A DNA stretch of 64,000 nt from Nocardioidaceae bacterium (GTDB taxonomy: Bacteria > Actinomycetota > Actinomycetes > Propionibacteriales > Nocardioidaceae): the NCBI GenBank assembly GCA_017744365.1, contig JAGIBL010000004.1, forward strand, positions 124,001-188,000, in the 5' to 3' direction. The position numbers and the translations under genes were made by a program. Below are positions 1-64,000 of the stretch, piece by piece (the first letter of the stretch is position 1; each line of letters starts with the position of its first letter). A model generated the notes under the pieces. The model ran no database searches and had not been told where the DNA came from. It worked only from the letters and a program-made list of their open reading frames with translations.

Positions 1-716
1 CGGGCCCGTACGGGCAGGGCGGCGGCTCGCGCAAGTACGTGCTGGCTTCGCTGGACCAGTCGCTGAAGCGGCTCGGGCTGGACTACGTGGACATCTTCTA
101 CAGCCACCGCTTCGATCCGGAGACGCCGATCGAGGAGACGATGATGGCGCTGGACCACGCGGTCCGCTCCGGCAAGGCCCTGTACGCCGGCATCTCGTCG
201 TACTCGGCCACGAAGACCTCCGAGGCCGCCGCCATCGCCCGCGACCTCGGCACCCCGTTGCTCATCCACCAGCCGTCGTACTCGATGTTCAACCGCTGGA
301 TCGAGGGGGACCTGCTCGACGAGCTCGAGGCCCAGGGGATGGGGTGCATCGTCTTCACCGCGCTCGCCCAGGGCCTGCTGACCGACCGGTACCTCGACGG
401 CATCCCGGCCGACTCGCGGGCCGCGCGCAGCGGGTCGTCGGTGGCCCCGTTCGACGAGGCGGTGCTGGACCGGGTGCGCGCGCTCAACGACATCGCCGTA
501 CGGCGGGGGCAGAAGCTTGCCCAGCTCGCGCTGCAGTGGGCGCTGCGCGACCAGCGGGTGACCAGTGCGGTCATCGGTGCGTCGTCCGTCGACCAGCTGG
601 ACACCAACCTGGACGCCCTCGCCGCCCCGCCCCTGACCGACGACGAGCTCGCCGAGATCGACAAGTACGCCGTGGACTCCGGGGTGAACCTCTGGGCCGA
701 GCAGACCCAGGACTAG
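1..716 (+). CDS. Aldo/keto reductase, YghZ/L-glyceraldehyde-3-phosphate reductase type (5' partial)
   Basis: The reading frame is open from base 3, so the N-terminus lies outside the window and 237 residues are visible. The segment KYVLASLDQSLKRLGLDYVD, followed by IFYSHR, matches the mid-barrel region of the YghZ/Gpr branch of aldo/keto reductases. The C-terminal half carries the usual VIGASSVDQLDTNL phosphate-binding region for NADPH. These enzymes reduce aldehydes with NADPH in the cytosol; the true substrate cannot be read from the sequence. The stop codon overlaps the convergent stop of the flavoprotein downstream. A GTG at 39 is not the likely start because the family sequence continues upstream of it. 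Confidence 0.88.
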   Translation, partial: GPYGQGGGSRKYVLASLDQSLKRLGLDYVDIFYSHRFDPETPIEETMMALDHAVRSGKALYAGISSYSATKTSEAAAIARDLGTPLLIHQPSYSMFNRWIEGDLLDELEAQGMGCIVFTALAQGLLTDRYLDGIPADSRAARSGSSVAPFDEAVLDRVRALNDIAVRRGQKLAQLALQWALRDQRVTSAVIGASSVDQLDTNLDALAAPPLTDDELAEIDKYAVDSGVNLWAEQTQD

Positions 717-2374
717 GCGCTGCCCAGGAAGGCGTGCACGAGGGGGACCACCGAGGCGCCTTCGCCCGAGGCGGCCGCGACCCGCTTCATCGAGCCGCCG
801 CGCACGTCGCCGGCGGCGAAGATGCCGGGGACCGAGGTCTCCAGGTTGGCCGGCGGAGTGCCGTGGGCCCACAGGTGCTTGGGGATGTCCCGACCGGTGA
901 GCACGAACCCGCGCTCGTCACGGCACAGGTCCTCGGGCAGCCAGCCGCAGCCGGGCTCGGCGCCCAGCAGCAGGAACAGGCCGCCCACGTCGCGCCGGGT
1001 CTCCTCGCCGGTGTTCAGGTCCTTCACGGTGACCCAGCCGAGCCGGCCCTCGCCGCCGCCGTCGACCACCTGCGCGCACGGCTGCACGCGGATCACCGCG
1101 TTGTACCGGATCTCGCGGATCAGGTAGTCCGACATCGTCGCGCTCAGGTCCGGCCGCCGGATCATGATGGTCACCGAGCGCGCGAACCGGGCCAGGTGGA
1201 TCGCTGCCTGGCCGGCCGAGTTCCCGCCGCCGACCACGATGACGTCGTACCCCTCCATCTCCCGGGCGGCGCTGACTGCGGCGCCGTAGTGCACGCCGTT
1301 GCCGACCAGGTCCTCCAGCGGCTGGATGCCGAGCCGGCGGTAGTCGACGCCGGTGGAGATGACCACGGTGCGGGCGCGCACGTCGCCGCCCTCGGTGCGG
1401 ACCAGGTGCGGCTCGCCGTCCGTGCCGGGTTCCAGCGCCAGTGCCGGCCAGCCGGTGAAGAACCGGGTACCGAACCGGATCGCCTGGTTGCGGGCTCGCT
1501 GCGCCAGCCGCATCCCGGAGATCCCGCGCGGGAAGCCGAGGTAGTTGCGGATCATCGAGCTGGTGCCGGCCTGGCCGCCGATCGCCTCGGACTCGATCAC
1601 CACGGTCGACAGGCCCTCTGACGAGCCGTAGACCGCGGCCGCGAGACCGGCCGGACCGGCGCCCAGCACGAGCAGGTCGACGACCTTGTCCACGTCGATG
1701 TCCGCCGGGGTCCCGTAGATCATCGCGGCCACGTCGCGCACCGAGGTCACCGGCGTCGGCGGCCGGCCCATCCGGGTGAAGATCGGGAACGCCCGCGGTC
1801 CGTCGTACGTCGCCAGGAGCTCCTGCCCGCGGGCGGAGTCGGGGTCGACGATCCGGCCGGGCATGCCCATCCGGTCCAGGAAGTCGCGGATGCCGAGGCT
1901 GAGCGAGTCGACGTCCGGGGTGACGATCTCGGCGGCGACGACCTCGGGCTGGGCCACCGTCGAGCCCCAGTCGGAGAGCAGCTCGGTGACCGCGGTGTGG
2001 AACTCCTCGTCGCGCACCCCGCGCGGCATCAGCAGGAACGCGTCGTACTTGCCGGTGGAGAGCCCGGGGCGCAGCGCCTCGGCGTCGACCATGAACCGGT
2101 CCCAGTGCGCGGCGATGATCCGGCGGGCGGTCGGCAGGATCGCCCGCCAGGCGCCGATCGCCGGGAACATCTCGCTGTCCGGCAGCTCGGACTCGCTGAC
2201 CAGCAGCGCCACCGGGGTGCCGTCGGCGCGAGCCCGGGCGAGCAGCGCCGAGGTCTCCTCCGAGGAGCCGGTGACCTGGATGTCGTAGTCGCGCTGGTAC
2301 CGGCTGAACTCGGACGCCAGCACGTCGGCGTGCTTCGGTGCGACGAGCACGATCAGGGGCAGCGGGGAGCTCAC
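713..2374 (-). CDS. FAD-dependent thioredoxin-reductase-like oxidoreductase with degenerate receiver N-terminus
   Basis: 553 aa from a GTG start. Residues ~1-140 look like a response-regulator receiver: the segment ending KYDAFLLMP followed by a helix matches the receiver C-terminus. The expected phospho-acceptor position reads SESELP, suggesting Glu in place of Asp. Residues ~150-215 resemble a thioredoxin/glutaredoxin fold without a Cys pair. Residues ~230-553 are a pyridine nucleotide-disulfide oxidoreductase-type module with GAGPAG (FAD), GGGNSAG (NAD(P)) and a C-terminal GIFAAGDVRGG FAD motif. The redox-active CxxC of true thioredoxin reductases is absent. The domain order is known in actinobacterial flavoproteins of unassigned substrate. 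It is transcribed divergently from the methyltransferase. Confidence 0.8.
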   Translation of the reverse strand: MSSPLPLIVLVAPKHADVLASEFSRYQRDYDIQVTGSSEETSALLARARADGTPVALLVSESELPDSEMFPAIGAWRAILPTARRIIAAHWDRFMVDAEALRPGLSTGKYDAFLLMPRGVRDEEFHTAVTELLSDWGSTVAQPEVVAAEIVTPDVDSLSLGIRDFLDRMGMPGRIVDPDSARGQELLATYDGPRAFPIFTRMGRPPTPVTSVRDVAAMIYGTPADIDVDKVVDLLVLGAGPAGLAAAVYGSSEGLSTVVIESEAIGGQAGTSSMIRNYLGFPRGISGMRLAQRARNQAIRFGTRFFTGWPALALEPGTDGEPHLVRTEGGDVRARTVVISTGVDYRRLGIQPLEDLVGNGVHYGAAVSAAREMEGYDVIVVGGGNSAGQAAIHLARFARSVTIMIRRPDLSATMSDYLIREIRYNAVIRVQPCAQVVDGGGEGRLGWVTVKDLNTGEETRRDVGGLFLLLGAEPGCGWLPEDLCRDERGFVLTGRDIPKHLWAHGTPPANLETSVPGIFAAGDVRGGSMKRVAAASGEGASVVPLVHAFLGSA

Positions 2375-2380
2375 GTGGTG

Positions 2381-2386
2381 AGCCTA
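2381..2386 (-). promoter_or_regulatory. Candidate -10 element (TAGGCT) for the flavoprotein gene, leaderless
   Basis: On the minus strand TAGGCT lies 6 nt before the GTG at 2374, so transcription would begin at or next to the start codon. No Shine-Dalgarno fits. No convincing -35 is visible. Confidence 0.45.
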
Positions 2387-2413
2387 GGTCAGTGTCCGCC
2401 GGGGCGGCACCGG

Positions 2414-2419
2414 CAATAT
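2414..2419 (+). promoter_or_regulatory. Candidate -10 element (CAATAT) for the methyltransferase gene, leaderless
   Basis: This AT-rich hexamer ends 6 nt before the ATG at 2426 and lies back to back with the minus-strand -10 of the flavoprotein. The spacing matches other gene starts in this window. Confidence 0.4.
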
Positions 2420-2425
2420 GGGGGC

Positions 2426-3028
2426 ATGGCCGAGGAGCACTACTTCACCGCCGACCCGACCGCGCCGTTCAAGCGAGTGCCGGTCAGCGCCAACGTCTGG
2501 GGGCACTGGCTCGAGCTGACCTCCGGCTCGGGGGTGTTCGCGCAGGGCAGGCTGGACATCGGCACCGGGGTGCTGCTGCGCGAGCAGTCGCCGCCGGAGC
2601 ACGCGCGCACCGTCCTCGACCTCGGCTGCGGGTACGGCGTCATCGGGCTGGCGATCGCGGTCGCGGTCCCGACCTGCACGGTCACCGCGGTCGACGTCAA
2701 CGAACGGGCGTTGCTGCTGGCCAACGAGAACGCCGCGGCGCTGGGTGTCGCGGACCGGTTCGCCGCGGTGCTGCCCGAGCAGGTCGACCCGGAGGCGTCG
2801 TACGACGAGATCTGGTCCAACCCGCCGATCCGGATCGGCAAGGAGGCGCTGCACGCGCTGCTGCTCGCCTGGCTTCCGCGGCTGGTCCCGGACGGCCGCG
2901 CGCGGATGGTCGTCGGCAAGAACCTGGGCGCCGACTCGCTGGCCGGCTGGCTGACCGAGCACGGGTTCCCGACCGCGAAGGTGGGCAGCGCCAAGGGGTT
3001 CAGAGTCCTCGAGACGCGGAGGTCGTGA
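2426..3028 (+). CDS. RsmC-like class I SAM-dependent methyltransferase
   Basis: 200 aa. The order of motifs is that of the MTS domain in RsmC/RlmG enzymes: VLDLGCGYGVIGLAIA (SAM-binding motif I), an acidic end of beta-2 (TAVDVNERAL), and SNPPIRIGK. The NPP(I/F) motif marks methyltransferases that modify an exocyclic amino group, typically guanine N2 in rRNA. The protein is a single MTS domain without the second RsmC half, as is common in actinobacteria. The ATG at 2426 starts the conserved HYFTADP region and lies just after a -10-like hexamer. Its 3' end overlaps the convergent ferric-reductase-like gene by 29 bp. The rRNA target is not deducible here. Confidence 0.82.
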   Translation: MAEEHYFTADPTAPFKRVPVSANVWGHWLELTSGSGVFAQGRLDIGTGVLLREQSPPEHARTVLDLGCGYGVIGLAIAVAVPTCTVTAVDVNERALLLANENAAALGVADRFAAVLPEQVDPEASYDEIWSNPPIRIGKEALHALLLAWLPRLVPDGRARMVVGKNLGADSLAGWLTEHGFPTAKVGSAKGFRVLETRRS

Positions 3029-3572
3029 GCCTGCGCGCCGGCGGCCGCTGGCCGAAGTCGTCGCCGAGCCGCCAGAGCCCGAAGCCGACGACGGCGGCGA
3101 TGCACAGGCCGGTGAGCAGGATCATCCAGACCCGGCCCGCGTCGCTGCCGGTGCCGAGGCCGTGCGCCACCGCGACGGGCCAGAGCCCGTACGACGTGAG
3201 GTGGACGGCTCGGAACGCTCGCTCGCCGATGCGCTTGCGCAGCAGCCCGGAGACGGTCACCAGGGCGACCAGCTCGAGGCCGAGCGTGCCCAGCCCGAGC
3301 CAGAACGGCCGGTAGGAGCCGAGGAACGGCAGCACCACGTCGGTCACCCTCAGGCCCGCCTGCGGGTCGAGGAGCAGCGTGAGCACGTGGACGGCGATGA
3401 GGCCGGTCGCGGTCAGGCTGGCGGTCCTGTGCACCGCGGTGACGCCGTACCGGGGCAGCCCGGCGAACGTCGTACGGGACCTGACCAGGATGCCCAGGCA
3501 CAGGCTGACGGTGAGCAGGACCAGAGCGACGACGCCGGTCCCGCGGCCGAGCACCCAGAGTGCGGTGTCCAT
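3000..3572 (-). CDS. Ferric-reductase-like transmembrane protein
   Basis: 190 aa, about five hydrophobic helices, with His residues placed inside helices (AVHRT, AVHVLT, AVHLTSY, VAHGLG) as expected of b-heme ligands in the ferric reductase/cytochrome b561-like fold. No FAD or NAD domain is attached. It is the last gene of an operon: its ATG directly abuts the stop of the ApbE-like gene with no gap. The pairing suggests a membrane electron-transfer module whose flavin is attached by the neighbouring FMN transferase. The flavinylated partner is not obvious in this window. Confidence 0.8.
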   Translation of the reverse strand: MDTALWVLGRGTGVVALVLLTVSLCLGILVRSRTTFAGLPRYGVTAVHRTASLTATGLIAVHVLTLLLDPQAGLRVTDVVLPFLGSYRPFWLGLGTLGLELVALVTVSGLLRKRIGERAFRAVHLTSYGLWPVAVAHGLGTGSDAGRVWMILLTGLCIAAVVGFGLWRLGDDFGQRPPARRLTTSASRGL

Positions 3573-4484
3573 CTAGCGCACCTCCTCGGGCCAGCCGCCG
3601 AGGCGGTGCACGGTGCCGTCGAGGCCGAGCACCCGTGCGGGCAGGCCGGTGCGGTCCAGCCAGTCCAGGCCGGCGCGTCCCTTGACGAGGGCGGCGGTGC
3701 TGGCGGTGTTCGCGGCCAGGCAGGTCCGGGCGACCACGCAGACCGCGGCCCAGGTGTCGGCGACCGGACGGGAGGTGGCCGGGTCGACCAGGTGGTGGCG
3801 GCGCAGCGATCCCTGCCGCCAGGTCCGGTGCCGGGTGCTCGACGTGGCCGCGGCCCAGCCCGCCGGCAGCGCGATCCGCGCGCTCGGGTCCAGCGGCACG
3901 TCCTGGACGTCGACCTGCCAGCCGTGCGTGGGCGCCGGGCCGGCGGTGGCGATGTCGCCGCCCAGGGAGACCAGGGCGCCGGCACCGGTCCCGGCGACGA
4001 CGGCACGGGCGCAGCGGTCCGCGGCGGTCGCCTTCGCGGTGGCGCCGAGGTCGAGCCGGACGCCGGGCGGCAGGGTCAGCGTGCTGTCGTCCAGACCGAT
4101 CGCCTGCCAGCCACGCACCCGCCGGATCCGCGCGGTCAGGCGGCCGCCCTGCTGGACCAGCGCGATGTCCTTGTCGTACCCGAGGTCGGCCAGGGTGCCG
4201 CCGACGGTCGGGTCGACCGCTCCCTCGGTCAGCGCGGCCGCGGTGGTGGCCTCGGCGACCAGGTCGGCCAGCAGGGGTGAGATCCGCTGCGGGAGGCCGT
4301 CGTCGGCGAGCCGGGAGATCTCGCTGTCCGGGTCGAACCGGTTCGCGGCCCGGTCGATCTCGGCGAGCACGTCGTCGCAGATCGCGCGTGCGGTGCCGAG
4401 GTGGTGCGGATCGGTGACGACCAGCCGGGCGGTGGTGCTCCACAGCCGCCACTCCTCGGCGGCGACGGCCTCCAGGACCGCCAT
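3573..4484 (-). CDS. apbE: FAD:protein FMN transferase (ApbE family)
   Basis: 303 aa. ApbE attaches FMN from FAD to a Thr or Ser of target proteins, using Mg2+, usually outside the membrane. Family marks visible are the N-terminal FDPDSEISRL, LDLGATAKATAADR, the SLGGDI strand and HHLVDP. No signal peptide or lipobox is visible. The start overlaps the preceding small gene by one base (TGATG), indicating translational coupling, and the stop abuts the ferric-reductase-like gene. The three form one operon on the minus strand. The usual DGxT-type flavinylation target is not encoded next to it. Confidence 0.85.
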   Translation of the reverse strand: MAVLEAVAAEEWRLWSTTARLVVTDPHHLGTARAICDDVLAEIDRAANRFDPDSEISRLADDGLPQRISPLLADLVAEATTAAALTEGAVDPTVGGTLADLGYDKDIALVQQGGRLTARIRRVRGWQAIGLDDSTLTLPPGVRLDLGATAKATAADRCARAVVAGTGAGALVSLGGDIATAGPAPTHGWQVDVQDVPLDPSARIALPAGWAAATSSTRHRTWRQGSLRRHHLVDPATSRPVADTWAAVCVVARTCLAANTASTAALVKGRAGLDWLDRTGLPARVLGLDGTVHRLGGWPEEVR

Positions 4485-4732
4485 CAGGAGCCCCTCGTGG
4501 TGGCGTGCGCGGTGCCGCTGCCGCCGGAGAGATCCGTGGACCCGCCCCAGTTATCGGTGGTGCCCGTGGTGGTGCCCGTGGTCGTGCCCGTGGTGGTGCC
4601 GGTGTCCGTGGCCGCGGCGGCGGTGTGGTGCAGGCCCAGCAGGCCGGCCACCCCGAGGGCCCCGACCACCGAGCCGCCGACGATGCCGCGCCGGAAGACC
4701 CGGATGCGTCGCTGCTGCTGCTCCCTGTCCAT
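4484..4732 (-). CDS. Small single-pass membrane protein with Thr/Gly repeats
   Basis: 82 aa. A basic N-terminus (DREQQQRRIRVFRRG) precedes one hydrophobic helix (GSVVGALGVAGLLGL), then a Thr/Gly-rich tail with GTTT repeats. The N-in, C-out orientation suggested by the basic start would put the Thr-rich tail outside. It is the first gene of the operon with apbE and the ferric-reductase-like gene and is translationally coupled to apbE. It has no FMN-binding domain. Whether its Thr residues serve as a flavin acceptor is speculation. Function unknown. Confidence 0.6.
   Translation of the reverse strand: MDREQQQRRIRVFRRGIVGGSVVGALGVAGLLGLHHTAAAATDTGTTTGTTTGTTTGTTDNWGGSTDLSGGSGTAHATTRGS
4556..4603. 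repeat. 12-bp tandem repeat, four copies, inside the small membrane protein gene
   Basis: The unit ggtggtgcccgt is repeated at 4556, 4568, 4580 (one mismatch) and 4592 (degenerate). It encodes the GTTT-type repeats on the minus strand. The period is a multiple of three, so copy-number change would keep the frame. Confidence 0.85.
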
Positions 4733-4791
4733 GTCCTCGAGCGTGCGCCCGCTCTCTGTGCCCCGCCTGTGAGCCGCCCGAGGATTGCGGC

Positions 4792-7452
4792 ATGATCGAG
4801 CGCATGGCGCGCTTCGTCTACGACTTCGCCGAGGGCGACAAGGACCAGAAGGACCTGCTCGGCGGCAAGGGGGCGAACCTGGCGGAGATGACCCGGCTCG
4901 GTCTGCCGGTCCCGCCCGGGTTCGTCATCAGCACCGACGCGTGCCGGGCCTACATGGCCACCGGCCGGCACCCCGACGGGCTGGACGCCGAGGTCGGCGA
5001 GCACCTGCGCACGCTCGAGGAGACCATGGGCAAGCGGCTCGGCCAGCCGGAGGACCCGCTGCTGGTGGCGGTCCGGTCGGGCGCCAAGTTCTCGATGCCC
5101 GGGATGATGGAGACCGTCCTCAACGTCGGCCTCAACGACGACTCGGTGCACGGGCTCGCCGCCACGTCGGGCGACGCGCGGTTCGCCTGGGACTCCTACC
5201 GCCGGCTGCTGCAGATGTTCGGCAACACCGTCCTGCACGTCGACTCCTCGCTGTTCGGCGAGGCCCTGGACGCCCTGAAGGACGAGCGCGGCGTCACCGC
5301 GGACACCGACCTCGACGCGGCCGACCTGGAAGCGCTCACCTCCACCTACAAGGCGATCATCGACGAGCACGCCGGCCGGCCGTTCCCGCAGGACCCGCGC
5401 GAGCAGCTCGACCTGGCCACCACCGCCGTCTTCGACTCGTGGAACACCGATCGCGCCCGGCTCTACCGGCGCCAGGAGCGGATCCCGGACGACCTCGGCA
5501 CCGCCGTCACCGTGATCGCGATGGTCTTCGGCAACCGCGGCGCCGGGTCTGGCACCGGGGTCGCCTTCACCCGGGACCCGGCCACCGGCGCCCAGGGCGT
5601 GTACGGCGACTACCTGGAGAACGCCCAGGGCGAGGACGTGGTCGCCGGCATCCGGAACACGCTGCCGCTGGCCGACCTGGAGCGGATCGACCCGGCCTCG
5701 TACGCCGAGCTGATGCGGATCATGGAGGTGCTCGAGAAGCACTACCTGGACATGTGCGACATCGAGTTCACCATCGAGCGCGGCAAGCTCTGGATGCTGC
5801 AGACCCGGGTCGGCAAGCGCACCCCGGAGGCCGCGTTCCGGATCGCCCGGCACATGCTCGGCGAAGGGCTGATCGACGAGGACGAGGCGCTGCGCCGGGT
5901 CACCGGGGAGCAGCTCGCCCAGCTGATGTTCCCGCGCTTCGACTCCGAGGCCGAGCGCGACCTGCTCGCCACCGGGATGGGTGCCTCGCCCGGCGCCGCG
6001 GTCGGCAGGTGCGTCTTCGACTCCGCGACCGCGGTCGCCTGGGCCGAGCGCGGCGAGGACGTGATCCTGGTCCGCAAGGAGACCAACCCCGACGACCTGC
6101 ACGGGATGGTCGCCTCGCGCGGCATCCTCACCAGCCGTGGCGGCAAGACCTCGCACGCCGCGGTTGTCGCGCGCGGGATGGGGCGGACCTGCGTGTGCGG
6201 GGCCGAGTCCCTGGACGTGGACGTGGCCGCGCGGAAGTTCTCCCTGCGCGACGGGCGGGTCGTCGAGGAGGGCGACGTGATCTCCATCGACGGCAGCACC
6301 GGCGAGGTGTTCGCGGGCGCGGTCCCGGTCAGCGACTCGGTGGTGGTGCGCTACTTCGAGGGTTCGCTGAAGGCGCCGGACGACGCGCTGGCCTCGGCGG
6401 TGGCGGCCACGATGGACCGCGCCGACGACGTACGACGGCTGCGGGTGCGCGCGAACGCGGACACCCCCGAGGACGCCGCCCGAGCCCGCCGGTTCGGGGC
6501 CGAGGGGATCGGGCTGTGCCGCACCGAGCACATGTTCCTCGGCGAGCGCCGCCAGCTGGTCGAGGACCTGATCGTGGCCTCCGACACCGAGGCCCAGGAA
6601 GCCGCGCTGGCCGCGCTGCTGCCGCTGCAGCGCCAGGACTTCACCGAGATCCTGGAGGCGATGGACGGCTTCCCGGTCACGATCCGGCTGATCGACCCAC
6701 CGCTGCACGAGTTCCTGCCCGACCTGACCGAGCTGTCCGTCAAGGTCGCCACCGGGCAGGCCGACGAGCACGACCGGGCGCTGCTCGACCACGTCCGCCG
6801 GCTCCACGAGCAGAACCCGATGCTCGGCCTGCGCGGCGTCCGGCTCGGCATCCTCATCCCCGGGCTGTTCGCGATGCAGGCCCGCGCGATCCTGCTCGCC
6901 GCGGCCGACCGCCGCGACGCCGGGGGAGACCCGCGGCCGGAGATCATGATCCCGCTGGTGGCGAGCGTGCGTGAGCTCGACGTCGTACGACGGACCATCG
7001 CGACCGTCGCCGACGAGGTGACCGCCGAGCGGGGGCCGGTGGAGTTCAGCGTCGGCACCATGATCGAGCTGCCCCGGGCCGCGGTGCTGGCCGACCGGAT
7101 CGCCCAGTCGGCGGAGTTCTTCTCGTTCGGCACCAACGACCTGACCCAGATGACCTGGGGCTTCTCCCGCGACGACGTGGAGTCCTCGTTCTTCTCGACG
7201 TACCTGGACAACGGCATCTTCGACGTCTCACCGTTCGAGTCGCTGGACACCCTGGGCGTCGGCACGCTGGTCCGCATCGGCACCGAGAAGGGTCGTGCCA
7301 CCCGGCCCGACCTGCACGTCGGGGTCTGCGGCGAGCACGGCGGCGACCCGCGCTCGATCCACTTCTTCCACGGGGTCGGCCTCGACTACGTCTCCTGCTC
7401 GCCGTACCGGGTGCCGGTCGCGCGGCTGGAGGCCGGCCGCGCCGCGCGCTGA
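4792..7452 (+). CDS. ppdK: Pyruvate, phosphate dikinase
   Basis: 886 aa, full length for the family. It interconverts ATP + pyruvate + Pi and AMP + PEP + PPi in the cytosol. The N-terminal nucleotide-binding domain starts at RFVYDFAEGDKDQKDLLGGK. The central swivelling domain has GGKTSHAAVVARGMG with the phosphorylated His at residue 455, the same number as in the Clostridium symbiosum enzyme. The C-terminal PEP/pyruvate barrel ends with VGVCGEHGGDP, the conserved catalytic Cys being residue 846. The ATG at 4792 is preceded by GAGGA seven bases upstream; an in-frame ATG at 4804 is an alternative. It is monocistronic here. Confidence 0.95.
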   Translation: MIERMARFVYDFAEGDKDQKDLLGGKGANLAEMTRLGLPVPPGFVISTDACRAYMATGRHPDGLDAEVGEHLRTLEETMGKRLGQPEDPLLVAVRSGAKFSMPGMMETVLNVGLNDDSVHGLAATSGDARFAWDSYRRLLQMFGNTVLHVDSSLFGEALDALKDERGVTADTDLDAADLEALTSTYKAIIDEHAGRPFPQDPREQLDLATTAVFDSWNTDRARLYRRQERIPDDLGTAVTVIAMVFGNRGAGSGTGVAFTRDPATGAQGVYGDYLENAQGEDVVAGIRNTLPLADLERIDPASYAELMRIMEVLEKHYLDMCDIEFTIERGKLWMLQTRVGKRTPEAAFRIARHMLGEGLIDEDEALRRVTGEQLAQLMFPRFDSEAERDLLATGMGASPGAAVGRCVFDSATAVAWAERGEDVILVRKETNPDDLHGMVASRGILTSRGGKTSHAAVVARGMGRTCVCGAESLDVDVAARKFSLRDGRVVEEGDVISIDGSTGEVFAGAVPVSDSVVVRYFEGSLKAPDDALASAVAATMDRADDVRRLRVRANADTPEDAARARRFGAEGIGLCRTEHMFLGERRQLVEDLIVASDTEAQEAALAALLPLQRQDFTEILEAMDGFPVTIRLIDPPLHEFLPDLTELSVKVATGQADEHDRALLDHVRRLHEQNPMLGLRGVRLGILIPGLFAMQARAILLAAADRRDAGGDPRPEIMIPLVASVRELDVVRRTIATVADEVTAERGPVEFSVGTMIELPRAAVLADRIAQSAEFFSFGTNDLTQMTWGFSRDDVESSFFSTYLDNGIFDVSPFESLDTLGVGTLVRIGTEKGRATRPDLHVGVCGEHGGDPRSIHFFHGVGLDYVSCSPYRVPVARLEAGRAAR

Positions 7453-7536
7453 GACGTCCCCGGAACGCGTCCGGCGAGGCGGCCCGACCGGGTAGCCTCA
7501 CCTCGAAACGCACCCAGCGCTGGAAGGCATCACCCC

Positions 7537-7773
7537 ATGGCTGACACCGCCGCCGTCGAGACGCTCATCAGGTCGTTCCTGGAGCGCGCCGACAAGACCA
7601 CCGAGTTCACCCCCGAGACCCCGCTGTTCACCGACGGCCTCGGCCTGGACTCGTTGGAGGCCGCGGAGCTCTCCGCGATGCTGGAGGACGAGTTCGGCAC
7701 CGACCCGTTCAGCGCGGGCGACTTCGCCGAGACGGTCGGCCAGATCTACGACTTCTACGCCAAGGCCTCCTAA
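7537..7773 (+). CDS. Acyl carrier protein
   Basis: 78 aa, acidic. GLGLDSLEAAEL gives the phosphopantetheine attachment Ser at residue 39 in the DSL motif, followed by the usual helix III region. The holo form would be made by a holo-ACP synthase such as the one at 48623. No ketosynthase or other fatty acid or polyketide gene adjoins it, so its acyl partner enzymes are unknown. The next gene is an ABC-F ATPase 30 bp downstream. An AAGG sequence lies a few bases before the ATG. Confidence 0.88.
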   Translation: MADTAAVETLIRSFLERADKTTEFTPETPLFTDGLGLDSLEAAELSAMLEDEFGTDPFSAGDFAETVGQIYDFYAKAS

Positions 7774-7791
7774 ACCACTTGCCTCCACCCG

Positions 7792-7797
7792 CACAAT
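7792..7797 (+). promoter_or_regulatory. Candidate -10 (CACAAT) for the ABC-F gene, leaderless
   Basis: The hexamer ends 6 nt before the GTG at 7804. Only the spacing and composition support it. Confidence 0.35.
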
Positions 7798-7803
7798 GCT
7801 CGG

Positions 7804-9501
7804 GTGGGTCATGTCGAGGTCGCCGGTGTGCGCTACGAGCTCCCGGACGGCCGGGTGCTCCTCGACGACGTCGGCTTCCGGGTCGGCGACGGGGCCAAGG
7901 CCGCGCTGGTCGGCGCGAACGGTGCCGGCAAGACCACGCTGCTGCGGATCATCACCGGTGAGCTGACCCCGCACGCCGGCGCGGTCACCCGCAGCGGTGG
8001 TCTCGGCGTGATGCGCCAGGCGATCGGCCGCGGGCTCGGGGACGACCCCACCATCGCGGACCTGCTCCTCTCGGTCTCGCCGGACCGCGTCCGCGCGGCC
8101 GCTGCCGAGGTGGACCGCCTCGAGCTGGCGCTGATGGAGACCGACGACGAGGACACCCAGATGCGGTACGCCACCGCGCTGGCCGAGTTCGCCGACGCCG
8201 GCGGCTACGACATCGAGGTCGTCTGGGACACCTGCTGCACCACGGCGCTCGGCATCGGCTTCGACAAGGCCAAGTACCGCACCCTGTCCACGCTCAGCGG
8301 AGGGGAGCAGAAGCGGCTGGTGCTGGAGTACCTGCTGGCCGGGCCGGACCAGGTGCTGCTGCTCGACGAGCCGGACAACTACCTCGACGTGCCCGGCAAG
8401 CAGTGGCTGGAACGGCGGATCAGCGAGTCGCCGAAGACGATCTTGTTCATCAGCCACGACCGGCAGCTGCTCGCCAACACGGCCACCCGGATCGTGACCG
8501 TCGAGCTGGCCAGCGGAGGACACAGCGCGGGCAACTCGGCGTGGACGCATCCCGGCGGCTTCGCGTCGTACCACGACGCCCGGCGGGACCGGTTCGCGCG
8601 CTTCGAGGAGCTGCAGCGGCGCTGGGACGAGGAGCACGCCAAGATCAAGGCGCTCGTACTGCGGCTGAAGATCAAGGCCGAGTACAACGACGGGATGTCC
8701 TCGCAGTACCGCGCCGCGCAGACCCGGTTGCGGAAGTTCGAGGAAGCCGGCCCGCCGCAGTCGATCCCGCGCGAGCAGCAGGTCTCGATGCGGCTCGCGG
8801 GCAGCCGGACCGGCAAGCGCGCCGTGGTCGCCGAGGGCCTCGAGCTGCTCGGCCTGATGAAGCCGTTCGACCTGGAGGTCTGGTACGGCGACCGGGTGGC
8901 CGTGCTCGGGTCCAACGGCTCCGGCAAGTCCCACTTCCTCCGGCTGCTCGCGGCCGGCGGCAGCGACCCGGACATCGAGCACCGGCCGGTCGACGACACG
9001 CTGATCGCGCCGGTTCGCCACGCCGGCAAGGTGAAGCTCGGTGCCCGGGTGCGGCCCGGGTGGTTCGTGCAGACCCACGAGCACCCCGAGCTGATCGGTC
9101 GCACGCTGCTGGAGATCCTGCACCGCGGCGACGCGCACCGCGCCGGCATGGGCCGCGAGCAGGCCTCCCGGGTGCTGGACCGCTACGAGCTCGCGCATGC
9201 CGCCGAGCAGCGGTTCGAGTCGCTCTCGGGCGGCCAGCAGGCGCGCTTCCAGATCCTGCTGCTCGAGCTCTCCGGCGCCACCCTGCTCCTCCTCGACGAG
9301 CCCACCGACAACCTCGACGTCGAGTCGGCCGAGGCGCTCGAGGAGGGCCTGGAACGCTTCGAGGGCACCGTGCTCGCAGTCACCCACGACCGCTGGTTCG
9401 CCCGCGGCTTCGACCGGTACCTGGTCTTCGGTGAGGACGGCTCGGTCTACGAGTCCGCCGAGCCGGTCTGGGACGAGGGCCGGGTGCGCCGGTCACGATG
9501 A
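7804..9501 (+). CDS. ABC-F family ATPase
   Basis: 565 aa from GTG. There are two ATP-binding cassettes and no membrane segment. Cassette 1 has GANGAGKTT (~residue 37), LSGGEQKR and LLLDEPDNYLDVPG. Cassette 2 has GSNGSGKSH (~368), LSGGQQARF and LLLLDEPTDNLDVES. A charged helical linker (RLKIKAEYNDG) joins them, as in ribosome-acting ABC-F proteins. Family members act on the ribosomal E site, either as translation factors or as antibiotic-protection proteins; which applies cannot be read here. The stop overlaps the start of the MFS gene (ATGA), so the two are coupled, which would fit a resistance pair but does not prove it. Confidence 0.88.
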   Translation: MGHVEVAGVRYELPDGRVLLDDVGFRVGDGAKAALVGANGAGKTTLLRIITGELTPHAGAVTRSGGLGVMRQAIGRGLGDDPTIADLLLSVSPDRVRAAAAEVDRLELALMETDDEDTQMRYATALAEFADAGGYDIEVVWDTCCTTALGIGFDKAKYRTLSTLSGGEQKRLVLEYLLAGPDQVLLLDEPDNYLDVPGKQWLERRISESPKTILFISHDRQLLANTATRIVTVELASGGHSAGNSAWTHPGGFASYHDARRDRFARFEELQRRWDEEHAKIKALVLRLKIKAEYNDGMSSQYRAAQTRLRKFEEAGPPQSIPREQQVSMRLAGSRTGKRAVVAEGLELLGLMKPFDLEVWYGDRVAVLGSNGSGKSHFLRLLAAGGSDPDIEHRPVDDTLIAPVRHAGKVKLGARVRPGWFVQTHEHPELIGRTLLEILHRGDAHRAGMGREQASRVLDRYELAHAAEQRFESLSGGQQARFQILLLELSGATLLLLDEPTDNLDVESAEALEEGLERFEGTVLAVTHDRWFARGFDRYLVFGEDGSVYESAEPVWDEGRVRRSR

Positions 9502-10715
9502 GCGTCCTTCTCGGGAAGCCTCAGGGGGTGCTGCGGCACCGGAACTTCCGGTTGCTGGTGACCGGCACCGCGGTCAGCGCGCTCGGCAACGCGATCACCC
9601 CGGTGGCGCTGGCGTTCGCCGTCCTCGACCTGGGCGGCTCGGCCACGTCGCTGGGCCTGGTGGTGGCGCTGTTCGCCTTCGCCGAGGTCGTCACGATCCT
9701 CTTCGGAGGCGTCCTCGGTGACCGGCTGCCCCGCAGCCTGATGATGCAGGCGTCCTCGACCGGTGCCGCGGTGACCCAGGTGCTGCTGGCGGCCAGCCTG
9801 ATCGGGGGCTGGTCCTCGATCGCGCTGCTCGCGGCGATCGGTGCCGTCAACGGCGTCCTCAGCTCGCTGAGCCAGCCGTCCTCCTCGGCACTGACGCCGC
9901 AGACCGTCCCCGAGGGCGAGCTCACCCGGGCGGTCCCGGTGCGCCGGCTGTTGCAGAACGGCGCGATGGTGCTCGGATTCGCGGTCGCCGGCATGCTCGT
10001 CGGCGCGTTCGGGGCGGGCTGGGCGATCGCCATCGACGCCGCCACGTTCGCGGTCGCCGCGTTCTGCTTCCACCTCATCGACGTGCCCGCGGTCGTCGGC
10101 GACCGTCCTCGCCAGCGGATGCTCGCCGAGATGAAGGAGGGCGCGGTCGAGGTCTTCCGGCACACGTGGCTCTGGCTGCTGATCGGGCAGGCCCTGCTCT
10201 ACCACCTGTTCTTCGGGGGCGCTCAGGGCGTGCTCGGGCCGATCGTGGTCAAGGACGCCATCAGCGAGGCGGCCTGGGGCTGGGCGCTGGGCGCGTTGAT
10301 GGTCGGCTTCATGGTCGGTGGTCTGCTCAACCTGCGCTGGCGGCCTCGGCACGGCCTCATGATCGGCACGCTCTGCCTCTCCCTCACGGCTTGCTTCCCA
10401 CTGGCGATGGCGCTCTCCGACCAGCTCTGGGTGATCCTGCTGGGCGCTTTCCTGCACGGGCTCGGTCTGGAGATCTTCGACGTCAACTGGCAGATCTCGA
10501 TCGTCCAGAACGTGCCGGAGGACAAGCTCGCCCGGGTCTACTCCTTCGACGCGGTCGGGTCATTCGTCGCCCGGCCGCTTGGCCTCGCCCTGACCGGGCC
10601 GATCGCCACGGCCACCGGCTACGACACCTGGTTGCTGGTGGTCGCCGCGGTGATGGGCGGCTCCAGCCTGCTCGCCCTCGTGTCGCACGACGTACGACGT
10701 CTGGAACGGAGCTGA
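9498..10715 (+). CDS. MFS transporter
   Basis: 405 aa with about 12 hydrophobic segments. The N-terminus (RHRNFRLLVTGTAVSALGNA) and the loop GGVLGDRLPRS between helices 2 and 3 match the major facilitator family of MefA/enterobactin-exporter-like drug efflux proteins. It overlaps the ABC-F gene by ATGA and is followed after one base by the epimerase-like gene, so the three probably form one transcript. Substrate unknown. Confidence 0.85.
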   Translation: MSVLLGKPQGVLRHRNFRLLVTGTAVSALGNAITPVALAFAVLDLGGSATSLGLVVALFAFAEVVTILFGGVLGDRLPRSLMMQASSTGAAVTQVLLAASLIGGWSSIALLAAIGAVNGVLSSLSQPSSSALTPQTVPEGELTRAVPVRRLLQNGAMVLGFAVAGMLVGAFGAGWAIAIDAATFAVAAFCFHLIDVPAVVGDRPRQRMLAEMKEGAVEVFRHTWLWLLIGQALLYHLFFGGAQGVLGPIVVKDAISEAAWGWALGALMVGFMVGGLLNLRWRPRHGLMIGTLCLSLTACFPLAMALSDQLWVILLGAFLHGLGLEIFDVNWQISIVQNVPEDKLARVYSFDAVGSFVARPLGLALTGPIATATGYDTWLLVVAAVMGGSSLLALVSHDVRRLERS

Positions 10716-10716
10716 C

Positions 10717-11706
10717 ATGAAGCTGCTCGTCCTCGGAGGTACCCACCACGTCGGCCGCGCGGCGGTCGAGGTCGCGCTCGCGCGCGGCGACGAGGTGACC
10801 ACGATCAATCGCGGCCTCAGCGGCGTGACCGTGCCGGGTGCCGACGCGCGGGTCGCGGACCGGCGTGATGCCGAGGCGTTCGCGTCCGCGCTCGGCGACG
10901 ACACCTGGGACGCCGTGCTGGACACCTGGTCGCTCGAGCCCGCCGTGGTCGCCTCGGGAGCCGCGCTGCTCCGCGACCGCGTCGGCCACTACGGCTACGT
11001 GTCCAGCCGCTCGGTCTACACCTGGCCGATCCCCTCGGGCGCCGACGAGTCCGCGCCGGTGGTGACCGGGGACGCCGCGTCCGAGGTCGCCGGCGACTAC
11101 GCCGCCGCCAAGCGCGGGGGAGAGCTGGCGGTTCTCGAGTCCTTCGGGGACCGCGCGCTGCTGGCCCGCGCCGGGCTGATCCTGGGGCCCTACGAGGTCG
11201 TCGGCCGGCTGCCCTGGTGGCTCGGCCGGCTGGCGCGTGGCGGTCCGGTGCCGGCGCCGGGTCCGGTCTCCCGGCCGCTCCAGTACGTCGATGCCCGCGA
11301 CCTGGTCGGGTGGATGCTGGCGTGCGCGTCGTCCGGGACCGCCGGTGTCTTCGACGCCGTCAGCCTGCCGGGCCACACCACCATCGGCGCGCTGCTGGAG
11401 GAGTGCGTCCGGGTGACCGGCTCGACGGCCGCGCTCTCGTGGGTCACCCCGGAGCAGGTCGAGGCCGCCGAGGTGAGCGGCTGGACCAACCTGCCGATCT
11501 GGGTCCCGCCGACCGGTGAGCTCGCCTCGCTGCACGACGGTGACACCAGGGCCGCGGCGGCCGCCGGGCTCGTCTGCCGCCCGATGGAGGAGACGGTTGC
11601 GGACACCTGGGCGTGGTTGCAGGGCGAGGGCTGGCCGACGCCGCCGAGTGGGCGGGCGGGGTCGATCGGGTTGAGCGAGGAGCAGGAGCAGCGGCTTCTT
11701 TCTTGA
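10717..11706 (+). CDS. NAD-dependent epimerase/dehydratase family protein
   Basis: 329 aa. The N-terminal GGTHHVGRAAVEVAL is a variant of the GxxGxxG Rossmann motif of extended short-chain dehydrogenases, and YAAAK supplies the catalytic Tyr and Lys. The C-terminal half (PLQYVDARDLVGWM) is typical of the isoflavone-reductase/atypical SDR branch. No substrate-defining motif is visible. It follows the MFS gene by one base and is the last gene of the ABC-F/MFS transcript. Confidence 0.8.
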   Translation: MKLLVLGGTHHVGRAAVEVALARGDEVTTINRGLSGVTVPGADARVADRRDAEAFASALGDDTWDAVLDTWSLEPAVVASGAALLRDRVGHYGYVSSRSVYTWPIPSGADESAPVVTGDAASEVAGDYAAAKRGGELAVLESFGDRALLARAGLILGPYEVVGRLPWWLGRLARGGPVPAPGPVSRPLQYVDARDLVGWMLACASSGTAGVFDAVSLPGHTTIGALLEECVRVTGSTAALSWVTPEQVEAAEVSGWTNLPIWVPPTGELASLHDGDTRAAAAAGLVCRPMEETVADTWAWLQGEGWPTPPSGRAGSIGLSEEQEQRLLS

Positions 11707-11759
11707 GTTTCCCCTTGTTTCATGGGGCTTTCGGGACCGGAACTGTCGGTGGTCACGTC

Positions 11760-11765
11760 TAGGTT
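11760..11765 (+). promoter_or_regulatory. Candidate -10 (TAGGTT) for the DUF222/HNH gene, leaderless
   Basis: TAGGTT ends 6 nt before the ATG at 11772, and no Shine-Dalgarno is present in the short AT-richer gap. This gives a start site at the A of ATG. Confidence 0.5.
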
Positions 11766-11771
11766 GTTCGT

Positions 11772-13079
11772 ATGACCTCGACGCAGACCCTCGACGCATC
11801 GGCCGTGCTGGCTGCTGCTCGGCGGGCGCGTGCGACCGCTGATGCGGCCGAGGCCGAGGTGCTCGCGCAGGCGCTCGCCTGGGCTCACCTGCACCAGGTC
11901 GCGTCGCTCGACGAGGGTGGGGTGGCGACCTGGGGTGACTCTCCGATCCCGATCGCGGGTGAGGGCGCGCCGCTGGTCTCGGAGTTCTGCCTCTACGAGA
12001 TCGCTGCGGCGCTGGGGCTGACCCCGGAGGCTGGTCGGTATCTGGTGGCGCATGCGCTGGAGCTGCATCACCGGTTGCCGCGGATGTGGGAGCGGGTGCG
12101 GTCCGGTTCGCTGCCGACGTGGCGGGCACGGCGGGTGGCGGACAAGACCATCGCTCTGTCGGTTGAAGCGGCCGCGTACGTCGACGCGCAGGTGGCGCAG
12201 TACGCGCCCCGGATCGGGAACGCCGCGCTGGACCGGCTGGTGGATGAGGCGATCGCCCGGTACATGCCGGAAACCGCAGCGGAGATCGCGGAGAGGTCCG
12301 CGGACGGGCGGCACGTTTCCATCAACCACCAGCAGGTCTCCTTCGCCGGCACCTCGCTCCTCCAGGCCGAGCTCGACCTGCCCGACGCGCTGGACCTGGA
12401 CAAGGCACTCCAAGTCGGGGCCGAGCAGCAGAAGGCACTCGGGTCCGAGGAGTCGCTGGACGTACGGCGCTCGCTGGCGCTCGGTGCGCTGGCCCGTGGG
12501 GAGCAGTTCCTCGGGTTCGCCTCCCCGGACGTCGAGCCCGTCCAGACGAGGACCCGGAAGACCCGGCAGATCGTGTTGCATGTGCACCTCTCCGACCGCG
12601 CCCTCGGCGACTCTGCCGTCCATCGGGACGGCATCGGGCGGGTCGAGTCCCCGAACATCCTGGTCACCTCCGCGCAGATCGCCGCCTGGTGCGGCGCCCC
12701 GGAGTCCCAGGTCATCGTGCGGCCGGTGATCGATCTCAACCAGCACGTGTCCGTGGAGTCCTACGAGATCCCGGACCGGCTCCGCGAGCAGGTGATCCTG
12801 CGCGACCTCGGCTGCGTCGCGCCCTACTGCACCAAACGCGCCCGCCACGCCGACATCGACCACATCCTCGAGTGGATCCTCGGCGGCAGCACCGGCGACC
12901 TGAACCTCGCACCCCTGTGCCGCGGGCATCATCGGCTCAAGACGTTCTCGACCTGGACCTACACGATGCTGCAGCCCGGGTCGTATCTCTGGCGCAGTCC
13001 GATGAACCACGTCTACTTCCGGGACGGGACGGGCACGCGGGACCTGACGCCGCGGCCCGTCGATCCGCCCGGTGGGTGA
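11772..13079 (+). CDS. DUF222 domain-containing HNH endonuclease (13E12 repeat family)
   Basis: 435 aa. Residues ~1-330 form the helical DUF222 region found in the multi-copy 13E12 family of actinobacteria. The C-terminal HNH module has CVAPYCTKRARHADIDHI, then NLAPLCRGHHRLK, giving a Cys pair and the catalytic DH/HH elements. Such genes are dispersed and repeated in Nocardioides and mycobacterial genomes. They are often called mobile, but mobility is unproven and no terminal repeats are visible here. Codon use is slightly looser (tgg/cgg/ggg-rich) than in the neighbours. Biological role unknown. Confidence 0.88.
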   Translation: MTSTQTLDASAVLAAARRARATADAAEAEVLAQALAWAHLHQVASLDEGGVATWGDSPIPIAGEGAPLVSEFCLYEIAAALGLTPEAGRYLVAHALELHHRLPRMWERVRSGSLPTWRARRVADKTIALSVEAAAYVDAQVAQYAPRIGNAALDRLVDEAIARYMPETAAEIAERSADGRHVSINHQQVSFAGTSLLQAELDLPDALDLDKALQVGAEQQKALGSEESLDVRRSLALGALARGEQFLGFASPDVEPVQTRTRKTRQIVLHVHLSDRALGDSAVHRDGIGRVESPNILVTSAQIAAWCGAPESQVIVRPVIDLNQHVSVESYEIPDRLREQVILRDLGCVAPYCTKRARHADIDHILEWILGGSTGDLNLAPLCRGHHRLKTFSTWTYTMLQPGSYLWRSPMNHVYFRDGTGTRDLTPRPVDPPGG

Positions 13080-13237
13080 CTTCTCTTCTTGGATGGTGTG
13101 GTTGCTCGCCGCTTCGGTAGCGGTACAGCTCGTTGACTCTGCCCCGTACCACCGGTGGTCATCGGTGCGCGTTCTGTGGTGGAGGTTCCGTACGTCGATT
13201 CCTGGATCTGGTCTGCTCTGACGATTCTCGTTGCTCG

Positions 13238-13828
13238 TCAGCACGGGCCCAGAGGTGACTTGCTCAGCGGACGGCCGGAGGCCGTGTCCACCTTCACGCG
13301 GCCGACTTCGTCGATCGGGTTCTCGCGGTCGTCCCAGAGAAGCACCAGGGTGTCCGGCCCGTCCCAGCGGAGCTTGTTGACGAACTCGTCGCAGCCGATG
13401 GTCCACTGGCGCGCCAAGAGACCGCGGGTCTGCCGCACCCGCACGCTGAAGATCGGGTCGACGAAGGCGGGCTCGTTGCCGAGCACGGCCTCGTAGTCGC
13501 CGTGGGGGGACCGCGTCGCCTGGCGCTCGTCGTAGCCCGAAGTGAAGAGCATCCCGAGGCCGAAGAACCAGCAGCCCACGCCCAACCCACTGATGGCGAT
13601 CACCAGGCTGAGCCACAGCGGGCGCAGCAGGCAGACGGCGCTGGCAGCCAGTGCGGGGGTCGCGACCAGGAGAAGCGCGAAGGGCTGTCCGAGGAAACGA
13701 TCGATGACGACGTACCGGTCCGCGCCTCGCAGCCCGACCAGGCCGAGCACCACCAGCAGAACTGCTCCGCCCAGCAGTGCGAATCCGAGCAGCCGAGTGC
13801 CCGGGCGGGAAGGGGAGTCACTGCTCAC
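13238..13828 (-). CDS. Hypothetical two-helix membrane protein
   Basis: 196 aa from a GTG start. Three hydrophobic stretches are visible: FALLGGAVLLVVLGLVGL, PFALLLVATPALAASAVCLL and LWLSLVIAISGLGVGCWFF; two or three may span the membrane. They are followed by a soluble C-terminal domain of ~110 residues containing WTIGCDEFVNKL and LVLLWDDRENP. I recognise no family. It is transcribed convergently with the DUF222 gene and divergently from the acyl-CoA ligase. Confidence 0.6.
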   Translation of the reverse strand: MSSDSPSRPGTRLLGFALLGGAVLLVVLGLVGLRGADRYVVIDRFLGQPFALLLVATPALAASAVCLLRPLWLSLVIAISGLGVGCWFFGLGMLFTSGYDERQATRSPHGDYEAVLGNEPAFVDPIFSVRVRQTRGLLARQWTIGCDEFVNKLRWDGPDTLVLLWDDRENPIDEVGRVKVDTASGRPLSKSPLGPC

Positions 13829-13876
13829 CAGGCCGAGGCTACCGACCGCCTTGTGGCCTGTGTCACAGTTCGAGCC

Positions 13877-15454
13877 ATGACCGCCGACGCGCCCGTCCCC
13901 ACGTTCCTCGACGACCGGCTCGCGCACTGGGTGGCGACCACGCCCGACGCGGAAGCGGTCTCCTACCTGGGCCGCACCTGGACCTGGGCGCAGTGGAACG
14001 ACCGGGTGCGCCGGCTGGCCGGAGCGCTCACGGAGATGGGGATCGGGCGTGGGGACGTGGTCTCGTTCCTCGACAAGAACCACCCCGCGTGCGTCGAGCT
14101 CAGCTTCGCGGCCGCCTCGCTCGGTGCCGCGAACGCGATCGTGAACTTCCGGCTGGCCGGTGACGAGGTGGACTACGCGGTCAACGACGCCGGGGCGAAG
14201 GTGCTGCTCGTCGGGACCGAGCTGATGCCTCTGGTCGAGAAGATCCGGGACCGGCTGACCACGGTCGAGCACATCGTCGAGGTCACGCCCGACGGCGGCG
14301 ACGGCGACGCCTACGAAGCGCTGCTCGCCGCCGCGACCCCGGTCGGGCGCAGCTCCGAGGTCACGCCCGAGGACGTCTGCCTGGTCATGTACTCCTCGGG
14401 CACCACGGGCCGCCCCAAGGGCGTGATGCTCACCCAGCGCAACATGGTCGCGCACACCCGGAACGCCCACGACGGCTGGGGATTCGACCCCGGGGACAAG
14501 AACCTGGTGGCCATGCCGCTCTTCCACGTCGGCGGCTCGTCGTACGTGCTCTTCGGCATCCACGACGGCGTCCCGAGCGTGATGACCCGCGACCCCGACG
14601 GCGGCTCGCTGGCCGGCGCGATCATGGCCGGCGCGAACCGCACCTTCCTGGTCCCGGCGGTGCTCGCGCAGGTGCTGCAGGCCGGGCCGGACGCGATCCG
14701 GCTCTTCGGCGCCCTCAAGACCTACACGTACGGTGCCGCGCCGATGCCGCTCCCGCTGCTGCGCGCCGCGATGGACGCGTGGCCCACCACCGACTTCATC
14801 CAGGTCTACGGGCTCACCGAGGTCTCCGGCGTGCTCACCCACCTGATGCCCGACGAGCACCGCGACGCCGCCCACCCCGAACGGCTCGTCTCGGCCGGCA
14901 AGCCGATCCCCGAGGTCGACGTACGGGTGGTCGACCCGGCGACGCTGACCGACGTGGCGCCCGGCGAGCCGGGGGAGCTCTGGTTCCGCACCCCGCAGCT
15001 GATGGCCGGCTACCTCGGCAGGCCCGAGGCCACCGCCGAGGTCATCACCGCCGACGGCTGGTTCCGCACCGGCGACCTGGGCCGGGTCGACGCCGACGGC
15101 TACGTGTTCGTCGAGGACCGGCTCAAGGACATGATCATCAGCGGCGGCGAGAACATCTACTCGCCCGAGGTGGAGCGGGTCCTGGCCGAGCACCCCGCCG
15201 TCATGGAGGTCGCCGTCATCGGGGTCCCGGACGACACCTGGGGCGAGGTGGTCAAGGCGGTGGTGAGCCTCAACCCGGACACGAAGGCCGACGAGGCCGA
15301 GCTGGTCGCGTGGTGCCGCGACCGGCTGGCGCACTACAAGTGCCCGAAGTCGGTCGACGTCCTGGACCTGCTGCCGCGCAACCCCACCGGCAAGATCCTC
15401 AAGCGCGACCTGCGGGCGCCGTACTGGGAGGACCGCGATCGCTCCGTCGTCTGA
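13877..15454 (+). CDS. Acyl-CoA synthetase / AMP-dependent ligase
   Basis: 525 aa. ANL-family signatures are all present: YSSGTTGRPKGVMLTQRN (P-loop-like A3), YGLTEVSG (A5), WFRTGDLG (A7), DRLKDMIISGGENIYSPEVE (A8) and the catalytic Lys near the end in NPTGKILKRDLR (A10). The enzyme activates a carboxylate to acyl-AMP and then acyl-CoA. Its length and A8 motif fit medium- or long-chain fatty acyl-CoA ligases (FadD type), but the chain specificity is not readable. A CACAGT hexamer lies 7 nt before the ATG. It is monocistronic or co-transcribed with the DUF2127 gene 25 bp downstream. Confidence 0.88.
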   Translation: MTADAPVPTFLDDRLAHWVATTPDAEAVSYLGRTWTWAQWNDRVRRLAGALTEMGIGRGDVVSFLDKNHPACVELSFAAASLGAANAIVNFRLAGDEVDYAVNDAGAKVLLVGTELMPLVEKIRDRLTTVEHIVEVTPDGGDGDAYEALLAAATPVGRSSEVTPEDVCLVMYSSGTTGRPKGVMLTQRNMVAHTRNAHDGWGFDPGDKNLVAMPLFHVGGSSYVLFGIHDGVPSVMTRDPDGGSLAGAIMAGANRTFLVPAVLAQVLQAGPDAIRLFGALKTYTYGAAPMPLPLLRAAMDAWPTTDFIQVYGLTEVSGVLTHLMPDEHRDAAHPERLVSAGKPIPEVDVRVVDPATLTDVAPGEPGELWFRTPQLMAGYLGRPEATAEVITADGWFRTGDLGRVDADGYVFVEDRLKDMIISGGENIYSPEVERVLAEHPAVMEVAVIGVPDDTWGEVVKAVVSLNPDTKADEAELVAWCRDRLAHYKCPKSVDVLDLLPRNPTGKILKRDLRAPYWEDRDRSVV

Positions 15455-15479
15455 CCGTGCGTCTGGAAGGCTGGCGCGC

Positions 15480-16259
15480 ATGCGCATCGGACCCCGCGCC
15501 TTCGACTGGAGCCTCCGCTCGTGCGGCCTGCACGGCCACGTCACCTTCCGACCCGACGAGCCAGGCCTCGCCGAGCGGCTGCGTGCCGAGACCGCGACCG
15601 GCGAGGCCTGGCGCTGCCTGCGCTGCTCGGCATTCGTCGTGGGCGAGCCGCAGGGAAGCGGGCCGGCCGAGGACGCGCCACTCGTGCTCCGCGGGCGCGC
15701 GCTGAGGGACGCGTTCGTGCTCCGGCTGCTGGCCGCCGAGCGGTTCGTCCGCGGGCTGCTGCTGGTGGCCCTCTCGTACGGCGTCTACAAGTTCAACGGC
15801 TCCCGCGACGCGTTGCAGCGGGTCTTCGACGAGTACCTGCCCACCCTGAAGCCGATCGCCGACAAGCTCGGCGTGGACCTGCAGAACACCGGGCCGGTCA
15901 AGCTCATCGAGAAGGCGCTCAACGCCCAGCACAGCACGCTCACCCTCGTCGCCTTCGGCGTCCTCGGGTACGGCGCCCTCCAGCTCGTCGAGGGCATCGG
16001 CCTGTGGCTGATGAAGCGCTGGGGCGAGTACGTCGCCGTGGTGGGCACGTCGGTCTTCATCCCGCTCGAGATCTACGAGATCGTCGAGAAGGTCACCTGG
16101 CTGCGGGTGTTCGCGCTCGCGGTCAACGTGTTCGCTGTGATCTACCTGCTCTGGACCAAGCGGCTCTTCGGCCTGCGCGGCGGGCACGCGGCCTTCGAGG
16201 CCGAGCGGCACGGGGAGTCGCTGCTGGAGGTCGAGCGGGCCGCCGTCGCGGTCAGCTGA
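15480..16259 (+). CDS. DUF2127 domain-containing membrane protein
   Basis: 259 aa. An N-terminal soluble stretch contains a CLRC motif (~40-50), which could bind metal. Hydrophobic segments follow: ERFVRGLLLVALSYGVYKF, LTLVAFGVLGYGALQLVEGIGL, YVAVVGTSVFIPLEIYEI and LRVFALAVNVFAVIYLLW. The GLWLMKRWGEYVAVVGTS segment is typical of DUF2127, a family of unknown function. Its 3' end overlaps the convergent SRPBCC gene by 8 bp. Confidence 0.78.
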   Translation: MRIGPRAFDWSLRSCGLHGHVTFRPDEPGLAERLRAETATGEAWRCLRCSAFVVGEPQGSGPAEDAPLVLRGRALRDAFVLRLLAAERFVRGLLLVALSYGVYKFNGSRDALQRVFDEYLPTLKPIADKLGVDLQNTGPVKLIEKALNAQHSTLTLVAFGVLGYGALQLVEGIGLWLMKRWGEYVAVVGTSVFIPLEIYEIVEKVTWLRVFALAVNVFAVIYLLWTKRLFGLRGGHAAFEAERHGESLLEVERAAVAVS

Positions 16260-16716
16260 TCGCGGCCAGGTACGCCGCCAGCCCGGCGAGGCTCTCGGAC
16301 AGCCCGGTCTGGTGGTCCGCGGGGTCGATCCCCGGCGGCACGTTCTCGGCGCGGACGACCACCTCGGTGCCGCCCTCGACCGGGTCCAGCGTCCAGGTCA
16401 TCGTCATCGTGCCCGCGAACGCTGGGTCCTCCGAGGTGAAGTCGACCTCCTCGACCACCCGCACGCCGGGCACCAGCACCGTGAAGTGGACCGCCACCTC
16501 GTCGGAGTCCGCGGTGGTCTTGCCGGCGCCGTCCTCCTCCCGGTAGGTCAGCGTCATCCGGTAGCCGCCGCCGACCCGGCCGTCGAAGTCGCGGAGCGTC
16601 GCGGTCATCCCGGTCGGCGGCAGCCAGGCGACCAGGGCGTCGGGGTCCACCAGCGCCGCGTACGCCGCCGTCGGGGAGGCGGGGACCACCAGGGAGGCGA
16701 TGTCGGCACGGCTCAT
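16252..16716 (-). CDS. SRPBCC (START/AHSA1-like) ligand-binding domain protein
   Basis: 154 aa. The pattern VPASPTAAYAALVDPDALVAWLPP at the start and the central GGxYRMTLTY and TMTWTLDPVEGGTEV strands match the AHSA1/polyketide-cyclase-like helix-grip fold. These proteins bind hydrophobic ligands or act as hydrolase or chaperone accessories; function here is unknown. The start overlaps the preceding 89-aa gene by ATGA, making a two-gene operon on the minus strand. Confidence 0.78.
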   Translation of the reverse strand: MSRADIASLVVPASPTAAYAALVDPDALVAWLPPTGMTATLRDFDGRVGGGYRMTLTYREEDGAGKTTADSDEVAVHFTVLVPGVRVVEEVDFTSEDPAFAGTMTMTWTLDPVEGGTEVVVRAENVPPGIDPADHQTGLSESLAGLAAYLAAIS

Positions 16717-16982
16717 ACCCAGCCGAGCTCCTGCACCAGAAGCAGAACGAACGACCCGACGAAGACCACCAGCAGCGCCATCGCGACCAGCCGGTGCGAG
16801 ACCTTGCTGGGGTCGAGTGCCGAGGCCAGGCCGATCCAGGCGCCGTCGAGGCCGGTGTACTGGTCGATGCCCATCCGGCGCGCGTCGGCGGGGTAGCGCC
16901 CGCGCGCAGGCAGGAAGTCCTCGGGCTGGATCAGCTCGATGTCGGGTCCCGGCTCGTCCGGGACGTCCTCCTTGACCGGCAC
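16713..16982 (-). CDS. Small C-tail-anchored membrane protein
   Basis: 89 aa. An acidic, Pro-rich N-terminus (EDVPDEPGPDIELIQPEDF) is followed by an amphipathic stretch and one C-terminal hydrophobic helix (LVAMALLVVFVGSFVLLLV). Coupled by ATGA to the SRPBCC gene. I recognise no family. Confidence 0.6.
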   Translation of the reverse strand: MPVKEDVPDEPGPDIELIQPEDFLPARGRYPADARRMGIDQYTGLDGAWIGLASALDPSKVSHRLVAMALLVVFVGSFVLLLVQELGWV

Positions 16983-17017
16983 GTCTCCAGGCTAGCCCCG
17001 CAGGTCCAGGTCGCGGC

Positions 17018-18331
17018 CTACTTCCAGCGCTCGGAGGCCGGCACGAAGTCCAGGGTCCGGTCGCCGGTGTAGATCTGCTTCGGCCGGGCGATCTTCTGCT
17101 CCTTGTCCTGGACCAGCTCGAGCCACTGGGCCAGCCAGCCCGGCGTCCGGCCGATCGCGAACAGGACGGTGAACATCTCCGGCGGAAACTGGAAGGCCTC
17201 GTAGATCAGGCCGGAGTAGAAGTCGACGTTCGGGTAGAGCTTGCGCTTGACGAAGTACTCGTCCTCGAGCGCGATCTTCTCCAGCTCCATCGCGATGTCG
17301 AGCAGCGGGTTGGTGCCGGTCACCTCGAAGACGTCCATGGCGGCCTGCTTGATGATCTTCGCCCGCGGGTCGTAGTTCTTGTAGACCCGGTGGCCGAAGC
17401 CCATCAGCCGCTCGTTGCCGTCCTTCACGCCCTCGATGAAGGAGGGGATGTTCTCCTTGGTGGCGATCCGGCGCAGCATCCGCAGCACCGCCTCGTTCGC
17501 ACCACCGTGCAGCGGGCCGAACAGCGCGCCGATGCCCGCGGCCACCGCGGAGTAGGGGTCGACCTGGGTCGAGCCGACCGAGCGCACCGCGTTGGTGGAG
17601 GCGTTCTGCTCGTGGTCGGCGTGCAGGATGAACAGCACGTCCAGCGCGCGGACCAGCCGCGGGTCCGCCTCGAAGCGCTGCTCGCTCATCTTGAACAGCA
17701 TCGAGAGGAAGTTCTCGGTGTAGCTCAGCTCGTTGTCCGGGTAGATGTACGGCTTGCCCTGCGCGTGCCGGAAGGCCCAGGCGCCCAGCGTCGGCATCTT
17801 CGCGATCATCCGCACGATCTGCATGTGCCGGTTGTCCGGGTCGGAGATGTTGCCGGACTCCGGGTAGAAGGTGGACAGCGCGCCGACGGAGGCCATCAGC
17901 ATGCCCATCGGGTGCGCGTCGTACCGGAAGCCCTGCATGAAGCCCTTGACGTTCTCGTGCACGAAGGTGTGGTACGTGATCTCGTGCACCCACTGGTCGT
18001 ACTGCTGCTTGGTCGGCAGCTCGCCGTGGATGAGCAGGTAGGCGACCTCGAGGAAGTTCGACTTCTCGGCCAGCTGCTCGATGGGGTAGCCGCGGTACTC
18101 CAGGATGCCCTTGTCACCGTCGATGTAGGTGATCGCGCTCTTGCAGGAGGCGGTGTTCACGAACCCCGGGTCGTACGTCGCCAGGCCGGGCTGCTCGTCG
18201 TCGAGGCGGATCTGGCCGAGGTCGGCGGCCTTGATGGTGCCGTCGCTGATCGCGATCTCGTAGTCCTTGCCGGTCCGGTTGTCGCGGATCGACAGGGTGT
18301 TCTGGTCCTTGGTGGTGTCGTCGGACACGAG
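17018..18331 (-). CDS. gltA: Citrate synthase
   Basis: 437 aa, type II size. It condenses acetyl-CoA and oxaloacetate in the TCA cycle. The catalytic His-containing segments LFGPLHGGANEAVL and MGFGHRVYKNYDPRA and the Asp-region PPEMFTVLFAIGRTPGWLAQW are all present, as is the N-terminal beta-rich domain of the long bacterial form. The GTG at 18331 was chosen because AAGGAG lies five bases upstream and the conserved N-terminus follows. It is divergent from rplM across a 302-bp spacer and convergent with nothing; it stands alone. Confidence 0.95.
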   Translation of the reverse strand, partial: LVSDDTTKDQNTLSIRDNRTGKDYEIAISDGTIKAADLGQIRLDDEQPGLATYDPGFVNTASCKSAITYIDGDKGILEYRGYPIEQLAEKSNFLEVAYLLIHGELPTKQQYDQWVHEITYHTFVHENVKGFMQGFRYDAHPMGMLMASVGALSTFYPESGNISDPDNRHMQIVRMIAKMPTLGAWAFRHAQGKPYIYPDNELSYTENFLSMLFKMSEQRFEADPRLVRALDVLFILHADHEQNASTNAVRSVGSTQVDPYSAVAAGIGALFGPLHGGANEAVLRMLRRIATKENIPSFIEGVKDGNERLMGFGHRVYKNYDPRAKIIKQAAMDVFEVTGTNPLLDIAMELEKIALEDEYFVKRKLYPNVDFYSGLIYEAFQFPPEMFTVLFAIGRTPGWLAQWLELVQDKEQKIARPKQIYTGDRTLDFVPASERWK

Positions 18332-18395
18332 GGCTCCTTCGCACTCCGTTGTGTGCACGGCCCCGCGGTGGCGGGGGTGCAGTCCCCGAGGCAAA

Positions 18396-18424
18396 CTTAT
18401 GCCCCGGCCGGTTGAACGTGACAA
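18396..18424 (-). promoter_or_regulatory. Predicted gltA promoter
   Basis: Read on the minus strand: TTGTCA (18419-18424), a 17-bp spacer, then CATAAG (18396-18401). The resulting leader is ~60 nt and ends with AAGGAG before the GTG start. Confidence 0.55.
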
Positions 18425-18437
18425 CCCGTCTCTCGTT

Positions 18438-18467
18438 TTGACCAGCGCCGATGCGCACCGGTAGCCT
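18438..18467 (+). promoter_or_regulatory. Predicted rplM-rpsI promoter
   Basis: TTGACC (18438-18443), an 18-bp spacer and TAGCCT (18462-18467), a good vegetative actinobacterial promoter. Transcription would start near 18474, leaving a ~160-nt leader. Confidence 0.6.
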
Positions 18468-18491
18468 TGACGGTCGCGACTCCTGCCGCGT

Positions 18492-18512
18492 CCCGTCCCT
18501 CGCACGGACGGG
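18492..18512 (+). promoter_or_regulatory. Hairpin 1 in the rplM leader
   Basis: Perfect 7-bp stem CCCGTCC/GGACGGG with a 7-nt loop, ~20 nt after the predicted transcription start. No U-tract follows. Confidence 0.5.
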
Positions 18513-18583
18513 GTGCAGACACGGATACGAAGCCCCCGGGCGACCAGGCCGTGCAGTGTTCGTCAGAAGCCGCAGCACCACCG

Positions 18584-18608
18584 CCGTACGGAGGGCTTCT
18601 CCGTGCGG
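18584..18608 (+). promoter_or_regulatory. Hairpin 2 in the rplM leader, just upstream of the start codon
   Basis: Ten-base stem CCGTACGGAG/CTCCGTGCGG with one G-U pair and a 5-nt loop, ending 25 nt before the GTG start. The position would suit a translational operator for r-protein autoregulation, but no known L13-leader consensus was recognised. Confidence 0.5.
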
Positions 18609-18633
18609 TCACGAACGGAAGTAAGGCATACAC

Positions 18634-19077
18634 GTGCGTACGTACAGCCCCAAGCCCGCGGACATCCAGCGCGAGTGGCACGTCATCGACGCCACCGACG
18701 TGGTCCTCGGCCGGCTCGCGGTGCAGACCGCGAACCTCCTCCGCGGCAAGCACAAGACCATGTTCGCCCCCCACGTCGACACCGGTGACTTCGTCATCAT
18801 CGTGAACGCCTCCAAGGTGGCGCTGTCCGGCAACAAGGCGACCAAGAAGCTGTCCTACCGGCACTCCGGCTTCCCGGGCGGCCTCACCGCCACCCCGGTC
18901 GGCGAGCTGCTCGAGAAGGACGCCCGCAAGGCGATCGAGAAGGCGGTCTGGGGCATGCTCCCGAAGAACCGCCTCGGCCGTCAGATGCTGAAGAAGCTCA
19001 AGGTGTACTCCGGCCCGGAGCACCCGCACCAGGCCCAGAAGGCCAAGCCGTTCGAGATCTCGCAGATCTCCCAGTAA
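18634..19077 (+). CDS. rplM: 50S ribosomal protein L13
   Basis: 147 aa, normal length. [19 protein letters not shown] at the start and [12 protein letters not shown]-like C-terminus (here [13 protein letters not shown]) are typical of bacterial L13. It binds 23S rRNA early in 50S assembly. The GTG start follows a GGAAG/AAGG region. rpsI follows 30 bp downstream, the universal rplM-rpsI pair. Confidence 0.97.
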
Positions 19078-19107
19078 GCGACAGACGAGATCGAGGACTT
19101 CGAAGAC

Positions 19108-19617
19108 ATGAGTGAGAACGTGAACGAGACCGCCGAGGTCGAGGAGACCTACGAGGTCAACGAGCAGGGCATCGCCTACTCCTCGGAGAGCGCGCCCACC
19201 CCGGACACCCCGGCCCGCCCGGCGACCATCGCCCCGGCTGCCGCCACCGGCCGCCGCAAGGAGGCCGTCGCCCGCGTCCGGATCGTCCCGGGCACCGGTC
19301 AGTGGACGATCAACGGCCGTGCGCTCGACAACTACTTCCCGAACAAGCTGCACCAGCAGGTCGTCAACGAGCCCTTCGTGACCACCCAGCTGGAGGGCCG
19401 CTTTGACGTGATCGCCCGCATCCACGGCGGCGGTATCACCGGCCAGGCCGGCGCGCTGCGCCTGGGAGTGGCCCGCGCGCTGAACGCGGTCGACCTCGAG
19501 GCGAACCGGCCGTCGCTCAAGAAGGCCGGCCTGCTGACCCGCGACGCCCGCGTCATCGAGCGCAAGAAGGCCGGTCTGAAGAAGGCCCGCAAGGCGCCGC
19601 AGTTCTCGAAGCGGTAA
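19108..19617 (+). CDS. rpsI: 30S ribosomal protein S9
   Basis: 169 aa. The conserved globular part runs from [17 protein letters not shown] to the C-terminal [18 protein letters not shown], whose basic tail reaches the P-site tRNA. An acidic, low-complexity N-terminal extension of ~40 residues precedes it, as is usual in actinobacteria. It is in an operon with rplM, and glmM follows after 11 bp. Confidence 0.97.
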
Positions 19618-19628
19618 GCAACGCCTGC

Positions 19629-20975
19629 ATGGCGAAGCTCTTCGGCACGGACGGGGTCCGGGGTCTGGCGAACGGTCACGTGACCGCGGAGCTGGCCCTG
19701 GACCTCTCCGTTTCAGCGGCTCACGTGCTCGCCGAGCGCGGCACCTTCGCCGGCCACCGGCCGTTCGCGGTCGTCGGCCGGGACACCCGCATCTCCGGGC
19801 AGTTCCTGGAGGCGGCAGTGGTGGCCGGGCTGGCCTCGGCGGGCGTGGACGTGCTCCTGCTCGGCGACCTGCCCACCCCCGGCGTCGCCTACCTGACCGG
19901 CTCGCTGGGCGCCGACCTCGGCGTGATGCTCTCCGCCTCGCACAACGCGATGCCCGACAACGGCATCAAGTTCCTGGCGCGCGGCGGTGTCAAGCTCGAC
20001 GACGCGATCGAGGACGCCATCGAGGCGCGCCTGGAGGAGCCGTGGGAGCGGCCCACGGGCGCCGACGTCGGCCGGGTGCGCACGCACGCGACCGCGATCG
20101 ACGAGTACGTCGCCCACCTGACCGGCACCGTCGACCGGCCGCTCGCCGGGATCAAGGTCGTGCTCGACTGCGCGAACGGCGCGGCGTCCGTGGCCGGCCC
20201 CCAGGCGCTGCGCGCGGCCGGCGCCGAGGTGGTCGCGATCTGCGCCGAGCCGGACGGGCTCAACATCAACGAGGGCTGCGGCTCCACCCACCTCGACGTG
20301 CTGCAGAAGGCGGTCGTCGAGCACGGTGCCGACGTGGGCTTCGCCCTCGACGGCGACGCCGACCGGTGCCTGGCGGTGGACGCCTCCGGCGCGGTCGTCG
20401 ACGGCGACCAGATCCTGGCGATCCTGGCGCTCTCGCTGCGCGAGCAGGGTCACCTGCACGACGACACCGTGGTCGCCACGGTGATGTCCAACCTCGGCTT
20501 CGTGAACGCGATGAAGGCCGCCGGCGTGACCGTCCGGCAGACCGTGGTCGGGGACCGCTACGTGCTCGAGGAGATGAAGGCCGGCGGGTTCAGCCTCGGC
20601 GGCGAGCAGTCCGGGCACGTCATCATGAGCGAGCACGCCACCACGGGTGACGGCCTCCTCACCACGCTGCAGGTGCTGCGCCGGATGGCCGCCACCGGCT
20701 CCTCGATCGCCGACCTGGCCGGCGTGATGACCCGGCTGCCGCAGGTCCTGGTGAACGTGCCGGGCGTGGACAAGGCGCGCGCCGACTCCGACGAGGCGCT
20801 GGCCGCCGCCGTCGCCGAGGCCACGGCCGAGCTGGGCGAGACCGGCCGGGTGCTGCTGCGACCGTCGGGCACCGAGCCGCTGGTCCGGGTGATGGTCGAG
20901 GCCGCCACCGCCGAGCAGGCCCAGGGTGTCGCCGAGCGGCTGGCCGATGTCGTCCGGGAGCGGCTGGCCCTCTAG
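19629..20975 (+). CDS. glmM: Phosphoglucosamine mutase
   Basis: 448 aa. It converts glucosamine-6-phosphate to glucosamine-1-phosphate for UDP-GlcNAc and peptidoglycan synthesis. The active-site Ser is residue 104 in SASHN, the metal loop is DGDADR, and the phosphate-binding loop [14 protein letters not shown] closes the protein. It starts 11 bp after rpsI. GlmS, the preceding enzyme of the pathway, is encoded at 46768 on the same strand. Confidence 0.96.
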
Positions 20976-20978
20976 CCT
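20973..20978 (+). promoter_or_regulatory. Candidate -10 (TAGCCT) for the lipoprotein gene, leaderless
   Basis: It overlaps the glmM stop codon and ends 7 nt before the ATG at 20986, with no Shine-Dalgarno between. Confidence 0.4.
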
Positions 20979-20985
20979 GGCTCCC

Positions 20986-21690
20986 ATGCCAACCCCTACC
21001 CAGATCGGGGCCTCCCTGGCCGGAGCCCTCGTCGCGCTGTCCCTGTCCGCCTGCGGTTCGAGCGAGTCCGACGACTTCGCCGACCAGTCGGTCGACAAGA
21101 TCACCAGCCAGGCCGAGGCCGCGATGAAGAACGTGAAGTCGCTGCGGCTGGCCGGCACGGTGACCAGCGACGAGGAGAAGATCGACCTCGACCTGGCCAT
21201 CTCCACTTCCGGCGACTGCGCCGGCTCGGTCGGGATCAGCGGTGCCAAAGCCGAGGTGCTGGTCGCCGGCGGCGAGCAGTACATGAAGGGCAGCAAGGAG
21301 TTCTGGAAGCTGACCGCGGGCGCCCAGGCCGACCAGATCATGGCCGTCCTCGGCGACAAGTGGGCCAAGATCCCGTCGACGCAGACCGAGTTCAGCGAGT
21401 TCTGCGACCTCGACGCCTTCCTTGACGAGATGAAGAAGGACGACGACAAGGACAAGGCCAAGAAGGGCAAGGTGGCCAAGGTCGGCAGCACCGAGGCCGT
21501 CGAGATCGTCGGCAAGGACGAGGACGGCGTGACGCACGCCTGGGTCGCCACCGAGGGCAAGCACTACATCGTCAAGATCAGCAACGCCGGCAAGGAGGGT
21601 GGCGAGATCGCCTTCAGCGACTTCAACGAGCCGGTGGGCGCGAAGAAGCCGGCCGCGGGCGAGGTGCTGGACTTCAGCAAGCTGGGCTGA
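20986..21690 (+). CDS. Secreted lipoprotein, LppX/LprG-like
   Basis: 234 aa. A signal peptide ends in the lipobox LSAC, giving the lipidated Cys at residue 23. The mature part begins with a helix (VDKITSQAEAAMKNVKSLRLAG) and continues with beta-strands. This pattern is seen in the LppX/LprA/LprF/LprG family, which carries lipids across the mycobacterial and related envelope. A Lys/Asp-rich insertion (MKKDDDKDKAKKGK) at ~150-165 is unusual. The family assignment rests on pattern only. It lies 10 bp after glmM and ends at a strong bidirectional terminator shared with the MMPL gene. Confidence 0.72.
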   Translation: MPTPTQIGASLAGALVALSLSACGSSESDDFADQSVDKITSQAEAAMKNVKSLRLAGTVTSDEEKIDLDLAISTSGDCAGSVGISGAKAEVLVAGGEQYMKGSKEFWKLTAGAQADQIMAVLGDKWAKIPSTQTEFSEFCDLDAFLDEMKKDDDKDKAKKGKVAKVGSTEAVEIVGKDEDGVTHAWVATEGKHYIVKISNAGKEGGEIAFSDFNEPVGAKKPAAGEVLDFSKLG

Positions 21691-21692
21691 GC

Positions 21693-21722
21693 AGGCCCGT
21701 ACGACGAAGGCCCGTACGACGA
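21693..21722. repeat. 15-bp perfect tandem repeat before the terminator
   Basis: aggcccgtacgacga occurs at 21693-21707 and again at 21708-21722, with a partial third copy leading into the terminator stem. Confidence 0.9.
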
Positions 21723-21756
21723 AGGCCCCCGGCTCCGCGAGGAGACGGGGGCCTTC
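21721..21756. terminator. Bidirectional intrinsic-type terminator
   Basis: Perfect 11-bp stem GAAGGCCCCCG (21721-21731) / CGGGGGCCTTC (21746-21756) with a 14-nt loop, between two convergent genes. No strong U-tract, as common in actinobacteria. Confidence 0.8.
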
Positions 21757-21768
21757 GTACGTCGTGCG

Positions 21769-23916
21769 TCAGACGGCGGCCTTGGCCTCGACCCGGGCCT
21801 CGTGCTCGGCGGCCGTCTCGTCGCCGTGACCCGGCCACCAGGCGGCGTGCCCGATCAGCGCGGTCAGCGCCGGGGTGAAGAACATCGACATCACGAAGGC
21901 CGCGACGAAGATGCCGAACGAGAGAGCGAAACCGAGCGAGACGATGAACGAGTTGCCGCCCAGCATGAAGGTCGCGAAGGTGCCGGCGAGGATGAGACCG
22001 GCAGCCGCGATCGTGGGCCCGGCGTGCTTCACCGCCTCGGCCGCAGCCGCCCGTGGGTGCTTGCCTTCGCGAGCCTCTTCTCGCAGCCGCGCGATCATCA
22101 GGATGTTGTAGTCGGTCCCAAGGGCGACTACGAACAGGTAGATGTAGATCGGCAGCAGGAAGATCAGGCCGGAGTCACCCTTGATGTGCTGGATGAGCAG
22201 CACGGTTGCGCCCAGGGTCGCGGCGAAGCCCAGCCCAACGGAGACCATCAGGTAGAGCGGAGCGACCAGGCTGCGGAGCAGCAGCGCGAGGATCAGCATG
22301 ATCACGATCGCAGCGACCGGGAAGACCACCTTGTAGTCGCGAGCCATCGCCTTCTGCATGTCCACGAACACCGACGTGGTGCCACCGACGTAGGCATGGG
22401 TGCCCTCGGGCGCCGCCTCGTGGGCTGCGGTGCGGATCGGGCCCTTGACGTTGGCGATCGATGCCTCCGACCCGGGATCGTCCTTCAGGACGACGCTGAA
22501 AGCAGCCGCCTTGCCGTTGGGAGAGACCTCGGCGGGCGAGACCTGCGCAGCGCCCTTCGCCTCCGAGAGCTTCTGCTGGAACGCGCTCAGCTGGCCCTGG
22601 TCGAGCGGCTGGTCGGAGGTGACCATCACCCGCAGGGGGTCGGTCGAGCCCGGCGGCAGCCCCTTCTGCAGCGTGGTCAGGGCCTTCGTCGACTCCACGT
22701 CCTTGGGGAGGCTGGAGTTGAAGTCGAACGTCGGGTTGAACCCGAGCGCGAAGACGGCGAGCGCGGCGAGCACCAGGCCTGACGCCGCCGCGAAGACGGC
22801 CGGGCGGCGGCCGAGGCTGTCGCCGATCGCGGCGAAGCGGGCGCCCTCCGGCTCCTTGCGCCAGTTCTTGGACGGCCAGAACAGCGGCCGGGCGAGGAGA
22901 GTGACAAGGGCGGGGACCAGGGTGAGCGCCGCCAGCAGGGTGACACCGACCGCGATCGCCAGCGAGGGGCCGATCGACCGGAAGATGCTCAGCGAGGACA
23001 GGATCAGGGCCATGAAGGCCACGATGACCGCACCGCCGGCGGAAGCGATCGCCTCACCGGCGCGGTGCATCGCGCTGAGCATGGCGTCGCGGGGTTCGTC
23101 ACCGAGACGAAGCCGCTCGCGGTAGCGGAAGAGCAGGAACAGGATGTAGTCGGTGCCGACGCCGTACATCACCACCACCATGATGACGGTGATCGAGCTG
23201 TCCGCCTTCAGGTCGAAGATGTCGTTGGCCCAGGCGACGAAACCGTTGGCGATGGGCGTGGCGATGCCGACGGTGAGCAACGGCAGCAGGCAGATCAGCA
23301 CGCTGCGGAAGATCAGGGCGAGTAGGCCGACGATGAGGATGATCGTCGCGAGGAAGACGATCTGCAGGGTCTTGTCGCTGGACTCCTGCGAGTCGAGCGA
23401 CTGCGGCGCGGTTCCGGTCATCTGCAGCCGCAGGCCGGTGTCCTTCACCAGCGGCTTGGCCTCCTTGCGCAGCTCCTTGGCCGCGTCCATGGCTGCGGTG
23501 TCGAAGCCGGTCTGGTTCTTGGCGAGCCCGGCCACGCCGAGCTGGACCAGCTTGTTCTCCGAGGCCGGCTGAGAGGTCGCGCCGGCGAAGATCTTCTTGA
23601 GGACCTTCTCGTCCTTGATCTTCGAGTCCAGCTGGCCGACGATCTTCTCCACCGTGGCGGAGTCGGCGGCGGTCAGCTTGCCGCCGTCGGTCTTGCTGAA
23701 GACGAGGATCGCGCCCGGCTGGGTCTGCGCCGGGAACTCGTCCTCCTGCACCTGAGCCGCCTTGATCGACTCGTAGTGCTTGGGCAGGAAGGCGGACTCG
23801 TCCTGGGTCGACGTCAGTGCAGGCGCGAACGAGATGACGAGAACCATCAGCACCACCCAGGCGCCGACGACGTACCAGGGGAAGCGGGTTACGAAACGAC
23901 CGAGGGCAGCAAACAT
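21769..23916 (-). CDS. MMPL family transporter (RND superfamily)
   Basis: 715 aa from the ATG at 23916; a TTG at 23940 could extend it by 8 residues. It has two halves. Each begins with one helix and a large extracytoplasmic domain, followed by five helices, giving 12 in total. The first helix is FPWYVVGAWVVLMVLVISF. GTDYILFLLFRYRERL and GTDYNILMIARLREEAREG carry the paired Asp-Tyr elements used for proton coupling in MmpL proteins. Members export lipids or hydrophobic compounds. It follows the alpha/beta hydrolase by 40 bp in a TetR-controlled pair, and its 3' end faces the terminator at 21721. Confidence 0.88.
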   Translation of the reverse strand: MFAALGRFVTRFPWYVVGAWVVLMVLVISFAPALTSTQDESAFLPKHYESIKAAQVQEDEFPAQTQPGAILVFSKTDGGKLTAADSATVEKIVGQLDSKIKDEKVLKKIFAGATSQPASENKLVQLGVAGLAKNQTGFDTAAMDAAKELRKEAKPLVKDTGLRLQMTGTAPQSLDSQESSDKTLQIVFLATIILIVGLLALIFRSVLICLLPLLTVGIATPIANGFVAWANDIFDLKADSSITVIMVVVMYGVGTDYILFLLFRYRERLRLGDEPRDAMLSAMHRAGEAIASAGGAVIVAFMALILSSLSIFRSIGPSLAIAVGVTLLAALTLVPALVTLLARPLFWPSKNWRKEPEGARFAAIGDSLGRRPAVFAAASGLVLAALAVFALGFNPTFDFNSSLPKDVESTKALTTLQKGLPPGSTDPLRVMVTSDQPLDQGQLSAFQQKLSEAKGAAQVSPAEVSPNGKAAAFSVVLKDDPGSEASIANVKGPIRTAAHEAAPEGTHAYVGGTTSVFVDMQKAMARDYKVVFPVAAIVIMLILALLLRSLVAPLYLMVSVGLGFAATLGATVLLIQHIKGDSGLIFLLPIYIYLFVVALGTDYNILMIARLREEAREGKHPRAAAAEAVKHAGPTIAAAGLILAGTFATFMLGGNSFIVSLGFALSFGIFVAAFVMSMFFTPALTALIGHAAWWPGHGDETAAEHEARVEAKAAV

Positions 23917-23956
23917 GCGCCGATGGTAATCAAGTGACAAACCCGCCCGCGAATCA

Positions 23957-24832
23957 CTAAACCGTGTCCTGGCTCACACGAGGGCTGACGAACGCCGCGA
24001 TCGCGTCCGCGACGACCTCGGGCTGGTCGAGCGAGACATAGGTCTTGGCGTCCGGCACCGGCACCAGGGTGGCGTCCGGCAGCGCCGCTGCGATCCGCTC
24101 GGCCTGGGCGAGGGTGAAGAAGGTGTCGTCGGCACCCCAGACGAGCAGCGCGGGCACGTCGACCTGGGGGAGCAGTGCCCCGGCGGCGATGGTGTCGCGC
24201 GCGTCGGCGGCCCCGAAGAACTTCAGCGCGTCCCGGCGGACGCCGCGGTCGGTCAGCATCGGCGCGATGAACGAGCGGAGCAGCTCGGTCGGCAGCCGCG
24301 TGGTGGTGAGCGCGCCGTACCCGGAGGTGCCGCGCAGAAAGCGCTCGAAGCGCATCGGCTGCAGCATCGCGGTGCCGACGCCGGGGATCCGCGCCATCCG
24401 GCTCATCAGCTTGAAGACGCCCGGCGGGAAGTTCTCGAAGGAGTCACAGTTCGTCAGCACCAGCCGCCCGATCCGGGAGCGGTCCTGGCTGGTCAACAAC
24501 TGGGTGACCAGCAGCTGGACTACCGCGCCCCCGGAGTCGTTGCCGACGATCGTCACCCGCTCCAGGCCGAGCGCGGCCAGGAAGTCGTTGACCAGGCGGG
24601 CCGCGGCGGGCGGGGCGAGCTCGGCGTCGGGCCGCATCGGCGTGGTGTGCGAGCCGAACGGCCAGGTCGGCACCAGGCAGTGCAGGCCGGCCGCGGCCAG
24701 CCGCTCGGCGACCGGAGTCCAGACGCGGCCGTCGATGGCGAAGCCGTGCACGAAGACGACCGGCTCGCCGCCGGGGTCGCCGTACGTGTCGTAGTGGAGG
24801 GTGCCGGCGGGGAGGTCGATGCTCTGTTTCAT
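23957..24832 (-). CDS. Alpha/beta-hydrolase fold protein with altered catalytic His
   Basis: 291 aa. VVFVHGFAIDGRVW (oxyanion region) and the nucleophile elbow VGNDSGGAVVQL are clear. The elbow can be read with Asp (GNDSG, as in dehalogenases and epoxide hydrolases) or Ser as nucleophile. LLVWGADDTFF supplies the acid region. The terminal segment expected to read G-H-x-x-H-L-x-x-P-E is DAKTYVSLDQPEVV, so no His is present at the usual position. The protein may be non-hydrolytic or belong to a divergent subfamily. The start at 24832 coincides with the end of an operator-promoter; it is the first gene of the pair with MMPL. Confidence 0.78.
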   Translation of the reverse strand: MKQSIDLPAGTLHYDTYGDPGGEPVVFVHGFAIDGRVWTPVAERLAAAGLHCLVPTWPFGSHTTPMRPDAELAPPAAARLVNDFLAALGLERVTIVGNDSGGAVVQLLVTQLLTSQDRSRIGRLVLTNCDSFENFPPGVFKLMSRMARIPGVGTAMLQPMRFERFLRGTSGYGALTTTRLPTELLRSFIAPMLTDRGVRRDALKFFGAADARDTIAAGALLPQVDVPALLVWGADDTFFTLAQAERIAAALPDATLVPVPDAKTYVSLDQPEVVADAIAAFVSPRVSQDTV

Positions 24833-24863
24833 ACACACTGTATGTACATGCAATCTGTATGTA
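24830..24863. promoter_or_regulatory. Divergent operator between the hydrolase and TetR genes
   Basis: In a strikingly AT-rich patch, the 9-mer ctgtatgta repeats directly at 24838-24846 and 24855-24863. CATAC/GTATG form an inverted repeat at 24830-24844, and ATGTACAT is a perfect palindrome at 24842-24849. This is the expected binding site of the adjacent TetR-family protein. Confidence 0.65.
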
Positions 24864-24869
24864 TGTCAA
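24841..24869 (-). promoter_or_regulatory. Predicted promoter of the hydrolase-MMPL pair
   Basis: Minus strand: perfect TTGACA (24864-24869), a 17-bp spacer, TACATA (24841-24846), then 8 nt to the ATG at 24832. The operator repeats lie across the spacer and -10, consistent with repression. Confidence 0.6.
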
Positions 24870-24879
24870 GATGTCGCCC

Positions 24880-25470
24880 ATGCCACGCAGGACCCAGGCG
24901 CAGCGGCGCGACGAGACCCGCGCCGCGCTGCTGGCCGCCGGGCGGCGGCTCTTCGCCGAGGTCGGGTACGACGACGTCGCCGCCGAGCAGATCGTCAGCG
25001 AGGCCGGTGTGACCCGCGGCGCGCTCTACCACCACTTCGAGGGCGGCAAGGCGGGCCTCTTCGAGGCGGTCTTCGTCGAGATCGAAGCCGAGCTGGTCGC
25101 GCAGTTCCCGCTCGGCGACCTCGACAGCGACCCGCTGGCCACGCTGCGGGCCGGCATCGGCACCTTCCTGGACCTGAGCCTGAGCAGCGGCGTGCAGCGG
25201 GTCACCCTCATCGACGGGCCGGCGGTGCTCGGCTGGAGCCGGTGGCAGGAGATCGAGGCCGAGCACGGGCTCGGGCTGATCCAGGCCGGACTGGACGCCG
25301 CCGTCGCCGCGGGACAGCTGCGTCCGCTGCCGACCGCGGACCTGGCCAACGCGCTGCTCGGCGCGCTGATCGAGTCGGCGCTCGCGGTCGCCCGGGCGAA
25401 GGACGTGAAGGCCGCCCGGAAGCGAGCCGAGCAGGTCTTGCTCGCGCTGCTGGACGGGCTCGCGGTCTAG
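24880..25470 (+). CDS. TetR/AcrR family transcriptional regulator
   Basis: 196 aa from the ATG at 24880 (alternatives at 24871 and 24859). The N-terminal helix-turn-helix is classical: RAALLAAGRRLFAEVGYDDV, then QIVSEAGVTRGALYHHF. The C-terminal region is a ligand-binding helical domain. It is divergent from the hydrolase-MMPL pair, with overlapping repeats in the spacer, so it very likely represses that pair and itself. The inducer is unknown. The next gene starts 89 bp downstream and may or may not share its transcript. Confidence 0.88.
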   Translation: MPRRTQAQRRDETRAALLAAGRRLFAEVGYDDVAAEQIVSEAGVTRGALYHHFEGGKAGLFEAVFVEIEAELVAQFPLGDLDSDPLATLRAGIGTFLDLSLSSGVQRVTLIDGPAVLGWSRWQEIEAEHGLGLIQAGLDAAVAAGQLRPLPTADLANALLGALIESALAVARAKDVKAARKRAEQVLLALLDGLAV

Positions 25471-25559
25471 CCCGTCCGTGTTTCTCCGGCCCCGGTGTAT
25501 CAGCCGGCGCCGGCCCGCCTCCTCACCATCACCGAACTTCTCTGCGAGGTGGGGGCGAG

Positions 25560-27806
25560 ATGGGGAACGAGACGCCGGTCATCCTGCTCGGCAACAACGC
25601 GGTCTTCGCGCGCGACATCGCCGCGACCAAGCTGATCCGGCCCGACCTCGGCGAGCTGCTCTCGGCGATCAAGCCGCAGACCGGCGAGGACCGCAGCGCG
25701 ATGACGGTCCCGATCTCGCCGTCGGAGACGCCCGACGACCGGATGGTCTACGAGGCCCCGAACGATCCGGCCACCCGCTTCTACCTGCCCTCGTACCGGG
25801 TCGCGACCGTGCGCTCGGGCGCCGGGGAGGAGTTCCGGGTCCGGTTCAGCAAGGGCGCCGCCGGCGCGACCCTCGAGATCGTCCTGGAGCCCTACGCGAC
25901 GCCCGAGGCGCTCCAGGCAGCCCCGGACGCGACCCCGCTGCCGCACACGGTCAGCGCGGTGCTGAACTTCGAGCCGGCCGAGCTTGCCGGCGTACGACGT
26001 GAGCTGGCGTTCACCGAGGTGCAGCAGGTCGAGGGCGGCACCCGGATCGCGCTCACGGTCACCGCGGCCACCGAGATCAGCGACCTGTTCTGGGCGCTGA
26101 CCCGCCCGGAGAACCGGGCTCGCCTGGTGGTCCGGCGGCTGATCGACGTGGCGCTGCCGATGACGGTCACCCGCGAGCGGCCGAAGCCCGGCCGGATCGA
26201 CGTCATCGAGGTGCCGTTCGAGCCGTTGAAGATGGACCCGGTCATCAAGGTCGACCCGCGGATCCTCAAGTTCGAGCCGGTCGAGAAGCCGGACCCGCTG
26301 AACGACCCCGACCCGGTGCTGATCCGGGACATGGTGGTCAAGCCCGAGGTCGCGACACCAGTCTTCGCTCGCCGTACCGGGATGCTCGGCCTGGGCGGCC
26401 GGTTGCGCGACCTGACCAGGATCGGCCGGGTCACCGAAGGCATCGACCTCTCCACCTTGCCCGCCACCAAGCCGGGCACGCCGCCGCCCGCGGGCCCGGG
26501 CGACGAGGTCGAGACGGTGGTGCTCTACCGCCGTACGACGCGCTCGGTCGAGGTGGTGCCGGCGCCGCAGCCGTTCGTGTTCTCGCCCGAGCTGCACGCC
26601 AACGTCTTCTCCGGCGTCACCGCCACCGGCGACCCCGGCGCGCTCGTGCTCGACCAGATCGAGTTCGGCGGCTCCTTCCACTCCTACTACCGCAGCTCGG
26701 CGCGGCCCGAGGTGGCCTACTACCTCCCGGACGCGTTCAAGCTGGCCCGGCTGCCGGAGCGGCCGCGGGCGCCGTTCATGTCGGTGCAGTTCGACTCCTC
26801 CGACGGCACCGTCGAGCACACCACGGCGACCGTCGTGCTCGCCGCCGCGGCCTGGGTGGACCCGGCCCGGCTCGCGGACGCGGCCACCAAGATCGCCGCG
26901 AAGGCCAGCCCGGGCGACCCGCACGCGACCGTGGACCTGCAGCCGCTGGTCGCGGACAGCTCCCGGCTGACCCTGCGGCTGGCGCTGCCCGGCGGCGACG
27001 CCCAGGAGATGCCCGGCGCGGTCATCGACCTGCGCACCGTCCTGCGCGTCGGCTTCGAGGTCCCGCTCGGCCGGTTCCAGCGGCTCTTCGACGCGCTCCA
27101 GGGCGGCGGCGCGGCGATGCTCGGCGGCGAGGTCGAGGTCCGCCTCGACCACCCGGACCGTCCAGCGGAGAAGGTGCCCTTCCAGGCCCGCTTCGACGAT
27201 CTGGCCGGCAACGCGGTCGACCTGACCCTGGCCGCCCGGGCCGGCGGCGACGGCTTCGACGCGGTGCTGCTCAACGCGGCCGAGAGCCCGCTCCGGGTCG
27301 ACGCGGTGCGCGCCTCGGTGGCCGGCACCCCGGTCGCTGTCGAAGGCGTGCCGGCCGCGGACGCGCCGCCGCTGGCGCCGGGTGCCTCGGTCGCGCTGCA
27401 CCTCGGCGGTGCCGGGCGACCCGACGTCGAGGCCGACATCACCGTGCTGCCCGACAAGGACGCGATCTGGGACGCGATCTGCGACGAGACCACCTCGTTC
27501 CTGCAGCGCGAGATCTCGGTGCGCACGCCGGCGGTCATGTTCGACCCGGCCCAGGGCATCCTCGCCATTGCCGTGGAGATCGGCGCCCCCACCGGCGGGC
27601 TCACCTCGACGGTGACCCTCGAGGCCACCACGACCGAGGCGAAGGCGACCGTGCCGCTGCCGTTCGGCGACGTGGTGCTGCGCCGCGAGGACGCCGGCGG
27701 CTACCGCTACCGGGTCACCGCCGTGCGCGCCGACCGGCAGACCGTCTCGGACTGGAAGAGCGGCACCAGCGCGGTGCTGTTCGTGGTGACCGGGGACGTG
27801 GCATGA
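25560..27806 (+). CDS. Unrecognised 748-aa beta-rich protein, first gene of the six-paralog locus
   Basis: 748 aa from the ATG at 25560, preceded by GAGGTGG. I recognise no family. No signal peptide or membrane helix is visible. It contains two copies of the theme seen in the five following genes. One is PATRFYLPSYRVATV...EEFRVRFSKGA near residues 70-110. The other is EVAYYLPDAFKLARLPERP followed by FMSVQFDS near 385-420, matching the YLP-xxx-RLA pattern of the 752-aa protein at 34603. A later stretch (GFEVPLGRFQRLFDALQGG, ~505-520) resembles the second domain of the paralogs. A Pro/charged segment with repeated DPxxxKVDPRILKFEPVEKP lies near 225-265. The stop overlaps the next start (ATGA). 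Confidence 0.75.
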   Translation: MGNETPVILLGNNAVFARDIAATKLIRPDLGELLSAIKPQTGEDRSAMTVPISPSETPDDRMVYEAPNDPATRFYLPSYRVATVRSGAGEEFRVRFSKGAAGATLEIVLEPYATPEALQAAPDATPLPHTVSAVLNFEPAELAGVRRELAFTEVQQVEGGTRIALTVTAATEISDLFWALTRPENRARLVVRRLIDVALPMTVTRERPKPGRIDVIEVPFEPLKMDPVIKVDPRILKFEPVEKPDPLNDPDPVLIRDMVVKPEVATPVFARRTGMLGLGGRLRDLTRIGRVTEGIDLSTLPATKPGTPPPAGPGDEVETVVLYRRTTRSVEVVPAPQPFVFSPELHANVFSGVTATGDPGALVLDQIEFGGSFHSYYRSSARPEVAYYLPDAFKLARLPERPRAPFMSVQFDSSDGTVEHTTATVVLAAAAWVDPARLADAATKIAAKASPGDPHATVDLQPLVADSSRLTLRLALPGGDAQEMPGAVIDLRTVLRVGFEVPLGRFQRLFDALQGGGAAMLGGEVEVRLDHPDRPAEKVPFQARFDDLAGNAVDLTLAARAGGDGFDAVLLNAAESPLRVDAVRASVAGTPVAVEGVPAADAPPLAPGASVALHLGGAGRPDVEADITVLPDKDAIWDAICDETTSFLQREISVRTPAVMFDPAQGILAIAVEIGAPTGGLTSTVTLEATTTEAKATVPLPFGDVVLRREDAGGYRYRVTAVRADRQTVSDWKSGTSAVLFVVTGDVA

Positions 27807-29527
27807 GCCTGCGCGGACTGCCCGACCTCGGTGCTCCGGTCTTCCTGGACGGCGCCCTCGCCGGCTACGCCGGGTTCGAGGACCCGGCGCTGGTGCTGGT
27901 GCCACCGCGACGGCTCCGGCTGGCCCGGCGCGAGGACGGCCGGTACGCGTTCACGATGGAGCGGTTCCGGCCGCGCAACGCGGTCTGGCCCGCGCCGTAC
28001 GGCGTCGTCACCCTGGGCGTGGAGGCGGAGCGTCCCGAGGACGAGGTGCTCGCCGCGGCCCGGGCGGCCGACCCGAACGCCCGGGTGGTGCCGGCGACCC
28101 TGGCCACCGGCACGCTGAGGCTGGCCGGGATGACCCACGCCGCCGACCTGGCCTGGGACGGCATCGGCACCTGCACCTGGAGCGAGCGGCTCACGCCCGA
28201 GGAGATCACCACCCTGCGCGGCGCCGTGCAGGGAGCCTTCCCCGAGATCAGGGCCGACGCCGTCGTCGAGGTGATGGGCGTCCCGGCCCGGCACGACGCG
28301 CGCGTGACGCTCGACCCGCAGGCGCTGTCCACCGCGCTGATCGCACTGCACACCGCACGCGGGCGGGACCTCGCCCGCGCCGACGTGCTCGGGTGGCTGC
28401 GCACCGAGGTGGTCCCCGGCGTCGGCGCGGGCGTCCTGGTCGAGGTCAGGGCGGCTGGGACGCCGCCGGCCGAGGAACAGCTCGCCGAGGCGCTGGCCGA
28501 CCGGATCCGCTCGCGCTGGCGCGGCTGGGTTCCGCCGGTTGCGGAGGCGCCGGGACGCTGGACCTGGGACCTGGCCGAGCCGACCGTGACCTGGCGCGAG
28601 CACCTGCTCACGCTGCCGCTCTTCGACGCGTTCATCGAGATCGCCGCGCACCTGGACGAGCACGAGCCACCCGGCGTCGACCTCGAGCCGGTACCCACCG
28701 GCTGGCGGACCGTCACCGTGCTGGCCAACCTGCCCGGCGACCAGTCCGGCCTGGCCGGCGCCGGCGTGGACATCACCGCGCCGCCGCGACCGCCGGCCCG
28801 GCCGCAGGCGGTCACCGCGACCGTCGAGCTCGCCGCGGACCGGCCGACCGGCACCGCCACCCTGCGGCTCGCGCCCGGCGAGGAGCCCGACTTCGTCCGG
28901 CAGACCTGGGTGGTCGTCGCGGACAGCCAGGGGGTCCGCGAGGTGCGTGGCGCCGAGGTGCCGGTGCACGGCGAGCGGTTCACGCTGCGGCCGGTCGACT
29001 TCCCGCTGCGCTACCTGCGCGTGGACGCCGAGCAGGCGCTGCTCGACCTCGCCAGCGTCCGCCTCGGCCTGCGCCGCACCGACGGCAAGCCCTTCCTCGG
29101 CCAGGACGAGTTCACCGTCGAGCGCCCGCGCGCCGACCTGCCGCTCCCGGCCGACGCGGACGTCGAGGCGCGGGTTCGGATCACCTCCCCGGCCGACGCG
29201 AGCCTCGACCTCGGCCCGTTCGCCACCACGGACCCGCTCTGGCTCGGCCGGCACCTGCTGCCCAGCTGGGGACCGCACGGGATCCAGGTCGGCGGCGGCC
29301 ACGGCGACCTGGTCGCGGTGGCGCTGCGTCCGGAGACCAGCGACGGCGACGGCGAGATCGTCACCCTCACCCGGGCACACCCGGTGCGTACCTGGACCTG
29401 GTTCGCCGACGACCCGTTCCGCGGCGGCTACCAGTTCCGGATCGTGCCCGCCGGTACCGCGCCCGGGCCGTGGTCCGCGGTCCGCCGGTACGACGAGCAG
29501 CTCGACGTCACGGAGGTCCCGGCATGA
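27803..29527 (+). CDS. Unrecognised 574-aa beta-rich protein, second gene of the six-paralog locus
   Basis: 574 aa, ATGA overlap with the gene before and after. No signal peptide, membrane helix or known motif. Near the N-terminus LVPPRRLRLARREDGRYAFT, MERFRP and GVVTLGVEAE follow the same order as the first domain of the genes at 32285 and 34603. The stretch SERLTPEEITTLRGAVQG, followed by VVEVMGVPARHDARVTLDP, corresponds to their second domain (LSxEGAxxLxxA ... VxVxxD). The C-terminal half has beta-sandwich-like strands ending in TWTWFADDPFRGGYQFRI, close to the DDPF/YRYRI signature of the repeat modules. Family relationship is inferred by eye. Confidence 0.72.
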   Translation: MSLRGLPDLGAPVFLDGALAGYAGFEDPALVLVPPRRLRLARREDGRYAFTMERFRPRNAVWPAPYGVVTLGVEAERPEDEVLAAARAADPNARVVPATLATGTLRLAGMTHAADLAWDGIGTCTWSERLTPEEITTLRGAVQGAFPEIRADAVVEVMGVPARHDARVTLDPQALSTALIALHTARGRDLARADVLGWLRTEVVPGVGAGVLVEVRAAGTPPAEEQLAEALADRIRSRWRGWVPPVAEAPGRWTWDLAEPTVTWREHLLTLPLFDAFIEIAAHLDEHEPPGVDLEPVPTGWRTVTVLANLPGDQSGLAGAGVDITAPPRPPARPQAVTATVELAADRPTGTATLRLAPGEEPDFVRQTWVVVADSQGVREVRGAEVPVHGERFTLRPVDFPLRYLRVDAEQALLDLASVRLGLRRTDGKPFLGQDEFTVERPRADLPLPADADVEARVRITSPADASLDLGPFATTDPLWLGRHLLPSWGPHGIQVGGGHGDLVAVALRPETSDGDGEIVTLTRAHPVRTWTWFADDPFRGGYQFRIVPAGTAPGPWSAVRRYDEQLDVTEVPA

Positions 29528-30093
29528 GTACGACCGCCCACCAGGCCCGCTCCCTGCCCGACGGCGCCTATGTCGTCGGCGGCCCCGCCGGGGTCGTCGC
29601 CGTACCGGGGAGGCCGCAGCCGGAGCACGCCGACGCGCCCGCGCTGCAGATCGTCTCGCTCGGTGCGACCGCGATCGTGCAGGCCGGGTTCTGCTGGCCG
29701 GTGCCCGAGAAGCCGGCCCGGCTGGCCCTGAAGGCCGCGCCCGCGGCGCCGTTGCAGAGCGCGGTCACCGACGTGCCCGAGGTCGACCTGGTGCTGCACG
29801 AGCCGGGCGGGCCACGGGTGCTCGCCACCACGACCACGTCCGGCTACCCGCCGTACACCGCGTTGCTCTCGGTCACCGTCGACAGCGCCACCGCCGCCAC
29901 CCTGCAGCGGGCCCTGGACGGAGAGCCCGGCCTGGTCAGCGTGGTCTACCGCGCGCACGCGGACGGGCTGCCGCTCGAGCCCGGTGCCCAACAGCAGTCG
30001 GCCGCCCGTGGGGTGGCCATCGGACAGGACCGCACGGTCACCGCCATCGCCGACGTGTCCGGCTGGGCACGTCACGACAACGAACAGGAATGA
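29524..30093 (+). CDS. Unrecognised 189-aa protein, short paralog in the six-gene set
   Basis: 189 aa with ATGA overlap to the preceding gene and 4 bp to the next. No membrane segment. YTALLSVTVDSATAATLQRA, followed by VSVVYRAHADGLPLEPG, matches the second domain of the larger neighbours (AAFSVQLTQEGVTTLEKAM, IIYSLDYLGLRPAY), so it appears to be a minimal version lacking the C-terminal beta repeats. Its compactness makes it the best minimal unit of the family. Function unknown. Confidence 0.7.
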   Translation: MSTTAHQARSLPDGAYVVGGPAGVVAVPGRPQPEHADAPALQIVSLGATAIVQAGFCWPVPEKPARLALKAAPAAPLQSAVTDVPEVDLVLHEPGGPRVLATTTTSGYPPYTALLSVTVDSATAATLQRALDGEPGLVSVVYRAHADGLPLEPGAQQQSAARGVAIGQDRTVTAIADVSGWARHDNEQE

Positions 30094-30097
30094 AGCC

Positions 30098-32275
30098 ATG
30101 CTCAAGTGGGACGCACCCGAACTGGTCAACGGCATCACGACGTACTGGGACGACACCGACATCGCGACCGCCTACCTGCTGCCGAAGACGGCCAGGTTCC
30201 GCCTCGACGACGAGGGCAACCCGGTCTTCAAGTTCATGAAGTACAAGTTCCCGATCGACCGCGCCGACGGGAAGAAGGGCGGCGGCTTCCTGGTCTGCGA
30301 CGTCGCCTTCGGCGTCACCAAGGAGGACCAGGACGCGCTGCGCGACCCGCTGCAGGAGCGGGTCAACGAGCGCTGGCGCCAGGCCGGTCACGCCGACGCC
30401 GCGCCGGCCGTCCGGTTCGGCGAGCTCAGCTACCTGCGCGGCACCGCGTCGGTGACGATCCTCGACTCCGGCGGCGCCCTGGTCGAGAAGGTGCACAACC
30501 CGGCCAGCCCGTCGCTGTACGGCGACATGATCCTGCCGATCACGGTCGAGCTCTCCCCGGAGGGCGCCACCCTGCTGGAGTCCGCGCTGCAGGCCAAGGG
30601 CGGCATCGTGCAGGTGTCGTACGACATCTGGACGCCGGTCAAGCTGCCGCCGCTGACCGCGCACGTGTGGTTCAACGCCTCGAAGTTCTCCTTCTTCCAC
30701 CAGCACATCGACGTGGAGGAGAACTTCTGCGCCGAGGACGACTACACCGAGTCGATCACCGACCTGATCGTGCAGAGCGACGCGGGCGGCGTGAAGATCG
30801 ACCCCGGCACCGTCACCGACCAGAAGGTCATCTCGGCGGTCACCGACTGGGCCTGGTCCGCGCTGGCCGACGCCACCACCCGGATGGTGCTCGGCGACGT
30901 GCCGGTGCAGAACCCGGAGGAGATCCGCAAGCTCTACACCGAGCAGGACTTCGAGAACATCGACATGACGGTGATGACCACCCGGCTGGTCAACTTCGAC
31001 CGCACCTTCACCCAGGACCAGGTGATGGAGTGGAACCCGCAGCCGCGCGGCACCATCCCCAACATCACCTCGATGAAGGGCCCGGACGGCGAGCCCTACA
31101 AGTGGGCGGACTTCGCCACCACCGTCGACCTCGACGACCCGTTCTTCCGGACGATGACCGTCAAGACCCGGGTCAACGCGGACTTCGAGAAGCTGCCGCT
31201 GCACAGCGTCGAGGTGAAGATCGAGTACGACAACGCCGGCGACAAGAAGGTCGAGGAGTACCCGCTCACCAACGCCAACGACGTCGGCACGTTCACCTCG
31301 TTCGTCGCCAACAACAACCGGCGCTACACCTACACCTACCAGGTCAACTACAAGGGCGAGGCGCAGGCGTTCACCTCCGAGCCGAAGGTCGCCAACGACC
31401 CCTCGCTCATCATCAACGTCGGCGACATCGGCATCCTGGACGTCGACATCAAGCCGGGCGACCTCAACTTCGACCAGGTCAAGAGCGCTCAGGTGAGCCT
31501 CTGGTACGAGGACAACGGGCTGCCCCGGCTGGAGACCTCGGTGACCCTCGACAAGGACCACACCGAGGCCACCTGGACCAAGGTGATCTTCCAGCCGCGG
31601 CGGCAGCCGGTGCACTACCAGGTCAAGTACTTCATGACCGACGGCCGCGAGTTCGAGGGCGGCGAGCGGACCACGGCCTCGACCGAGCTGCGGATCAACG
31701 ACCCGTTCGGCTCCACCCGGACCGTGCAGGTGCGGGGCTTCGGCCTCAACGACGACCACATCGACGCGATCTTCGTGGACCTCTCGTACGTCGACACCGT
31801 CAACGACTTCACCCAGACCAGGTCGATCACGCTGACCAAGGAGTCCTCGTTCGAGGACTGGGTGTTCCCGGCGATCCTGGCCGACGGCGGCACGCTGACG
31901 TACTCGGGGAACATCCGGTTCGCCGACGGCACCGTGGAGGCGATCCCGACCACGCCGGTCGAGGGCACCACCGTGATGGTCGGCGACGTCGTGCTGACCC
32001 AGCCGATCGCGGTGATGGCCGACCTGGTCGACTTCGCCACCACCAAGCTGGTGAAGGTCTCGCTGCACCACGTCGAGGACAAGCTCGACGAGACCGAGGA
32101 CCTGGTCTTCAAGGACGGCGCCCCGACCACCGGGGTCTGGGCGATGCCGTTCAAGGACAAGACCAAGAAGTCGTACTCGTGGAAGGCGACCTACTTCAAG
32201 GCCGACGGCAGCAACGCCACCGTCGAGGGCCACGACGTCACCGACGAGACGCTGGTCCTGCCGGCGCACGCGTGA
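30098..32275 (+). CDS. Unrecognised 725-aa modular beta protein, paralog of the next two genes
   Basis: 725 aa. Domain 1 (~1-110) contains TAYLLPKTARFRLDDEG and GGGFLVCDVAF. Domain 2 (~130-310) has SPSLYGDMILPITVELSPEG and LPPLTAHVWFN. After MEWNPQPRG a VDLDDPFFRTMTV segment leads into about four modules of ~95-105 residues. Each runs V-x-V, an xVxLxY strand, a W, then YxYxVxYxxxDG and often DPF. There is no signal peptide and no Cys-rich or catalytic motif. The modules look like beta-sandwich (Ig/FnIII-like) domains, by pattern only. Composition is Asp- and Lys-rich. Confidence 0.78.
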   Translation: MLKWDAPELVNGITTYWDDTDIATAYLLPKTARFRLDDEGNPVFKFMKYKFPIDRADGKKGGGFLVCDVAFGVTKEDQDALRDPLQERVNERWRQAGHADAAPAVRFGELSYLRGTASVTILDSGGALVEKVHNPASPSLYGDMILPITVELSPEGATLLESALQAKGGIVQVSYDIWTPVKLPPLTAHVWFNASKFSFFHQHIDVEENFCAEDDYTESITDLIVQSDAGGVKIDPGTVTDQKVISAVTDWAWSALADATTRMVLGDVPVQNPEEIRKLYTEQDFENIDMTVMTTRLVNFDRTFTQDQVMEWNPQPRGTIPNITSMKGPDGEPYKWADFATTVDLDDPFFRTMTVKTRVNADFEKLPLHSVEVKIEYDNAGDKKVEEYPLTNANDVGTFTSFVANNNRRYTYTYQVNYKGEAQAFTSEPKVANDPSLIINVGDIGILDVDIKPGDLNFDQVKSAQVSLWYEDNGLPRLETSVTLDKDHTEATWTKVIFQPRRQPVHYQVKYFMTDGREFEGGERTTASTELRINDPFGSTRTVQVRGFGLNDDHIDAIFVDLSYVDTVNDFTQTRSITLTKESSFEDWVFPAILADGGTLTYSGNIRFADGTVEAIPTTPVEGTTVMVGDVVLTQPIAVMADLVDFATTKLVKVSLHHVEDKLDETEDLVFKDGAPTTGVWAMPFKDKTKKSYSWKATYFKADGSNATVEGHDVTDETLVLPAHA

Positions 32276-32284
32276 GGACCGGTC

Positions 32285-34585
32285 ATGCTCTATCTCGAAG
32301 CTCCGTTCCACGTGATCGAGGGGGTCGCGGTCTTCCGCGACCACGCCGATCCGCAGCAGTGGTACGCGATGCCCGGCGCGCCGCGGCTGGTCACGGTCAA
32401 GGAGACCGTCGCCGGCCAGGAGGTCGAGGTCCCGCAGCTGTCGCTCATCAAGTTCAAGGGCAACGCCGGTACCGGCGGCTTCCTGAACTTCGACGTCGAC
32501 CTGGCGCTGCCCGACGAGCTGCGCGACGACGTACGGACTGAGATCAAGCGGCTCGAGCACCTGCCGGACCTGCCGCGGCTGGCGGACCTGCAGGTGGTCG
32601 ACGGCACCGTCCGGATGATGCTCTTCGACAAGGAGAGCCCGCTGCCCGCGCCGGCCGGCGGGGGAGGCGGCCAGCCTGCTCCGGCGCCGAAGCCCGAGGA
32701 GGAGCTGCTCCAGTTCGTGCTCAAGCTCAGCCACGCCGCCAAGCCCGCCCTGTACGGCAGCCAGCGGGCCGCGTTCTCGGTGCAGCTGACCCAGGAGGGC
32801 GTGACCACGCTGGAGAAGGCGATGGCCGGCGAGCTGTCCCCGATCGGGATCATCTACTCGCTGGACTACCTCGGCCTGCGCCCGGCGTACCACGTCCAGG
32901 TGCACGTGGACTGGGAGCGGGTGCAGAAGCACATCGACGAGCACGAGGAGTTCAACGTCCCGCTGTTCTACTCCTCGACCGTCGACAAGGTGCTCGACGA
33001 GCTGGAGGACAAGCGGATCATCCAGATCACCGCGGACACCTTCGTCGAGGAGGAGGACGGCAGCCCGGTGATCGCCCGCCGCGACCAGGCGATGGACGAG
33101 GTCCGGGACATGATCACCGACGCGTTCTTCGAGCCGTCGCTGGACCCGGTCGACCGCGGCGCCGGCGCCGCCGGTGCGGTGCAGACCTTCGGGCGGGTGC
33201 TGCGCGCGATCGGCAGCGGCGGGATGTCGGAGTTCAACGCGTTCAGCCGGCGCAAGGTCGACCTGACCCGGATCGACAAGAAGCGGCTGGACGTCTCGAT
33301 GAGCGAGCGCACCACCGTACGACGGACGATCTACCCGCAGGGGCACCTGTCGGGGCTGTTCCGGGTGCTGCGCGACGCGGGCCTGGACATGAGCCGGTTC
33401 GTCACCGAGGTGGACCTGGACGACCCCTGGTTCGAGCGCCGCAACGTCGAGCTGGTCTCGCGCGCCGAGTGGGTGCGCGACGGGATCCGCTCGGTCGACG
33501 TGGACCTGGACTACCGCGGCAAGGAGACCAGCAAGCTGCTGGACAAGGACACCGTCAAGGAGACGATGTCGTGGTCCAGCGTGCTCGAGAACGGCGGCAT
33601 GGTCCGCGACGTCGAGGTCGGCTACACGGTCAACTTCGCCGACGTGGATGCCGGCGAGCGGCCGCGCTCGCTGACCTCGAAGGCCAGCATCGAGAAGGGC
33701 GACCGGATCGAGATCGACCCGCGCGAGCTCTACTCGCTGGTGCCGGTCCCGGTGGTGGCACTGAGCTTCCCGTGGGAGCGGTACCCCGACGTCGAGGTCG
33801 AGGTCGCGTACGACGACCCCGGCAACGGCATCGCGCAGTCCGACGTGGTCGTCCTCGGCAAGGACAAGACCGACGACACCTGGTCGATGTTCGTGGTCGA
33901 CCCGGAGCTGGACACCTTCCGCTACCGGATCACCTACCGGGCCGCCGACCAGCGCGACGTCGTCGGGGACTGGGTGAGCACCGACGGCGAGCGGATCATC
34001 GTGCGCGACCCGTTCCCGTCCGGCCGCATCCTCGAGGTGGTCCCGGCGGTCGACTGGACCGAGGTGCTGCGGGTCTTCGTCGACGTCTCCTACACCGACG
34101 CCGAGCACGGCCTGCACGCCGAGGACTCCTTCGAGTTCACCGAGAGCCAGGCCACCACCCAGACCTTCGCGGTGGCGCTGGCGGACCCGGCCCGGCGCGT
34201 CGTCGACTACCGGGTCACGGTGATGAAGAAGAACGGCGAGACCGTCGTCGGGCCGCCGAGCTCCACCCAGGAGCGCCGGGTGATCGTCCGCGCCGACGTG
34301 GCCGGCCACCGGGTGGTCACGGTGCGCACCGACGGCGGCGACTTCGCCGCGCACAAGATCCGCAAGATGACGGTCAAGCTGCACTACGACGACCCGGTCA
34401 CCAAGGTCGACGACGAGCGCACCCTGACCTCCGCCGCCGACGTGGCCGTCTTCGAGTTCGACTTCGTCGCCGGCGGCCCCGACCACTTCGACTACGAGGT
34501 GGTCACCGAGTTCACCAACAACCTGACCAAGACCCGGACCGGGGAAGGACGCGAGTCCACGCTCGTCGTCCCGGTCCAGGGCTGA
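32285..34585 (+). CDS. Unrecognised 766-aa modular beta protein, paralog of 30098 and 34603
   Basis: 766 aa. Domain 1: VIEGVAVFRDHADPQQWYAM, then LIKFKG and GGFLNFDVDL. A Gly/Pro linker (~120-140) follows. Domain 2: KPALYGSQRAAFSVQLTQEG ... LGLRPAYHVQVHVDW. Then RRTIYPQG and FVTEVDLDDPWFERRNVELV open about four ~95-residue modules, each with xVxVxVxYxD, a YRITY/YRVTV strand and a terminal DPFPSG-type turn. The first domain is nearly collinear with that of the 752-aa gene (HADP ... LP ... GGGF). No signal peptide or membrane helix. It starts 9 bp after the preceding stop. Confidence 0.78.
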   Translation: MLYLEAPFHVIEGVAVFRDHADPQQWYAMPGAPRLVTVKETVAGQEVEVPQLSLIKFKGNAGTGGFLNFDVDLALPDELRDDVRTEIKRLEHLPDLPRLADLQVVDGTVRMMLFDKESPLPAPAGGGGGQPAPAPKPEEELLQFVLKLSHAAKPALYGSQRAAFSVQLTQEGVTTLEKAMAGELSPIGIIYSLDYLGLRPAYHVQVHVDWERVQKHIDEHEEFNVPLFYSSTVDKVLDELEDKRIIQITADTFVEEEDGSPVIARRDQAMDEVRDMITDAFFEPSLDPVDRGAGAAGAVQTFGRVLRAIGSGGMSEFNAFSRRKVDLTRIDKKRLDVSMSERTTVRRTIYPQGHLSGLFRVLRDAGLDMSRFVTEVDLDDPWFERRNVELVSRAEWVRDGIRSVDVDLDYRGKETSKLLDKDTVKETMSWSSVLENGGMVRDVEVGYTVNFADVDAGERPRSLTSKASIEKGDRIEIDPRELYSLVPVPVVALSFPWERYPDVEVEVAYDDPGNGIAQSDVVVLGKDKTDDTWSMFVVDPELDTFRYRITYRAADQRDVVGDWVSTDGERIIVRDPFPSGRILEVVPAVDWTEVLRVFVDVSYTDAEHGLHAEDSFEFTESQATTQTFAVALADPARRVVDYRVTVMKKNGETVVGPPSSTQERRVIVRADVAGHRVVTVRTDGGDFAAHKIRKMTVKLHYDDPVTKVDDERTLTSAADVAVFEFDFVAGGPDHFDYEVVTEFTNNLTKTRTGEGRESTLVVPVQG

Positions 34586-34602
34586 CGCTCGAAGGAGGAG
34601 CC

Positions 34603-36861
34603 ATGCTGCTGCTGGGAAGCCGATCGATCACGGTCGAAGGCATCACCGTCTTTCCCGACCACGCCGACCCGGACCAGTTCTGGTACCTGCCCGGCCCGGT
34701 CCGGCTCGCCGACCGCGCCGACGGCCAGAAGGCGTTCACGTTCATCGAGTACCGGCCGGCCGCGGTTGCCGGCGGCGCCAAGGGCGGTGGGTTCGTCACC
34801 TTCCAGGTCGACCTCAAGCTCGACAAGGCACTGGAGCGGCGGATCATGTCCCGGCTGCGCTCGGTCGCCAAGGGCACCCCGCGGCTGACCGTGGTGCCCT
34901 TCGACGAGGGCACCGTCCAGTGTGTCGCGCTCAACCTGCAGGGCGAGGGTGGCGTGGCCGCGCAGCCGGCCGGTCCCGGCTCGTTCAACGCCGTCGAGCA
35001 GATCCTCGGCGCCGGGGTGCCCTCGCTGCAGGGCGACAACACCGCGGCGTTCAGCCTGACGCTCTCCCAGGAGGGCGCGGTGATCCTGCGCAAGGCGTTC
35101 GAGCAGGGCACCACGCCGGTCGGGGTCATCTACGACCTCAAGTTCACCGGGATGCGTCCGGCGCTCAACGTCGAGATCACCGCGGACCTGAGCCGCGTCT
35201 ACGACCAGCTCAGCGGGGGCGTCGAGGCGCAGGTGTACTTCGTCAAGGCGGGCATCGACGCGGCCTTCGAGAAGCTCGTCCAGGACGGCGCGATCAAGAT
35301 CAAGGTCATCGACTTCACCGGCGAGGACGACGAGAAGGAGAAGGAGCGCTGGGCGCTCGACTTCTTCAAGGAGAACCTCCTGCGGCAGTGGTTCGAGCCG
35401 ACGCTGGCGCCCGGGGTGATCTCCGGCGGGCGTCCCGAGCCCGAGCCTCTGGCGGCCGTCCTGGCCCGCGGCAACGCGATGCGGCCGGCCACCACGCCGG
35501 CACCGCCGCGGCCCGCGGCCGCACCCGAGCCGGCCGCCCCGCGGGAGACGTCCCCGGCGGCCGGCACCGGTCAGGGCGCTGCTCCGGCCGGGCACAACCC
35601 GACGCCGCCGCCGGCCGGCGCGCACCCGGACACCCCGCCGACCGCGGGCACCGGTGCGCCGGCCGCCTCGGACGCGGTCGCCCCGGCGGCCGCGGTGGGC
35701 GCGCCCCGGGTGGCCCCGGCCTCCACGCCCGCGACCACGCCGCCCGCCGGGCTGAACAGCCAGCCCGCGGCCGGTGCGGGCGGCATCCCGGCGGTGGTCT
35801 CGTTCAAGCTGCGCATCGTCCACCAGGAGGAGCGCAAGACGGTCAAGGTCACCTACGACCGGTCCGAGGCGACCCAGCGGACCTACGCCCCGCAGGGCTT
35901 CTTCGGGGTGCTGGTCGCCGACCTGGACAAGTCCAAGCACTTCGTCGAGGTGGACCTGGACGACCCGTTCTTCCGGGTGTTCAAGGTCCAGGTGGATCCG
36001 CCGACCGACTACGCCGCGATCGGGCTGCGCACCGCGCAGGTCTCCCTCGAGTACGGCGACCCGGCGGACCCGGCGACGCTCAAGGTCAAGGAGCTCACCT
36101 TCGACGCCGACGACAAGGACGCCGGCGTCTGGGAGGTCTTCCTCGACCACGACCTGGACCTGTCCTACCGGGCCGGCGTGCAGTTCCACTTCGACCCGGC
36201 CTCGGAGTGGAAGGGCGACAAGTTCACCTACGAGCTGGCCCCTGCCGTCACCGAGGACCGGTCGCTGGTGCTCAACGCGCACGAGCTGGTCGGCTTCCTC
36301 GACGTCCAGGTGCAGGCCAACAAGGTCGACTGGAAGGTGGTCGACTCGATCGACGTCTTCCTGCGCCACCAGAGCAACGGCACCGTCCAGGACGAGCAGC
36401 TGCTGCTCACCGCGCAGGAGCCCGGGCCGAAGGCGTGGAAGGTGCGCACCGACGTGGGCGCCCGCGAGTACACCTACCGGTTCGTGCACCACCTCAAGGA
36501 CGGCACCACCCGGGAGACGGTGAGCACCGAGCCGTCGCGGGCCGCGCTGCTGCCGGTCGACGACCCGTTCCCCGGCGAGCTCGCCCTCGAGTTCGTGCCG
36601 CTGCTGGACGCCACCCGCACCAAGCTCGCGTTCGTCGACGTCGACTACGCCGACGCGGCCAACGGCTACACCCGCGAGGAGCGGCTGACGATCAAGCCGA
36701 CCGACACCGACCCGGTCCAGCTCGGGCTCGCGCTGATGGACCCGAAGAAGAAGGACTACCGCTACCAGATCACCCTCGTCGGCACCGACAACCACATGAC
36801 CAAGCTGCCGCCGGTCGAGACCACCGACGACCTCGTGGCCGTCAGCGAACCCATCGCGTAA
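34603..36861 (+). CDS. Unrecognised 752-aa modular beta protein with Ala/Pro-rich hinge
   Basis: 752 aa with a strong GGAGGAG before the ATG. Domain 1: ITVEGITVFPDHADPDQFWY, LP, FIEYRPA and GGGFVTFQVDLKL. Domain 2: VPSLQGDNTAAFSLTLSQEG ... GVIYDLKFTGMRPALNVEIT. An Ala/Pro/Thr-rich, likely disordered stretch of ~100 residues (~285-395) is unique to this paralog. After it, TYAPQGFFG and FVEVDLDDPFFRVFKVQV open three ~100-residue beta modules ending KKDYRYQITLVGTDN. The caspase-like gene starts 11 bp after its stop, with a ribosome binding site overlapping that stop. The flexible hinge is a natural candidate site for proteolysis, but that is inference. Confidence 0.78.
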   Translation: MLLLGSRSITVEGITVFPDHADPDQFWYLPGPVRLADRADGQKAFTFIEYRPAAVAGGAKGGGFVTFQVDLKLDKALERRIMSRLRSVAKGTPRLTVVPFDEGTVQCVALNLQGEGGVAAQPAGPGSFNAVEQILGAGVPSLQGDNTAAFSLTLSQEGAVILRKAFEQGTTPVGVIYDLKFTGMRPALNVEITADLSRVYDQLSGGVEAQVYFVKAGIDAAFEKLVQDGAIKIKVIDFTGEDDEKEKERWALDFFKENLLRQWFEPTLAPGVISGGRPEPEPLAAVLARGNAMRPATTPAPPRPAAAPEPAAPRETSPAAGTGQGAAPAGHNPTPPPAGAHPDTPPTAGTGAPAASDAVAPAAAVGAPRVAPASTPATTPPAGLNSQPAAGAGGIPAVVSFKLRIVHQEERKTVKVTYDRSEATQRTYAPQGFFGVLVADLDKSKHFVEVDLDDPFFRVFKVQVDPPTDYAAIGLRTAQVSLEYGDPADPATLKVKELTFDADDKDAGVWEVFLDHDLDLSYRAGVQFHFDPASEWKGDKFTYELAPAVTEDRSLVLNAHELVGFLDVQVQANKVDWKVVDSIDVFLRHQSNGTVQDEQLLLTAQEPGPKAWKVRTDVGAREYTYRFVHHLKDGTTRETVSTEPSRAALLPVDDPFPGELALEFVPLLDATRTKLAFVDVDYADAANGYTREERLTIKPTDTDPVQLGLALMDPKKKDYRYQITLVGTDNHMTKLPPVETTDDLVAVSEPIA

Positions 36862-36872
36862 GGAGAAACGAC

Positions 36873-37754
36873 ATGACCAAGCGAGCCGTCGTCATCGGCA
36901 TCAACGACTACTCGGTGCAGGGGTTCGGCAACCTGGGCGGCTGCGTCCGGGACGCCGACGCCATGTACCACCTGCTCATCGACGCGTTCCTGTTCGACCC
37001 GTCGCAGGTGTTCATCTACAAGAACCAGCAGGCCAGCTACAACAACATCATGAAGGGCCTGAACTACATCCTGAAGGCCTCCGAGCCCGGGGACGTGGCG
37101 TGCTTCTACTACGCCGGCCACGGTGGCCTGCATCCGACGAGCACCGCGGGCACCTACTACCAGACGATCATCCCGGCCTCGGGCCAGTTCATCACCGACT
37201 TCGAGCTGCGCCAGGCCGCCGACCAGCTGCGGCCCTCCGAGGTGAACTTCACGGTGATCCTGGACAGCTGCCACTCCGGCGGGATGATCGACCCGGCCAC
37301 GCCGGTCGGGGACGTGCGCACCATCGCGCTGGCCCAGCAGTTCATCACCACCGCGACCAACACGATGAAGACGGTGATCCCGTTCGGCGTCGCGGTCCCG
37401 GACATCGCCACGATGAGCAACAACATCCACCAGGTGGCGCCGGCTCCGCCGGCCTCGGTCTGCTACACCGAGGCGGCCAACCGCGAGTTCGTGGCCTCGG
37501 CGAAGGCGACCCTGCTCGCGGCCTCGCGCTGGGACGAGTACGCCGGCGAGACCAGCGACCACGGGTTCCTCACCAAGGCGATCCTGGACACGGTCAACGC
37601 CAGCAACTTCCAGGTCACCCACCAGGCGCTGCACTCGACGCTGACCACCAAGGTGCACGCGCTGGCCAACCACGAGCAGCACCCGGTGCTGCGCGGCCAG
37701 CAGAACCGGATGAGCGAGAAGTTCCTCAACGGCTGGACCACCTCGGTGCCGTAA
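36873..37754 (+). CDS. Caspase-like (C14, metacaspase-type) peptidase
   Basis: 293 aa. RAVVIGINDY, CFYYAGHGG and VILDSCHSGG give the caspase-fold strands with catalytic His83 and Cys133. The acidic pocket of metacaspases, which cleave after Arg or Lys, cannot be judged securely. The protein is a bare protease domain without NTPase, TPR or signal peptide, ending in NGWTTSVP. It sits 11 bp after the 752-aa modular protein with an AAGGAG overlapping the upstream stop, so it belongs to the same transcript. In other bacteria such peptidases are executioners in abortive-infection or programmed-death systems or process partner proteins. Its regulator and substrate here are unknown. Confidence 0.9.
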   Translation: MTKRAVVIGINDYSVQGFGNLGGCVRDADAMYHLLIDAFLFDPSQVFIYKNQQASYNNIMKGLNYILKASEPGDVACFYYAGHGGLHPTSTAGTYYQTIIPASGQFITDFELRQAADQLRPSEVNFTVILDSCHSGGMIDPATPVGDVRTIALAQQFITTATNTMKTVIPFGVAVPDIATMSNNIHQVAPAPPASVCYTEAANREFVASAKATLLAASRWDEYAGETSDHGFLTKAILDTVNASNFQVTHQALHSTLTTKVHALANHEQHPVLRGQQNRMSEKFLNGWTTSVP

Positions 37755-37762
37755 CGGATAGC

Positions 37763-38587
37763 GTGCCGCGGGTGAGCTTCGTCCTGGTCGAGCGGCCCGT
37801 GCCCGAGGTCGCCGTGGTGACCCTCAACCGCCCGGAGCGGATGAACGCGATGGCGTTCGACGTGATGGTGCCGTTCCGCGACCAGCTGGTCGCGCTCGGC
37901 CACGACAACACGCTCCGGGCGGTGGTGGTCACCGGCGCCGGGCGCGGGTTCTGCTCCGGGGCGGACCAGGAGTCCGCGGGAACGCCGCCGCACGTCGAGG
38001 GGCTGACCCGTCCGACGTACGCGCTGCGCTCGATGGAGATGCTCGAGGACATCACCCTGACGCTGCGCCGGCTGCACCAGCCGGTGATCGCCGCGGTCAA
38101 CGGTGCCGCCATCGGGGGCGGGCTCTGCCTGGCGCTGGCCTGTGACATCCGGATCGCCGCGCCGGAGGCGTACTTCCGCGCGGCCGGGATCAACAACGGC
38201 CTGACCGCCAGCGAGCTCGGGCTGTCCTACCTGCTGCCCCGCGCGATCGGGTCCTCGCGCGCCGCCGAGATCATGCTGACGGGACGAGACGTCTCGTCTC
38301 GCGAGGCCGAGCGGATCGGCCTGGTGAGCGAGGTCGTCGAGGATCCCGGGACCGACGTGGTGGCCCGCGCCGTCGAGATCGGGCAGCGGATCGCCGGCTT
38401 CTCCCAGCCCGGCGTCGAGCTCACCAAGCGCACCCTGGTCACCGGCCTGGACGCCTCCTCGCTGGAGGGGCACATGGCCGCCGAGGGTCTGGGCCAGCTC
38501 TACCTGCGCATCCTCACCGACAACTTCGAGGAAGCCACCCGGGCGCGCAAGGAGGGGCGCCCGCCGCGGTTCAGCGACACCCGCTAG
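37763..38587 (+). CDS. Enoyl-CoA hydratase/isomerase family protein
   Basis: 274 aa from GTG at 37763 (GTG at 37772 is an alternative). Crotonase-fold landmarks: VVTGAGRGFCSGADQ (CoA oxyanion-hole region), VIAAVNGAAIGGGLCLALAC (second oxyanion Gly) and LLPRAIGSSRAAEIMLTG. The two Glu of a classical hydratase are not evident in the usual places: the active-site stretch reads AAGINNGLTASELGLSYLL. Another crotonase activity is therefore possible. It begins only 8 bp after the caspase-like gene. This could mean it is part of the locus or an older housekeeping gene that the locus surrounds. Confidence 0.85.
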   Translation: MPRVSFVLVERPVPEVAVVTLNRPERMNAMAFDVMVPFRDQLVALGHDNTLRAVVVTGAGRGFCSGADQESAGTPPHVEGLTRPTYALRSMEMLEDITLTLRRLHQPVIAAVNGAAIGGGLCLALACDIRIAAPEAYFRAAGINNGLTASELGLSYLLPRAIGSSRAAEIMLTGRDVSSREAERIGLVSEVVEDPGTDVVARAVEIGQRIAGFSQPGVELTKRTLVTGLDASSLEGHMAAEGLGQLYLRILTDNFEEATRARKEGRPPRFSDTR

Positions 38588-38606
38588 ACCACCGGCTAGA
38601 CCACCG
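38583..38606. repeat. 12-bp perfect tandem duplication over a stop codon
   Basis: gctagaccaccg occurs at 38583-38594 and 38595-38606. The first copy contains the TAG stop of the enoyl-CoA hydratase gene. Confidence 0.9.
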
Positions 38607-38693
38607 GCCCTCGGCTGTATCTGCGGGCGGTCCCGGATCTCTACCGTGTGAGAGCACCCCTCCACGGGGTCGCTGCGGCGGTAAGGGGACCCG

Positions 38694-39761
38694 ATGAGCC
38701 GGAACCTCGTTCTCTGCCTGGACGGCACCAGCAACGAGCCCGAGACCGGTGCCACCAACGTGGCCCGGATCTACGACCTGGCCGGCAAGGACGCCGACCA
38801 GCTCTGCTACTACGACCCGGGCGTGGGCACCATGGGCGCGCGCAGCGCCACCACCCGCACCGGCAAGGCGCTGACGCGCACGGCCGGCCTGGTGGTCGGC
38901 TTCGGCATCCGCGACAACATCGAGGAGGCCTACACCTGGCTGATGAACACCTACCGCGCGGGCGACCGGGTGATGGTGTTCGGGTTCAGCCGGGGGGCCT
39001 ACACGGCGCTCGCGCTGACCGGGATGCTGCGCACGGTCGGGCTGCTCCGCCCCGGCGCGGAGAACCTGGTGCCGTACGCGCTCAAGCTCTACGCCAAGAA
39101 CGGCCGGCGCGACCTGAGCGAGGACGAGGAGAAGGCGTTCTGGGCGCAGCGCGCCGGGTTCGCCGACTCCTTCGGCAACCCGGACTTCGAGCGGTTCGCC
39201 CACAACGTCGCGTTCCTGGGCCTGTGGGACACGGTGAAGTCGGTGGGCTGGCTCAACGCCAAGGCCCGCTTCGAGCAGGCGCACTGGCCCTTCACCCGCA
39301 AGGTCTCCAACGTGGCCGTCGGCCAGCACGCGATGTCGCTGGACGAGAACCGCGGCCCGTTCGCGGCCTACCGGTTCGACCCCGACCAGGTGGCCGAGCG
39401 GGACGGCGCGCTCGAGGAGCTCTGGTTCCCCGGCGTGCACAGCGACGTCGGCGGCCAGTACGCCGACCACCGGCTCTCCGACCTCGCGCTGACCTGGATG
39501 GCCGGCGAGGCGGCGAAGGCGGGACTGGCCGTGGACGCCGCCCGCTACACCGAGCTGCTCGGCGTCGCCCCCGGGATGGCACTGCCGGCGTCGTACGCGA
39601 TCGAGGGGAAGATCCACCGGCACCCGTGGCCGTGGGTGCTCGCCGGCCCCGGCTGGCGGCCGCGCAAGCCGCGGCCCGGCGACGGCTTCCACGAGTCGGT
39701 GCAGCAGCGGATCGACGGCACTGCCGGGACCGCCCGGCCCTACCGCCCGAAGGGGATCTGA
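38694..39761 (+). CDS. DUF2235 alpha/beta hydrolase (Tle1-like phospholipase fold)
   Basis: 355 aa. NLVLCLDGTSNEPETGATNV at the start, VFGFSRGAYTAL with nucleophile Ser99, FLGLWDTVKSVG (Asp) and PGVHSDVGGQY (His) give the full DUF2235 signature. Members include the Tle1 lipase effectors of type VI secretion. There is no signal peptide, transmembrane tail or secretion adaptor domain, so it would act in the cytosol unless exported by an unseen route. It starts 106 bp after the enoyl-CoA hydratase and one base separates it from the metallopeptidase gene, so the last three genes form a tight unit. Confidence 0.88.
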   Translation: MSRNLVLCLDGTSNEPETGATNVARIYDLAGKDADQLCYYDPGVGTMGARSATTRTGKALTRTAGLVVGFGIRDNIEEAYTWLMNTYRAGDRVMVFGFSRGAYTALALTGMLRTVGLLRPGAENLVPYALKLYAKNGRRDLSEDEEKAFWAQRAGFADSFGNPDFERFAHNVAFLGLWDTVKSVGWLNAKARFEQAHWPFTRKVSNVAVGQHAMSLDENRGPFAAYRFDPDQVAERDGALEELWFPGVHSDVGGQYADHRLSDLALTWMAGEAAKAGLAVDAARYTELLGVAPGMALPASYAIEGKIHRHPWPWVLAGPGWRPRKPRPGDGFHESVQQRIDGTAGTARPYRPKGI

Positions 39762-39762
39762 G

Positions 39763-41463
39763 ATGCCCGAGAACACCCGGACCCACCTCGACCTGCGCGT
39801 GATCGCGCAGGACCCGTCGGTCAAGGGCGACGACGACGGCATCCTGACCGCCGTCGTGCGGGTGCCGTGGTCGCGGATGGAGGACGGCCCGCGCGGTCCG
39901 CGCTTCCACGTCGTCGACTACGACGCCTCCGCCGGTCGCTTCCTGCTGCACCCGGCACCTCCGGACCGCGACGTGTTCGCCCAGGCGCCGGACGACCAGC
40001 TGGTCAAGGACTTCGCCTTCCACGCCCAGCAGGTCTACGCGGTCGCCTCCAAGACCCTGGCGACGTTCGAGTCCGCGCTGGGCCGCCGGCTCTCCTGGGG
40101 CTTCGCCGGCCAGCACCTGCACCTGGTGCCGCACGCCTTCGCCGAGGCCAACGCCTACTACTCCTGGGAGGACCGGTCGCTGCTGTTCGGCTACGTGCCG
40201 GCGGCCGGGGGACGAGGTCCGGTCTACACCTGCCTGTCGTACGACGTGGTGGTGCACGAGACCACGCACGCCGTCCTCGACGGGCTGCGCCGGCGCTACC
40301 TGGAACCGGGCCTGCCGGACCAGGCCGCGCTGCACGAGGGGTTCGCCGACGTCGTCGCGCTGCTCTCGGTGTTCACGATGCCGCCGGTCGTCGAGCAGGC
40401 GCTCGGCCCGGCCGACAAGAGCGGCCGGATCAGCGGCCGCAACGTCACTCTCGACAAGCTGCGCCGCGGCGTGCTCACCGGGGTCGCCGAGCAGATCGGC
40501 CAGGTGCTGACCCAGGGGCGCGGCGCGCTGCGTCGCTCGGCGCTGCACCCGCCGCCGAAGGACTGGGCCACCCGGGCGGCGTACGCCGAGCCGCACAAGC
40601 GCGGCGAGATCCTCGTCTCCGTGGTGCTCGACGTGCTCCTCGACATCTGGCTCAAGCGGCTGGTGGCGCTGTTCCCGCCCGGGGAGGACCACACCAGGTC
40701 GACCCTGGACCGGGCCCGCGCCGCCGAGGAGGGCGCCAAGGCGGCGGGCCACCTGCTGTCGATGATGATCCGCGGCCTGGACTACCTGCCGCCGGTGGAG
40801 TTCGAGCTGCCTGACCTGCTCTACGCCGTGCTGCTGGCCGACGTGGAGATGGCCCCGGACGACGACCTCAAGTACCGCGACATCCTCATCGACCGGTTCG
40901 GCCAGGTCGGCATCACCGTGCCGGCCGACTGGGCGACCTCGGGCCTGGACGTGGAGTCGCCGCCGACGTACCTGGGCATGAACTTCGCGGCGCTGCGGTC
41001 CAACCGGGACGAGGTGTTCCGGTTCCTGTGGGAGAACGCGCACCGGCTCGGCATCGAGACCGAGTACTACACCACCGTCGAGACGGTGCTGCCCAGCCAG
41101 CGGATCGGCCCGGACGGGCTGATCGTCTCGGAGACGGTGGCGACGTACGTGCAGATGCTGGACCTCAAGGCCGGCGAGCTCGAGCGGATCTCCGGGCTGA
41201 ACCTGCCGGAGGGGATCGATCCCGCGACACCGGTTCAGCTGTTCGGTGGCGGCACCCTGGTCTTCGACCAGTTCGGCCACCTCAAGCTGCACATCCACAA
41301 GGACCTCGGGGAGTGGTGGCGGCAGCTGCGCCGGCTGGACTACCTCAACGGCAGCGGCAAGCGGGACTCCCAGCAGCGCCTCGGGTTCTCCGACGGCGCC
41401 GCGCGCGGCCAGGCTTTCGCCGAGCTGCACAACACCGAGCTGACGACAGGGGAGGCGTGGTGA
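39763..41463 (+). CDS. Putative gluzincin zinc metallopeptidase
   Basis: 566 aa. VVVHETTHAVLDG gives HExxH at residues 165-169, and LHEGFADVV places a third-ligand Glu at 192 followed by Asp, the ExxxD arrangement of thermolysin-like gluzincins. No propeptide or signal peptide is visible, unlike secreted M4 enzymes. Around residues 240-340 the protein is helical (KRGEILVSVVLDVLLDIWLK). The C-terminal ~200 residues have no recognised domain and end in a hydrophilic tail. It is one base downstream of the DUF2235 gene and overlaps the MBL gene (GTGA). Intracellular processing of a partner is the simplest reading, unproven. Confidence 0.75.
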   Translation: MPENTRTHLDLRVIAQDPSVKGDDDGILTAVVRVPWSRMEDGPRGPRFHVVDYDASAGRFLLHPAPPDRDVFAQAPDDQLVKDFAFHAQQVYAVASKTLATFESALGRRLSWGFAGQHLHLVPHAFAEANAYYSWEDRSLLFGYVPAAGGRGPVYTCLSYDVVVHETTHAVLDGLRRRYLEPGLPDQAALHEGFADVVALLSVFTMPPVVEQALGPADKSGRISGRNVTLDKLRRGVLTGVAEQIGQVLTQGRGALRRSALHPPPKDWATRAAYAEPHKRGEILVSVVLDVLLDIWLKRLVALFPPGEDHTRSTLDRARAAEEGAKAAGHLLSMMIRGLDYLPPVEFELPDLLYAVLLADVEMAPDDDLKYRDILIDRFGQVGITVPADWATSGLDVESPPTYLGMNFAALRSNRDEVFRFLWENAHRLGIETEYYTTVETVLPSQRIGPDGLIVSETVATYVQMLDLKAGELERISGLNLPEGIDPATPVQLFGGGTLVFDQFGHLKLHIHKDLGEWWRQLRRLDYLNGSGKRDSQQRLGFSDGAARGQAFAELHNTELTTGEAW

Positions 41464-42764
41464 GCAAGCCAGTCAAGGTCCGGGTGCGGATGTACCAGGT
41501 CGGCTTCGGGGACTGCTTCCTGGTCTCCGTGGAGTACGACAAGCCGCTGCCCGACGGACGAGCCGAGCGGCACCTGCTCATCGACTACGGCTCGACGCGG
41601 GCCGCGCGCGAGGGCCGGGCGCCGGGGAAGATGCGCGACGTCGCGCCGCTGATCGAGAAGCACACCAGCGGCGTGCTCGACGTGCTGGCGCTGACCCACC
41701 GGCACAAGGACCACCTGTTCGGGTTCGCCGACGACACCGGGGATGCGACCCTGCGGCGGCTCGACCCCAAGCTGGTGCTGCGTCCGTGGACCGAGGACCC
41801 GGACCTGCAGACCGACGCCACCGGACCCGGTGCCGCGCTCGTCGGTGCGGCGTCGGCCTCGTTCGCGGCCAGCCTGGCCGGCGCGCAGGCGGCGGCCGAG
41901 CGGCTCTCCACCCGGGCCGGCCTGCACGAGGACGTGCTCGCCGCCGCTGCCGAGCAGGTCAAGAACCCCGAGGCGATCAAGCTGCTCGACGACCTGGCGG
42001 CGGCCGGGGAGGGGCGCTACCTGTTCGCCGGTGCCGATCCGGACGTGACCAAGACCGTGCCCGGGCTGAAGGTCACCGTGCTCGGCCCGCCGACCGTCGA
42101 CCAGGACCCGCGGGTGAGCAAGCAGCGCGAGGACGACGAGGACGAGTACTGGATGCTGCGGCTGCGCGCGTCGCTCGACTCCGCTGCCGGTGCCGCCGCG
42201 GAGGGTGCTGTCGCGACCTGCGACGTGGACCTCGGCCCGGGTCCGGTGCGCTGGCTGGTCGACCGGCTCGCCGACCAGCGCGACCACTCCGCGGCGCGGC
42301 TGGTCCGGCACCTCGACGACGCCCTCAACAACACCAGCCTGGTGCTGCTGCTCGAGATCGGCGGCCTCAAGCTCCTCTTCCCGGGTGACGCCCAGATCGA
42401 GAACTGGCAGTACACGCTGGAGAAGCTCGGCGAGGAGAAGGAGCTGCGCGAGAAGCTGCGCGACATCGACCTCTACAAGGTCGGCCACCACGGCAGCCGC
42501 AACGCCACCCCGCGGTCGCTGCACGCGCTCTGGAAGGAGCGCCCGGCGACCCTGCCCGCGCTGACCATCCTGATGTCGACCCGCCCCGGCGTGCACGGGG
42601 AGAGCGAGGCCACCCGGGTGCCCAGGCAGACGCTGGTCGATGCGCTCGAGGAGGTCGGCACGCTGTACTCGACCGACGACCTGGTGGAGAAGGAGACGTA
42701 CGTCGAGGTGGAGGCGGACGTGACCGGGGGGCCGTTCCGGCAGGTGCCGTTCGTCGCCGGATGA
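41460..42764 (+). CDS. Metallo-beta-lactamase-fold hydrolase (ComEC-like MBL branch)
   Basis: 434 aa from GTG. YQVGFGDCFLVSV and HLLIDYGS open the fold. THRHKDHLFG gives the HxHxDH motif at residues 80-85, LLFPGDAQIENW supplies the bridging Asp, and YKVGHHGSRNATP the later His pair. This combination matches the soluble MBL branch related to the ComEC C-terminal domain, whose members are often found with effectors in bacterial conflict operons. An insertion of ~150 helical or acidic residues (~110-260) lies between the HxHxDH motif and the late motifs. The start overlaps the peptidase stop. Substrate unknown; nuclease or phosphodiesterase activity is typical of the fold. Confidence 0.85.
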   Translation: MSKPVKVRVRMYQVGFGDCFLVSVEYDKPLPDGRAERHLLIDYGSTRAAREGRAPGKMRDVAPLIEKHTSGVLDVLALTHRHKDHLFGFADDTGDATLRRLDPKLVLRPWTEDPDLQTDATGPGAALVGAASASFAASLAGAQAAAERLSTRAGLHEDVLAAAAEQVKNPEAIKLLDDLAAAGEGRYLFAGADPDVTKTVPGLKVTVLGPPTVDQDPRVSKQREDDEDEYWMLRLRASLDSAAGAAAEGAVATCDVDLGPGPVRWLVDRLADQRDHSAARLVRHLDDALNNTSLVLLLEIGGLKLLFPGDAQIENWQYTLEKLGEEKELREKLRDIDLYKVGHHGSRNATPRSLHALWKERPATLPALTILMSTRPGVHGESEATRVPRQTLVDALEEVGTLYSTDDLVEKETYVEVEADVTGGPFRQVPFVAG

Positions 42765-42828
42765 CCTGGCTTCTGGGAAATCGCTGGGAAGTGCGTAATG
42801 AACTTCCTCGGTCTCCCGTCTAGGGAGC

Positions 42829-43538
42829 ATGCGCCTTCTCATCGCGACCGCCTTGCTGGCCACCGCGTTCGGGGTGCAGCCCGCGGAGGCTGCCACCTGT
42901 CCCAACGCGCAGCGGACCGAACGGGGTTACTGCCAGCCCCCGCTCGCGCTGGCACCTGACCCGAGCCCGGACGGTCCGACCGCCGCGCAGAAGTCGGCGG
43001 CCGCAGCCGCGCTCGCGGCGACGATGCGGACGGCGCGGACCGCGATCCTGCCGCACGACCCGCCGGTGTACCCGCGGGCCTACGTGATCCCCGCAGTGGG
43101 CCGGATGCGCATCTTCAAGGAGGGCGAGGGCAACGGGAAGAAGAGCTACACCTGCGGTCCGTCGACGACGCGATCGCGCAGGTGCTCAACCACTACTTCG
43201 GCCAATTCGGGTCGTGGAAGACCTGGCGGCCCCAGGACAAGTACGACTACATGCGGCGGATCAGGACCAACACGTACGGGTTCAAGCAGCCGATCCCGGT
43301 GGCGGTCGACACCGAGTACTACAGCTACTACCGGGGTAAACGCTTGGACCACATCCACCTGATCTACGGCTACGACCTCACCACGAGCCCCTGGCAGGTG
43401 AAGATCGCCGAGGAGTGGGACCCGATCTACATCTACGGTCACAGCTCGTACGGCAATCCGTACGGGTTTCGCCATCCCCCGAATCGGGAGGGCTACGAGG
43501 CCGCAACGCGTACCAGCTACCACATGATGGTCGTGTGA
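42829..43538 (+). pseudogene. C39-like cysteine peptidase, broken by internal deletion and frameshift
   Basis: Frame 1 from the ATG at 42829 gives a signal peptide (LLIATALLATAFGVQPAEA) and runs into SYTCGPSTTR, the catalytic-Cys motif of actinobacterial C39-like secreted peptidases. It then becomes a nonsense Ser/Thr/Arg-rich sequence ending at 43362. In frame 3, from ~43155, a sensible sequence resumes: VDDAIAQVLNHYFGQFGSWK ... DHIHLIYGYD (catalytic His) ... SYHMMVV, ending at 43538. The stretch that should lie between the two motifs is missing. Cys and His parts survive in different frames, so the product is presumably non-functional unless the junction is a sequencing error. The stop overlaps the next gene (GTGA), implying former coupling. 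Confidence 0.75.
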
Positions 43539-44662
43539 AGCCGGGCTCGTGGCCCGCTTCCGGGTGGGTTTCCTGGCTGGTCCTGCTCGCATTGGTGACC
43601 GGGTGCGAGGAGCCCGCAACGGCGCCCAAGTCCCCGTCCGGAACCATCTCGGCAGGGCCCGCGGCTCGGTTCCCGGCCAGGATTCGACTCCCCTACCGGT
43701 CGGCGGGCCTGCTCGCGATCGACGGCGGCACGCTGGTTCTGCCGGTGGGCGTCGGTCCGGGTGACCCGGAGGATCGTGTGGTGGCGGTCGAGGCACCATC
43801 GCGCGCGGCAAAGGTTGTCGCAAAGACCAGATTCGCCGGCGGGTTCATCAACTGGGCCGTGACTACCGGCGGTTGGGTGATCTGGGTGGATCAGTCGGCC
43901 GTTCAATCGGACCTGGCCGCTGACGTCCATTGGCGGATCTGGGCGCGGCCGATCGGTGGCGGTCGTCCGAAGCTGCTCAGCACGAACGGCTCCAAGCCGG
44001 ATCCGTACGTGCCGTGGCTCGCGGCCGCCGACGGCTATGTCGCCTGGGCGACATCGGAGCGCGATCGCTCCGCGCGGCAATGGATCTGGAAGGTCGGGGA
44101 CGTGCAGCCGCGTACGGTGCTCCGCAACGCCGAGTTGTCGCCGGACATCGAGTCGATTGACGACGGAAAGCTCGTCTACCTCGGACCGTCGAGTCTTCCG
44201 CACCACGGACGCACGATCGGTGGTGACTGCTGGTCGGTCGGCCTGTCCGGCGGGACACCAGTCGCGCTGACTCACACCGGTCTTGCCCTGGACTGCCGCG
44301 CCGGCGGCGGCAGGCTGGTGTGGTTCACGCACATCGATCCGAAGGTAGACAAGGTTCCGCCCGAGGGGGTTCTCGAAGGTCCGTGGGGCGTGTGGGTGAA
44401 GTCCTCGGCAGACGCCGGTGGCGAAGGAACCCGGCTCAGCAAGGGCTACACGCTGGACGGCACTCCGGCTGTCACCAAGGACTTGATCGTCTGGCCGGAC
44501 GGCAACGACTCGCCGTACCACGTGATGATGCGCGGTCAGCTGGTCCACGTGGCGATTCCGGAGACTGCGCGCAACCTGACCGCGTCCGGCGACACCATCG
44601 CCTTTCTCCGCCAGGAAGACTCCGCTCGTGGGCCGGTAACGATCAGGTTCGTGGTCCCGTGA
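43535..44662 (+). CDS. Predicted lipoprotein, beta-propeller-like
   Basis: 375 aa from GTG. SWLVLLALVTGC gives a signal peptide with a lipobox-like LVTGC and Cys at residue 24. The mature region repeats strands of the type GGWVIWVDQ, DGYVAWATSE, DGKLVYLG, GGRLVWFTHID and KDLIVWPDGN every ~45-55 residues, suggesting a surface beta-propeller. No family is recognised. Codon choice is looser than in neighbouring genes (GCA, GTT, AGA, AAT occur), hinting at different origin. It overlaps the end of the broken C39 gene by GTGA. Confidence 0.7.
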   Translation: MKPGSWPASGWVSWLVLLALVTGCEEPATAPKSPSGTISAGPAARFPARIRLPYRSAGLLAIDGGTLVLPVGVGPGDPEDRVVAVEAPSRAAKVVAKTRFAGGFINWAVTTGGWVIWVDQSAVQSDLAADVHWRIWARPIGGGRPKLLSTNGSKPDPYVPWLAAADGYVAWATSERDRSARQWIWKVGDVQPRTVLRNAELSPDIESIDDGKLVYLGPSSLPHHGRTIGGDCWSVGLSGGTPVALTHTGLALDCRAGGGRLVWFTHIDPKVDKVPPEGVLEGPWGVWVKSSADAGGEGTRLSKGYTLDGTPAVTKDLIVWPDGNDSPYHVMMRGQLVHVAIPETARNLTASGDTIAFLRQEDSARGPVTIRFVVP

Positions 44663-44741
44663 CCAGCCCCTTCGGGCCATGGTCACGGGCGCGACGGGAG
44701 GCGTAGACCGGAGGGCGAACACCCAACCCGAGGAGGACCCG

Positions 44742-45125
44742 ATGCGGCTACGCACTCGAGTACTGGCGGTGGGAGTGGGCACGGGGGCTCTGCTCATGAT
44801 GTCGTCCCCGGCCTTCGCCCACGACTGCTTCAACCCGCAGAAGGACGCGCACGCGCCCGACGGCGGGGTGCACTACGTCCTGACCGGCTTCGGTCCCAAC
44901 GGCCCGATCCTGGAGCAGGTCGGCAACGGCAAGGGCATCGGCGGCTTCGTCGAGATCGCGCCCGGCGTCTTCGGCAACCCGACCACCCTCTACACGCACA
45001 GCCTCGGCAACTCCGTGGAGCACAGCGGCAAGGACGAGGTCGGCGGCCCGGGCAGCCAGAAGGCGAACCACGCCTGCGACGGCAAGGGCATCGACTACAT
45101 CAGCGCCTGCTTCGGCGGCGAGTAG
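44742..45125 (+). CDS. Small secreted protein of unknown function
   Basis: 127 aa. GAGGAGG precedes the ATG by the right distance. A Sec signal peptide (RTRVLAVGVGTGALLMMSSPAFA) is followed by a ~100-residue mature domain with three Cys residues, including HACDG and SACFGGE near the C-terminus, so disulfide bonding is likely. I recognise no family. It is convergent with the methyltransferase gene. Confidence 0.72.
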   Translation: MRLRTRVLAVGVGTGALLMMSSPAFAHDCFNPQKDAHAPDGGVHYVLTGFGPNGPILEQVGNGKGIGGFVEIAPGVFGNPTTLYTHSLGNSVEHSGKDEVGGPGSQKANHACDGKGIDYISACFGGE

Positions 45126-45134
45126 CCGGTCGCG

Positions 45135-45749
45135 TCAACGCCGGCTGAGGACGGCGACCACGTAGTCCTCGGCCGGCGGGTGCAGCTCGTAGGTCCCGAA
45201 CCGGTGCTGCACCACCAATCCGACGGCCTCGGCGTCCGCGGCGAACTCCTCGAAGGGGTACGCCCGGGCCGCGCCGTGCCCGTTGACCGGGTGGAACCCG
45301 ACCAGGATCCGGCCCTCCGGAGCGAGCAGGTCGCGCAGGCCCAGGAGCAGCCGCTGCTCGGTGTCCGGCGCGGCCAGCACGATCACGTTGCCGACCAGCA
45401 CGACCAGGTCGAAGGCATCGGGCAGGTCGCGTTCCCGCAGCAGCGCGGGTGTCAGCGCGAGCAGGTCCGTCTCCACCATCGGCAGGTCCGGGTACCGCGT
45501 GGCCGCGTCGGCGACCAGGACCGGGTCCTTCTCCGCGGCCACCACCGTGTGCCCGCGGCGCTGCAGCTCGGCCCCGATCCGGCCCATCCCGGCGCCGGCG
45601 TCGAGGATCGTCGCTCCCCGTCGTACGAGGACGTCGGCGAGCCGCGCCTCGCCGACCACGTCGGCGCCCTCGTCGATGAGCCGGGCGAACCGCTCGGCGT
45701 AGCCGCCGGTCTCCGCCTGCTCCCAGCGGGTCTTCGGGATCTCGTTCAC
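45135..45749 (-). CDS. Class I SAM-dependent methyltransferase
   Basis: 204 aa from a GTG at 45749. [20 protein letters not shown] is SAM motif [12 protein letters not shown] the acidic motif II and [14 protein letters not shown] motif IV. The Methyltransf_25-like fold gives no substrate clue. It is the second gene of a two-gene minus-strand operon: its start overlaps the coaA stop (GTGA). Confidence 0.82.
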
Positions 45750-46702
45750 AGCTTCCGCAGCCTCACCCAGCGCACCGAGTGGTCCGGGTCCTTGCGCAGC
45801 ACGAGCGTGGCCCGCGACCGGGTCGGTGCGACGTTCTGGCTCAGGTTCGGGCCGTTGATCTCGTCCCAGATCCTCCCCGCTTCGGCGACCGCGTCGTCGT
45901 GGGAGAGGGTGGCGTACTTGGCGAAGTACGACGCGGGGTCCCGGAACGCGGTCTCGCGCAGCCGCAGGAAGCGCTCGGTGTACCACTGCCGGATGTCGTT
46001 GGTGGCCGCGTCGACGTAGATGGTGAAGTCGAAGAAGTCGCTGACCGCGAGCCCGGTACGCCCGTCGGGCCGGACCTGCGGCGGCTGCAGCACGTTGAGC
46101 CCCTCGACGATGACGATGTCGGGCCGCTTGACGGTCACCTTCTCGTCGGTGCGGTCGTAGACCAGGTGCGAGTACACCGGCGCCTCGACCTCGTCCTTGC
46201 CGGACTTGATGTCGATGACGAACTTCAGCAGCGCCTTGCGGTCGTAGGACTCCGGGAAGCCCTTGCGGTGCAGGATGCCGCGCTTGATGAGCTCGGCATT
46301 GGGGTAGAGGAACCCGTCGGTGGTGACGAGCGCCACCTGTGGGTGCGCCGGCCAGTGCGCGAGCATCTGCTGGAGCACCCGCGCGGTGGTGGACTTGCCC
46401 ACCGCGACCGAGCCGGCCAGCCCGATCACGAACGGGGTGCGCGGTGGGGTCGGCCGGTCCAGGAAGTCCTCCTGGGCGCGGTGCAGGGCGCCCGCGGACT
46501 CGACGTACAGGCTCAGGAGCTTGGACAGCGGCAGGTAGACCTGCTGCACCTCGTCCACGTCCAGCTGGTCGCCCAGGCCGCGGACCCGCTCGACCTCCAG
46601 CTCCGAGAGCGGCTGGTCGGTGCTGGCCCCCAGCTCGGCCCACGCCTCGCGGTCCAGCTCCACGTACGGCGAGGCCTCGCCGTTCTGGGTGCCGTTGGCC
46701 AT
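45746..46702 (-). CDS. coaA: Pantothenate kinase, type I
   Basis: 318 aa. It phosphorylates pantothenate with ATP, the first and regulated step of CoA synthesis. [20 protein letters not shown] is the P-loop of the CoaA/PRK-like kinase fold; QPPQVRPDG and [13 protein letters not shown] are conserved CoaA segments. It is divergent from glmS across 65 bp, an arrangement common in actinobacteria. Confidence 0.95.
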
Positions 46703-46754
46703 GCCGTGATTGTTCCAGCACGCTCGGCGGGCCGTCGGGCGGGTGGTGCCCCCG

Positions 46755-46760
46755 TAGACT
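46755..46760 (+). promoter_or_regulatory. Candidate -10 (TAGACT) for glmS, leaderless
   Basis: It ends 7 nt before the ATG at 46768; no Shine-Dalgarno lies between. Confidence 0.45.
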
Positions 46761-46767
46761 GCGGCCT

Positions 46768-48612
<1,845 letters not shown>

Positions 48613-48622
48613 GCCCGGCTCG

Positions 48623-48973
48623 ATGATCGTCGGGGTCGGCATCGACGTGGTCGAGCTCGCACGCTTCGACGCCTCGATCGCCCGCACGCCCGCGCTGCGG
48701 GAGAAGCTCTTCACCCCCGCCGAGGCAGTGCTCCCGATCCACTCGCTGGCCGCGCGCTTCGCCGCCAAGGAGGCCGTGGCCAAGGCTCTCGGCGCCCCGG
48801 GCAACCTGGAGTGGCACGACGCGGAGGTATGGACCCTGGACTCCGGGCAGCCGGTGCTCGAGCTGCGCGGCACCGTCCTCGCCCGGGCGAAGGAGCTCGG
48901 CGCGACCAGCTGGCACCTCTCCCTCTCCCACGACGGCGGCATCGCCAGCGCCGTGGTGATCCTGGAGCGCTGA
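48623..48973 (+). CDS. acpS: Holo-[acyl-carrier-protein] synthase
   Basis: 116 aa. [13 protein letters not shown] (Mg-binding Asp) and [13 protein letters not shown] (Glu) are the two AcpS motifs, with [12 protein letters not shown] at the end. It transfers 4'-phosphopantetheine from CoA to the Ser of acyl carrier proteins. It lies 10 bp after glmS and one base before nnr. Confidence 0.93.
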
Positions 48974-48974
48974 G

Positions 48975-50342
48975 ATGAGGGCCGCGCACACCGTCGAGCA
49001 GGTGCGGGCTGCCGAGGCTGCGCTGATGGCGCGGCTGCCCGAGGGCGCCCTGATGCAGCGCGCGGCCCACGGGCTCGCGGTCGCGGTCGCGGAGCTGCTG
49101 GGCGGGGTCTACGGCAAGCGGGTGCTGCTGCTGGTCGGGTCCGGCGACAACGGCGGTGACGCCCTGTACGCCGGTGCGCTGCTGGCCCGCCGGGGTGCGC
49201 TCGTCGAAGCCAAAGTCCTGGGTTCGGCGAGCCACGAGGCCGGACTCGCGGCGCTGGTGGGCCAGGGCGGACGGGTCGTGGACGAGCCGGGCACGCCCGA
49301 CGTCGTGGTGGACGGGATCGTCGGGATCGGCGGGCGGCCGGGGCTGCGCCCGGAGGCGGCCGCCGTCGTGGAGTCGCTGCGCGGCGTGCCGGTGGTCGCG
49401 GTCGACGTGCCCTCGGGCGTCGGGGTCGACGACGGGCGGATCGACGGCGCGCACGTGGCCGCCGACCTGACCGTCACCTTCGGCACCCACAAGATCTGCC
49501 ACCTGGTCGACCCGGCCGCCGCCGCGGCGGGCGTGGTCACGCTGGTCGACATCGGGCTCGACCTGCCCGAGCCGCCGGTGACCGCGCTGCAGGCCGCCGA
49601 CGTGGCCGCGCTGCTGCCGGTCCCGGGCGGCAGCGCGCAGAAGTACACCCGCGGCGTGGTCGGCGTCCGCGCCGGGTCGGCCCGCTACCCGGGCGCCGCG
49701 GTGCTGGCCACCTCCGGGGCGTCCTGCGGTCTGGCCGGGATGGTCCGCTACCAGGGCAGCGCCGGCGAGGCGGTGGCCGCGCGGCACCCCGGCATCGTGC
49801 TCGCCGAGGGACGGGTGCAGGCCTGGGTCGTCGGGCCCGGGGGCGGGGACGACGTCGCCGACCTGCTCGCCGCCTCGCTGGCCGACGAGGTGCCGGTGCT
49901 CGTCGACGCCTCCGCGCTGCCGCACGCGAAGCCGGGGCACCCGCGGCAGGTGCTCACCCCGCACGCCGGCGAGCTGGCGTCGCTGCTCGGCGTCTCGCGT
50001 GAGCAGGTCGAGGCCGCGCAGCTCGAGCACGTCCGCCGGGCCGCCGCGCACTTCGGCTGCACCGTGCTGCTCAAGGGCCGGCACACGCTGGTCTCCGCCC
50101 CCGACGGCCGGGTACGGGTCACCACCAGCGGCGTCCCCTGGCTCGCGGTCGCCGGCGCCGGGGACGTGCTCTCCGGGCTGATCGGCGCACTGCTCGCCGC
50201 CGGGCTGCCGCCGTACGACGCGGCGTCGGTCGGCTCGTGGCTGCACGGCGCCGCCGCCACCCTCGCCGGCCACGGCGGCCCGGTCACCCCGGAGGGAGTC
50301 GCGGACGCCATCGGGGCGGTCGTCACCGGCCTGCGAGAATGA
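48975..50342 (+). CDS. nnr: Bifunctional NAD(P)H-hydrate epimerase / ADP-dependent NAD(P)HX dehydratase
   Basis: 455 aa. The N-terminal YjeF-N epimerase domain has VGSGDNGGDALYAGALLA. The C-terminal YjeF-C ribokinase-like dehydratase has VLTPHAGELASLLG and VAGAGDVLSGLIGALLA. Together they repair hydrated nicotinamide cofactors. It follows acpS by one base and its stop overlaps an ATG of alr (ATGA). Confidence 0.93.
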   Translation: MRAAHTVEQVRAAEAALMARLPEGALMQRAAHGLAVAVAELLGGVYGKRVLLLVGSGDNGGDALYAGALLARRGALVEAKVLGSASHEAGLAALVGQGGRVVDEPGTPDVVVDGIVGIGGRPGLRPEAAAVVESLRGVPVVAVDVPSGVGVDDGRIDGAHVAADLTVTFGTHKICHLVDPAAAAAGVVTLVDIGLDLPEPPVTALQAADVAALLPVPGGSAQKYTRGVVGVRAGSARYPGAAVLATSGASCGLAGMVRYQGSAGEAVAARHPGIVLAEGRVQAWVVGPGGGDDVADLLAASLADEVPVLVDASALPHAKPGHPRQVLTPHAGELASLLGVSREQVEAAQLEHVRRAAAHFGCTVLLKGRHTLVSAPDGRVRVTTSGVPWLAVAGAGDVLSGLIGALLAAGLPPYDAASVGSWLHGAAATLAGHGGPVTPEGVADAIGAVVTGLRE

Positions 50343-51505
50343 CTGCTGCCATGACCGACCCTTCCGGCTACCGCCGCGCCGAGATCGTCGTCGACCTGGA
50401 CGCGATCCGGGACAACGTCGAGCGGCTGCGCGCGCTCGCCGGGGTGCCGGTGATGGTGGTGGTCAAGGCCGACGGCTACGGGCACGGGCTGGTCCCGTCC
50501 GCGCGTGCCGCCCGGGCCGGGGGAGCGACCTGGCTCGGCGTGGCCGACCGCGGCGAGGCGCTGGCCCTGCGCGCCGCCGGGGACACCGGCCGGATCCTGG
50601 CCTGGCTCGCCGTCCCGGGTGAGGACTTCACCGACCTGGTCGCCGCCGACGTGGACGTGGCGGTGTACTCGGTCGCCCAGCTCGACGAGATCACGGCCGC
50701 CGCCCGCGCGGTCGGCCGGCCCGCCCGGGTGCACCTCAAGGTCGACACCGGGCTCTCCCGCGGCGGCGCGTCCCGCGAGGACTGGGCGGACCTGGTCGCC
50801 GCCGCCCGCAAGGCCGAGTCGGCCGGCGAGATCGCCGCGGTCGGCGTCTGGTCGCACTTCGCCGCCTCCGACGAGCCCGAGCACCCCGCCAACGAGAGCC
50901 AGGAGACCGCGTTCCGCGAGGCGATCGCCCTGGCCGAGGAGGCGGGTCTGGCCATCGAAGTCCGGCACCTGGCGAACTCGGCCGGCGCGCTGCTGCGCCC
51001 GAGCGCACGGTTCGACCTGGTCCGGTTCGGGATCGCGTCGTACGGGCTCTCGCCCGCGCCCGACGTGGTCACCCCCACCGACCTCGGCATCGTCCCGGCG
51101 ATGACCGTGCGCGCGCACGCGGCCCTGGCCAAGGACATCGCGGCCGGCGACGGCGTCTCCTACGGGCACCTGTACGTCGCCGACCGGGCCCGGCACGTGG
51201 CCCTGGTCCCGCTCGGGTACGCCGACGGCATCCCGCGGCACGCCTCCGGCACCGCCTTCGTGGAGGTCGGCGGCGAGCGCGGCGAGGTCCTCGGCCGGAT
51301 CTGCATGGACCAGTTCGTGGTGGCAGCGCCGGAGTCGGTGCAGGCCGGCGACGAGGTGGTGCTGTTCGGCACCGGCGCGCACGGCGAGCCGACCGCGCAG
51401 GACTGGGCTGAGTGGTGCGGCACCATCTCCTACGAGATCGTCACCCGGATGGGTGGACTGGCCGGGCGCGCCGAGCGCCGCTGGACCGGGGACGAGCTGC
51501 GGTGA
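50339..51505 (+). CDS. alr: Alanine racemase
   Basis: 388 aa from the coupled ATG at 50339 (an ATG at 50351 is the alternative). VVVKADGYGHG carries the PLP Lys, and GVSYGHLYVADR the catalytic Tyr region. It supplies D-alanine for peptidoglycan. The C-terminal beta domain has the GRICMDQFVVAAP signature. Its stop overlaps the next GTG (GTGA). Confidence 0.95.
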   Translation: MTAAMTDPSGYRRAEIVVDLDAIRDNVERLRALAGVPVMVVVKADGYGHGLVPSARAARAGGATWLGVADRGEALALRAAGDTGRILAWLAVPGEDFTDLVAADVDVAVYSVAQLDEITAAARAVGRPARVHLKVDTGLSRGGASREDWADLVAAARKAESAGEIAAVGVWSHFAASDEPEHPANESQETAFREAIALAEEAGLAIEVRHLANSAGALLRPSARFDLVRFGIASYGLSPAPDVVTPTDLGIVPAMTVRAHAALAKDIAAGDGVSYGHLYVADRARHVALVPLGYADGIPRHASGTAFVEVGGERGEVLGRICMDQFVVAAPESVQAGDEVVLFGTGAHGEPTAQDWAEWCGTISYEIVTRMGGLAGRAERRWTGDELR

Positions 51506-52401
51506 CCGAGATCGGAGAGGTCGGCGCCGAGCGCGCCGACGAGGTGCTCGCCGTCATCCACGCCTCGTTCGCGGACCGGCCCGCCCTGGACCCGCCCGCG
51601 ACCGCGCTGGACGAGACGTCGCGTTCCGTCGCGGACGCGCTGACCGCCGGCGGTGGCCTGCTCGCGGTCCACGACGGCGAGCCGGTGGGCACGCTGCTGT
51701 TCGCCGACCACGGCCCGTTGCTCGGGGTGCGCCGCGTCGGGGTGCTCCCGGCCGCGCGCCGGCACGGGGTGGCCAGCCTGCTCGCCGAGCGTGCCGAGGC
51801 GGTCGCCCGGGAGCGCGGCTACCGCGGCCTGGTGCTGGAGGCGCGAGCCGAGCTGCCGCGCACCGTCGCGTTCTGGGAGGGACACGGCTACGTCCAGGTC
51901 GGCCGCGACGGCCCGAAGCTGCGGATGGAACGGCTGCTGCCGGTCACGGTCACGTTGCCCAAGCCGGAGGACACCCAGGCCGCCGGGCGCCGGCTCGGCG
52001 CGCTGCTGCGCGCGGGCGACCTGGTCATCCTCAGCGGCGACCTCGGCGCCGGGAAGACCACGTTCACCCAGGGCCTCGGCGACGGGCTCGGTGTCCGCGG
52101 GCCGGTGACCTCGCCGACCTTCGTGATCGCGCGGGTGCACCCGTCGCTGAACGACGGGCCCGCGCTGGTGCACGTGGACGCGTACCGGCTGGGCGACGCC
52201 GCCGAGCTGGACGACCTGGACCTCGACACCGACCTCGACCTGGCCGTGACCGTCGTGGAGTGGGGGTCGGGGCTGGCCGAGTCGCTGGCGGGGGACCGGC
52301 TCGAGATCGTGCTGCACCGGGCCGCGGACGACGTCCGCACGCTCCGGCTGACGGCTCTCGGGGCCCGCTGGACCGATACCGATCTCTCTAGGCTGGGGTA
52401 A
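51502..52401 (+). CDS. tsaE: GNAT acetyltransferase fused to TsaE tRNA t6A-modification ATPase
   Basis: 299 aa from GTG. Residues ~1-150 form a GNAT domain: GVRRVGVLPAARRHGVASLL is the acetyl-CoA-binding motif A, and AFWEGHGYVQVGRDG motif B. Residues ~150-299 are TsaE: ILSGDLGAGKTTFTQGLGDG (P-loop), VTSPTFVIARVH and LVHVDAYRLGDAAEL. TsaE drives the TsaB-TsaD complex that makes N6-threonylcarbamoyl-A37. The fusion is in frame with no internal start in good context, so it is likely one polypeptide. tsaB overlaps the stop (TAATG). Confidence 0.88.
   Translation: MTEIGEVGAERADEVLAVIHASFADRPALDPPATALDETSRSVADALTAGGGLLAVHDGEPVGTLLFADHGPLLGVRRVGVLPAARRHGVASLLAERAEAVARERGYRGLVLEARAELPRTVAFWEGHGYVQVGRDGPKLRMERLLPVTVTLPKPEDTQAAGRRLGALLRAGDLVILSGDLGAGKTTFTQGLGDGLGVRGPVTSPTFVIARVHPSLNDGPALVHVDAYRLGDAAELDDLDLDTDLDLAVTVVEWGSGLAESLAGDRLEIVLHRAADDVRTLRLTALGARWTDTDLSRLG
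52389..52394 (+). promoter_or_regulatory. Candidate internal -10 (TAGGCT) for tsaB, leaderless
   Basis: It lies inside the 3' end of tsaE, 6 nt before the tsaB ATG, so an internal leaderless transcript is possible in addition to read-through. Confidence 0.35.
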
Positions 52402-53030
52402 TGCTGCTCGCGTTCGACACCGCCACCCCGCACGTGACCGTCGCCCTGCACGACGGCACCGAGGTGGTCGCGACCTACGGCAGCACCGAGTCGATGCGGC
52501 ACGGGGAGATGCTCGCGCCGGGGATCGCGGCCGTGCTCGCGGATGCGGGCGCGATCAGCGCCGACGTGACCGCGATCGCCGTCGGAGTCGGGCCCGGTCC
52601 GTTCACCGGGCTGCGCGTCGGGCTCGTCACCGCGCGCACGATGTCGCTGGCCCTCGGCATCCCCGCGTACGGCGTCTGCTCGCTCGACGTGCTCGCCGCC
52701 GAGGCGATGGATCTTGGCCTGGACGATTTCGTGGTGGCCACGGACGCGCGCCGCAAGGAGGTCTACCTGGCCTCGTACGCCGAGGGCGCGCGCGTCGAGG
52801 GGCCCTCGGTGGTCAAGCCCGCCGACGCCGCCACCGATGCCGTGGTCGTCGGCCGTGGTGGCCTGCTCTACCCGGAGGCCTTCCCGAACACCCGTGGCCC
52901 CGAGCACCCGAGCGCCGCGGTGCTGGCCGACGTCGTGGTCAACGAGCGCTTCGAGCTGCTCGACCCGGAGCCGCTCTACCTGCGCCGCCCGGACGCGGTG
53001 GCCGGGTTGTCGGCCAAGAAGGTCTCGTGA
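52401..53030 (+). CDS. tsaB: tRNA threonylcarbamoyladenosine biosynthesis protein TsaB
   Basis: 209 aa. LLAFDTATPHVTVAL and GVGPGPFTGLRVGLVTAR mark the ASKHA fold of TsaB, the inactive paralog that scaffolds TsaD and TsaE. The start shares one base with the tsaE stop, and the stop overlaps rimI (GTGA). Confidence 0.94.
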   Translation: MLLAFDTATPHVTVALHDGTEVVATYGSTESMRHGEMLAPGIAAVLADAGAISADVTAIAVGVGPGPFTGLRVGLVTARTMSLALGIPAYGVCSLDVLAAEAMDLGLDDFVVATDARRKEVYLASYAEGARVEGPSVVKPADAATDAVVVGRGGLLYPEAFPNTRGPEHPSAAVLADVVVNERFELLDPEPLYLRRPDAVAGLSAKKVS

Positions 53031-53482
53031 TCCGCCAGGCCCGTCCGGCCGACGTGGCCGCGGTGGTGGCCTTGGAGGCTGATACCCAGGGAGAGGACGC
53101 CTGGAGCGAGGCCCTCGTCCGCGACGGCATCGAGGGCGGGCTGCCGACGATCTCCTACCTGGTCGGCCTGGTCGAGGACCGGGTCGCCGGGTACGCGGTC
53201 GCGTCGTACGCGGGCGACATCGCCGAGCTGCAGCGGATCGGGGTCGCCGCCGACGTACGACGTCACGGGATCGCCACCGCCCTGCTCGACGCGGTCGTCG
53301 CCGAGGCGCCCGGCACCGGCGCGAACCGGCTGCTGCTCGAGGTGCGCGAGGACAACGCCGGCGCGCTGGCCTTCTACGCCGCCCGCGGCTTCGTCGAGAT
53401 CGACCGCCGGCCGCGGTACTACCGCGACGGAGCGGCCGCCGTGGTGATGAGGATCCCGTTGCTGAAGGGCTGCTCCTTCTAG
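53027..53482 (+). CDS. rimI: Ribosomal-protein-alanine N-acetyltransferase
   Basis: 151 aa from GTG. Single GNAT domain: IGVAADVRRHGIATALLDAV (acetyl-CoA loop) and LEVREDNAGALAFYAARGFV, followed by RRPRYYRDGAAAVVMR, the RimI signature. It acetylates the N-terminus of S18 or similar. It is coupled to tsaB and convergent with the phosphatase gene (4-bp overlap). The next expected gene, tsaD, is displaced beyond the phosphatase. Confidence 0.9.
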   Translation: MIRQARPADVAAVVALEADTQGEDAWSEALVRDGIEGGLPTISYLVGLVEDRVAGYAVASYAGDIAELQRIGVAADVRRHGIATALLDAVVAEAPGTGANRLLLEVREDNAGALAFYAARGFVEIDRRPRYYRDGAAAVVMRIPLLKGCSF

Positions 53483-55077
53483 GGCAGGTAGTACGTCGGG
53501 TTCGGCAGCTTCACGGCGCGATCGGCGAACCCGCCGATCAGGTCGGAGAACTGGTCGCCGAAGTTCGCGATGATGTCGTACCCCTGGCTCTCCACGTACC
53601 GCCGAACGGCCGACTTGTACTGGATCGTCGTGCAGCTCGGGTTGCCCGCGCACGGGGTGCCGGCGAAGACGGTCGCGTTCGGCTGGGCCCCGCTGGCCCA
53701 CTTCGTGTAGTAGTTCGCCTCGGTGAACGCGGTGTAGCCGACCTTGGCCAGGTTGCCGAGCGTGGCCGCGCGCTGCGGGTCGCGACGGCCGGTCAGGCCG
53801 ACCACCGTGCAGCCGGCGTCGCCGACCGCGTTGACCAGCGCCACCATGCCCGGGACCGCGGGGAACTTCTGCGGCTGCACCCACCCGGTGTCCTGCAGCA
53901 CCGGGTCGAAGTTGAAGTGCATCGCGTTGTCCTCCATGTCGTAGGTCCACAGCGTGGTGTCGTCGGCGTCGAAGACGACCGCCGGGTGATCGCCCTTGCG
54001 GACCCCGCGCTTGCACTGGTTGACCAGCCGGTCCCGGTTGTCGGCGACGAGGCCCGCGATCTCGCTGATGTACGGCGAGGTGGTCTTGTTGGAGATGCCC
54101 GCGCTGCTCGCGCCGTAGTAGGCCCGGATCGTCGACTTCACCGAGTCGATGTTCGCGATGCCCTCGCCACCCTCGGTCAGCCCGCTGGACCCGTCCGGGT
54201 TCATGGTGAACTCGGTGCGCGGAGCCAGCTCGGGCTCGTCGACGCCGGGCAGGTTCGGGCTGGGCAGGTAGTAGGTCGGGTTCGGCAGCTTGAGCGCCTG
54301 GTCGGCGTAGCCGCCCTGCAGGTCCGACCACTGGTCGCCGATGTTGAGCACGACGTCGTAGCCGAGGTCGTTCTCGAGGTGCTTGCGGGTGTTGGCCTTG
54401 TACTCCACCGTCGTGCAGGCAGCCACGCAGGTCACGTAGGCCGGCTTGTTGGCGTCCGGGCCGTCCCACTTGGTGTAGAAGTTGTCGGCGTCGAAGGCGG
54501 TGTAGCCGACCTTCTCGAGGTTGCCGAGCGTGGCGGCCTCCTGGACGAACCGGCGCCCGGTGATGCCGAAGACCGCGTAGCCCTTGGCCTGCACCGCGGC
54601 CACGAAGTCGACCATGCCCGGCGTCGCCGGGAACAGCTGGCCGAAGACCCAGGTCGCCTGCAGCGCCGGGTCGAAGTTGAAGTGCATCAGGTTGTCTTCC
54701 ATGTCGTACGTCCACAGCGTGGTGTCGTCGGCATCGAAGACGATCGCCTTCTTGCTGGCGGGGTCGACCGCGGGCAGCGAGGCCAGCGTCGCGGCCTGGA
54801 TCGCGTGCAGCTCGGAGATGTAGGGCGAGCTGGTCTTGTTCGCGATGCCCGCGCTGGTGGCGTTGTAGTACGCCCGGATGGTCGCCTTGACCGAGTCGAA
54901 GTTCGGGATGTGCGAGCCGCCCACCGTCAGGCCGCTGGACCCGTCGGGAGCCATCGTGAAGTGCGTGCGCGGCTGCAGCGGCGGTCCTGGGTTGCCGTCG
55001 TCGCGGGCCTGGGCCGGTGCGACCGTGAGAGCGAGTGCGGCAGCGGCCAGGGCAGCTGCGGCGCGGCGGAGCTTCAT
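53479..55077 (-). CDS. Secreted HAD acid phosphatase, tandem duplicated (class B-like)
   Basis: 532 aa. A signal peptide ([23 protein letters not shown]) is followed by two homologous halves (~35-270 and ~285-532). Each starts with a [11 protein letters not shown] segment and SVK-TIRAYYxA and contains [16 protein letters not shown], with the HAD DxDxT nucleophile, then GLTGRR or GITGRR (motif II) and a GDQ-SDL motif IV, ending LPNPTYYLP. Both halves keep all motifs, so both may be active. Each half has its own Cys pair (CVAAC and CAGNPSC). The family hydrolyses phosphomonoesters outside the membrane. It interrupts the rimI-tsaD neighbourhood on the opposite strand. Confidence 0.87.
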
Positions 55078-55135
55078 CGAGCCTCCCGAGGAGATGTTGA
55101 GGGTCAGGGCACGCTACGTCCGACCACCGACACGG

Positions 55136-55141
55136 CACAAT
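55136..55141 (+). promoter_or_regulatory. Candidate -10 (CACAAT) for tsaD, leaderless
   Basis: It ends 6 nt before the GTG at 55148, in the spacer divergent from the phosphatase gene. Confidence 0.35.
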
Positions 55142-55147
55142 GACCCG

Positions 55148-56194
55148 GTGATCGAACCGCTGGTGCTGGGCATCGAGACCTCCTGCGACGAGACCGGGGT
55201 GGGCATCGTCCGCGGGCACACCCTGCTCGCCGACGCGGTCGCCTCCTCGGTCGAGGAGCACGCGCGCTTCGGCGGGGTCGTCCCCGAGGTCGCCTCGCGG
55301 GCGCACCTGGAGGCGATGGTGCCGACCCTGGAGCGGGCCTGCGAGACCGCCGGCGTCCACCTGTACGACGTCGACGCCATCGCCGTCACGGCAGGGCCCG
55401 GCCTGGCCGGCGCGCTGCTGGTCGGCGTGGCCGCGGCCAAGTCGCTGGCGCTGTCGCTGGGCAAGCCGCTCTACGGGGTCAACCACCTCGCCGCGCACGT
55501 GGCCGTCGACCAGCTCGAGCACGGCCCGCTGCCCGACCCGTGCCTGGCGATGCTCGTCTCCGGCGGGCACTCCTCGCTGCTGCGCGTGGACGACGTCACC
55601 AGCGGGGTGAGCCCGCTCGGCTCGACCATCGACGACGCGGCCGGCGAGGCGTTCGACAAGGTCGCCCGGCTGCTCGGGCTGCCGTTCCCGGGCGGCCCGC
55701 ACATCGACCGCGCGGCGCGCGAGGGGAGCACGGTGGCCATCGACTTCCCGCGCGGGCTGACCTCGCGCCGCGACCTGGAGCGGCACCGGTTCGACTTCTC
55801 CTTCTCCGGGCTCAAGACCGCGGTCGCACGCTGGGTCGAGGCGCGCGAGCGCAGCGGCGAGCCGGTCCCGGTCGCCGACGTGGCCGCGTCCTTCCAGGAG
55901 GCGGTCTGCGACGTGCTCACCCGCAAGGCCGTCGACGCGGCGGCGGCCGAGGGCATCGAGGACATCCTCATCGGCGGCGGGGTCGCGGCGAACTCGCGGC
56001 TGCGTGTGCTCGCCGAAGAGCGCGCCGCGGCGAAGGGCATCCGGGTCCGGGTGCCGCGCCCGGGACTGTGCACCGACAACGGCGCGATGGTGGCCGCGCT
56101 CGGTGCCGAGATGGTGGCGCGCGGTCGGACGCCGTCGCCGCTGGACCTGCCGGCGGACTCCTCGATGCCGGTCGAGCTGGTGCTGGCCCGCTAG
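55148..56194 (+). CDS. tsaD: tRNA N6-adenosine threonylcarbamoyltransferase TsaD
   Basis: 348 aa from [19 protein letters not shown] opens the Kae1/TsaD fold, [11 protein letters not shown] supplies the metal-binding HxxxH, and [10 protein letters not shown] and [10 protein letters not shown] are conserved. It transfers threonylcarbamoyl to A37 of ANN-decoding tRNAs with TsaB/TsaE encoded 2 kb upstream. The in-frame GTG is used because the nearby ATG at 55140 is out of frame. Confidence 0.94.
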
Positions 56195-56201
56195 GGCGGG
56201 G

Positions 56202-57356
56202 TCAGGGCAGCGGCACCCGCAGGAACCGCGGCCGGTACAGCGACGGGTCCTTCAGCAGCCGCTGGAAGTCGGTGACGTTGCGGCTGTAGGAGACGACGAC
56301 CGCGTCGCGCGCCGGCAGCAGCTCGGGGTGGGCCAGTGGCATGTACCGCAGCAGGCCGTTGGCCGAGTCCGACGGGATGCTCGCCAGCGGCCGGCTCGGC
56401 GTGAACGGCCCGGTCGGCCCGGGCGCGGACCAGATCACCAGGTCGGTGCCGAGCACCTCGTCGCGCTTGCTCACGGCGTACCAGGCCTGGCCGCGGTGGA
56501 AGACGGAAAGCACCTGCGAGACGCCGCGGACCGCGGGGACCAGGACGGCGGCCCGGTCCGCACGGCGCTGCCAGTGGTGGCCGTCCCAGTACTGCCAGGT
56601 GCGCTGGTCGCCGACCTGCTCGGGCCGGGCCCGGGCCACCCGCAGCGAGCGGCCGAAGGTCTGCCGGTCGGGCGCGGCGGTGCCGTACAGGTAGAGCCAG
56701 CCGCCGGCCTCCTCGACGGCCGCGCCCCACGTCGGCCGGCGGTGGTCGGGGTCGTCCGGCCCGACGTCGCGGACGAGCAGCAGCCGCGGCGCCTTCCCGG
56801 CCGGCACCTGGAAGAGGGCGTAGGCCGGGCCGAGGATCTCGAAGTCGAAGACGCCGGGACCGGTGGTGCGGACCCGCTGCAGGCTCACCCCGACCAGGTC
56901 GAACCCTGCCCGTCGTACGGCGGCGAGGTCCATCGGCCAGTAGCCGACGCCGTCGGCGCGGTCGGGCACCACCGCGCCGTGGTCGCGCGGCATCACCACG
57001 CTCGCGCACCCGGGGGAGAACATCAGCATCGAGTTGCGCACGAACTTCTGGCCCTCGAAGCCCGGCTCGCGCAGGGTGTCGCCGAAGACCCAGAGCCCGC
57101 GGCCGTCCTGGAGCTTGGTGCTCGCGCCGACGTCCGCGCCCAGGAAGCCGGGCGTGGCCCGGTAGCGCGCGACCATCCGGTTGATGCCGGCGACCGTCGT
57201 CGGCGGCGTGAACGGAAGGCAGTCCAGGGAGAGTCGCGGCGCGGGCGGGTCGTCGTCGGCGACCCACGCGGCGCCGGCGACCGAGACCACGGCGATGAGG
57301 ACGCCGAAGAGCACCAGCAGGCGCACCCGCCGGCGGAACCGGTCCACCCAGACCAT
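56202..57356 (-). CDS. Membrane-anchored DUF4185-like beta-propeller protein
   Basis: 384 aa. A basic start and one N-terminal helix (LLVLFGVLIAVVSVAGAAWV) anchor a ~350-residue extracytoplasmic domain. GLWVFGDTL, KFVRNSMLMFSPG and WPMDL are reminiscent of DUF4185/DUF5005-type five-bladed propellers often linked to surface glycans. Repeated strands such as GGWLYLYGTAAPD, GQAWYAVSKRD and LVIWSAPGPTGPF support the propeller. The catalytic role, if any, is unknown. It is convergent with tsaD (7 bp apart). Confidence 0.65.
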   Translation of the reverse strand: MVWVDRFRRRVRLLVLFGVLIAVVSVAGAAWVADDDPPAPRLSLDCLPFTPPTTVAGINRMVARYRATPGFLGADVGASTKLQDGRGLWVFGDTLREPGFEGQKFVRNSMLMFSPGCASVVMPRDHGAVVPDRADGVGYWPMDLAAVRRAGFDLVGVSLQRVRTTGPGVFDFEILGPAYALFQVPAGKAPRLLLVRDVGPDDPDHRRPTWGAAVEEAGGWLYLYGTAAPDRQTFGRSLRVARARPEQVGDQRTWQYWDGHHWQRRADRAAVLVPAVRGVSQVLSVFHRGQAWYAVSKRDEVLGTDLVIWSAPGPTGPFTPSRPLASIPSDSANGLLRYMPLAHPELLPARDAVVVSYSRNVTDFQRLLKDPSLYRPRFLRVPLP

Positions 57357-57416
57357 CCCTCGACCTCCCGCGACCAGTCTGCCCGGTCGCGGGAGGCCGG
57401 AGGGACAGCGAGTGGG

Positions 57417-58646
57417 TCAGCGGACCGGCAGCTCCAGCGGCGGCTCCATGTCGGTGCCGGCGACCGGGCCGAGGGCGTACTCGCGGTGGCCGTCGAGCCC
57501 GATCCGCAGCACCGCCCACTGGTTCTTCTGGAACACCGTGGCGAGCACGTGCTCGTCGTCCTCCCAGATCATCTGGGTGATCGCGGCGTCCTGGACGGTG
57601 CGCAGGTCGAGCGCCGGTGTGCCGTTCGCGGCATCGAGGATCGCGAGCTGGGTGTCGCCGAAGCCGTCGCCGTACGCGCCGGTGGCCAGCAGGTGCTTGC
57701 CGTCGGGGGAGAAGGACCGCAGCCGGTAGTCGCAGGTACCCCAGACCTTCTTGTCCTCGGCGGTGCGGAGGTCCGAGCACGAGCCGGTGTCGGTGGCCGA
57801 GACGATCCCGGCGAACGCGTCCTCGCGCACGGCGGCGAGCGAGAGGAACGTGCCCACCTTGGCGACCTGGCCGAGATCGGTGACCTGGTACGTCGCCGGC
57901 TTCTCGTCGGAGCGCTGCACGTAGACAGCGCACCCGCGGCCTGCCGATCGACCGGAGCAGTTCTCGCCCCAGACCGCGGTCACGTTGAGGCCCGAGCCCG
58001 GCACCTTGCCGATCTCGTACCAGCGCGAGCCGCCGTCCTGGACCGCGACGATGGTGCCGCCCGGCATCGCGAACGCGACCACGTTCTTCTCCGGCGAGAC
58101 CGCGAAGCCGCTCTCCAGCGCCCACTTCTGCGGCTCGGTGGAGTCGTCGCCCCAGAAGACCGCCGTGCGGGTGCCGTCATCGCCGTTGGTGTAGGCGACG
58201 ATGAAGCCGTTCTGGACGAAGGCCAGGTCGGTGATCGTCGATGCCGGGTTGCCGTCCAGGTGCGCGTCGATGGCGGTCTGCCGGCCGTCGTCCTCGCGCC
58301 GTGGCGAGCGCACCATGATGGTGCCCTTCGGGTCGCCCGGCACCAGGAACCCGGTGGCGAACGGCTGCTTGCCGGTGCTGAGGTCGCCGAGGCCGATGGT
58401 GCGGTGGTCGACCGGCGGCGCCGGGACCGGGCCCTTGGCCTCCGGGTCCTGGTTCATCACGGTGATCCCGACCGGGACCGCGACGGCGAGCACGACCGCG
58501 GCCATCGCCATCGTGGCGCGCATCCGGCGGCCGCGGCGGATCTCCCCGGCGCGGGCGAGCACGCCCTCGACCGACAGGTCGCTGTGGTGCTGCTGGCTGA
58601 ACCGCTCCGCCTTCTCGGCGAGCGTGCGGGTGATCTGGTCGTTCAT
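57417..58646 (-). CDS. Membrane protein paired with SigE-family sigma factor, putative anti-sigma or sensor
   Basis: 409 aa. A cytoplasmic N-terminus of ~45 residues (LAEKAERFSQQHHSDLSVEG) precedes one transmembrane helix (ATMAMAAVVLAVAVPVGITVM) and an extracytoplasmic domain of ~340 residues. That domain has WD40/propeller-like strands (DLAFVQNGFIVAYTNGDD, RLRSFSPDGKHLLATG) and several Cys. Its start overlaps the sigma-factor stop (ATGA). The topology matches membrane partners of ECF sigma factors. No zinc-binding anti-sigma HxxxCxxC motif is present, so the anti-sigma role is inference. Confidence 0.68.
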   Translation of the reverse strand: MNDQITRTLAEKAERFSQQHHSDLSVEGVLARAGEIRRGRRMRATMAMAAVVLAVAVPVGITVMNQDPEAKGPVPAPPVDHRTIGLGDLSTGKQPFATGFLVPGDPKGTIMVRSPRREDDGRQTAIDAHLDGNPASTITDLAFVQNGFIVAYTNGDDGTRTAVFWGDDSTEPQKWALESGFAVSPEKNVVAFAMPGGTIVAVQDGGSRWYEIGKVPGSGLNVTAVWGENCSGRSAGRGCAVYVQRSDEKPATYQVTDLGQVAKVGTFLSLAAVREDAFAGIVSATDTGSCSDLRTAEDKKVWGTCDYRLRSFSPDGKHLLATGAYGDGFGDTQLAILDAANGTPALDLRTVQDAAITQMIWEDDEHVLATVFQKNQWAVLRIGLDGHREYALGPVAGTDMEPPLELPVR

Positions 58647-59197
58647 CGGGGTGCCTCCCAGCCGGCGAGGTCGTCGCGGTCTCCGAGGTGCGAGCGCAGC
58701 GTGACCAGCGCGCGGCTGGCCTGCGACTTCACGGTGCCGACGGAGATCCCGAGCGCCTCCGCGGCCTCCTTCTCGGAGAGCTGTTCGTAGTAGCGCAGCA
58801 CGATCACGGCGCGCTGCCGTTCGGGAAGGTCGAGGACGGCCTTCCAGAGGGTGTCGCGGACACCGTCGTACTCGTGGCCGGCGGTCGCGCCCTCGTGCGT
58901 GCTGGTGTCGGTGACCACCTCGCGGTGGCGCCAGAGCCGCCGCCAGCCGCTGGTGTGCTCGTTGACGAGCATCTTGCGCGCGTAGGCGTCGACCGACTGG
59001 GCCGCCGAGACGCGGTCCCAGGCCAGGTAGACCTTGGCGAGCGTGGTCTGCACCAGGTCCTCGGCCGCGTGCGCGTCGCCGGTGAGCAGGTACGCCGTGG
59101 CGAGGAGCCGGCGCTGGCGCGAGCGCATCCACTCCTCGAAGTCGTGCGCGGGCCGAGACAGCTTCACGGGGTCAGGCTCTCGGGTTCGGGTGAGCAT
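58643..59197 (-). CDS. RNA polymerase ECF sigma factor, SigE family
   Basis: 184 aa from the ATG at 59197, chosen because a perfect AAGGAGGTGGACG precedes it. Region 2: FEEWMRSRQRRLLATAYLL, then AEDLVQTTLAKVYLAW. Region 4: LPERQRAVIVLRYYEQLSEK, then EAAEALGISVGTVKSQASRA. Both match the SigE-like subgroup of actinobacterial ECF factors. Region 3 is absent as expected. It is coupled to a membrane partner and sits 24 nt downstream of an ECF-type promoter. Confidence 0.9.
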   Translation of the reverse strand: MLTRTREPDPVKLSRPAHDFEEWMRSRQRRLLATAYLLTGDAHAAEDLVQTTLAKVYLAWDRVSAAQSVDAYARKMLVNEHTSGWRRLWRHREVVTDTSTHEGATAGHEYDGVRDTLWKAVLDLPERQRAVIVLRYYEQLSEKEAAEALGISVGTVKSQASRALVTLRSHLGDRDDLAGWEAPR

Positions 59198-59220
59198 CGT
59201 CCACCTCCTTCGACCCACCA

Positions 59221-59246
59221 GACGTCGTGTCGCGCGAAAAGGTTGC
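59221..59246 (-). promoter_or_regulatory. Predicted ECF-type promoter of the sigma-factor operon
   Basis: Minus strand: GCAACC (59241-59246), 16 bp, CGTC (59221-59224). AACC-N16-CGTC is the typical form of many ECF-sigma promoters, so the operon is probably autoregulated. Confidence 0.6.
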
Positions 59247-59384
59247 ACGCCGGTAGCCACGGGCCGTTTTCTCCACAGGCCGTTCTGGAGCCGGGTTGTC
59301 CACAGGCCCTCGTACGACGCGCGACGAGCGGGGGTGCGGCCGGGTGGGATCGGGACCTTCAGCCACCAGAAAGGACCTGCTCTC

Positions 59385-62012
59385 GTGAAACACCGACAGG
59401 CGCCTCGGCGCCACCTGTTCCTGCGTCTGCTCCTGGTCGTGGCGGTCTGCCTGACCGGCTGGCTGGTCGCGGCCGGGCCCTCGGGAGCCGCCCCGGTCCC
59501 GGACGCGCGGTGCGCCCGCTACGACCAGGGCCTGCGCACCGGCATCTGCTTCCGCGACGACCGCGGCTCGCTGTACTGGCTGGGCACCTACCGCGGGTAC
59601 GACGGCCAGGAGCTCTACTGCATCGACTACCTCTACGCGACCCGCTGGGGTGTCGCGCACGAGCGCCGGTTCTTCACCGACCGGACCACCAGCCTCGGCG
59701 ACCGGGTCGGCGCCGCGACCGTGGCCGCGCTCACCCACGTCGTCACCCGGCACCCCGCCAGCACGGCCGACGAGACCACCGCGGCCGCGATCGGGCTCAT
59801 CATCCGGCAGGTCATGGGCGATGTCCGCAACGCCGGCGGGCACACCATCCCCGGCGGGCTGACCGCGTCCTCCTCGGTGCGCGACGTCGGCTTCGTCGGT
59901 GCTGCCGTGGTCGGTCGCGCGCGGGCACTCTGGGACGACGCCCGCCTGCACCGCGGGCCGTGGCGGCTGACCGCGACGATCGACCCGGGGCCCGACGGCA
60001 AGGTGACCGTGGGGGAGCGGGTCCGGCTGGTGCTGCGCGGGACCAGCGGCTCCGGGCGTCGCCAGGACATGGTCGCGACCCTCGGCTACACCGGGTTCCG
60101 AGGCCCGGACGCGGTGCGGCTCGGTGCCGACGGCGTCGCGGCGGTGACCCTGACCGCGCCGCGGACGCCCACCTCGGGCCGCGTCCGGGCCCGGGTGGCG
60201 AACGCGCCCAACGCCGTCCCGGTCGTCGTCCGTCCGCGTGACTGGCGGGTGAACACCTCGCCCGGCCACAGCATGTCGGTGACCCAGCGCGGGCTGCTGG
60301 GCCGGCAGGAGGCGGTGACCGCCAGCGCCGCCGCGACCGCGGTCGTGGTCAAGCGCCAGCCGCGGCTGGTCACCCGGGCCAGTGCGAGCCGGGTCGAGGC
60401 CGGGGCGACCGTGCGCGACACGGTGACCGTGACCGGCACCGGCGGCGCCGCCGGCTCGTTCGCCTGGTCGCTGCTCGGGCCGGTGCCCGCGCGCGCCGAC
60501 GGGACCTGCCCCGGGTCGGGCGACGCGGCCTGGCGCTCCGCGTCGCGGCTGGCCTCGGGCGCGGTCGCGACCCGCGGCGACGGCAGCTACCCGACGGCCC
60601 CGTACGTCGTGCGCCCGGGCGACGTCGGCTGCCTGACCTACGTCGAGTCGATGCCGGGCACCGCGACGACCCTGCCCGCGAGCACGCCGGCCGGTGTGCC
60701 CGCCGAGACGGTGCTGGTCGCGCGCCGGCAGCCGCGCCTGGTCACCCAGGCCTCCGCCCAGCGGGCCGTGCCCGGAGCCTCGGTGCACGACGAGGTCGAG
60801 GTCTCCGGTGCTGGGACCTCCGCCGGCTCGTTCGCCTGGTCGCTGCTGGGTCCGGTGCCGGCGGGTCCGGCCGGGTGTCCTGGCGCCGACGACGCGGCCT
60901 GGAAGCAGGCCCGGGTGCTCGCGTCCGGGTCGGTCCTCACCCGCGGCGACGGTCGCTACCGGACGCCCGCGTACGTCGTGCGGACCGCCGACGCGGGCTG
61001 CCTGACCTACGTCGAGTCCCTGCCGGCCACCGCGACGACCCTGCCCGCGAGCACGCCCGCCGGGCTGCCTTCCGAGACGGTGCTGGTCACCGTGCCGGCG
61101 CCTGCTCCGGTGCCGGCGGCCCGCATCGTGCGTCCCTGCGTGAGCACGGTGGCCTCCCGGCAGGAGGGCCTGGTCGGGCTCCGGCTGCACGACACGGTCA
61201 GGGTGGGCTGCCTGCGGGCGACCGACCGGATCACCGTGCGCTGGCAGGCACACGGCCCGGTCGCGCCCAGCAGGTTCGGCTGCGACGCGGTGCGTCCGGC
61301 CGCCTGGCGTGGTGCTCCGGTGGCCGCGCGCGGCTCGTTCACGGTGACCGGGCCGGGGACCCGGACGACCCGGCCGTTCCGGGTCCGCGAGCCGGGCTGC
61401 TACACGTTCAGCGAGTCGGTGGCCGCGACCGCGACGACGCGTGCGACGTCGACGCGGCCCGGGCTGGCGGCTGAGACCAGCATGCTCACCCGCCGGGCGC
61501 TGGACCGGGTGCCGCAGGTACCGACCGGCGGCCGGTCCTTCGCGCCGGCTCGTGACGCGGGCCTGGCCGGCCTGCTGCGGATCCGGGCGGCCGGGATCCG
61601 GGCCCGGGTCGAGGAGGTCGGGATGCGCGGCGAGGAGATGGTGGTGCCGGACGCGCCGGACCGGATCGGCTGGCTGCGCCGCAGCGCGCGCGCCGGCGAC
61701 GTGATCGGGTCCAGCGTGATCGCCGGGCACGTCTCCGACGACGCGGACCGGCCGGGTCCGTTCGCCGGGCTCGACGGGGTGCGGCCGGGCGCGCGGGTCG
61801 AGTGGCGCGACGCCGACGGGAGGAGCCGGTGGTTCCGGGTGACCGCGGTGGCGGCCTACCCGCGCAGCACCGGGCTGCCGGCCTCGGTGTTCCGCACCGA
61901 CGGACCGCACCTGCTCCGGCTGGTGACCTGCACGCGCCGGATCGACCTGCGCAACGGCGGGTTCCACTACGCCGACAACCTGGTGGTCACCGCGCGGGAG
62001 GAGCGACGCTAG
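59385..62012 (+). CDS. Surface protein with repeat domains and C-terminal sortase domain
   Basis: 875 aa from GTG, preceded by AAAGGA. A signal sequence (LFLRLLLVVAVCLTGWLVAA) is followed by: residues ~40-190 with GQELYCIDYLYATRWG (Cys79), resembling thioester-forming adhesin domains; ~200-310 Ig-like; and three ~120-residue repeats starting near 325, 449 and ~575 with RLVT-ASA, FAWSLLGPVP and CLTYVES. The last ~130 residues are a class E/F-like sortase: SSVIAGHVSDD with His782 and LRLVTCTRR with Cys849 and adjacent Arg. Sortases are usually separate enzymes. No LPXTG sorting signal is visible in this protein. Confidence 0.82.
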   Translation: MKHRQAPRRHLFLRLLLVVAVCLTGWLVAAGPSGAAPVPDARCARYDQGLRTGICFRDDRGSLYWLGTYRGYDGQELYCIDYLYATRWGVAHERRFFTDRTTSLGDRVGAATVAALTHVVTRHPASTADETTAAAIGLIIRQVMGDVRNAGGHTIPGGLTASSSVRDVGFVGAAVVGRARALWDDARLHRGPWRLTATIDPGPDGKVTVGERVRLVLRGTSGSGRRQDMVATLGYTGFRGPDAVRLGADGVAAVTLTAPRTPTSGRVRARVANAPNAVPVVVRPRDWRVNTSPGHSMSVTQRGLLGRQEAVTASAAATAVVVKRQPRLVTRASASRVEAGATVRDTVTVTGTGGAAGSFAWSLLGPVPARADGTCPGSGDAAWRSASRLASGAVATRGDGSYPTAPYVVRPGDVGCLTYVESMPGTATTLPASTPAGVPAETVLVARRQPRLVTQASAQRAVPGASVHDEVEVSGAGTSAGSFAWSLLGPVPAGPAGCPGADDAAWKQARVLASGSVLTRGDGRYRTPAYVVRTADAGCLTYVESLPATATTLPASTPAGLPSETVLVTVPAPAPVPAARIVRPCVSTVASRQEGLVGLRLHDTVRVGCLRATDRITVRWQAHGPVAPSRFGCDAVRPAAWRGAPVAARGSFTVTGPGTRTTRPFRVREPGCYTFSESVAATATTRATSTRPGLAAETSMLTRRALDRVPQVPTGGRSFAPARDAGLAGLLRIRAAGIRARVEEVGMRGEEMVVPDAPDRIGWLRRSARAGDVIGSSVIAGHVSDDADRPGPFAGLDGVRPGARVEWRDADGRSRWFRVTAVAAYPRSTGLPASVFRTDGPHLLRLVTCTRRIDLRNGGFHYADNLVVTAREERR

Positions 62013-62024
62013 CCTCCCGTCTTC

Positions 62025-62085
62025 TCAACCAAGTGGTTGACAACCGAGGAGGTGATGAGGCATGGTTGTTCAACCAAGAAGTTGA
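62025..62085 (+). promoter_or_regulatory. Multi-site operator upstream of the ArsR-family gene
   Basis: Inverted half-sites CAACC/GGTTG recur: CAACC 62026-62030, GGTTG 62035-62039, CAACC 62041-62045, GGTTG 62064-62068, CAACC 62071-62075 and GTTGA 62081-62085. TCAACCAAGTGGTTGA is a near-perfect palindrome and TGGTTGTTCAACCA is a perfect one. AAGGAG follows before the ATG. Confidence 0.7.
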
Positions 62086-62099
62086 GTAAGGAGCTCGGC

Positions 62100-62480
62100 A
62101 TGAGCGCAGTCCCGGTGCCCGACGACCAGCTGTCCAAGGTCTTCAGCGCACTCGCCGACCCGACCCGTCGCGACATCGTCGCCCGGCTGACCGTCGCCGA
62201 CGCCACCGTCGGCGAGCTGGGTGCCCCGTACGACGTGTCGCTGCAGGCGGTCTCCAAGCACATCAAGGTGCTCGAGGACGCCGGGTTGGTGAGTCGCAGC
62301 AAGGACGCGCAGCGCCGTCCGGTGCACCTGGAAGCGGAGGTGTTCGACCTGATGACCAAGTGGATCGAGCGCTACCGGCGCCAGGCCGAGGAGCGGTACC
62401 GCCGCCTCGACGCCGTGCTGGCGCAGATGGACGACGAAAGCGCTGCGAAGCAACGGGGGAGCGCCAGCGACCGACCGTAA
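62100..62480 (+). CDS. ArsR-family winged-helix transcriptional regulator
   Basis: 126 aa. KVFSALADPTRRDIVARLTV begins the ArsR/SmtB fold, and the recognition helix is in VSLQAVSKHIKVLEDAGLVS. No Cys metal site is present. This subgroup typically pairs with SRPBCC/AHSA1 proteins, as here, and autoregulates. The ATG at 62100 was chosen because AAGGAG lies 8-9 bases upstream and the family N-terminus starts there. It has a cluster of inverted sites directly upstream. Confidence 0.88.
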   Translation: MSAVPVPDDQLSKVFSALADPTRRDIVARLTVADATVGELGAPYDVSLQAVSKHIKVLEDAGLVSRSKDAQRRPVHLEAEVFDLMTKWIERYRRQAEERYRRLDAVLAQMDDESAAKQRGSASDRP

Positions 62481-62531
62481 GCAGCGCGGCGGCGGGCGTC
62501 GCCACCACCCCACCCACCGAGGAGGAGCACG

Positions 62532-63017
62532 ATGAGCACCATGACCCACCCCGAGACCACCATCAACGTCCCCGAGGGCCTGCCGATCGTCGAGATCGTC
62601 CGGGAGTTCGACGCGCCGGCGGCGAAGGTCTACCGCGCGCACGTCGACCCCGAGGTCGCGATGGTCTGGATGGGCCCGGACGACATCACCAGCGAGGTCG
62701 ACTACTGGGATGCCCGCACCGGCGGCAGCTGGCGCTACGTGTCCCGGCGCGGCGAGGACGAGTTCGCCTTCTACGGCTCGTTCCACGAGCTGGTGCCCGG
62801 GGAGCGGATCGTGCAGACCTTCACCTTCGAGGGATTCCCGGACGGGGTCTCGCTGGAGGTCATGCGCCTCGAGGACCTGCCGGGCGGCCGGTGCCGGCTG
62901 GTCGCGACCAGCGTGTGCGAGACGGTCGAGGGCCGCGACGGCTTCGTCGCCAGCGGCATGGAGACCGGGGTCGTCCAGGGGTACAACCGGCTGGACGAGA
63001 TGCTGCCGACCCTCTGA
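62532..63017 (+). CDS. SRPBCC (AHSA1-like) protein, partner of the ArsR regulator
   Basis: 161 aa. IVREFDAPAAKVYRAHVDPE at the start, then WMGPDD, GGSWRYVSRRGEDEFAFYGS and a C-terminal helix (GMETGVVQGYNRLDEML) are the standard AHSA1 pattern of helix-grip ligand-binding proteins. GAGGAG lies ahead of the ATG. It is 51 bp after the ArsR gene, in the same operon. Ligand unknown. Confidence 0.87.
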   Translation: MSTMTHPETTINVPEGLPIVEIVREFDAPAAKVYRAHVDPEVAMVWMGPDDITSEVDYWDARTGGSWRYVSRRGEDEFAFYGSFHELVPGERIVQTFTFEGFPDGVSLEVMRLEDLPGGRCRLVATSVCETVEGRDGFVASGMETGVVQGYNRLDEMLPTL

Positions 63018-63044
63018 GCAAGATCACCCCAAAACAACTCAAGA

Positions 63045-63073
63045 GTGACAAAACGGACATTTCAGGCTAAGGT
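63045..63073 (+). promoter_or_regulatory. Predicted promoter of the GH16 gene
   Basis: GTGACA (63045-63050), 17-bp spacer, TAAGGT (63068-63073). The ~55-nt leader after it contains a partly paired CGTGG/CCACG stem and ends in GGGAGGGAC before the ATG. Confidence 0.55.
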
Positions 63074-63135
63074 CTCCCTGGGACGTGGGGGACCCGGGCG
63101 GTGCTTGCCCCCTCCACGACGAGGGAGGGACAAGC

Positions 63136-64000
63136 ATGAGGAAGCTCGTGGCCGGCCTGGTGCTGGCACTGGCGGGGACGCTCACCGTCACCGCTCCGGC
63201 CCACGCGGGAGCGGCCCGCTGGGTCAGCCTGAAGGCTCCGACCGTGCGTACCGTCGGGCAGACCGTGGTGCTCCAGGGTCGCGTCGCCGGCAGGGCCAAG
63301 GTCGTGCGCATCGACCGCAAGGCCGGCACCCGCTGGGTCAAGGTCCGCAAGGTGCGCGTCAGCCATGGCCGCTACTCGCTGGCGATCCACCCGGCGGTGC
63401 GCACGACCCGCTACCGCGCGGCCGCGCTGAGCACGAGCAGCACCACGTACAGCGCCGCGCGCACGGTCAAGGTGGTCAGCGCCGCCAAGCCCAGGCCGCC
63501 GGTCTCGTCCGACGCGTGCGGCGTGCGTCCCGCCAAGGCCGACGGGTCGCTGTGGGCGTGCACCTTCGCCGACGACTTCTCCGGTACGACGCTGGACCGG
63601 ACCAAGTGGATGCCGCAGACGCAGTTCACGTCCGGGGTCCAGGCCGCGCACGCCTGCTACCTCGACGACCCGTCGGTCATCAGCCAGTCCAACGGTGCCC
63701 TCAACCTGACCCTGCGCAAGGTGGAGACGCCGGTCTCGTGCTCGTTCGGCGGCAGCAGGCAGCCGAGCAGCTACGTCTCCGGCAGCGTGATGACCTACCA
63801 CCTGTTCTCGCAGCAGTACGGGCGCTTCGAGGCCCGGATCAAGAACGCCGCGTCCGGTGTCCCGGGGCTGCACGAGGCGTTCTGGCTCTGGCCCGACGAC
63901 CGGGTGGCGAGCACCGCCGTGTGGCCGGTGGCGGGGGAGATCGACATCGCGGAGACGTACTCGTCCCACCCGAACCTGGCGATCCCGTTCCTGCACTACT
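63136..64000 (+). CDS. Secreted family 16 glycoside hydrolase (3' end beyond window)
   Basis: 288 residues visible, no stop. Signal peptide (KLVAGLVLALAGTLTVTAPAHA), then an Ig-like or carbohydrate-binding-like domain (~25-115, RWVSLKAPTVRTVGQTVVLQ). The GH16 catalytic domain starts at TFADDFSGTTLDRTKW. The catalytic motif GEIDIAE, with nucleophile Glu268 and acid/base Glu273, lies just before the window edge. GH16 enzymes cleave beta-1,3/1,4-glucans and galactans outside the cell. It is downstream of a good promoter. Confidence 0.88.
   Translation, partial: MRKLVAGLVLALAGTLTVTAPAHAGAARWVSLKAPTVRTVGQTVVLQGRVAGRAKVVRIDRKAGTRWVKVRKVRVSHGRYSLAIHPAVRTTRYRAAALSTSSTTYSAARTVKVVSAAKPRPPVSSDACGVRPAKADGSLWACTFADDFSGTTLDRTKWMPQTQFTSGVQAAHACYLDDPSVISQSNGALNLTLRKVETPVSCSFGGSRQPSSYVSGSVMTYHLFSQQYGRFEARIKNAASGVPGLHEAFWLWPDDRVASTAVWPVAGEIDIAETYSSHPNLAIPFLHY

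What the first reader, a model, noticed from the sequence alone, without database searches (positions are those of the whole stretch)
30098..36861. About eleven copies of a ~100-residue beta module across three adjacent paralogs
Seen: after the N-terminal domains, the 725-, 766- and 752-aa proteins carry four, four and three modules with the recurring order V-x-V ... VxVxLxY ... W ... YxYxVxY-xxDG ... DPF. Clear examples are VDLDDPFFRTMTV, VDLDDPWFERRNVELV and VDLDDPFFRVFKV at the first module, and the RINDPFG, VRDPFPSG and VDDPFPG turns. Inference: gene duplication plus module duplication built a beta-sandwich array, which may be filamentous or adhesive although no export signal is seen.
Basis: seen in the sequence. 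Interest (0 to 1): 0.75.

Follow-up and report, generated by a model that had tools for sequence, protein, structure and literature searches.

The report
Six-gene Ig-module operon with caspase
Three neighbouring bacterial proteins really do carry eleven copies of an immunoglobulin-like building block, and they turn out to be half of a widespread, apparently undescribed six-gene operon that probably builds a scaffold inside the cell for swappable enzymes, here a caspase-like protease.

Summary
The repeat is real: 4+4+3 modules of about 90-113 residues, above shuffled controls; only E1 fails the hardest test. An AlphaFold model of the 725-aa protein shows four beta units of 7-8 strands; the structural matches are Ig/FN3-like but middling (Z 5.6-7.2). 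The genes lie in a tight run, 25560-38587, whose first six genes (A-F) are paralogs sharing an N-terminal domain. Proteins matching D, E and F best occur together at 48 of 52 loci from at least six phyla. Next to F the enzyme varies: a caspase here and at 7 of 52 loci, a DMATS-type prenyltransferase at 25 (followed by a terpene-cyclase-like toroid at 7), a PLD at 3. Modules match better by position than by protein, so the array predates the D/E/F split. Hydropathy shows no export signal; adhesion is unlikely. No Pfam, NCBIfam or PADLOC family fits A-F. Best reading: a cytosolic hetero-oligomeric scaffold that positions or gates swappable enzymes. Complex formation and cellular role (effector system or biosynthesis) are unproven.

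The parts
25560..27806 (+). gene A, 748 aa: N-domain-like stretch at aa 370-506, one module at aa 667-742
   Evidence: gene call (13); hhalign to N-domain prob 86, E 5e-6 (95); module HMM E 1.2e-5 (59)
27803..29527 (+). gene B, 574 aa: N-domain plus diverged modules
   Evidence: hhalign to N-domain prob 97.5, E 8.4e-12 (96); to whole D prob 95 (97); module HMM only weak (59)
29524..30093 (+). gene C, 189 aa: N-domain only, no module found
   Evidence: hhalign to N-domain prob 99, E 6.8e-18 (94); no module match (59)
30098..32275 (+). gene D, 725 aa: N-domain plus four Ig-like modules
31118..31420 (+). module D1
31430..31708 (+). module D2
31712..31987 (+). module D3
31997..32266 (+). module D4
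32285..34585 (+). gene E, 766 aa: N-domain (aa 1-380 modelled) plus four modules
33404..33721 (+). module E1 (weakest)
33737..34015 (+). module E2
34019..34294 (+). module E3
34307..34576 (+). module E4
34603..36861 (+). gene F, 752 aa: N-domain, Pro/Ala-rich linker (about aa 275-400), three modules
35944..36282 (+). module F1
36295..36570 (+). module F2
36574..36849 (+). module F3
36873..37754 (+). caspase-like protease (Peptidase_C14), His and Cys motifs intact (AGHGG at aa 81, DSCHSG at aa 131); 11 nt after F
   Evidence: PF00656 69.7 bits, cut-off 21.4 (24); motifs and spacing (109)
37772..38587 (+). enoyl-CoA hydratase family protein, 17 nt after the caspase; not seen at relatives
   Evidence: PF00378 E 1.7e-45 (24)
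38694..39761 (+). Tle1-like (DUF2235) hydrolase, GFSRG motif; linkage to the system not shown
   Evidence: PF09994 E 9.3e-73 (14)
39763..41463 (+). putative M4-like metallopeptidase with HETTH; linkage not shown
   Evidence: PF01447 E 0.0073, below cut-off (14)
41457..42764 (+). MBL-fold protein with HRHKDH, partly like defence-system MBLs; linkage not shown

Best explanation
Genes A-F encode a cytosolic complex of six paralogous subunits. Each has a version of one N-terminal domain, followed by zero to four Ig-like modules; F also has a Pro/Ala-rich, probably disordered linker. I infer that the N-domains form the assembly core and the module arrays are arms that hold and position an enzyme encoded next to F. 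In this genome that enzyme is a caspase-like protease; at other loci it is replaced or joined by a DMATS-type prenyltransferase, a terpene-cyclase-like toroid, a PLD and others. For the window I think it most likely that the scaffold keeps the caspase in check until a signal comes and then targets it, so the system works as a swappable-effector (conflict or cell-fate) platform. Shown: paralogy, modules, conserved gene order, a caspase of the same family at 7 of 52 loci, intact active-site motifs. Inferred: operon transcription, complex formation, cytosolic site, gating, conflict role.
For: Six paralogs: hhalign C 99%, B 97.5%, A 86% against the N-domain of D/E/F, B also along whole D (97); the N-domain of E folds confidently as a model, pLDDT 85, pTM 0.75. 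Tight co-directional run: gaps -4, -4, 4, 9, 17, 11, 17 nt from A to the hydratase. Best matches to D, E and F together at 48 of 52 loci from Actinomycetota, Bacillota, Nitrospirota, Acidobacteriota, Chloroflexota and Pseudomonadota. Module number kept: 4 in 59 of 73 D-like, 4 in 45 of 55 E-like, 3 in 39 of 48 F-like proteins over 450 aa. Caspase of one family at 7 of 52 loci, in two separate parts of the D tree. The enzyme beside F varies while the core stays. MBL and caspase of the window partly match defence profiles; in L007 an annotated EAD1 protein and an AAA/STAND-like ATPase lie just upstream of the array. No hydrophobic export signal.
Against: No interaction between any of these proteins has been shown. 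The commonest partner is a prenyltransferase-like protein (25 of 52 loci), not a known defence effector. No NTPase is part of the recurring set that I identified: besides core and enzymes, the most widespread other cluster (cluster 3, 10 loci, scattered, not examined) is the only one above 7 loci. At 24 of 52 loci neither caspase nor DMATS-like gene was seen; some are contig ends, but at least seven (L014, L018, L027, L035, L042, L045, L048) have other genes after F. The hydratase, Tle1-like, M4-like and MBL genes have no counterpart among called genes at the relatives, so they may be passengers. Cut-offs for EACC1-type caspase, Avs1a and 6A-MBL are far from met. pTM of full D is 0.46, so the arrangement of the arms is unknown. 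All six labels A-F occur together at only 14 of 52 loci, partly because loci are cut.
Confidence: 0.42

Rival explanations
1. Biosynthetic or protein-modifying complex: the scaffold organises prenyl transfer and cyclisation (DMATS-type enzyme plus terpene-cyclase-like toroid), and the caspase is a maturation or regulatory protease.
For: DMATS-like gene directly after F or after the caspase at 25 of 52 loci, a toroid after it at 7, plus a squalene-hopene-cyclase-like protein after it at L046 (below cut-off); profile matches CymD and other DMATS chains, E 1.5e-4; invariant W, K-x-Y, R and E-x-Y positions; DxDDTA-like motif in the toroid.
Against: The window has neither enzyme beside the core, and its genome shows no match to one DMATS-like relative (which shows little by itself). 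No further gene cluster other than cluster 3 (10 loci, not examined) recurs above 7 loci, so no set of tailoring genes was seen to travel with the core. At 24 of 52 loci neither caspase nor DMATS-like gene was seen.
Confidence: 0.27
2. Multi-component toxin or delivery system: A-F form a complex that carries hydrolases or pore-formers to other cells.
For: One Azospirillum plasmid locus pairs a single D-like protein and a DMATS-like protein with an HBL-family protein and two further proteins of unknown family, one of them weakly HBL-like; Tle1-like and PLD enzymes are often exported effectors (recalled); 16 of 41 F-like proteins carry an insert with weak profile similarity to OmpA-like peptidoglycan-binding domains (PA0833 E 0.003, YfiB and YiaD E 0.011-0.017).
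Against: No gene resembling a secretion machine was identified in the window's run; no export signal by hydropathy; one such locus only; Pfam calls the insert OmpA in 0 of 16, and the top PDB match to that profile was another protein (uS2m, E 0.00017), probably by low complexity (107).
Confidence: 0.15
3. Adhesive or filamentous surface array.
For: Tandem Ig-like modules; structural rows include pilins and adhesins.
Against: No export signal by hydropathy, no C-terminal sorting motif visible in D, E or F (read by eye), short arrays (mostly 3-5 modules), partners are enzymes.
Confidence: 0.07

Closest known systems
Ig-like / FN3-like modular arrays (pilins, adhesins, transglutaminase C-domains)
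   Same: Tandem beta modules of 7-8 strands and about 90 residues; Z 5.6-7.2
   Different: No export signal; encoded with paralogs sharing an N-domain that had no PDB match at E <= 0.001
Modular effector systems with caspases (vWA-MoxR, EACC1 and related systems; Kaur et al. 2020, PMC7159879, and PMC8195603; only passages around my search terms were seen)
   Same: Conserved core with exchangeable effectors, caspase and trypsin among them
   Different: Core is six Ig-module paralogs without an NTPase; the term 'prenyltransferase' occurs 0 times in either text
DMATS-type aromatic prenyltransferases (CymD, PriB)
   Same: The partner gene at 25 loci matches their profile over most of its length
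   Different: 256-348 aa against 360-441 in the matched prenyltransferase chains (67); product unknown; absent beside the window's core
Defence MBL proteins (Avs1a, LmuA, 6A-MBL)
   Same: MBL motif and partial profile matches in 41457-42764
   Different: Far below the NCBIfam cut-offs (40 against 420 bits, 35.4 against 220)

Membership tests
Ig-like / FN3-like module | About 90-residue beta sandwich of 7 or more strands | tested here: met
   four units of 7-8 strands in the D model, pLDDT 82-95 per ten residues from aa 351 on except the last block (78); matches Z 5.6-7.2, middling
Ig-like / FN3-like module | Strand topology 3+4 or 4+3 in two sheets | not testable with these tools
   no coordinates returned
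Surface adhesin or pilin | Export signal or membrane segment | tested here: not met
   highest 19-residue hydropathy 1.06-1.66 in D/E/F; no hydrophobic N-terminus; hydropathy only, no dedicated signal predictor
Peptidase C14 (caspase fold) | Profile score and His-Cys motifs | tested here: met
   69.7 bits against 21.4; AGHGG and DSCHSG
EACC1-associated caspase (NF047832) | Curated score cut-off | tested here: not met
   51.1 bits against 140
AVAST type 1 Avs1a | Curated score cut-off | tested here: not met
   40 bits against 420
6A-MBL defence enzyme | Curated score cut-off | tested here: not met
   35.4 bits against 220
Lamassu LmuA | PADLOC profile plus LmuB partner | tested here: inconclusive
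   LmuA E 2.8e-18 without a cut-off; no LmuB match among the ten proteins scanned
Tle1-like phospholipase catalytic domain | Profile score and GxSxG | tested here: met
   245.5 bits against 27; GFSRG
Peptidase M4 | Profile score | tested here: not met
   17.2 bits against 22.4, though HETTH is present
DMATS-type prenyltransferase (relatives' gene) | Family profile similarity | tested here: met
   CymD E 1.5e-4, further DMATS chains E 2.7e-4 and 0.0075; no Pfam prenyltransferase match for the two scanned
DMATS-type prenyltransferase (relatives' gene) | Prenyl transfer to an aromatic acceptor | not tested
   -
Class II terpene cyclase (relatives' toroid gene) | Family profile match | tested here: inconclusive
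   DxDDTA-like motif; ent-CPP synthase over aa 68-96 only, E 0.037; no Pfam match for L020
OmpA-like domain (insert in some F proteins) | Pfam OmpA match | tested here: not met
   0 of 16 in Pfam; weak PDB profile matches to PA0833, YfiB and YiaD

The most novel reading that the evidence does not exclude
A horizontally spread bacterial machine of a new kind: six Ig-module paralogs form a hetero-oligomeric cage or ring with the caspase or prenyltransferase/cyclase as exchangeable cargo; the caspase is released or switched on when F's disordered linker is cut, giving bacteria a caspase-activating platform unrelated to STAND or gasdermin systems.
Probability: 0.15. Interest if true: 0.88.

Novelty: categorically new. 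Interest (0 to 1): 0.66.

Why it matters
A conserved set of six paralogous genes, found in at least six phyla and without a usable match in Pfam, NCBIfam or PADLOC, is a testable and apparently undescribed molecular system. If the scaffold gates a caspase in one lineage and a prenyltransferase in another, it would be a new way in which bacteria plug unrelated enzymes into one chassis, and it would link prokaryotic caspases to an Ig-module assembly.

Tried and rejected
Family look-ups of A-F gave nothing usable: Pfam (D and F were given there as longer reading frames; one chance-level match, GlgB_N in D, E 0.12), NCBIfam and PADLOC (none at E <= 1), PHROGs (only chance-level matches in A, B, D and F, none in E, C not scanned). 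PDB sequence searches with E found none at E <= 1, with the D profile only E 0.15. The N-domain model had no PDB match at E <= 0.001 by Foldseek (best 0.058) and Z <= 5.2 by VIA-align; this does not show that the fold is new. VIA rows there align 83-121 residues over a span of about aa 26-376, which made me think of an Ig-like sandwich split around an insert; the output gives only first and last residues, so this is a guess. Viral contigs and phages held no relative of the query at the sensitivity used. A single-sequence scan of genome contigs with E found none; the alignment scan found 53 loci. Gene A found no plasmid match. Filing under EACC1 caspase, Avs1a or 6A-MBL was rejected on cut-offs. 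Counting the hydratase, Tle1-like, M4-like and MBL genes as core parts was rejected: no homologue among called genes at the relatives. Tle1-like proteins are common on plasmids (77 records).

Rows dropped and limits: L062 had no training match and was left out of the gene calls (45), so counts are over 52 of 53 loci (89). L008, L016, L055 and L060 were left out of the order listing (110). The D tree holds 38 rows chosen by score and length (123). The module profiles use only proteins with the standard module number and, for relatives, a score of at least 240 bits. Labels A-F at relatives are best blastp matches to the window proteins at E <= 0.001, weak for C (often 32-50 bits); one search prints 'in order' but tests presence only (order was read from 51 and 110). 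The 52 loci were found by a pattern near the start of F-like proteins, so F's frequency is partly by construction and loci without the pattern are missed. Gene calls at the loci are my own simple codon-usage calls. Enzyme counts are lower bounds where contigs end.

Literature: eight searches listed no description of this operon; PMC7159879 and PMC8195603 were seen only as passages around my terms. The library lacks most subscription papers.

Full report
What was checked. The finding covers three genes, named D, E and F here: 30098-32275, 32285-34585 and 34603-36861. I cut eleven modules by their motifs and tested each against a profile of the others: each of the 11 beat 500 shuffles of itself. 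In the stricter test, in which all modules of the same position were left out of the profile, 10 of 11 beat all 300 shuffles; E1 did not, with 7.8 bits and 2 of 300 shuffles as high.

Fold. AlphaFold on D with 40 homologous rows (alignment A3) gave mean pLDDT 84.7 and pTM 0.46; the secondary structure shows four successive units of 8, 8, 7 and 7 strands. Foldseek and VIA-align bring up Ig-like and FN3-like domains of pilins, adhesins, transglutaminases, receptors and complement proteins over about aa 350-716, with Z 5.6-7.2 in the 50 rows shown. That is middling, so I claim an Ig-like sandwich and not closeness to any one family.

Order of duplication. Profiles for the eleven positions, from 33-39 proteins each, were compared with each other. 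Mean scores are 83 for the same position in different proteins, 50 for different positions in one protein and 53 for neither. The array was therefore most likely built before D, E and F separated. Some cross-position pairs are also high (F2 with D4, E3 with D4), and position 1 is weaker (E1 with F1 42-43), so the inner history of the array is not resolved.

More than three paralogs. Profile comparison ties gene C (189 aa) to the N-domain of D/E/F with probability 99, gene B with 97.5, and a stretch of gene A with 86; B also aligns along D through the modules, and A ends in one module. Thus 25560-36861 holds six paralogs: in C no module was found, and D, E and F carry 4, 4 and 3. The N-domain of E was modelled alone with 98 rows (pLDDT 85, pTM 0.75). 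It has no strong PDB match. One viral protein, from Medusavirus stheno, matches it with E 2.2e-6 and TM 0.30.

Operon. From A to the hydratase at 37772-38587 the spacing is -4, -4, 4, 9, 17, 11 and 17 nt. A TetR gene ends 89 nt upstream of A. The Tle1-like gene follows after 106 nt, then the M4-like and MBL genes at 1 and -7 nt. Active-site motifs of caspase, Tle1-like, M4-like and MBL proteins are present. The own genome shows no further copy of the system outside this locus for gene F or the N-domain profile.

Relatives. tblastn found homologous arrays on plasmids of Pararhizobium and Paracoccus, a single D-like gene in Azospirillum and a partial match in Paraburkholderia. An alignment-based scan of genome contigs gave 53 loci; 52 could be gene-called. 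By best match D was seen at 50, E at 51, F at 50, all three at 48; A at 26, B at 25, C at 27, all six at 14. Another family (cluster 4) occurs at 12 loci; in Streptomyces and Microbacterium it stands beside the array where A is missing, but its kinship to A was not tested. Flanks were limited to 10 kb and contigs are often short. Module numbers hold: 4 in 59 of 73 D-like (5 in 10), 4 in 45 of 55 E-like and 3 in 39 of 48 F-like proteins. The D tree (38 rows) puts the window with Micropruina (100/100), next to Paenibacillus and Cohnella (100/99) and then two Acidobacteriota (99/95), away from Streptomyces; I read this as horizontal spread.

The enzyme place. Next to F, 7 of 52 loci carry a caspase of the window's family. 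At 25 of 52 a protein of 256-348 aa, whose profile matches DMATS-type prenyltransferases (CymD E 1.5e-4), follows F or the caspase; four loci have both. Seven of the 25 are followed by a protein with a DxDDTA-like motif of class II terpene cyclases (PDB profile match E 0.037), and an eighth (L046) by a squalene-hopene-cyclase-like protein below the Pfam cut-off. Three Paracoccus loci (and L007, outside the 52) carry a PLD inside the array; L007 also has a tyrosinase and a trypsin at its far end, and an annotated EAD1 protein and an AAA/STAND-like ATPase upstream. L007 24313-26409 looks by eye like a toroid fused to a DMATS-like part (Pfam only E 0.076). In Nitrospira and Hydrogenophaga the order is F, caspase, a second F, DMATS, toroid. 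At 24 of 52 loci neither caspase nor DMATS-like gene was seen, and at least seven of these have other genes after F.

F linker. Between the N-domain and F1 there is a Pro-, Ala- or Gly-rich stretch that varies widely between relatives; in 16 of 41 F-like proteins it holds an extra domain flanked by simple repeats, with weak profile matches to PA0833, YfiB and YiaD and a Pfam OmpA call in 0 of 16.

Function. Hydropathy gives no export signal or membrane segment in A-F, and the linked enzymes look cytosolic (inference). The simplest reading of a constant set of paralogs with exchangeable neighbours is a scaffold with a cargo place. For the window, a caspase plus a defence-like MBL argue for a conflict or cell-fate role; for many relatives, prenyltransferase plus cyclase argue for chemistry. 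I favour the swappable-effector platform (0.42) over biosynthesis (0.27), toxin delivery (0.15) and adhesion (0.07). Nothing here proves that the proteins touch each other.

Novelty. No Pfam, NCBIfam or PADLOC family fits A-F, and eight literature searches in an open-access library listed no description. The modules are a known kind of domain; the six-paralog core with an exchangeable enzyme is, as far as tested, not a member of a described system, hence 'categorically new', with the caution that its function is unknown and that most subscription papers could not be searched.

Noticed in passing
L009 14430-21161 (Azospirillum lipoferum 4B plasmid AZO_p5): A lone D-like protein and a DMATS-like protein sit behind an HBL-family protein (PF05791 E 2.2e-12) and two further proteins of unknown family, on an IS-rich stretch of a plasmid.
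   Followed up: partly
BFVD A0A7S7YF07 (Medusavirus stheno) against window 32285-33424: An uncharacterised giant-virus protein is the only BFVD structural match to the N-domain model with E below 0.001 (2.2e-6).
   Followed up: no
window 42829-43538: A secreted-looking protein whose reading frame appears broken: a signal-like start in one frame, the rest in another (by eye). Possibly a pseudogene or a sequencing error.
   Followed up: no
L016, L055, L060 (Cohnella faecalis contigs): The operon appears in inverted, fragmented copies on single contigs, which may be an assembly artefact or decayed duplicates.
   Followed up: no
L006 12320-14988 and L035, L042, L045, L048: In Rhizobiales and one Anaerolineae locus two unknown genes (about 294-308 and 568-588 aa) stand between E and F; the larger has, by eye, a Gly-Thr-Cys stretch and a late His like a cysteine peptidase, but no Pfam match.
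   Followed up: partly
F proteins of L012-L054, between N-domain and first module: Linker simple repeats such as (TP)n, (PVTP)n, (PQ)n and (NP)n differ between close Lysobacter relatives, a sign of fast length change.
   Followed up: partly
L008 (Paraburkholderia sp. PGU19 plasmid), 22744-22845: A 102-base stretch is labelled GIM-2 beta-lactamase by a predictor; far too short for the gene.
   Followed up: no
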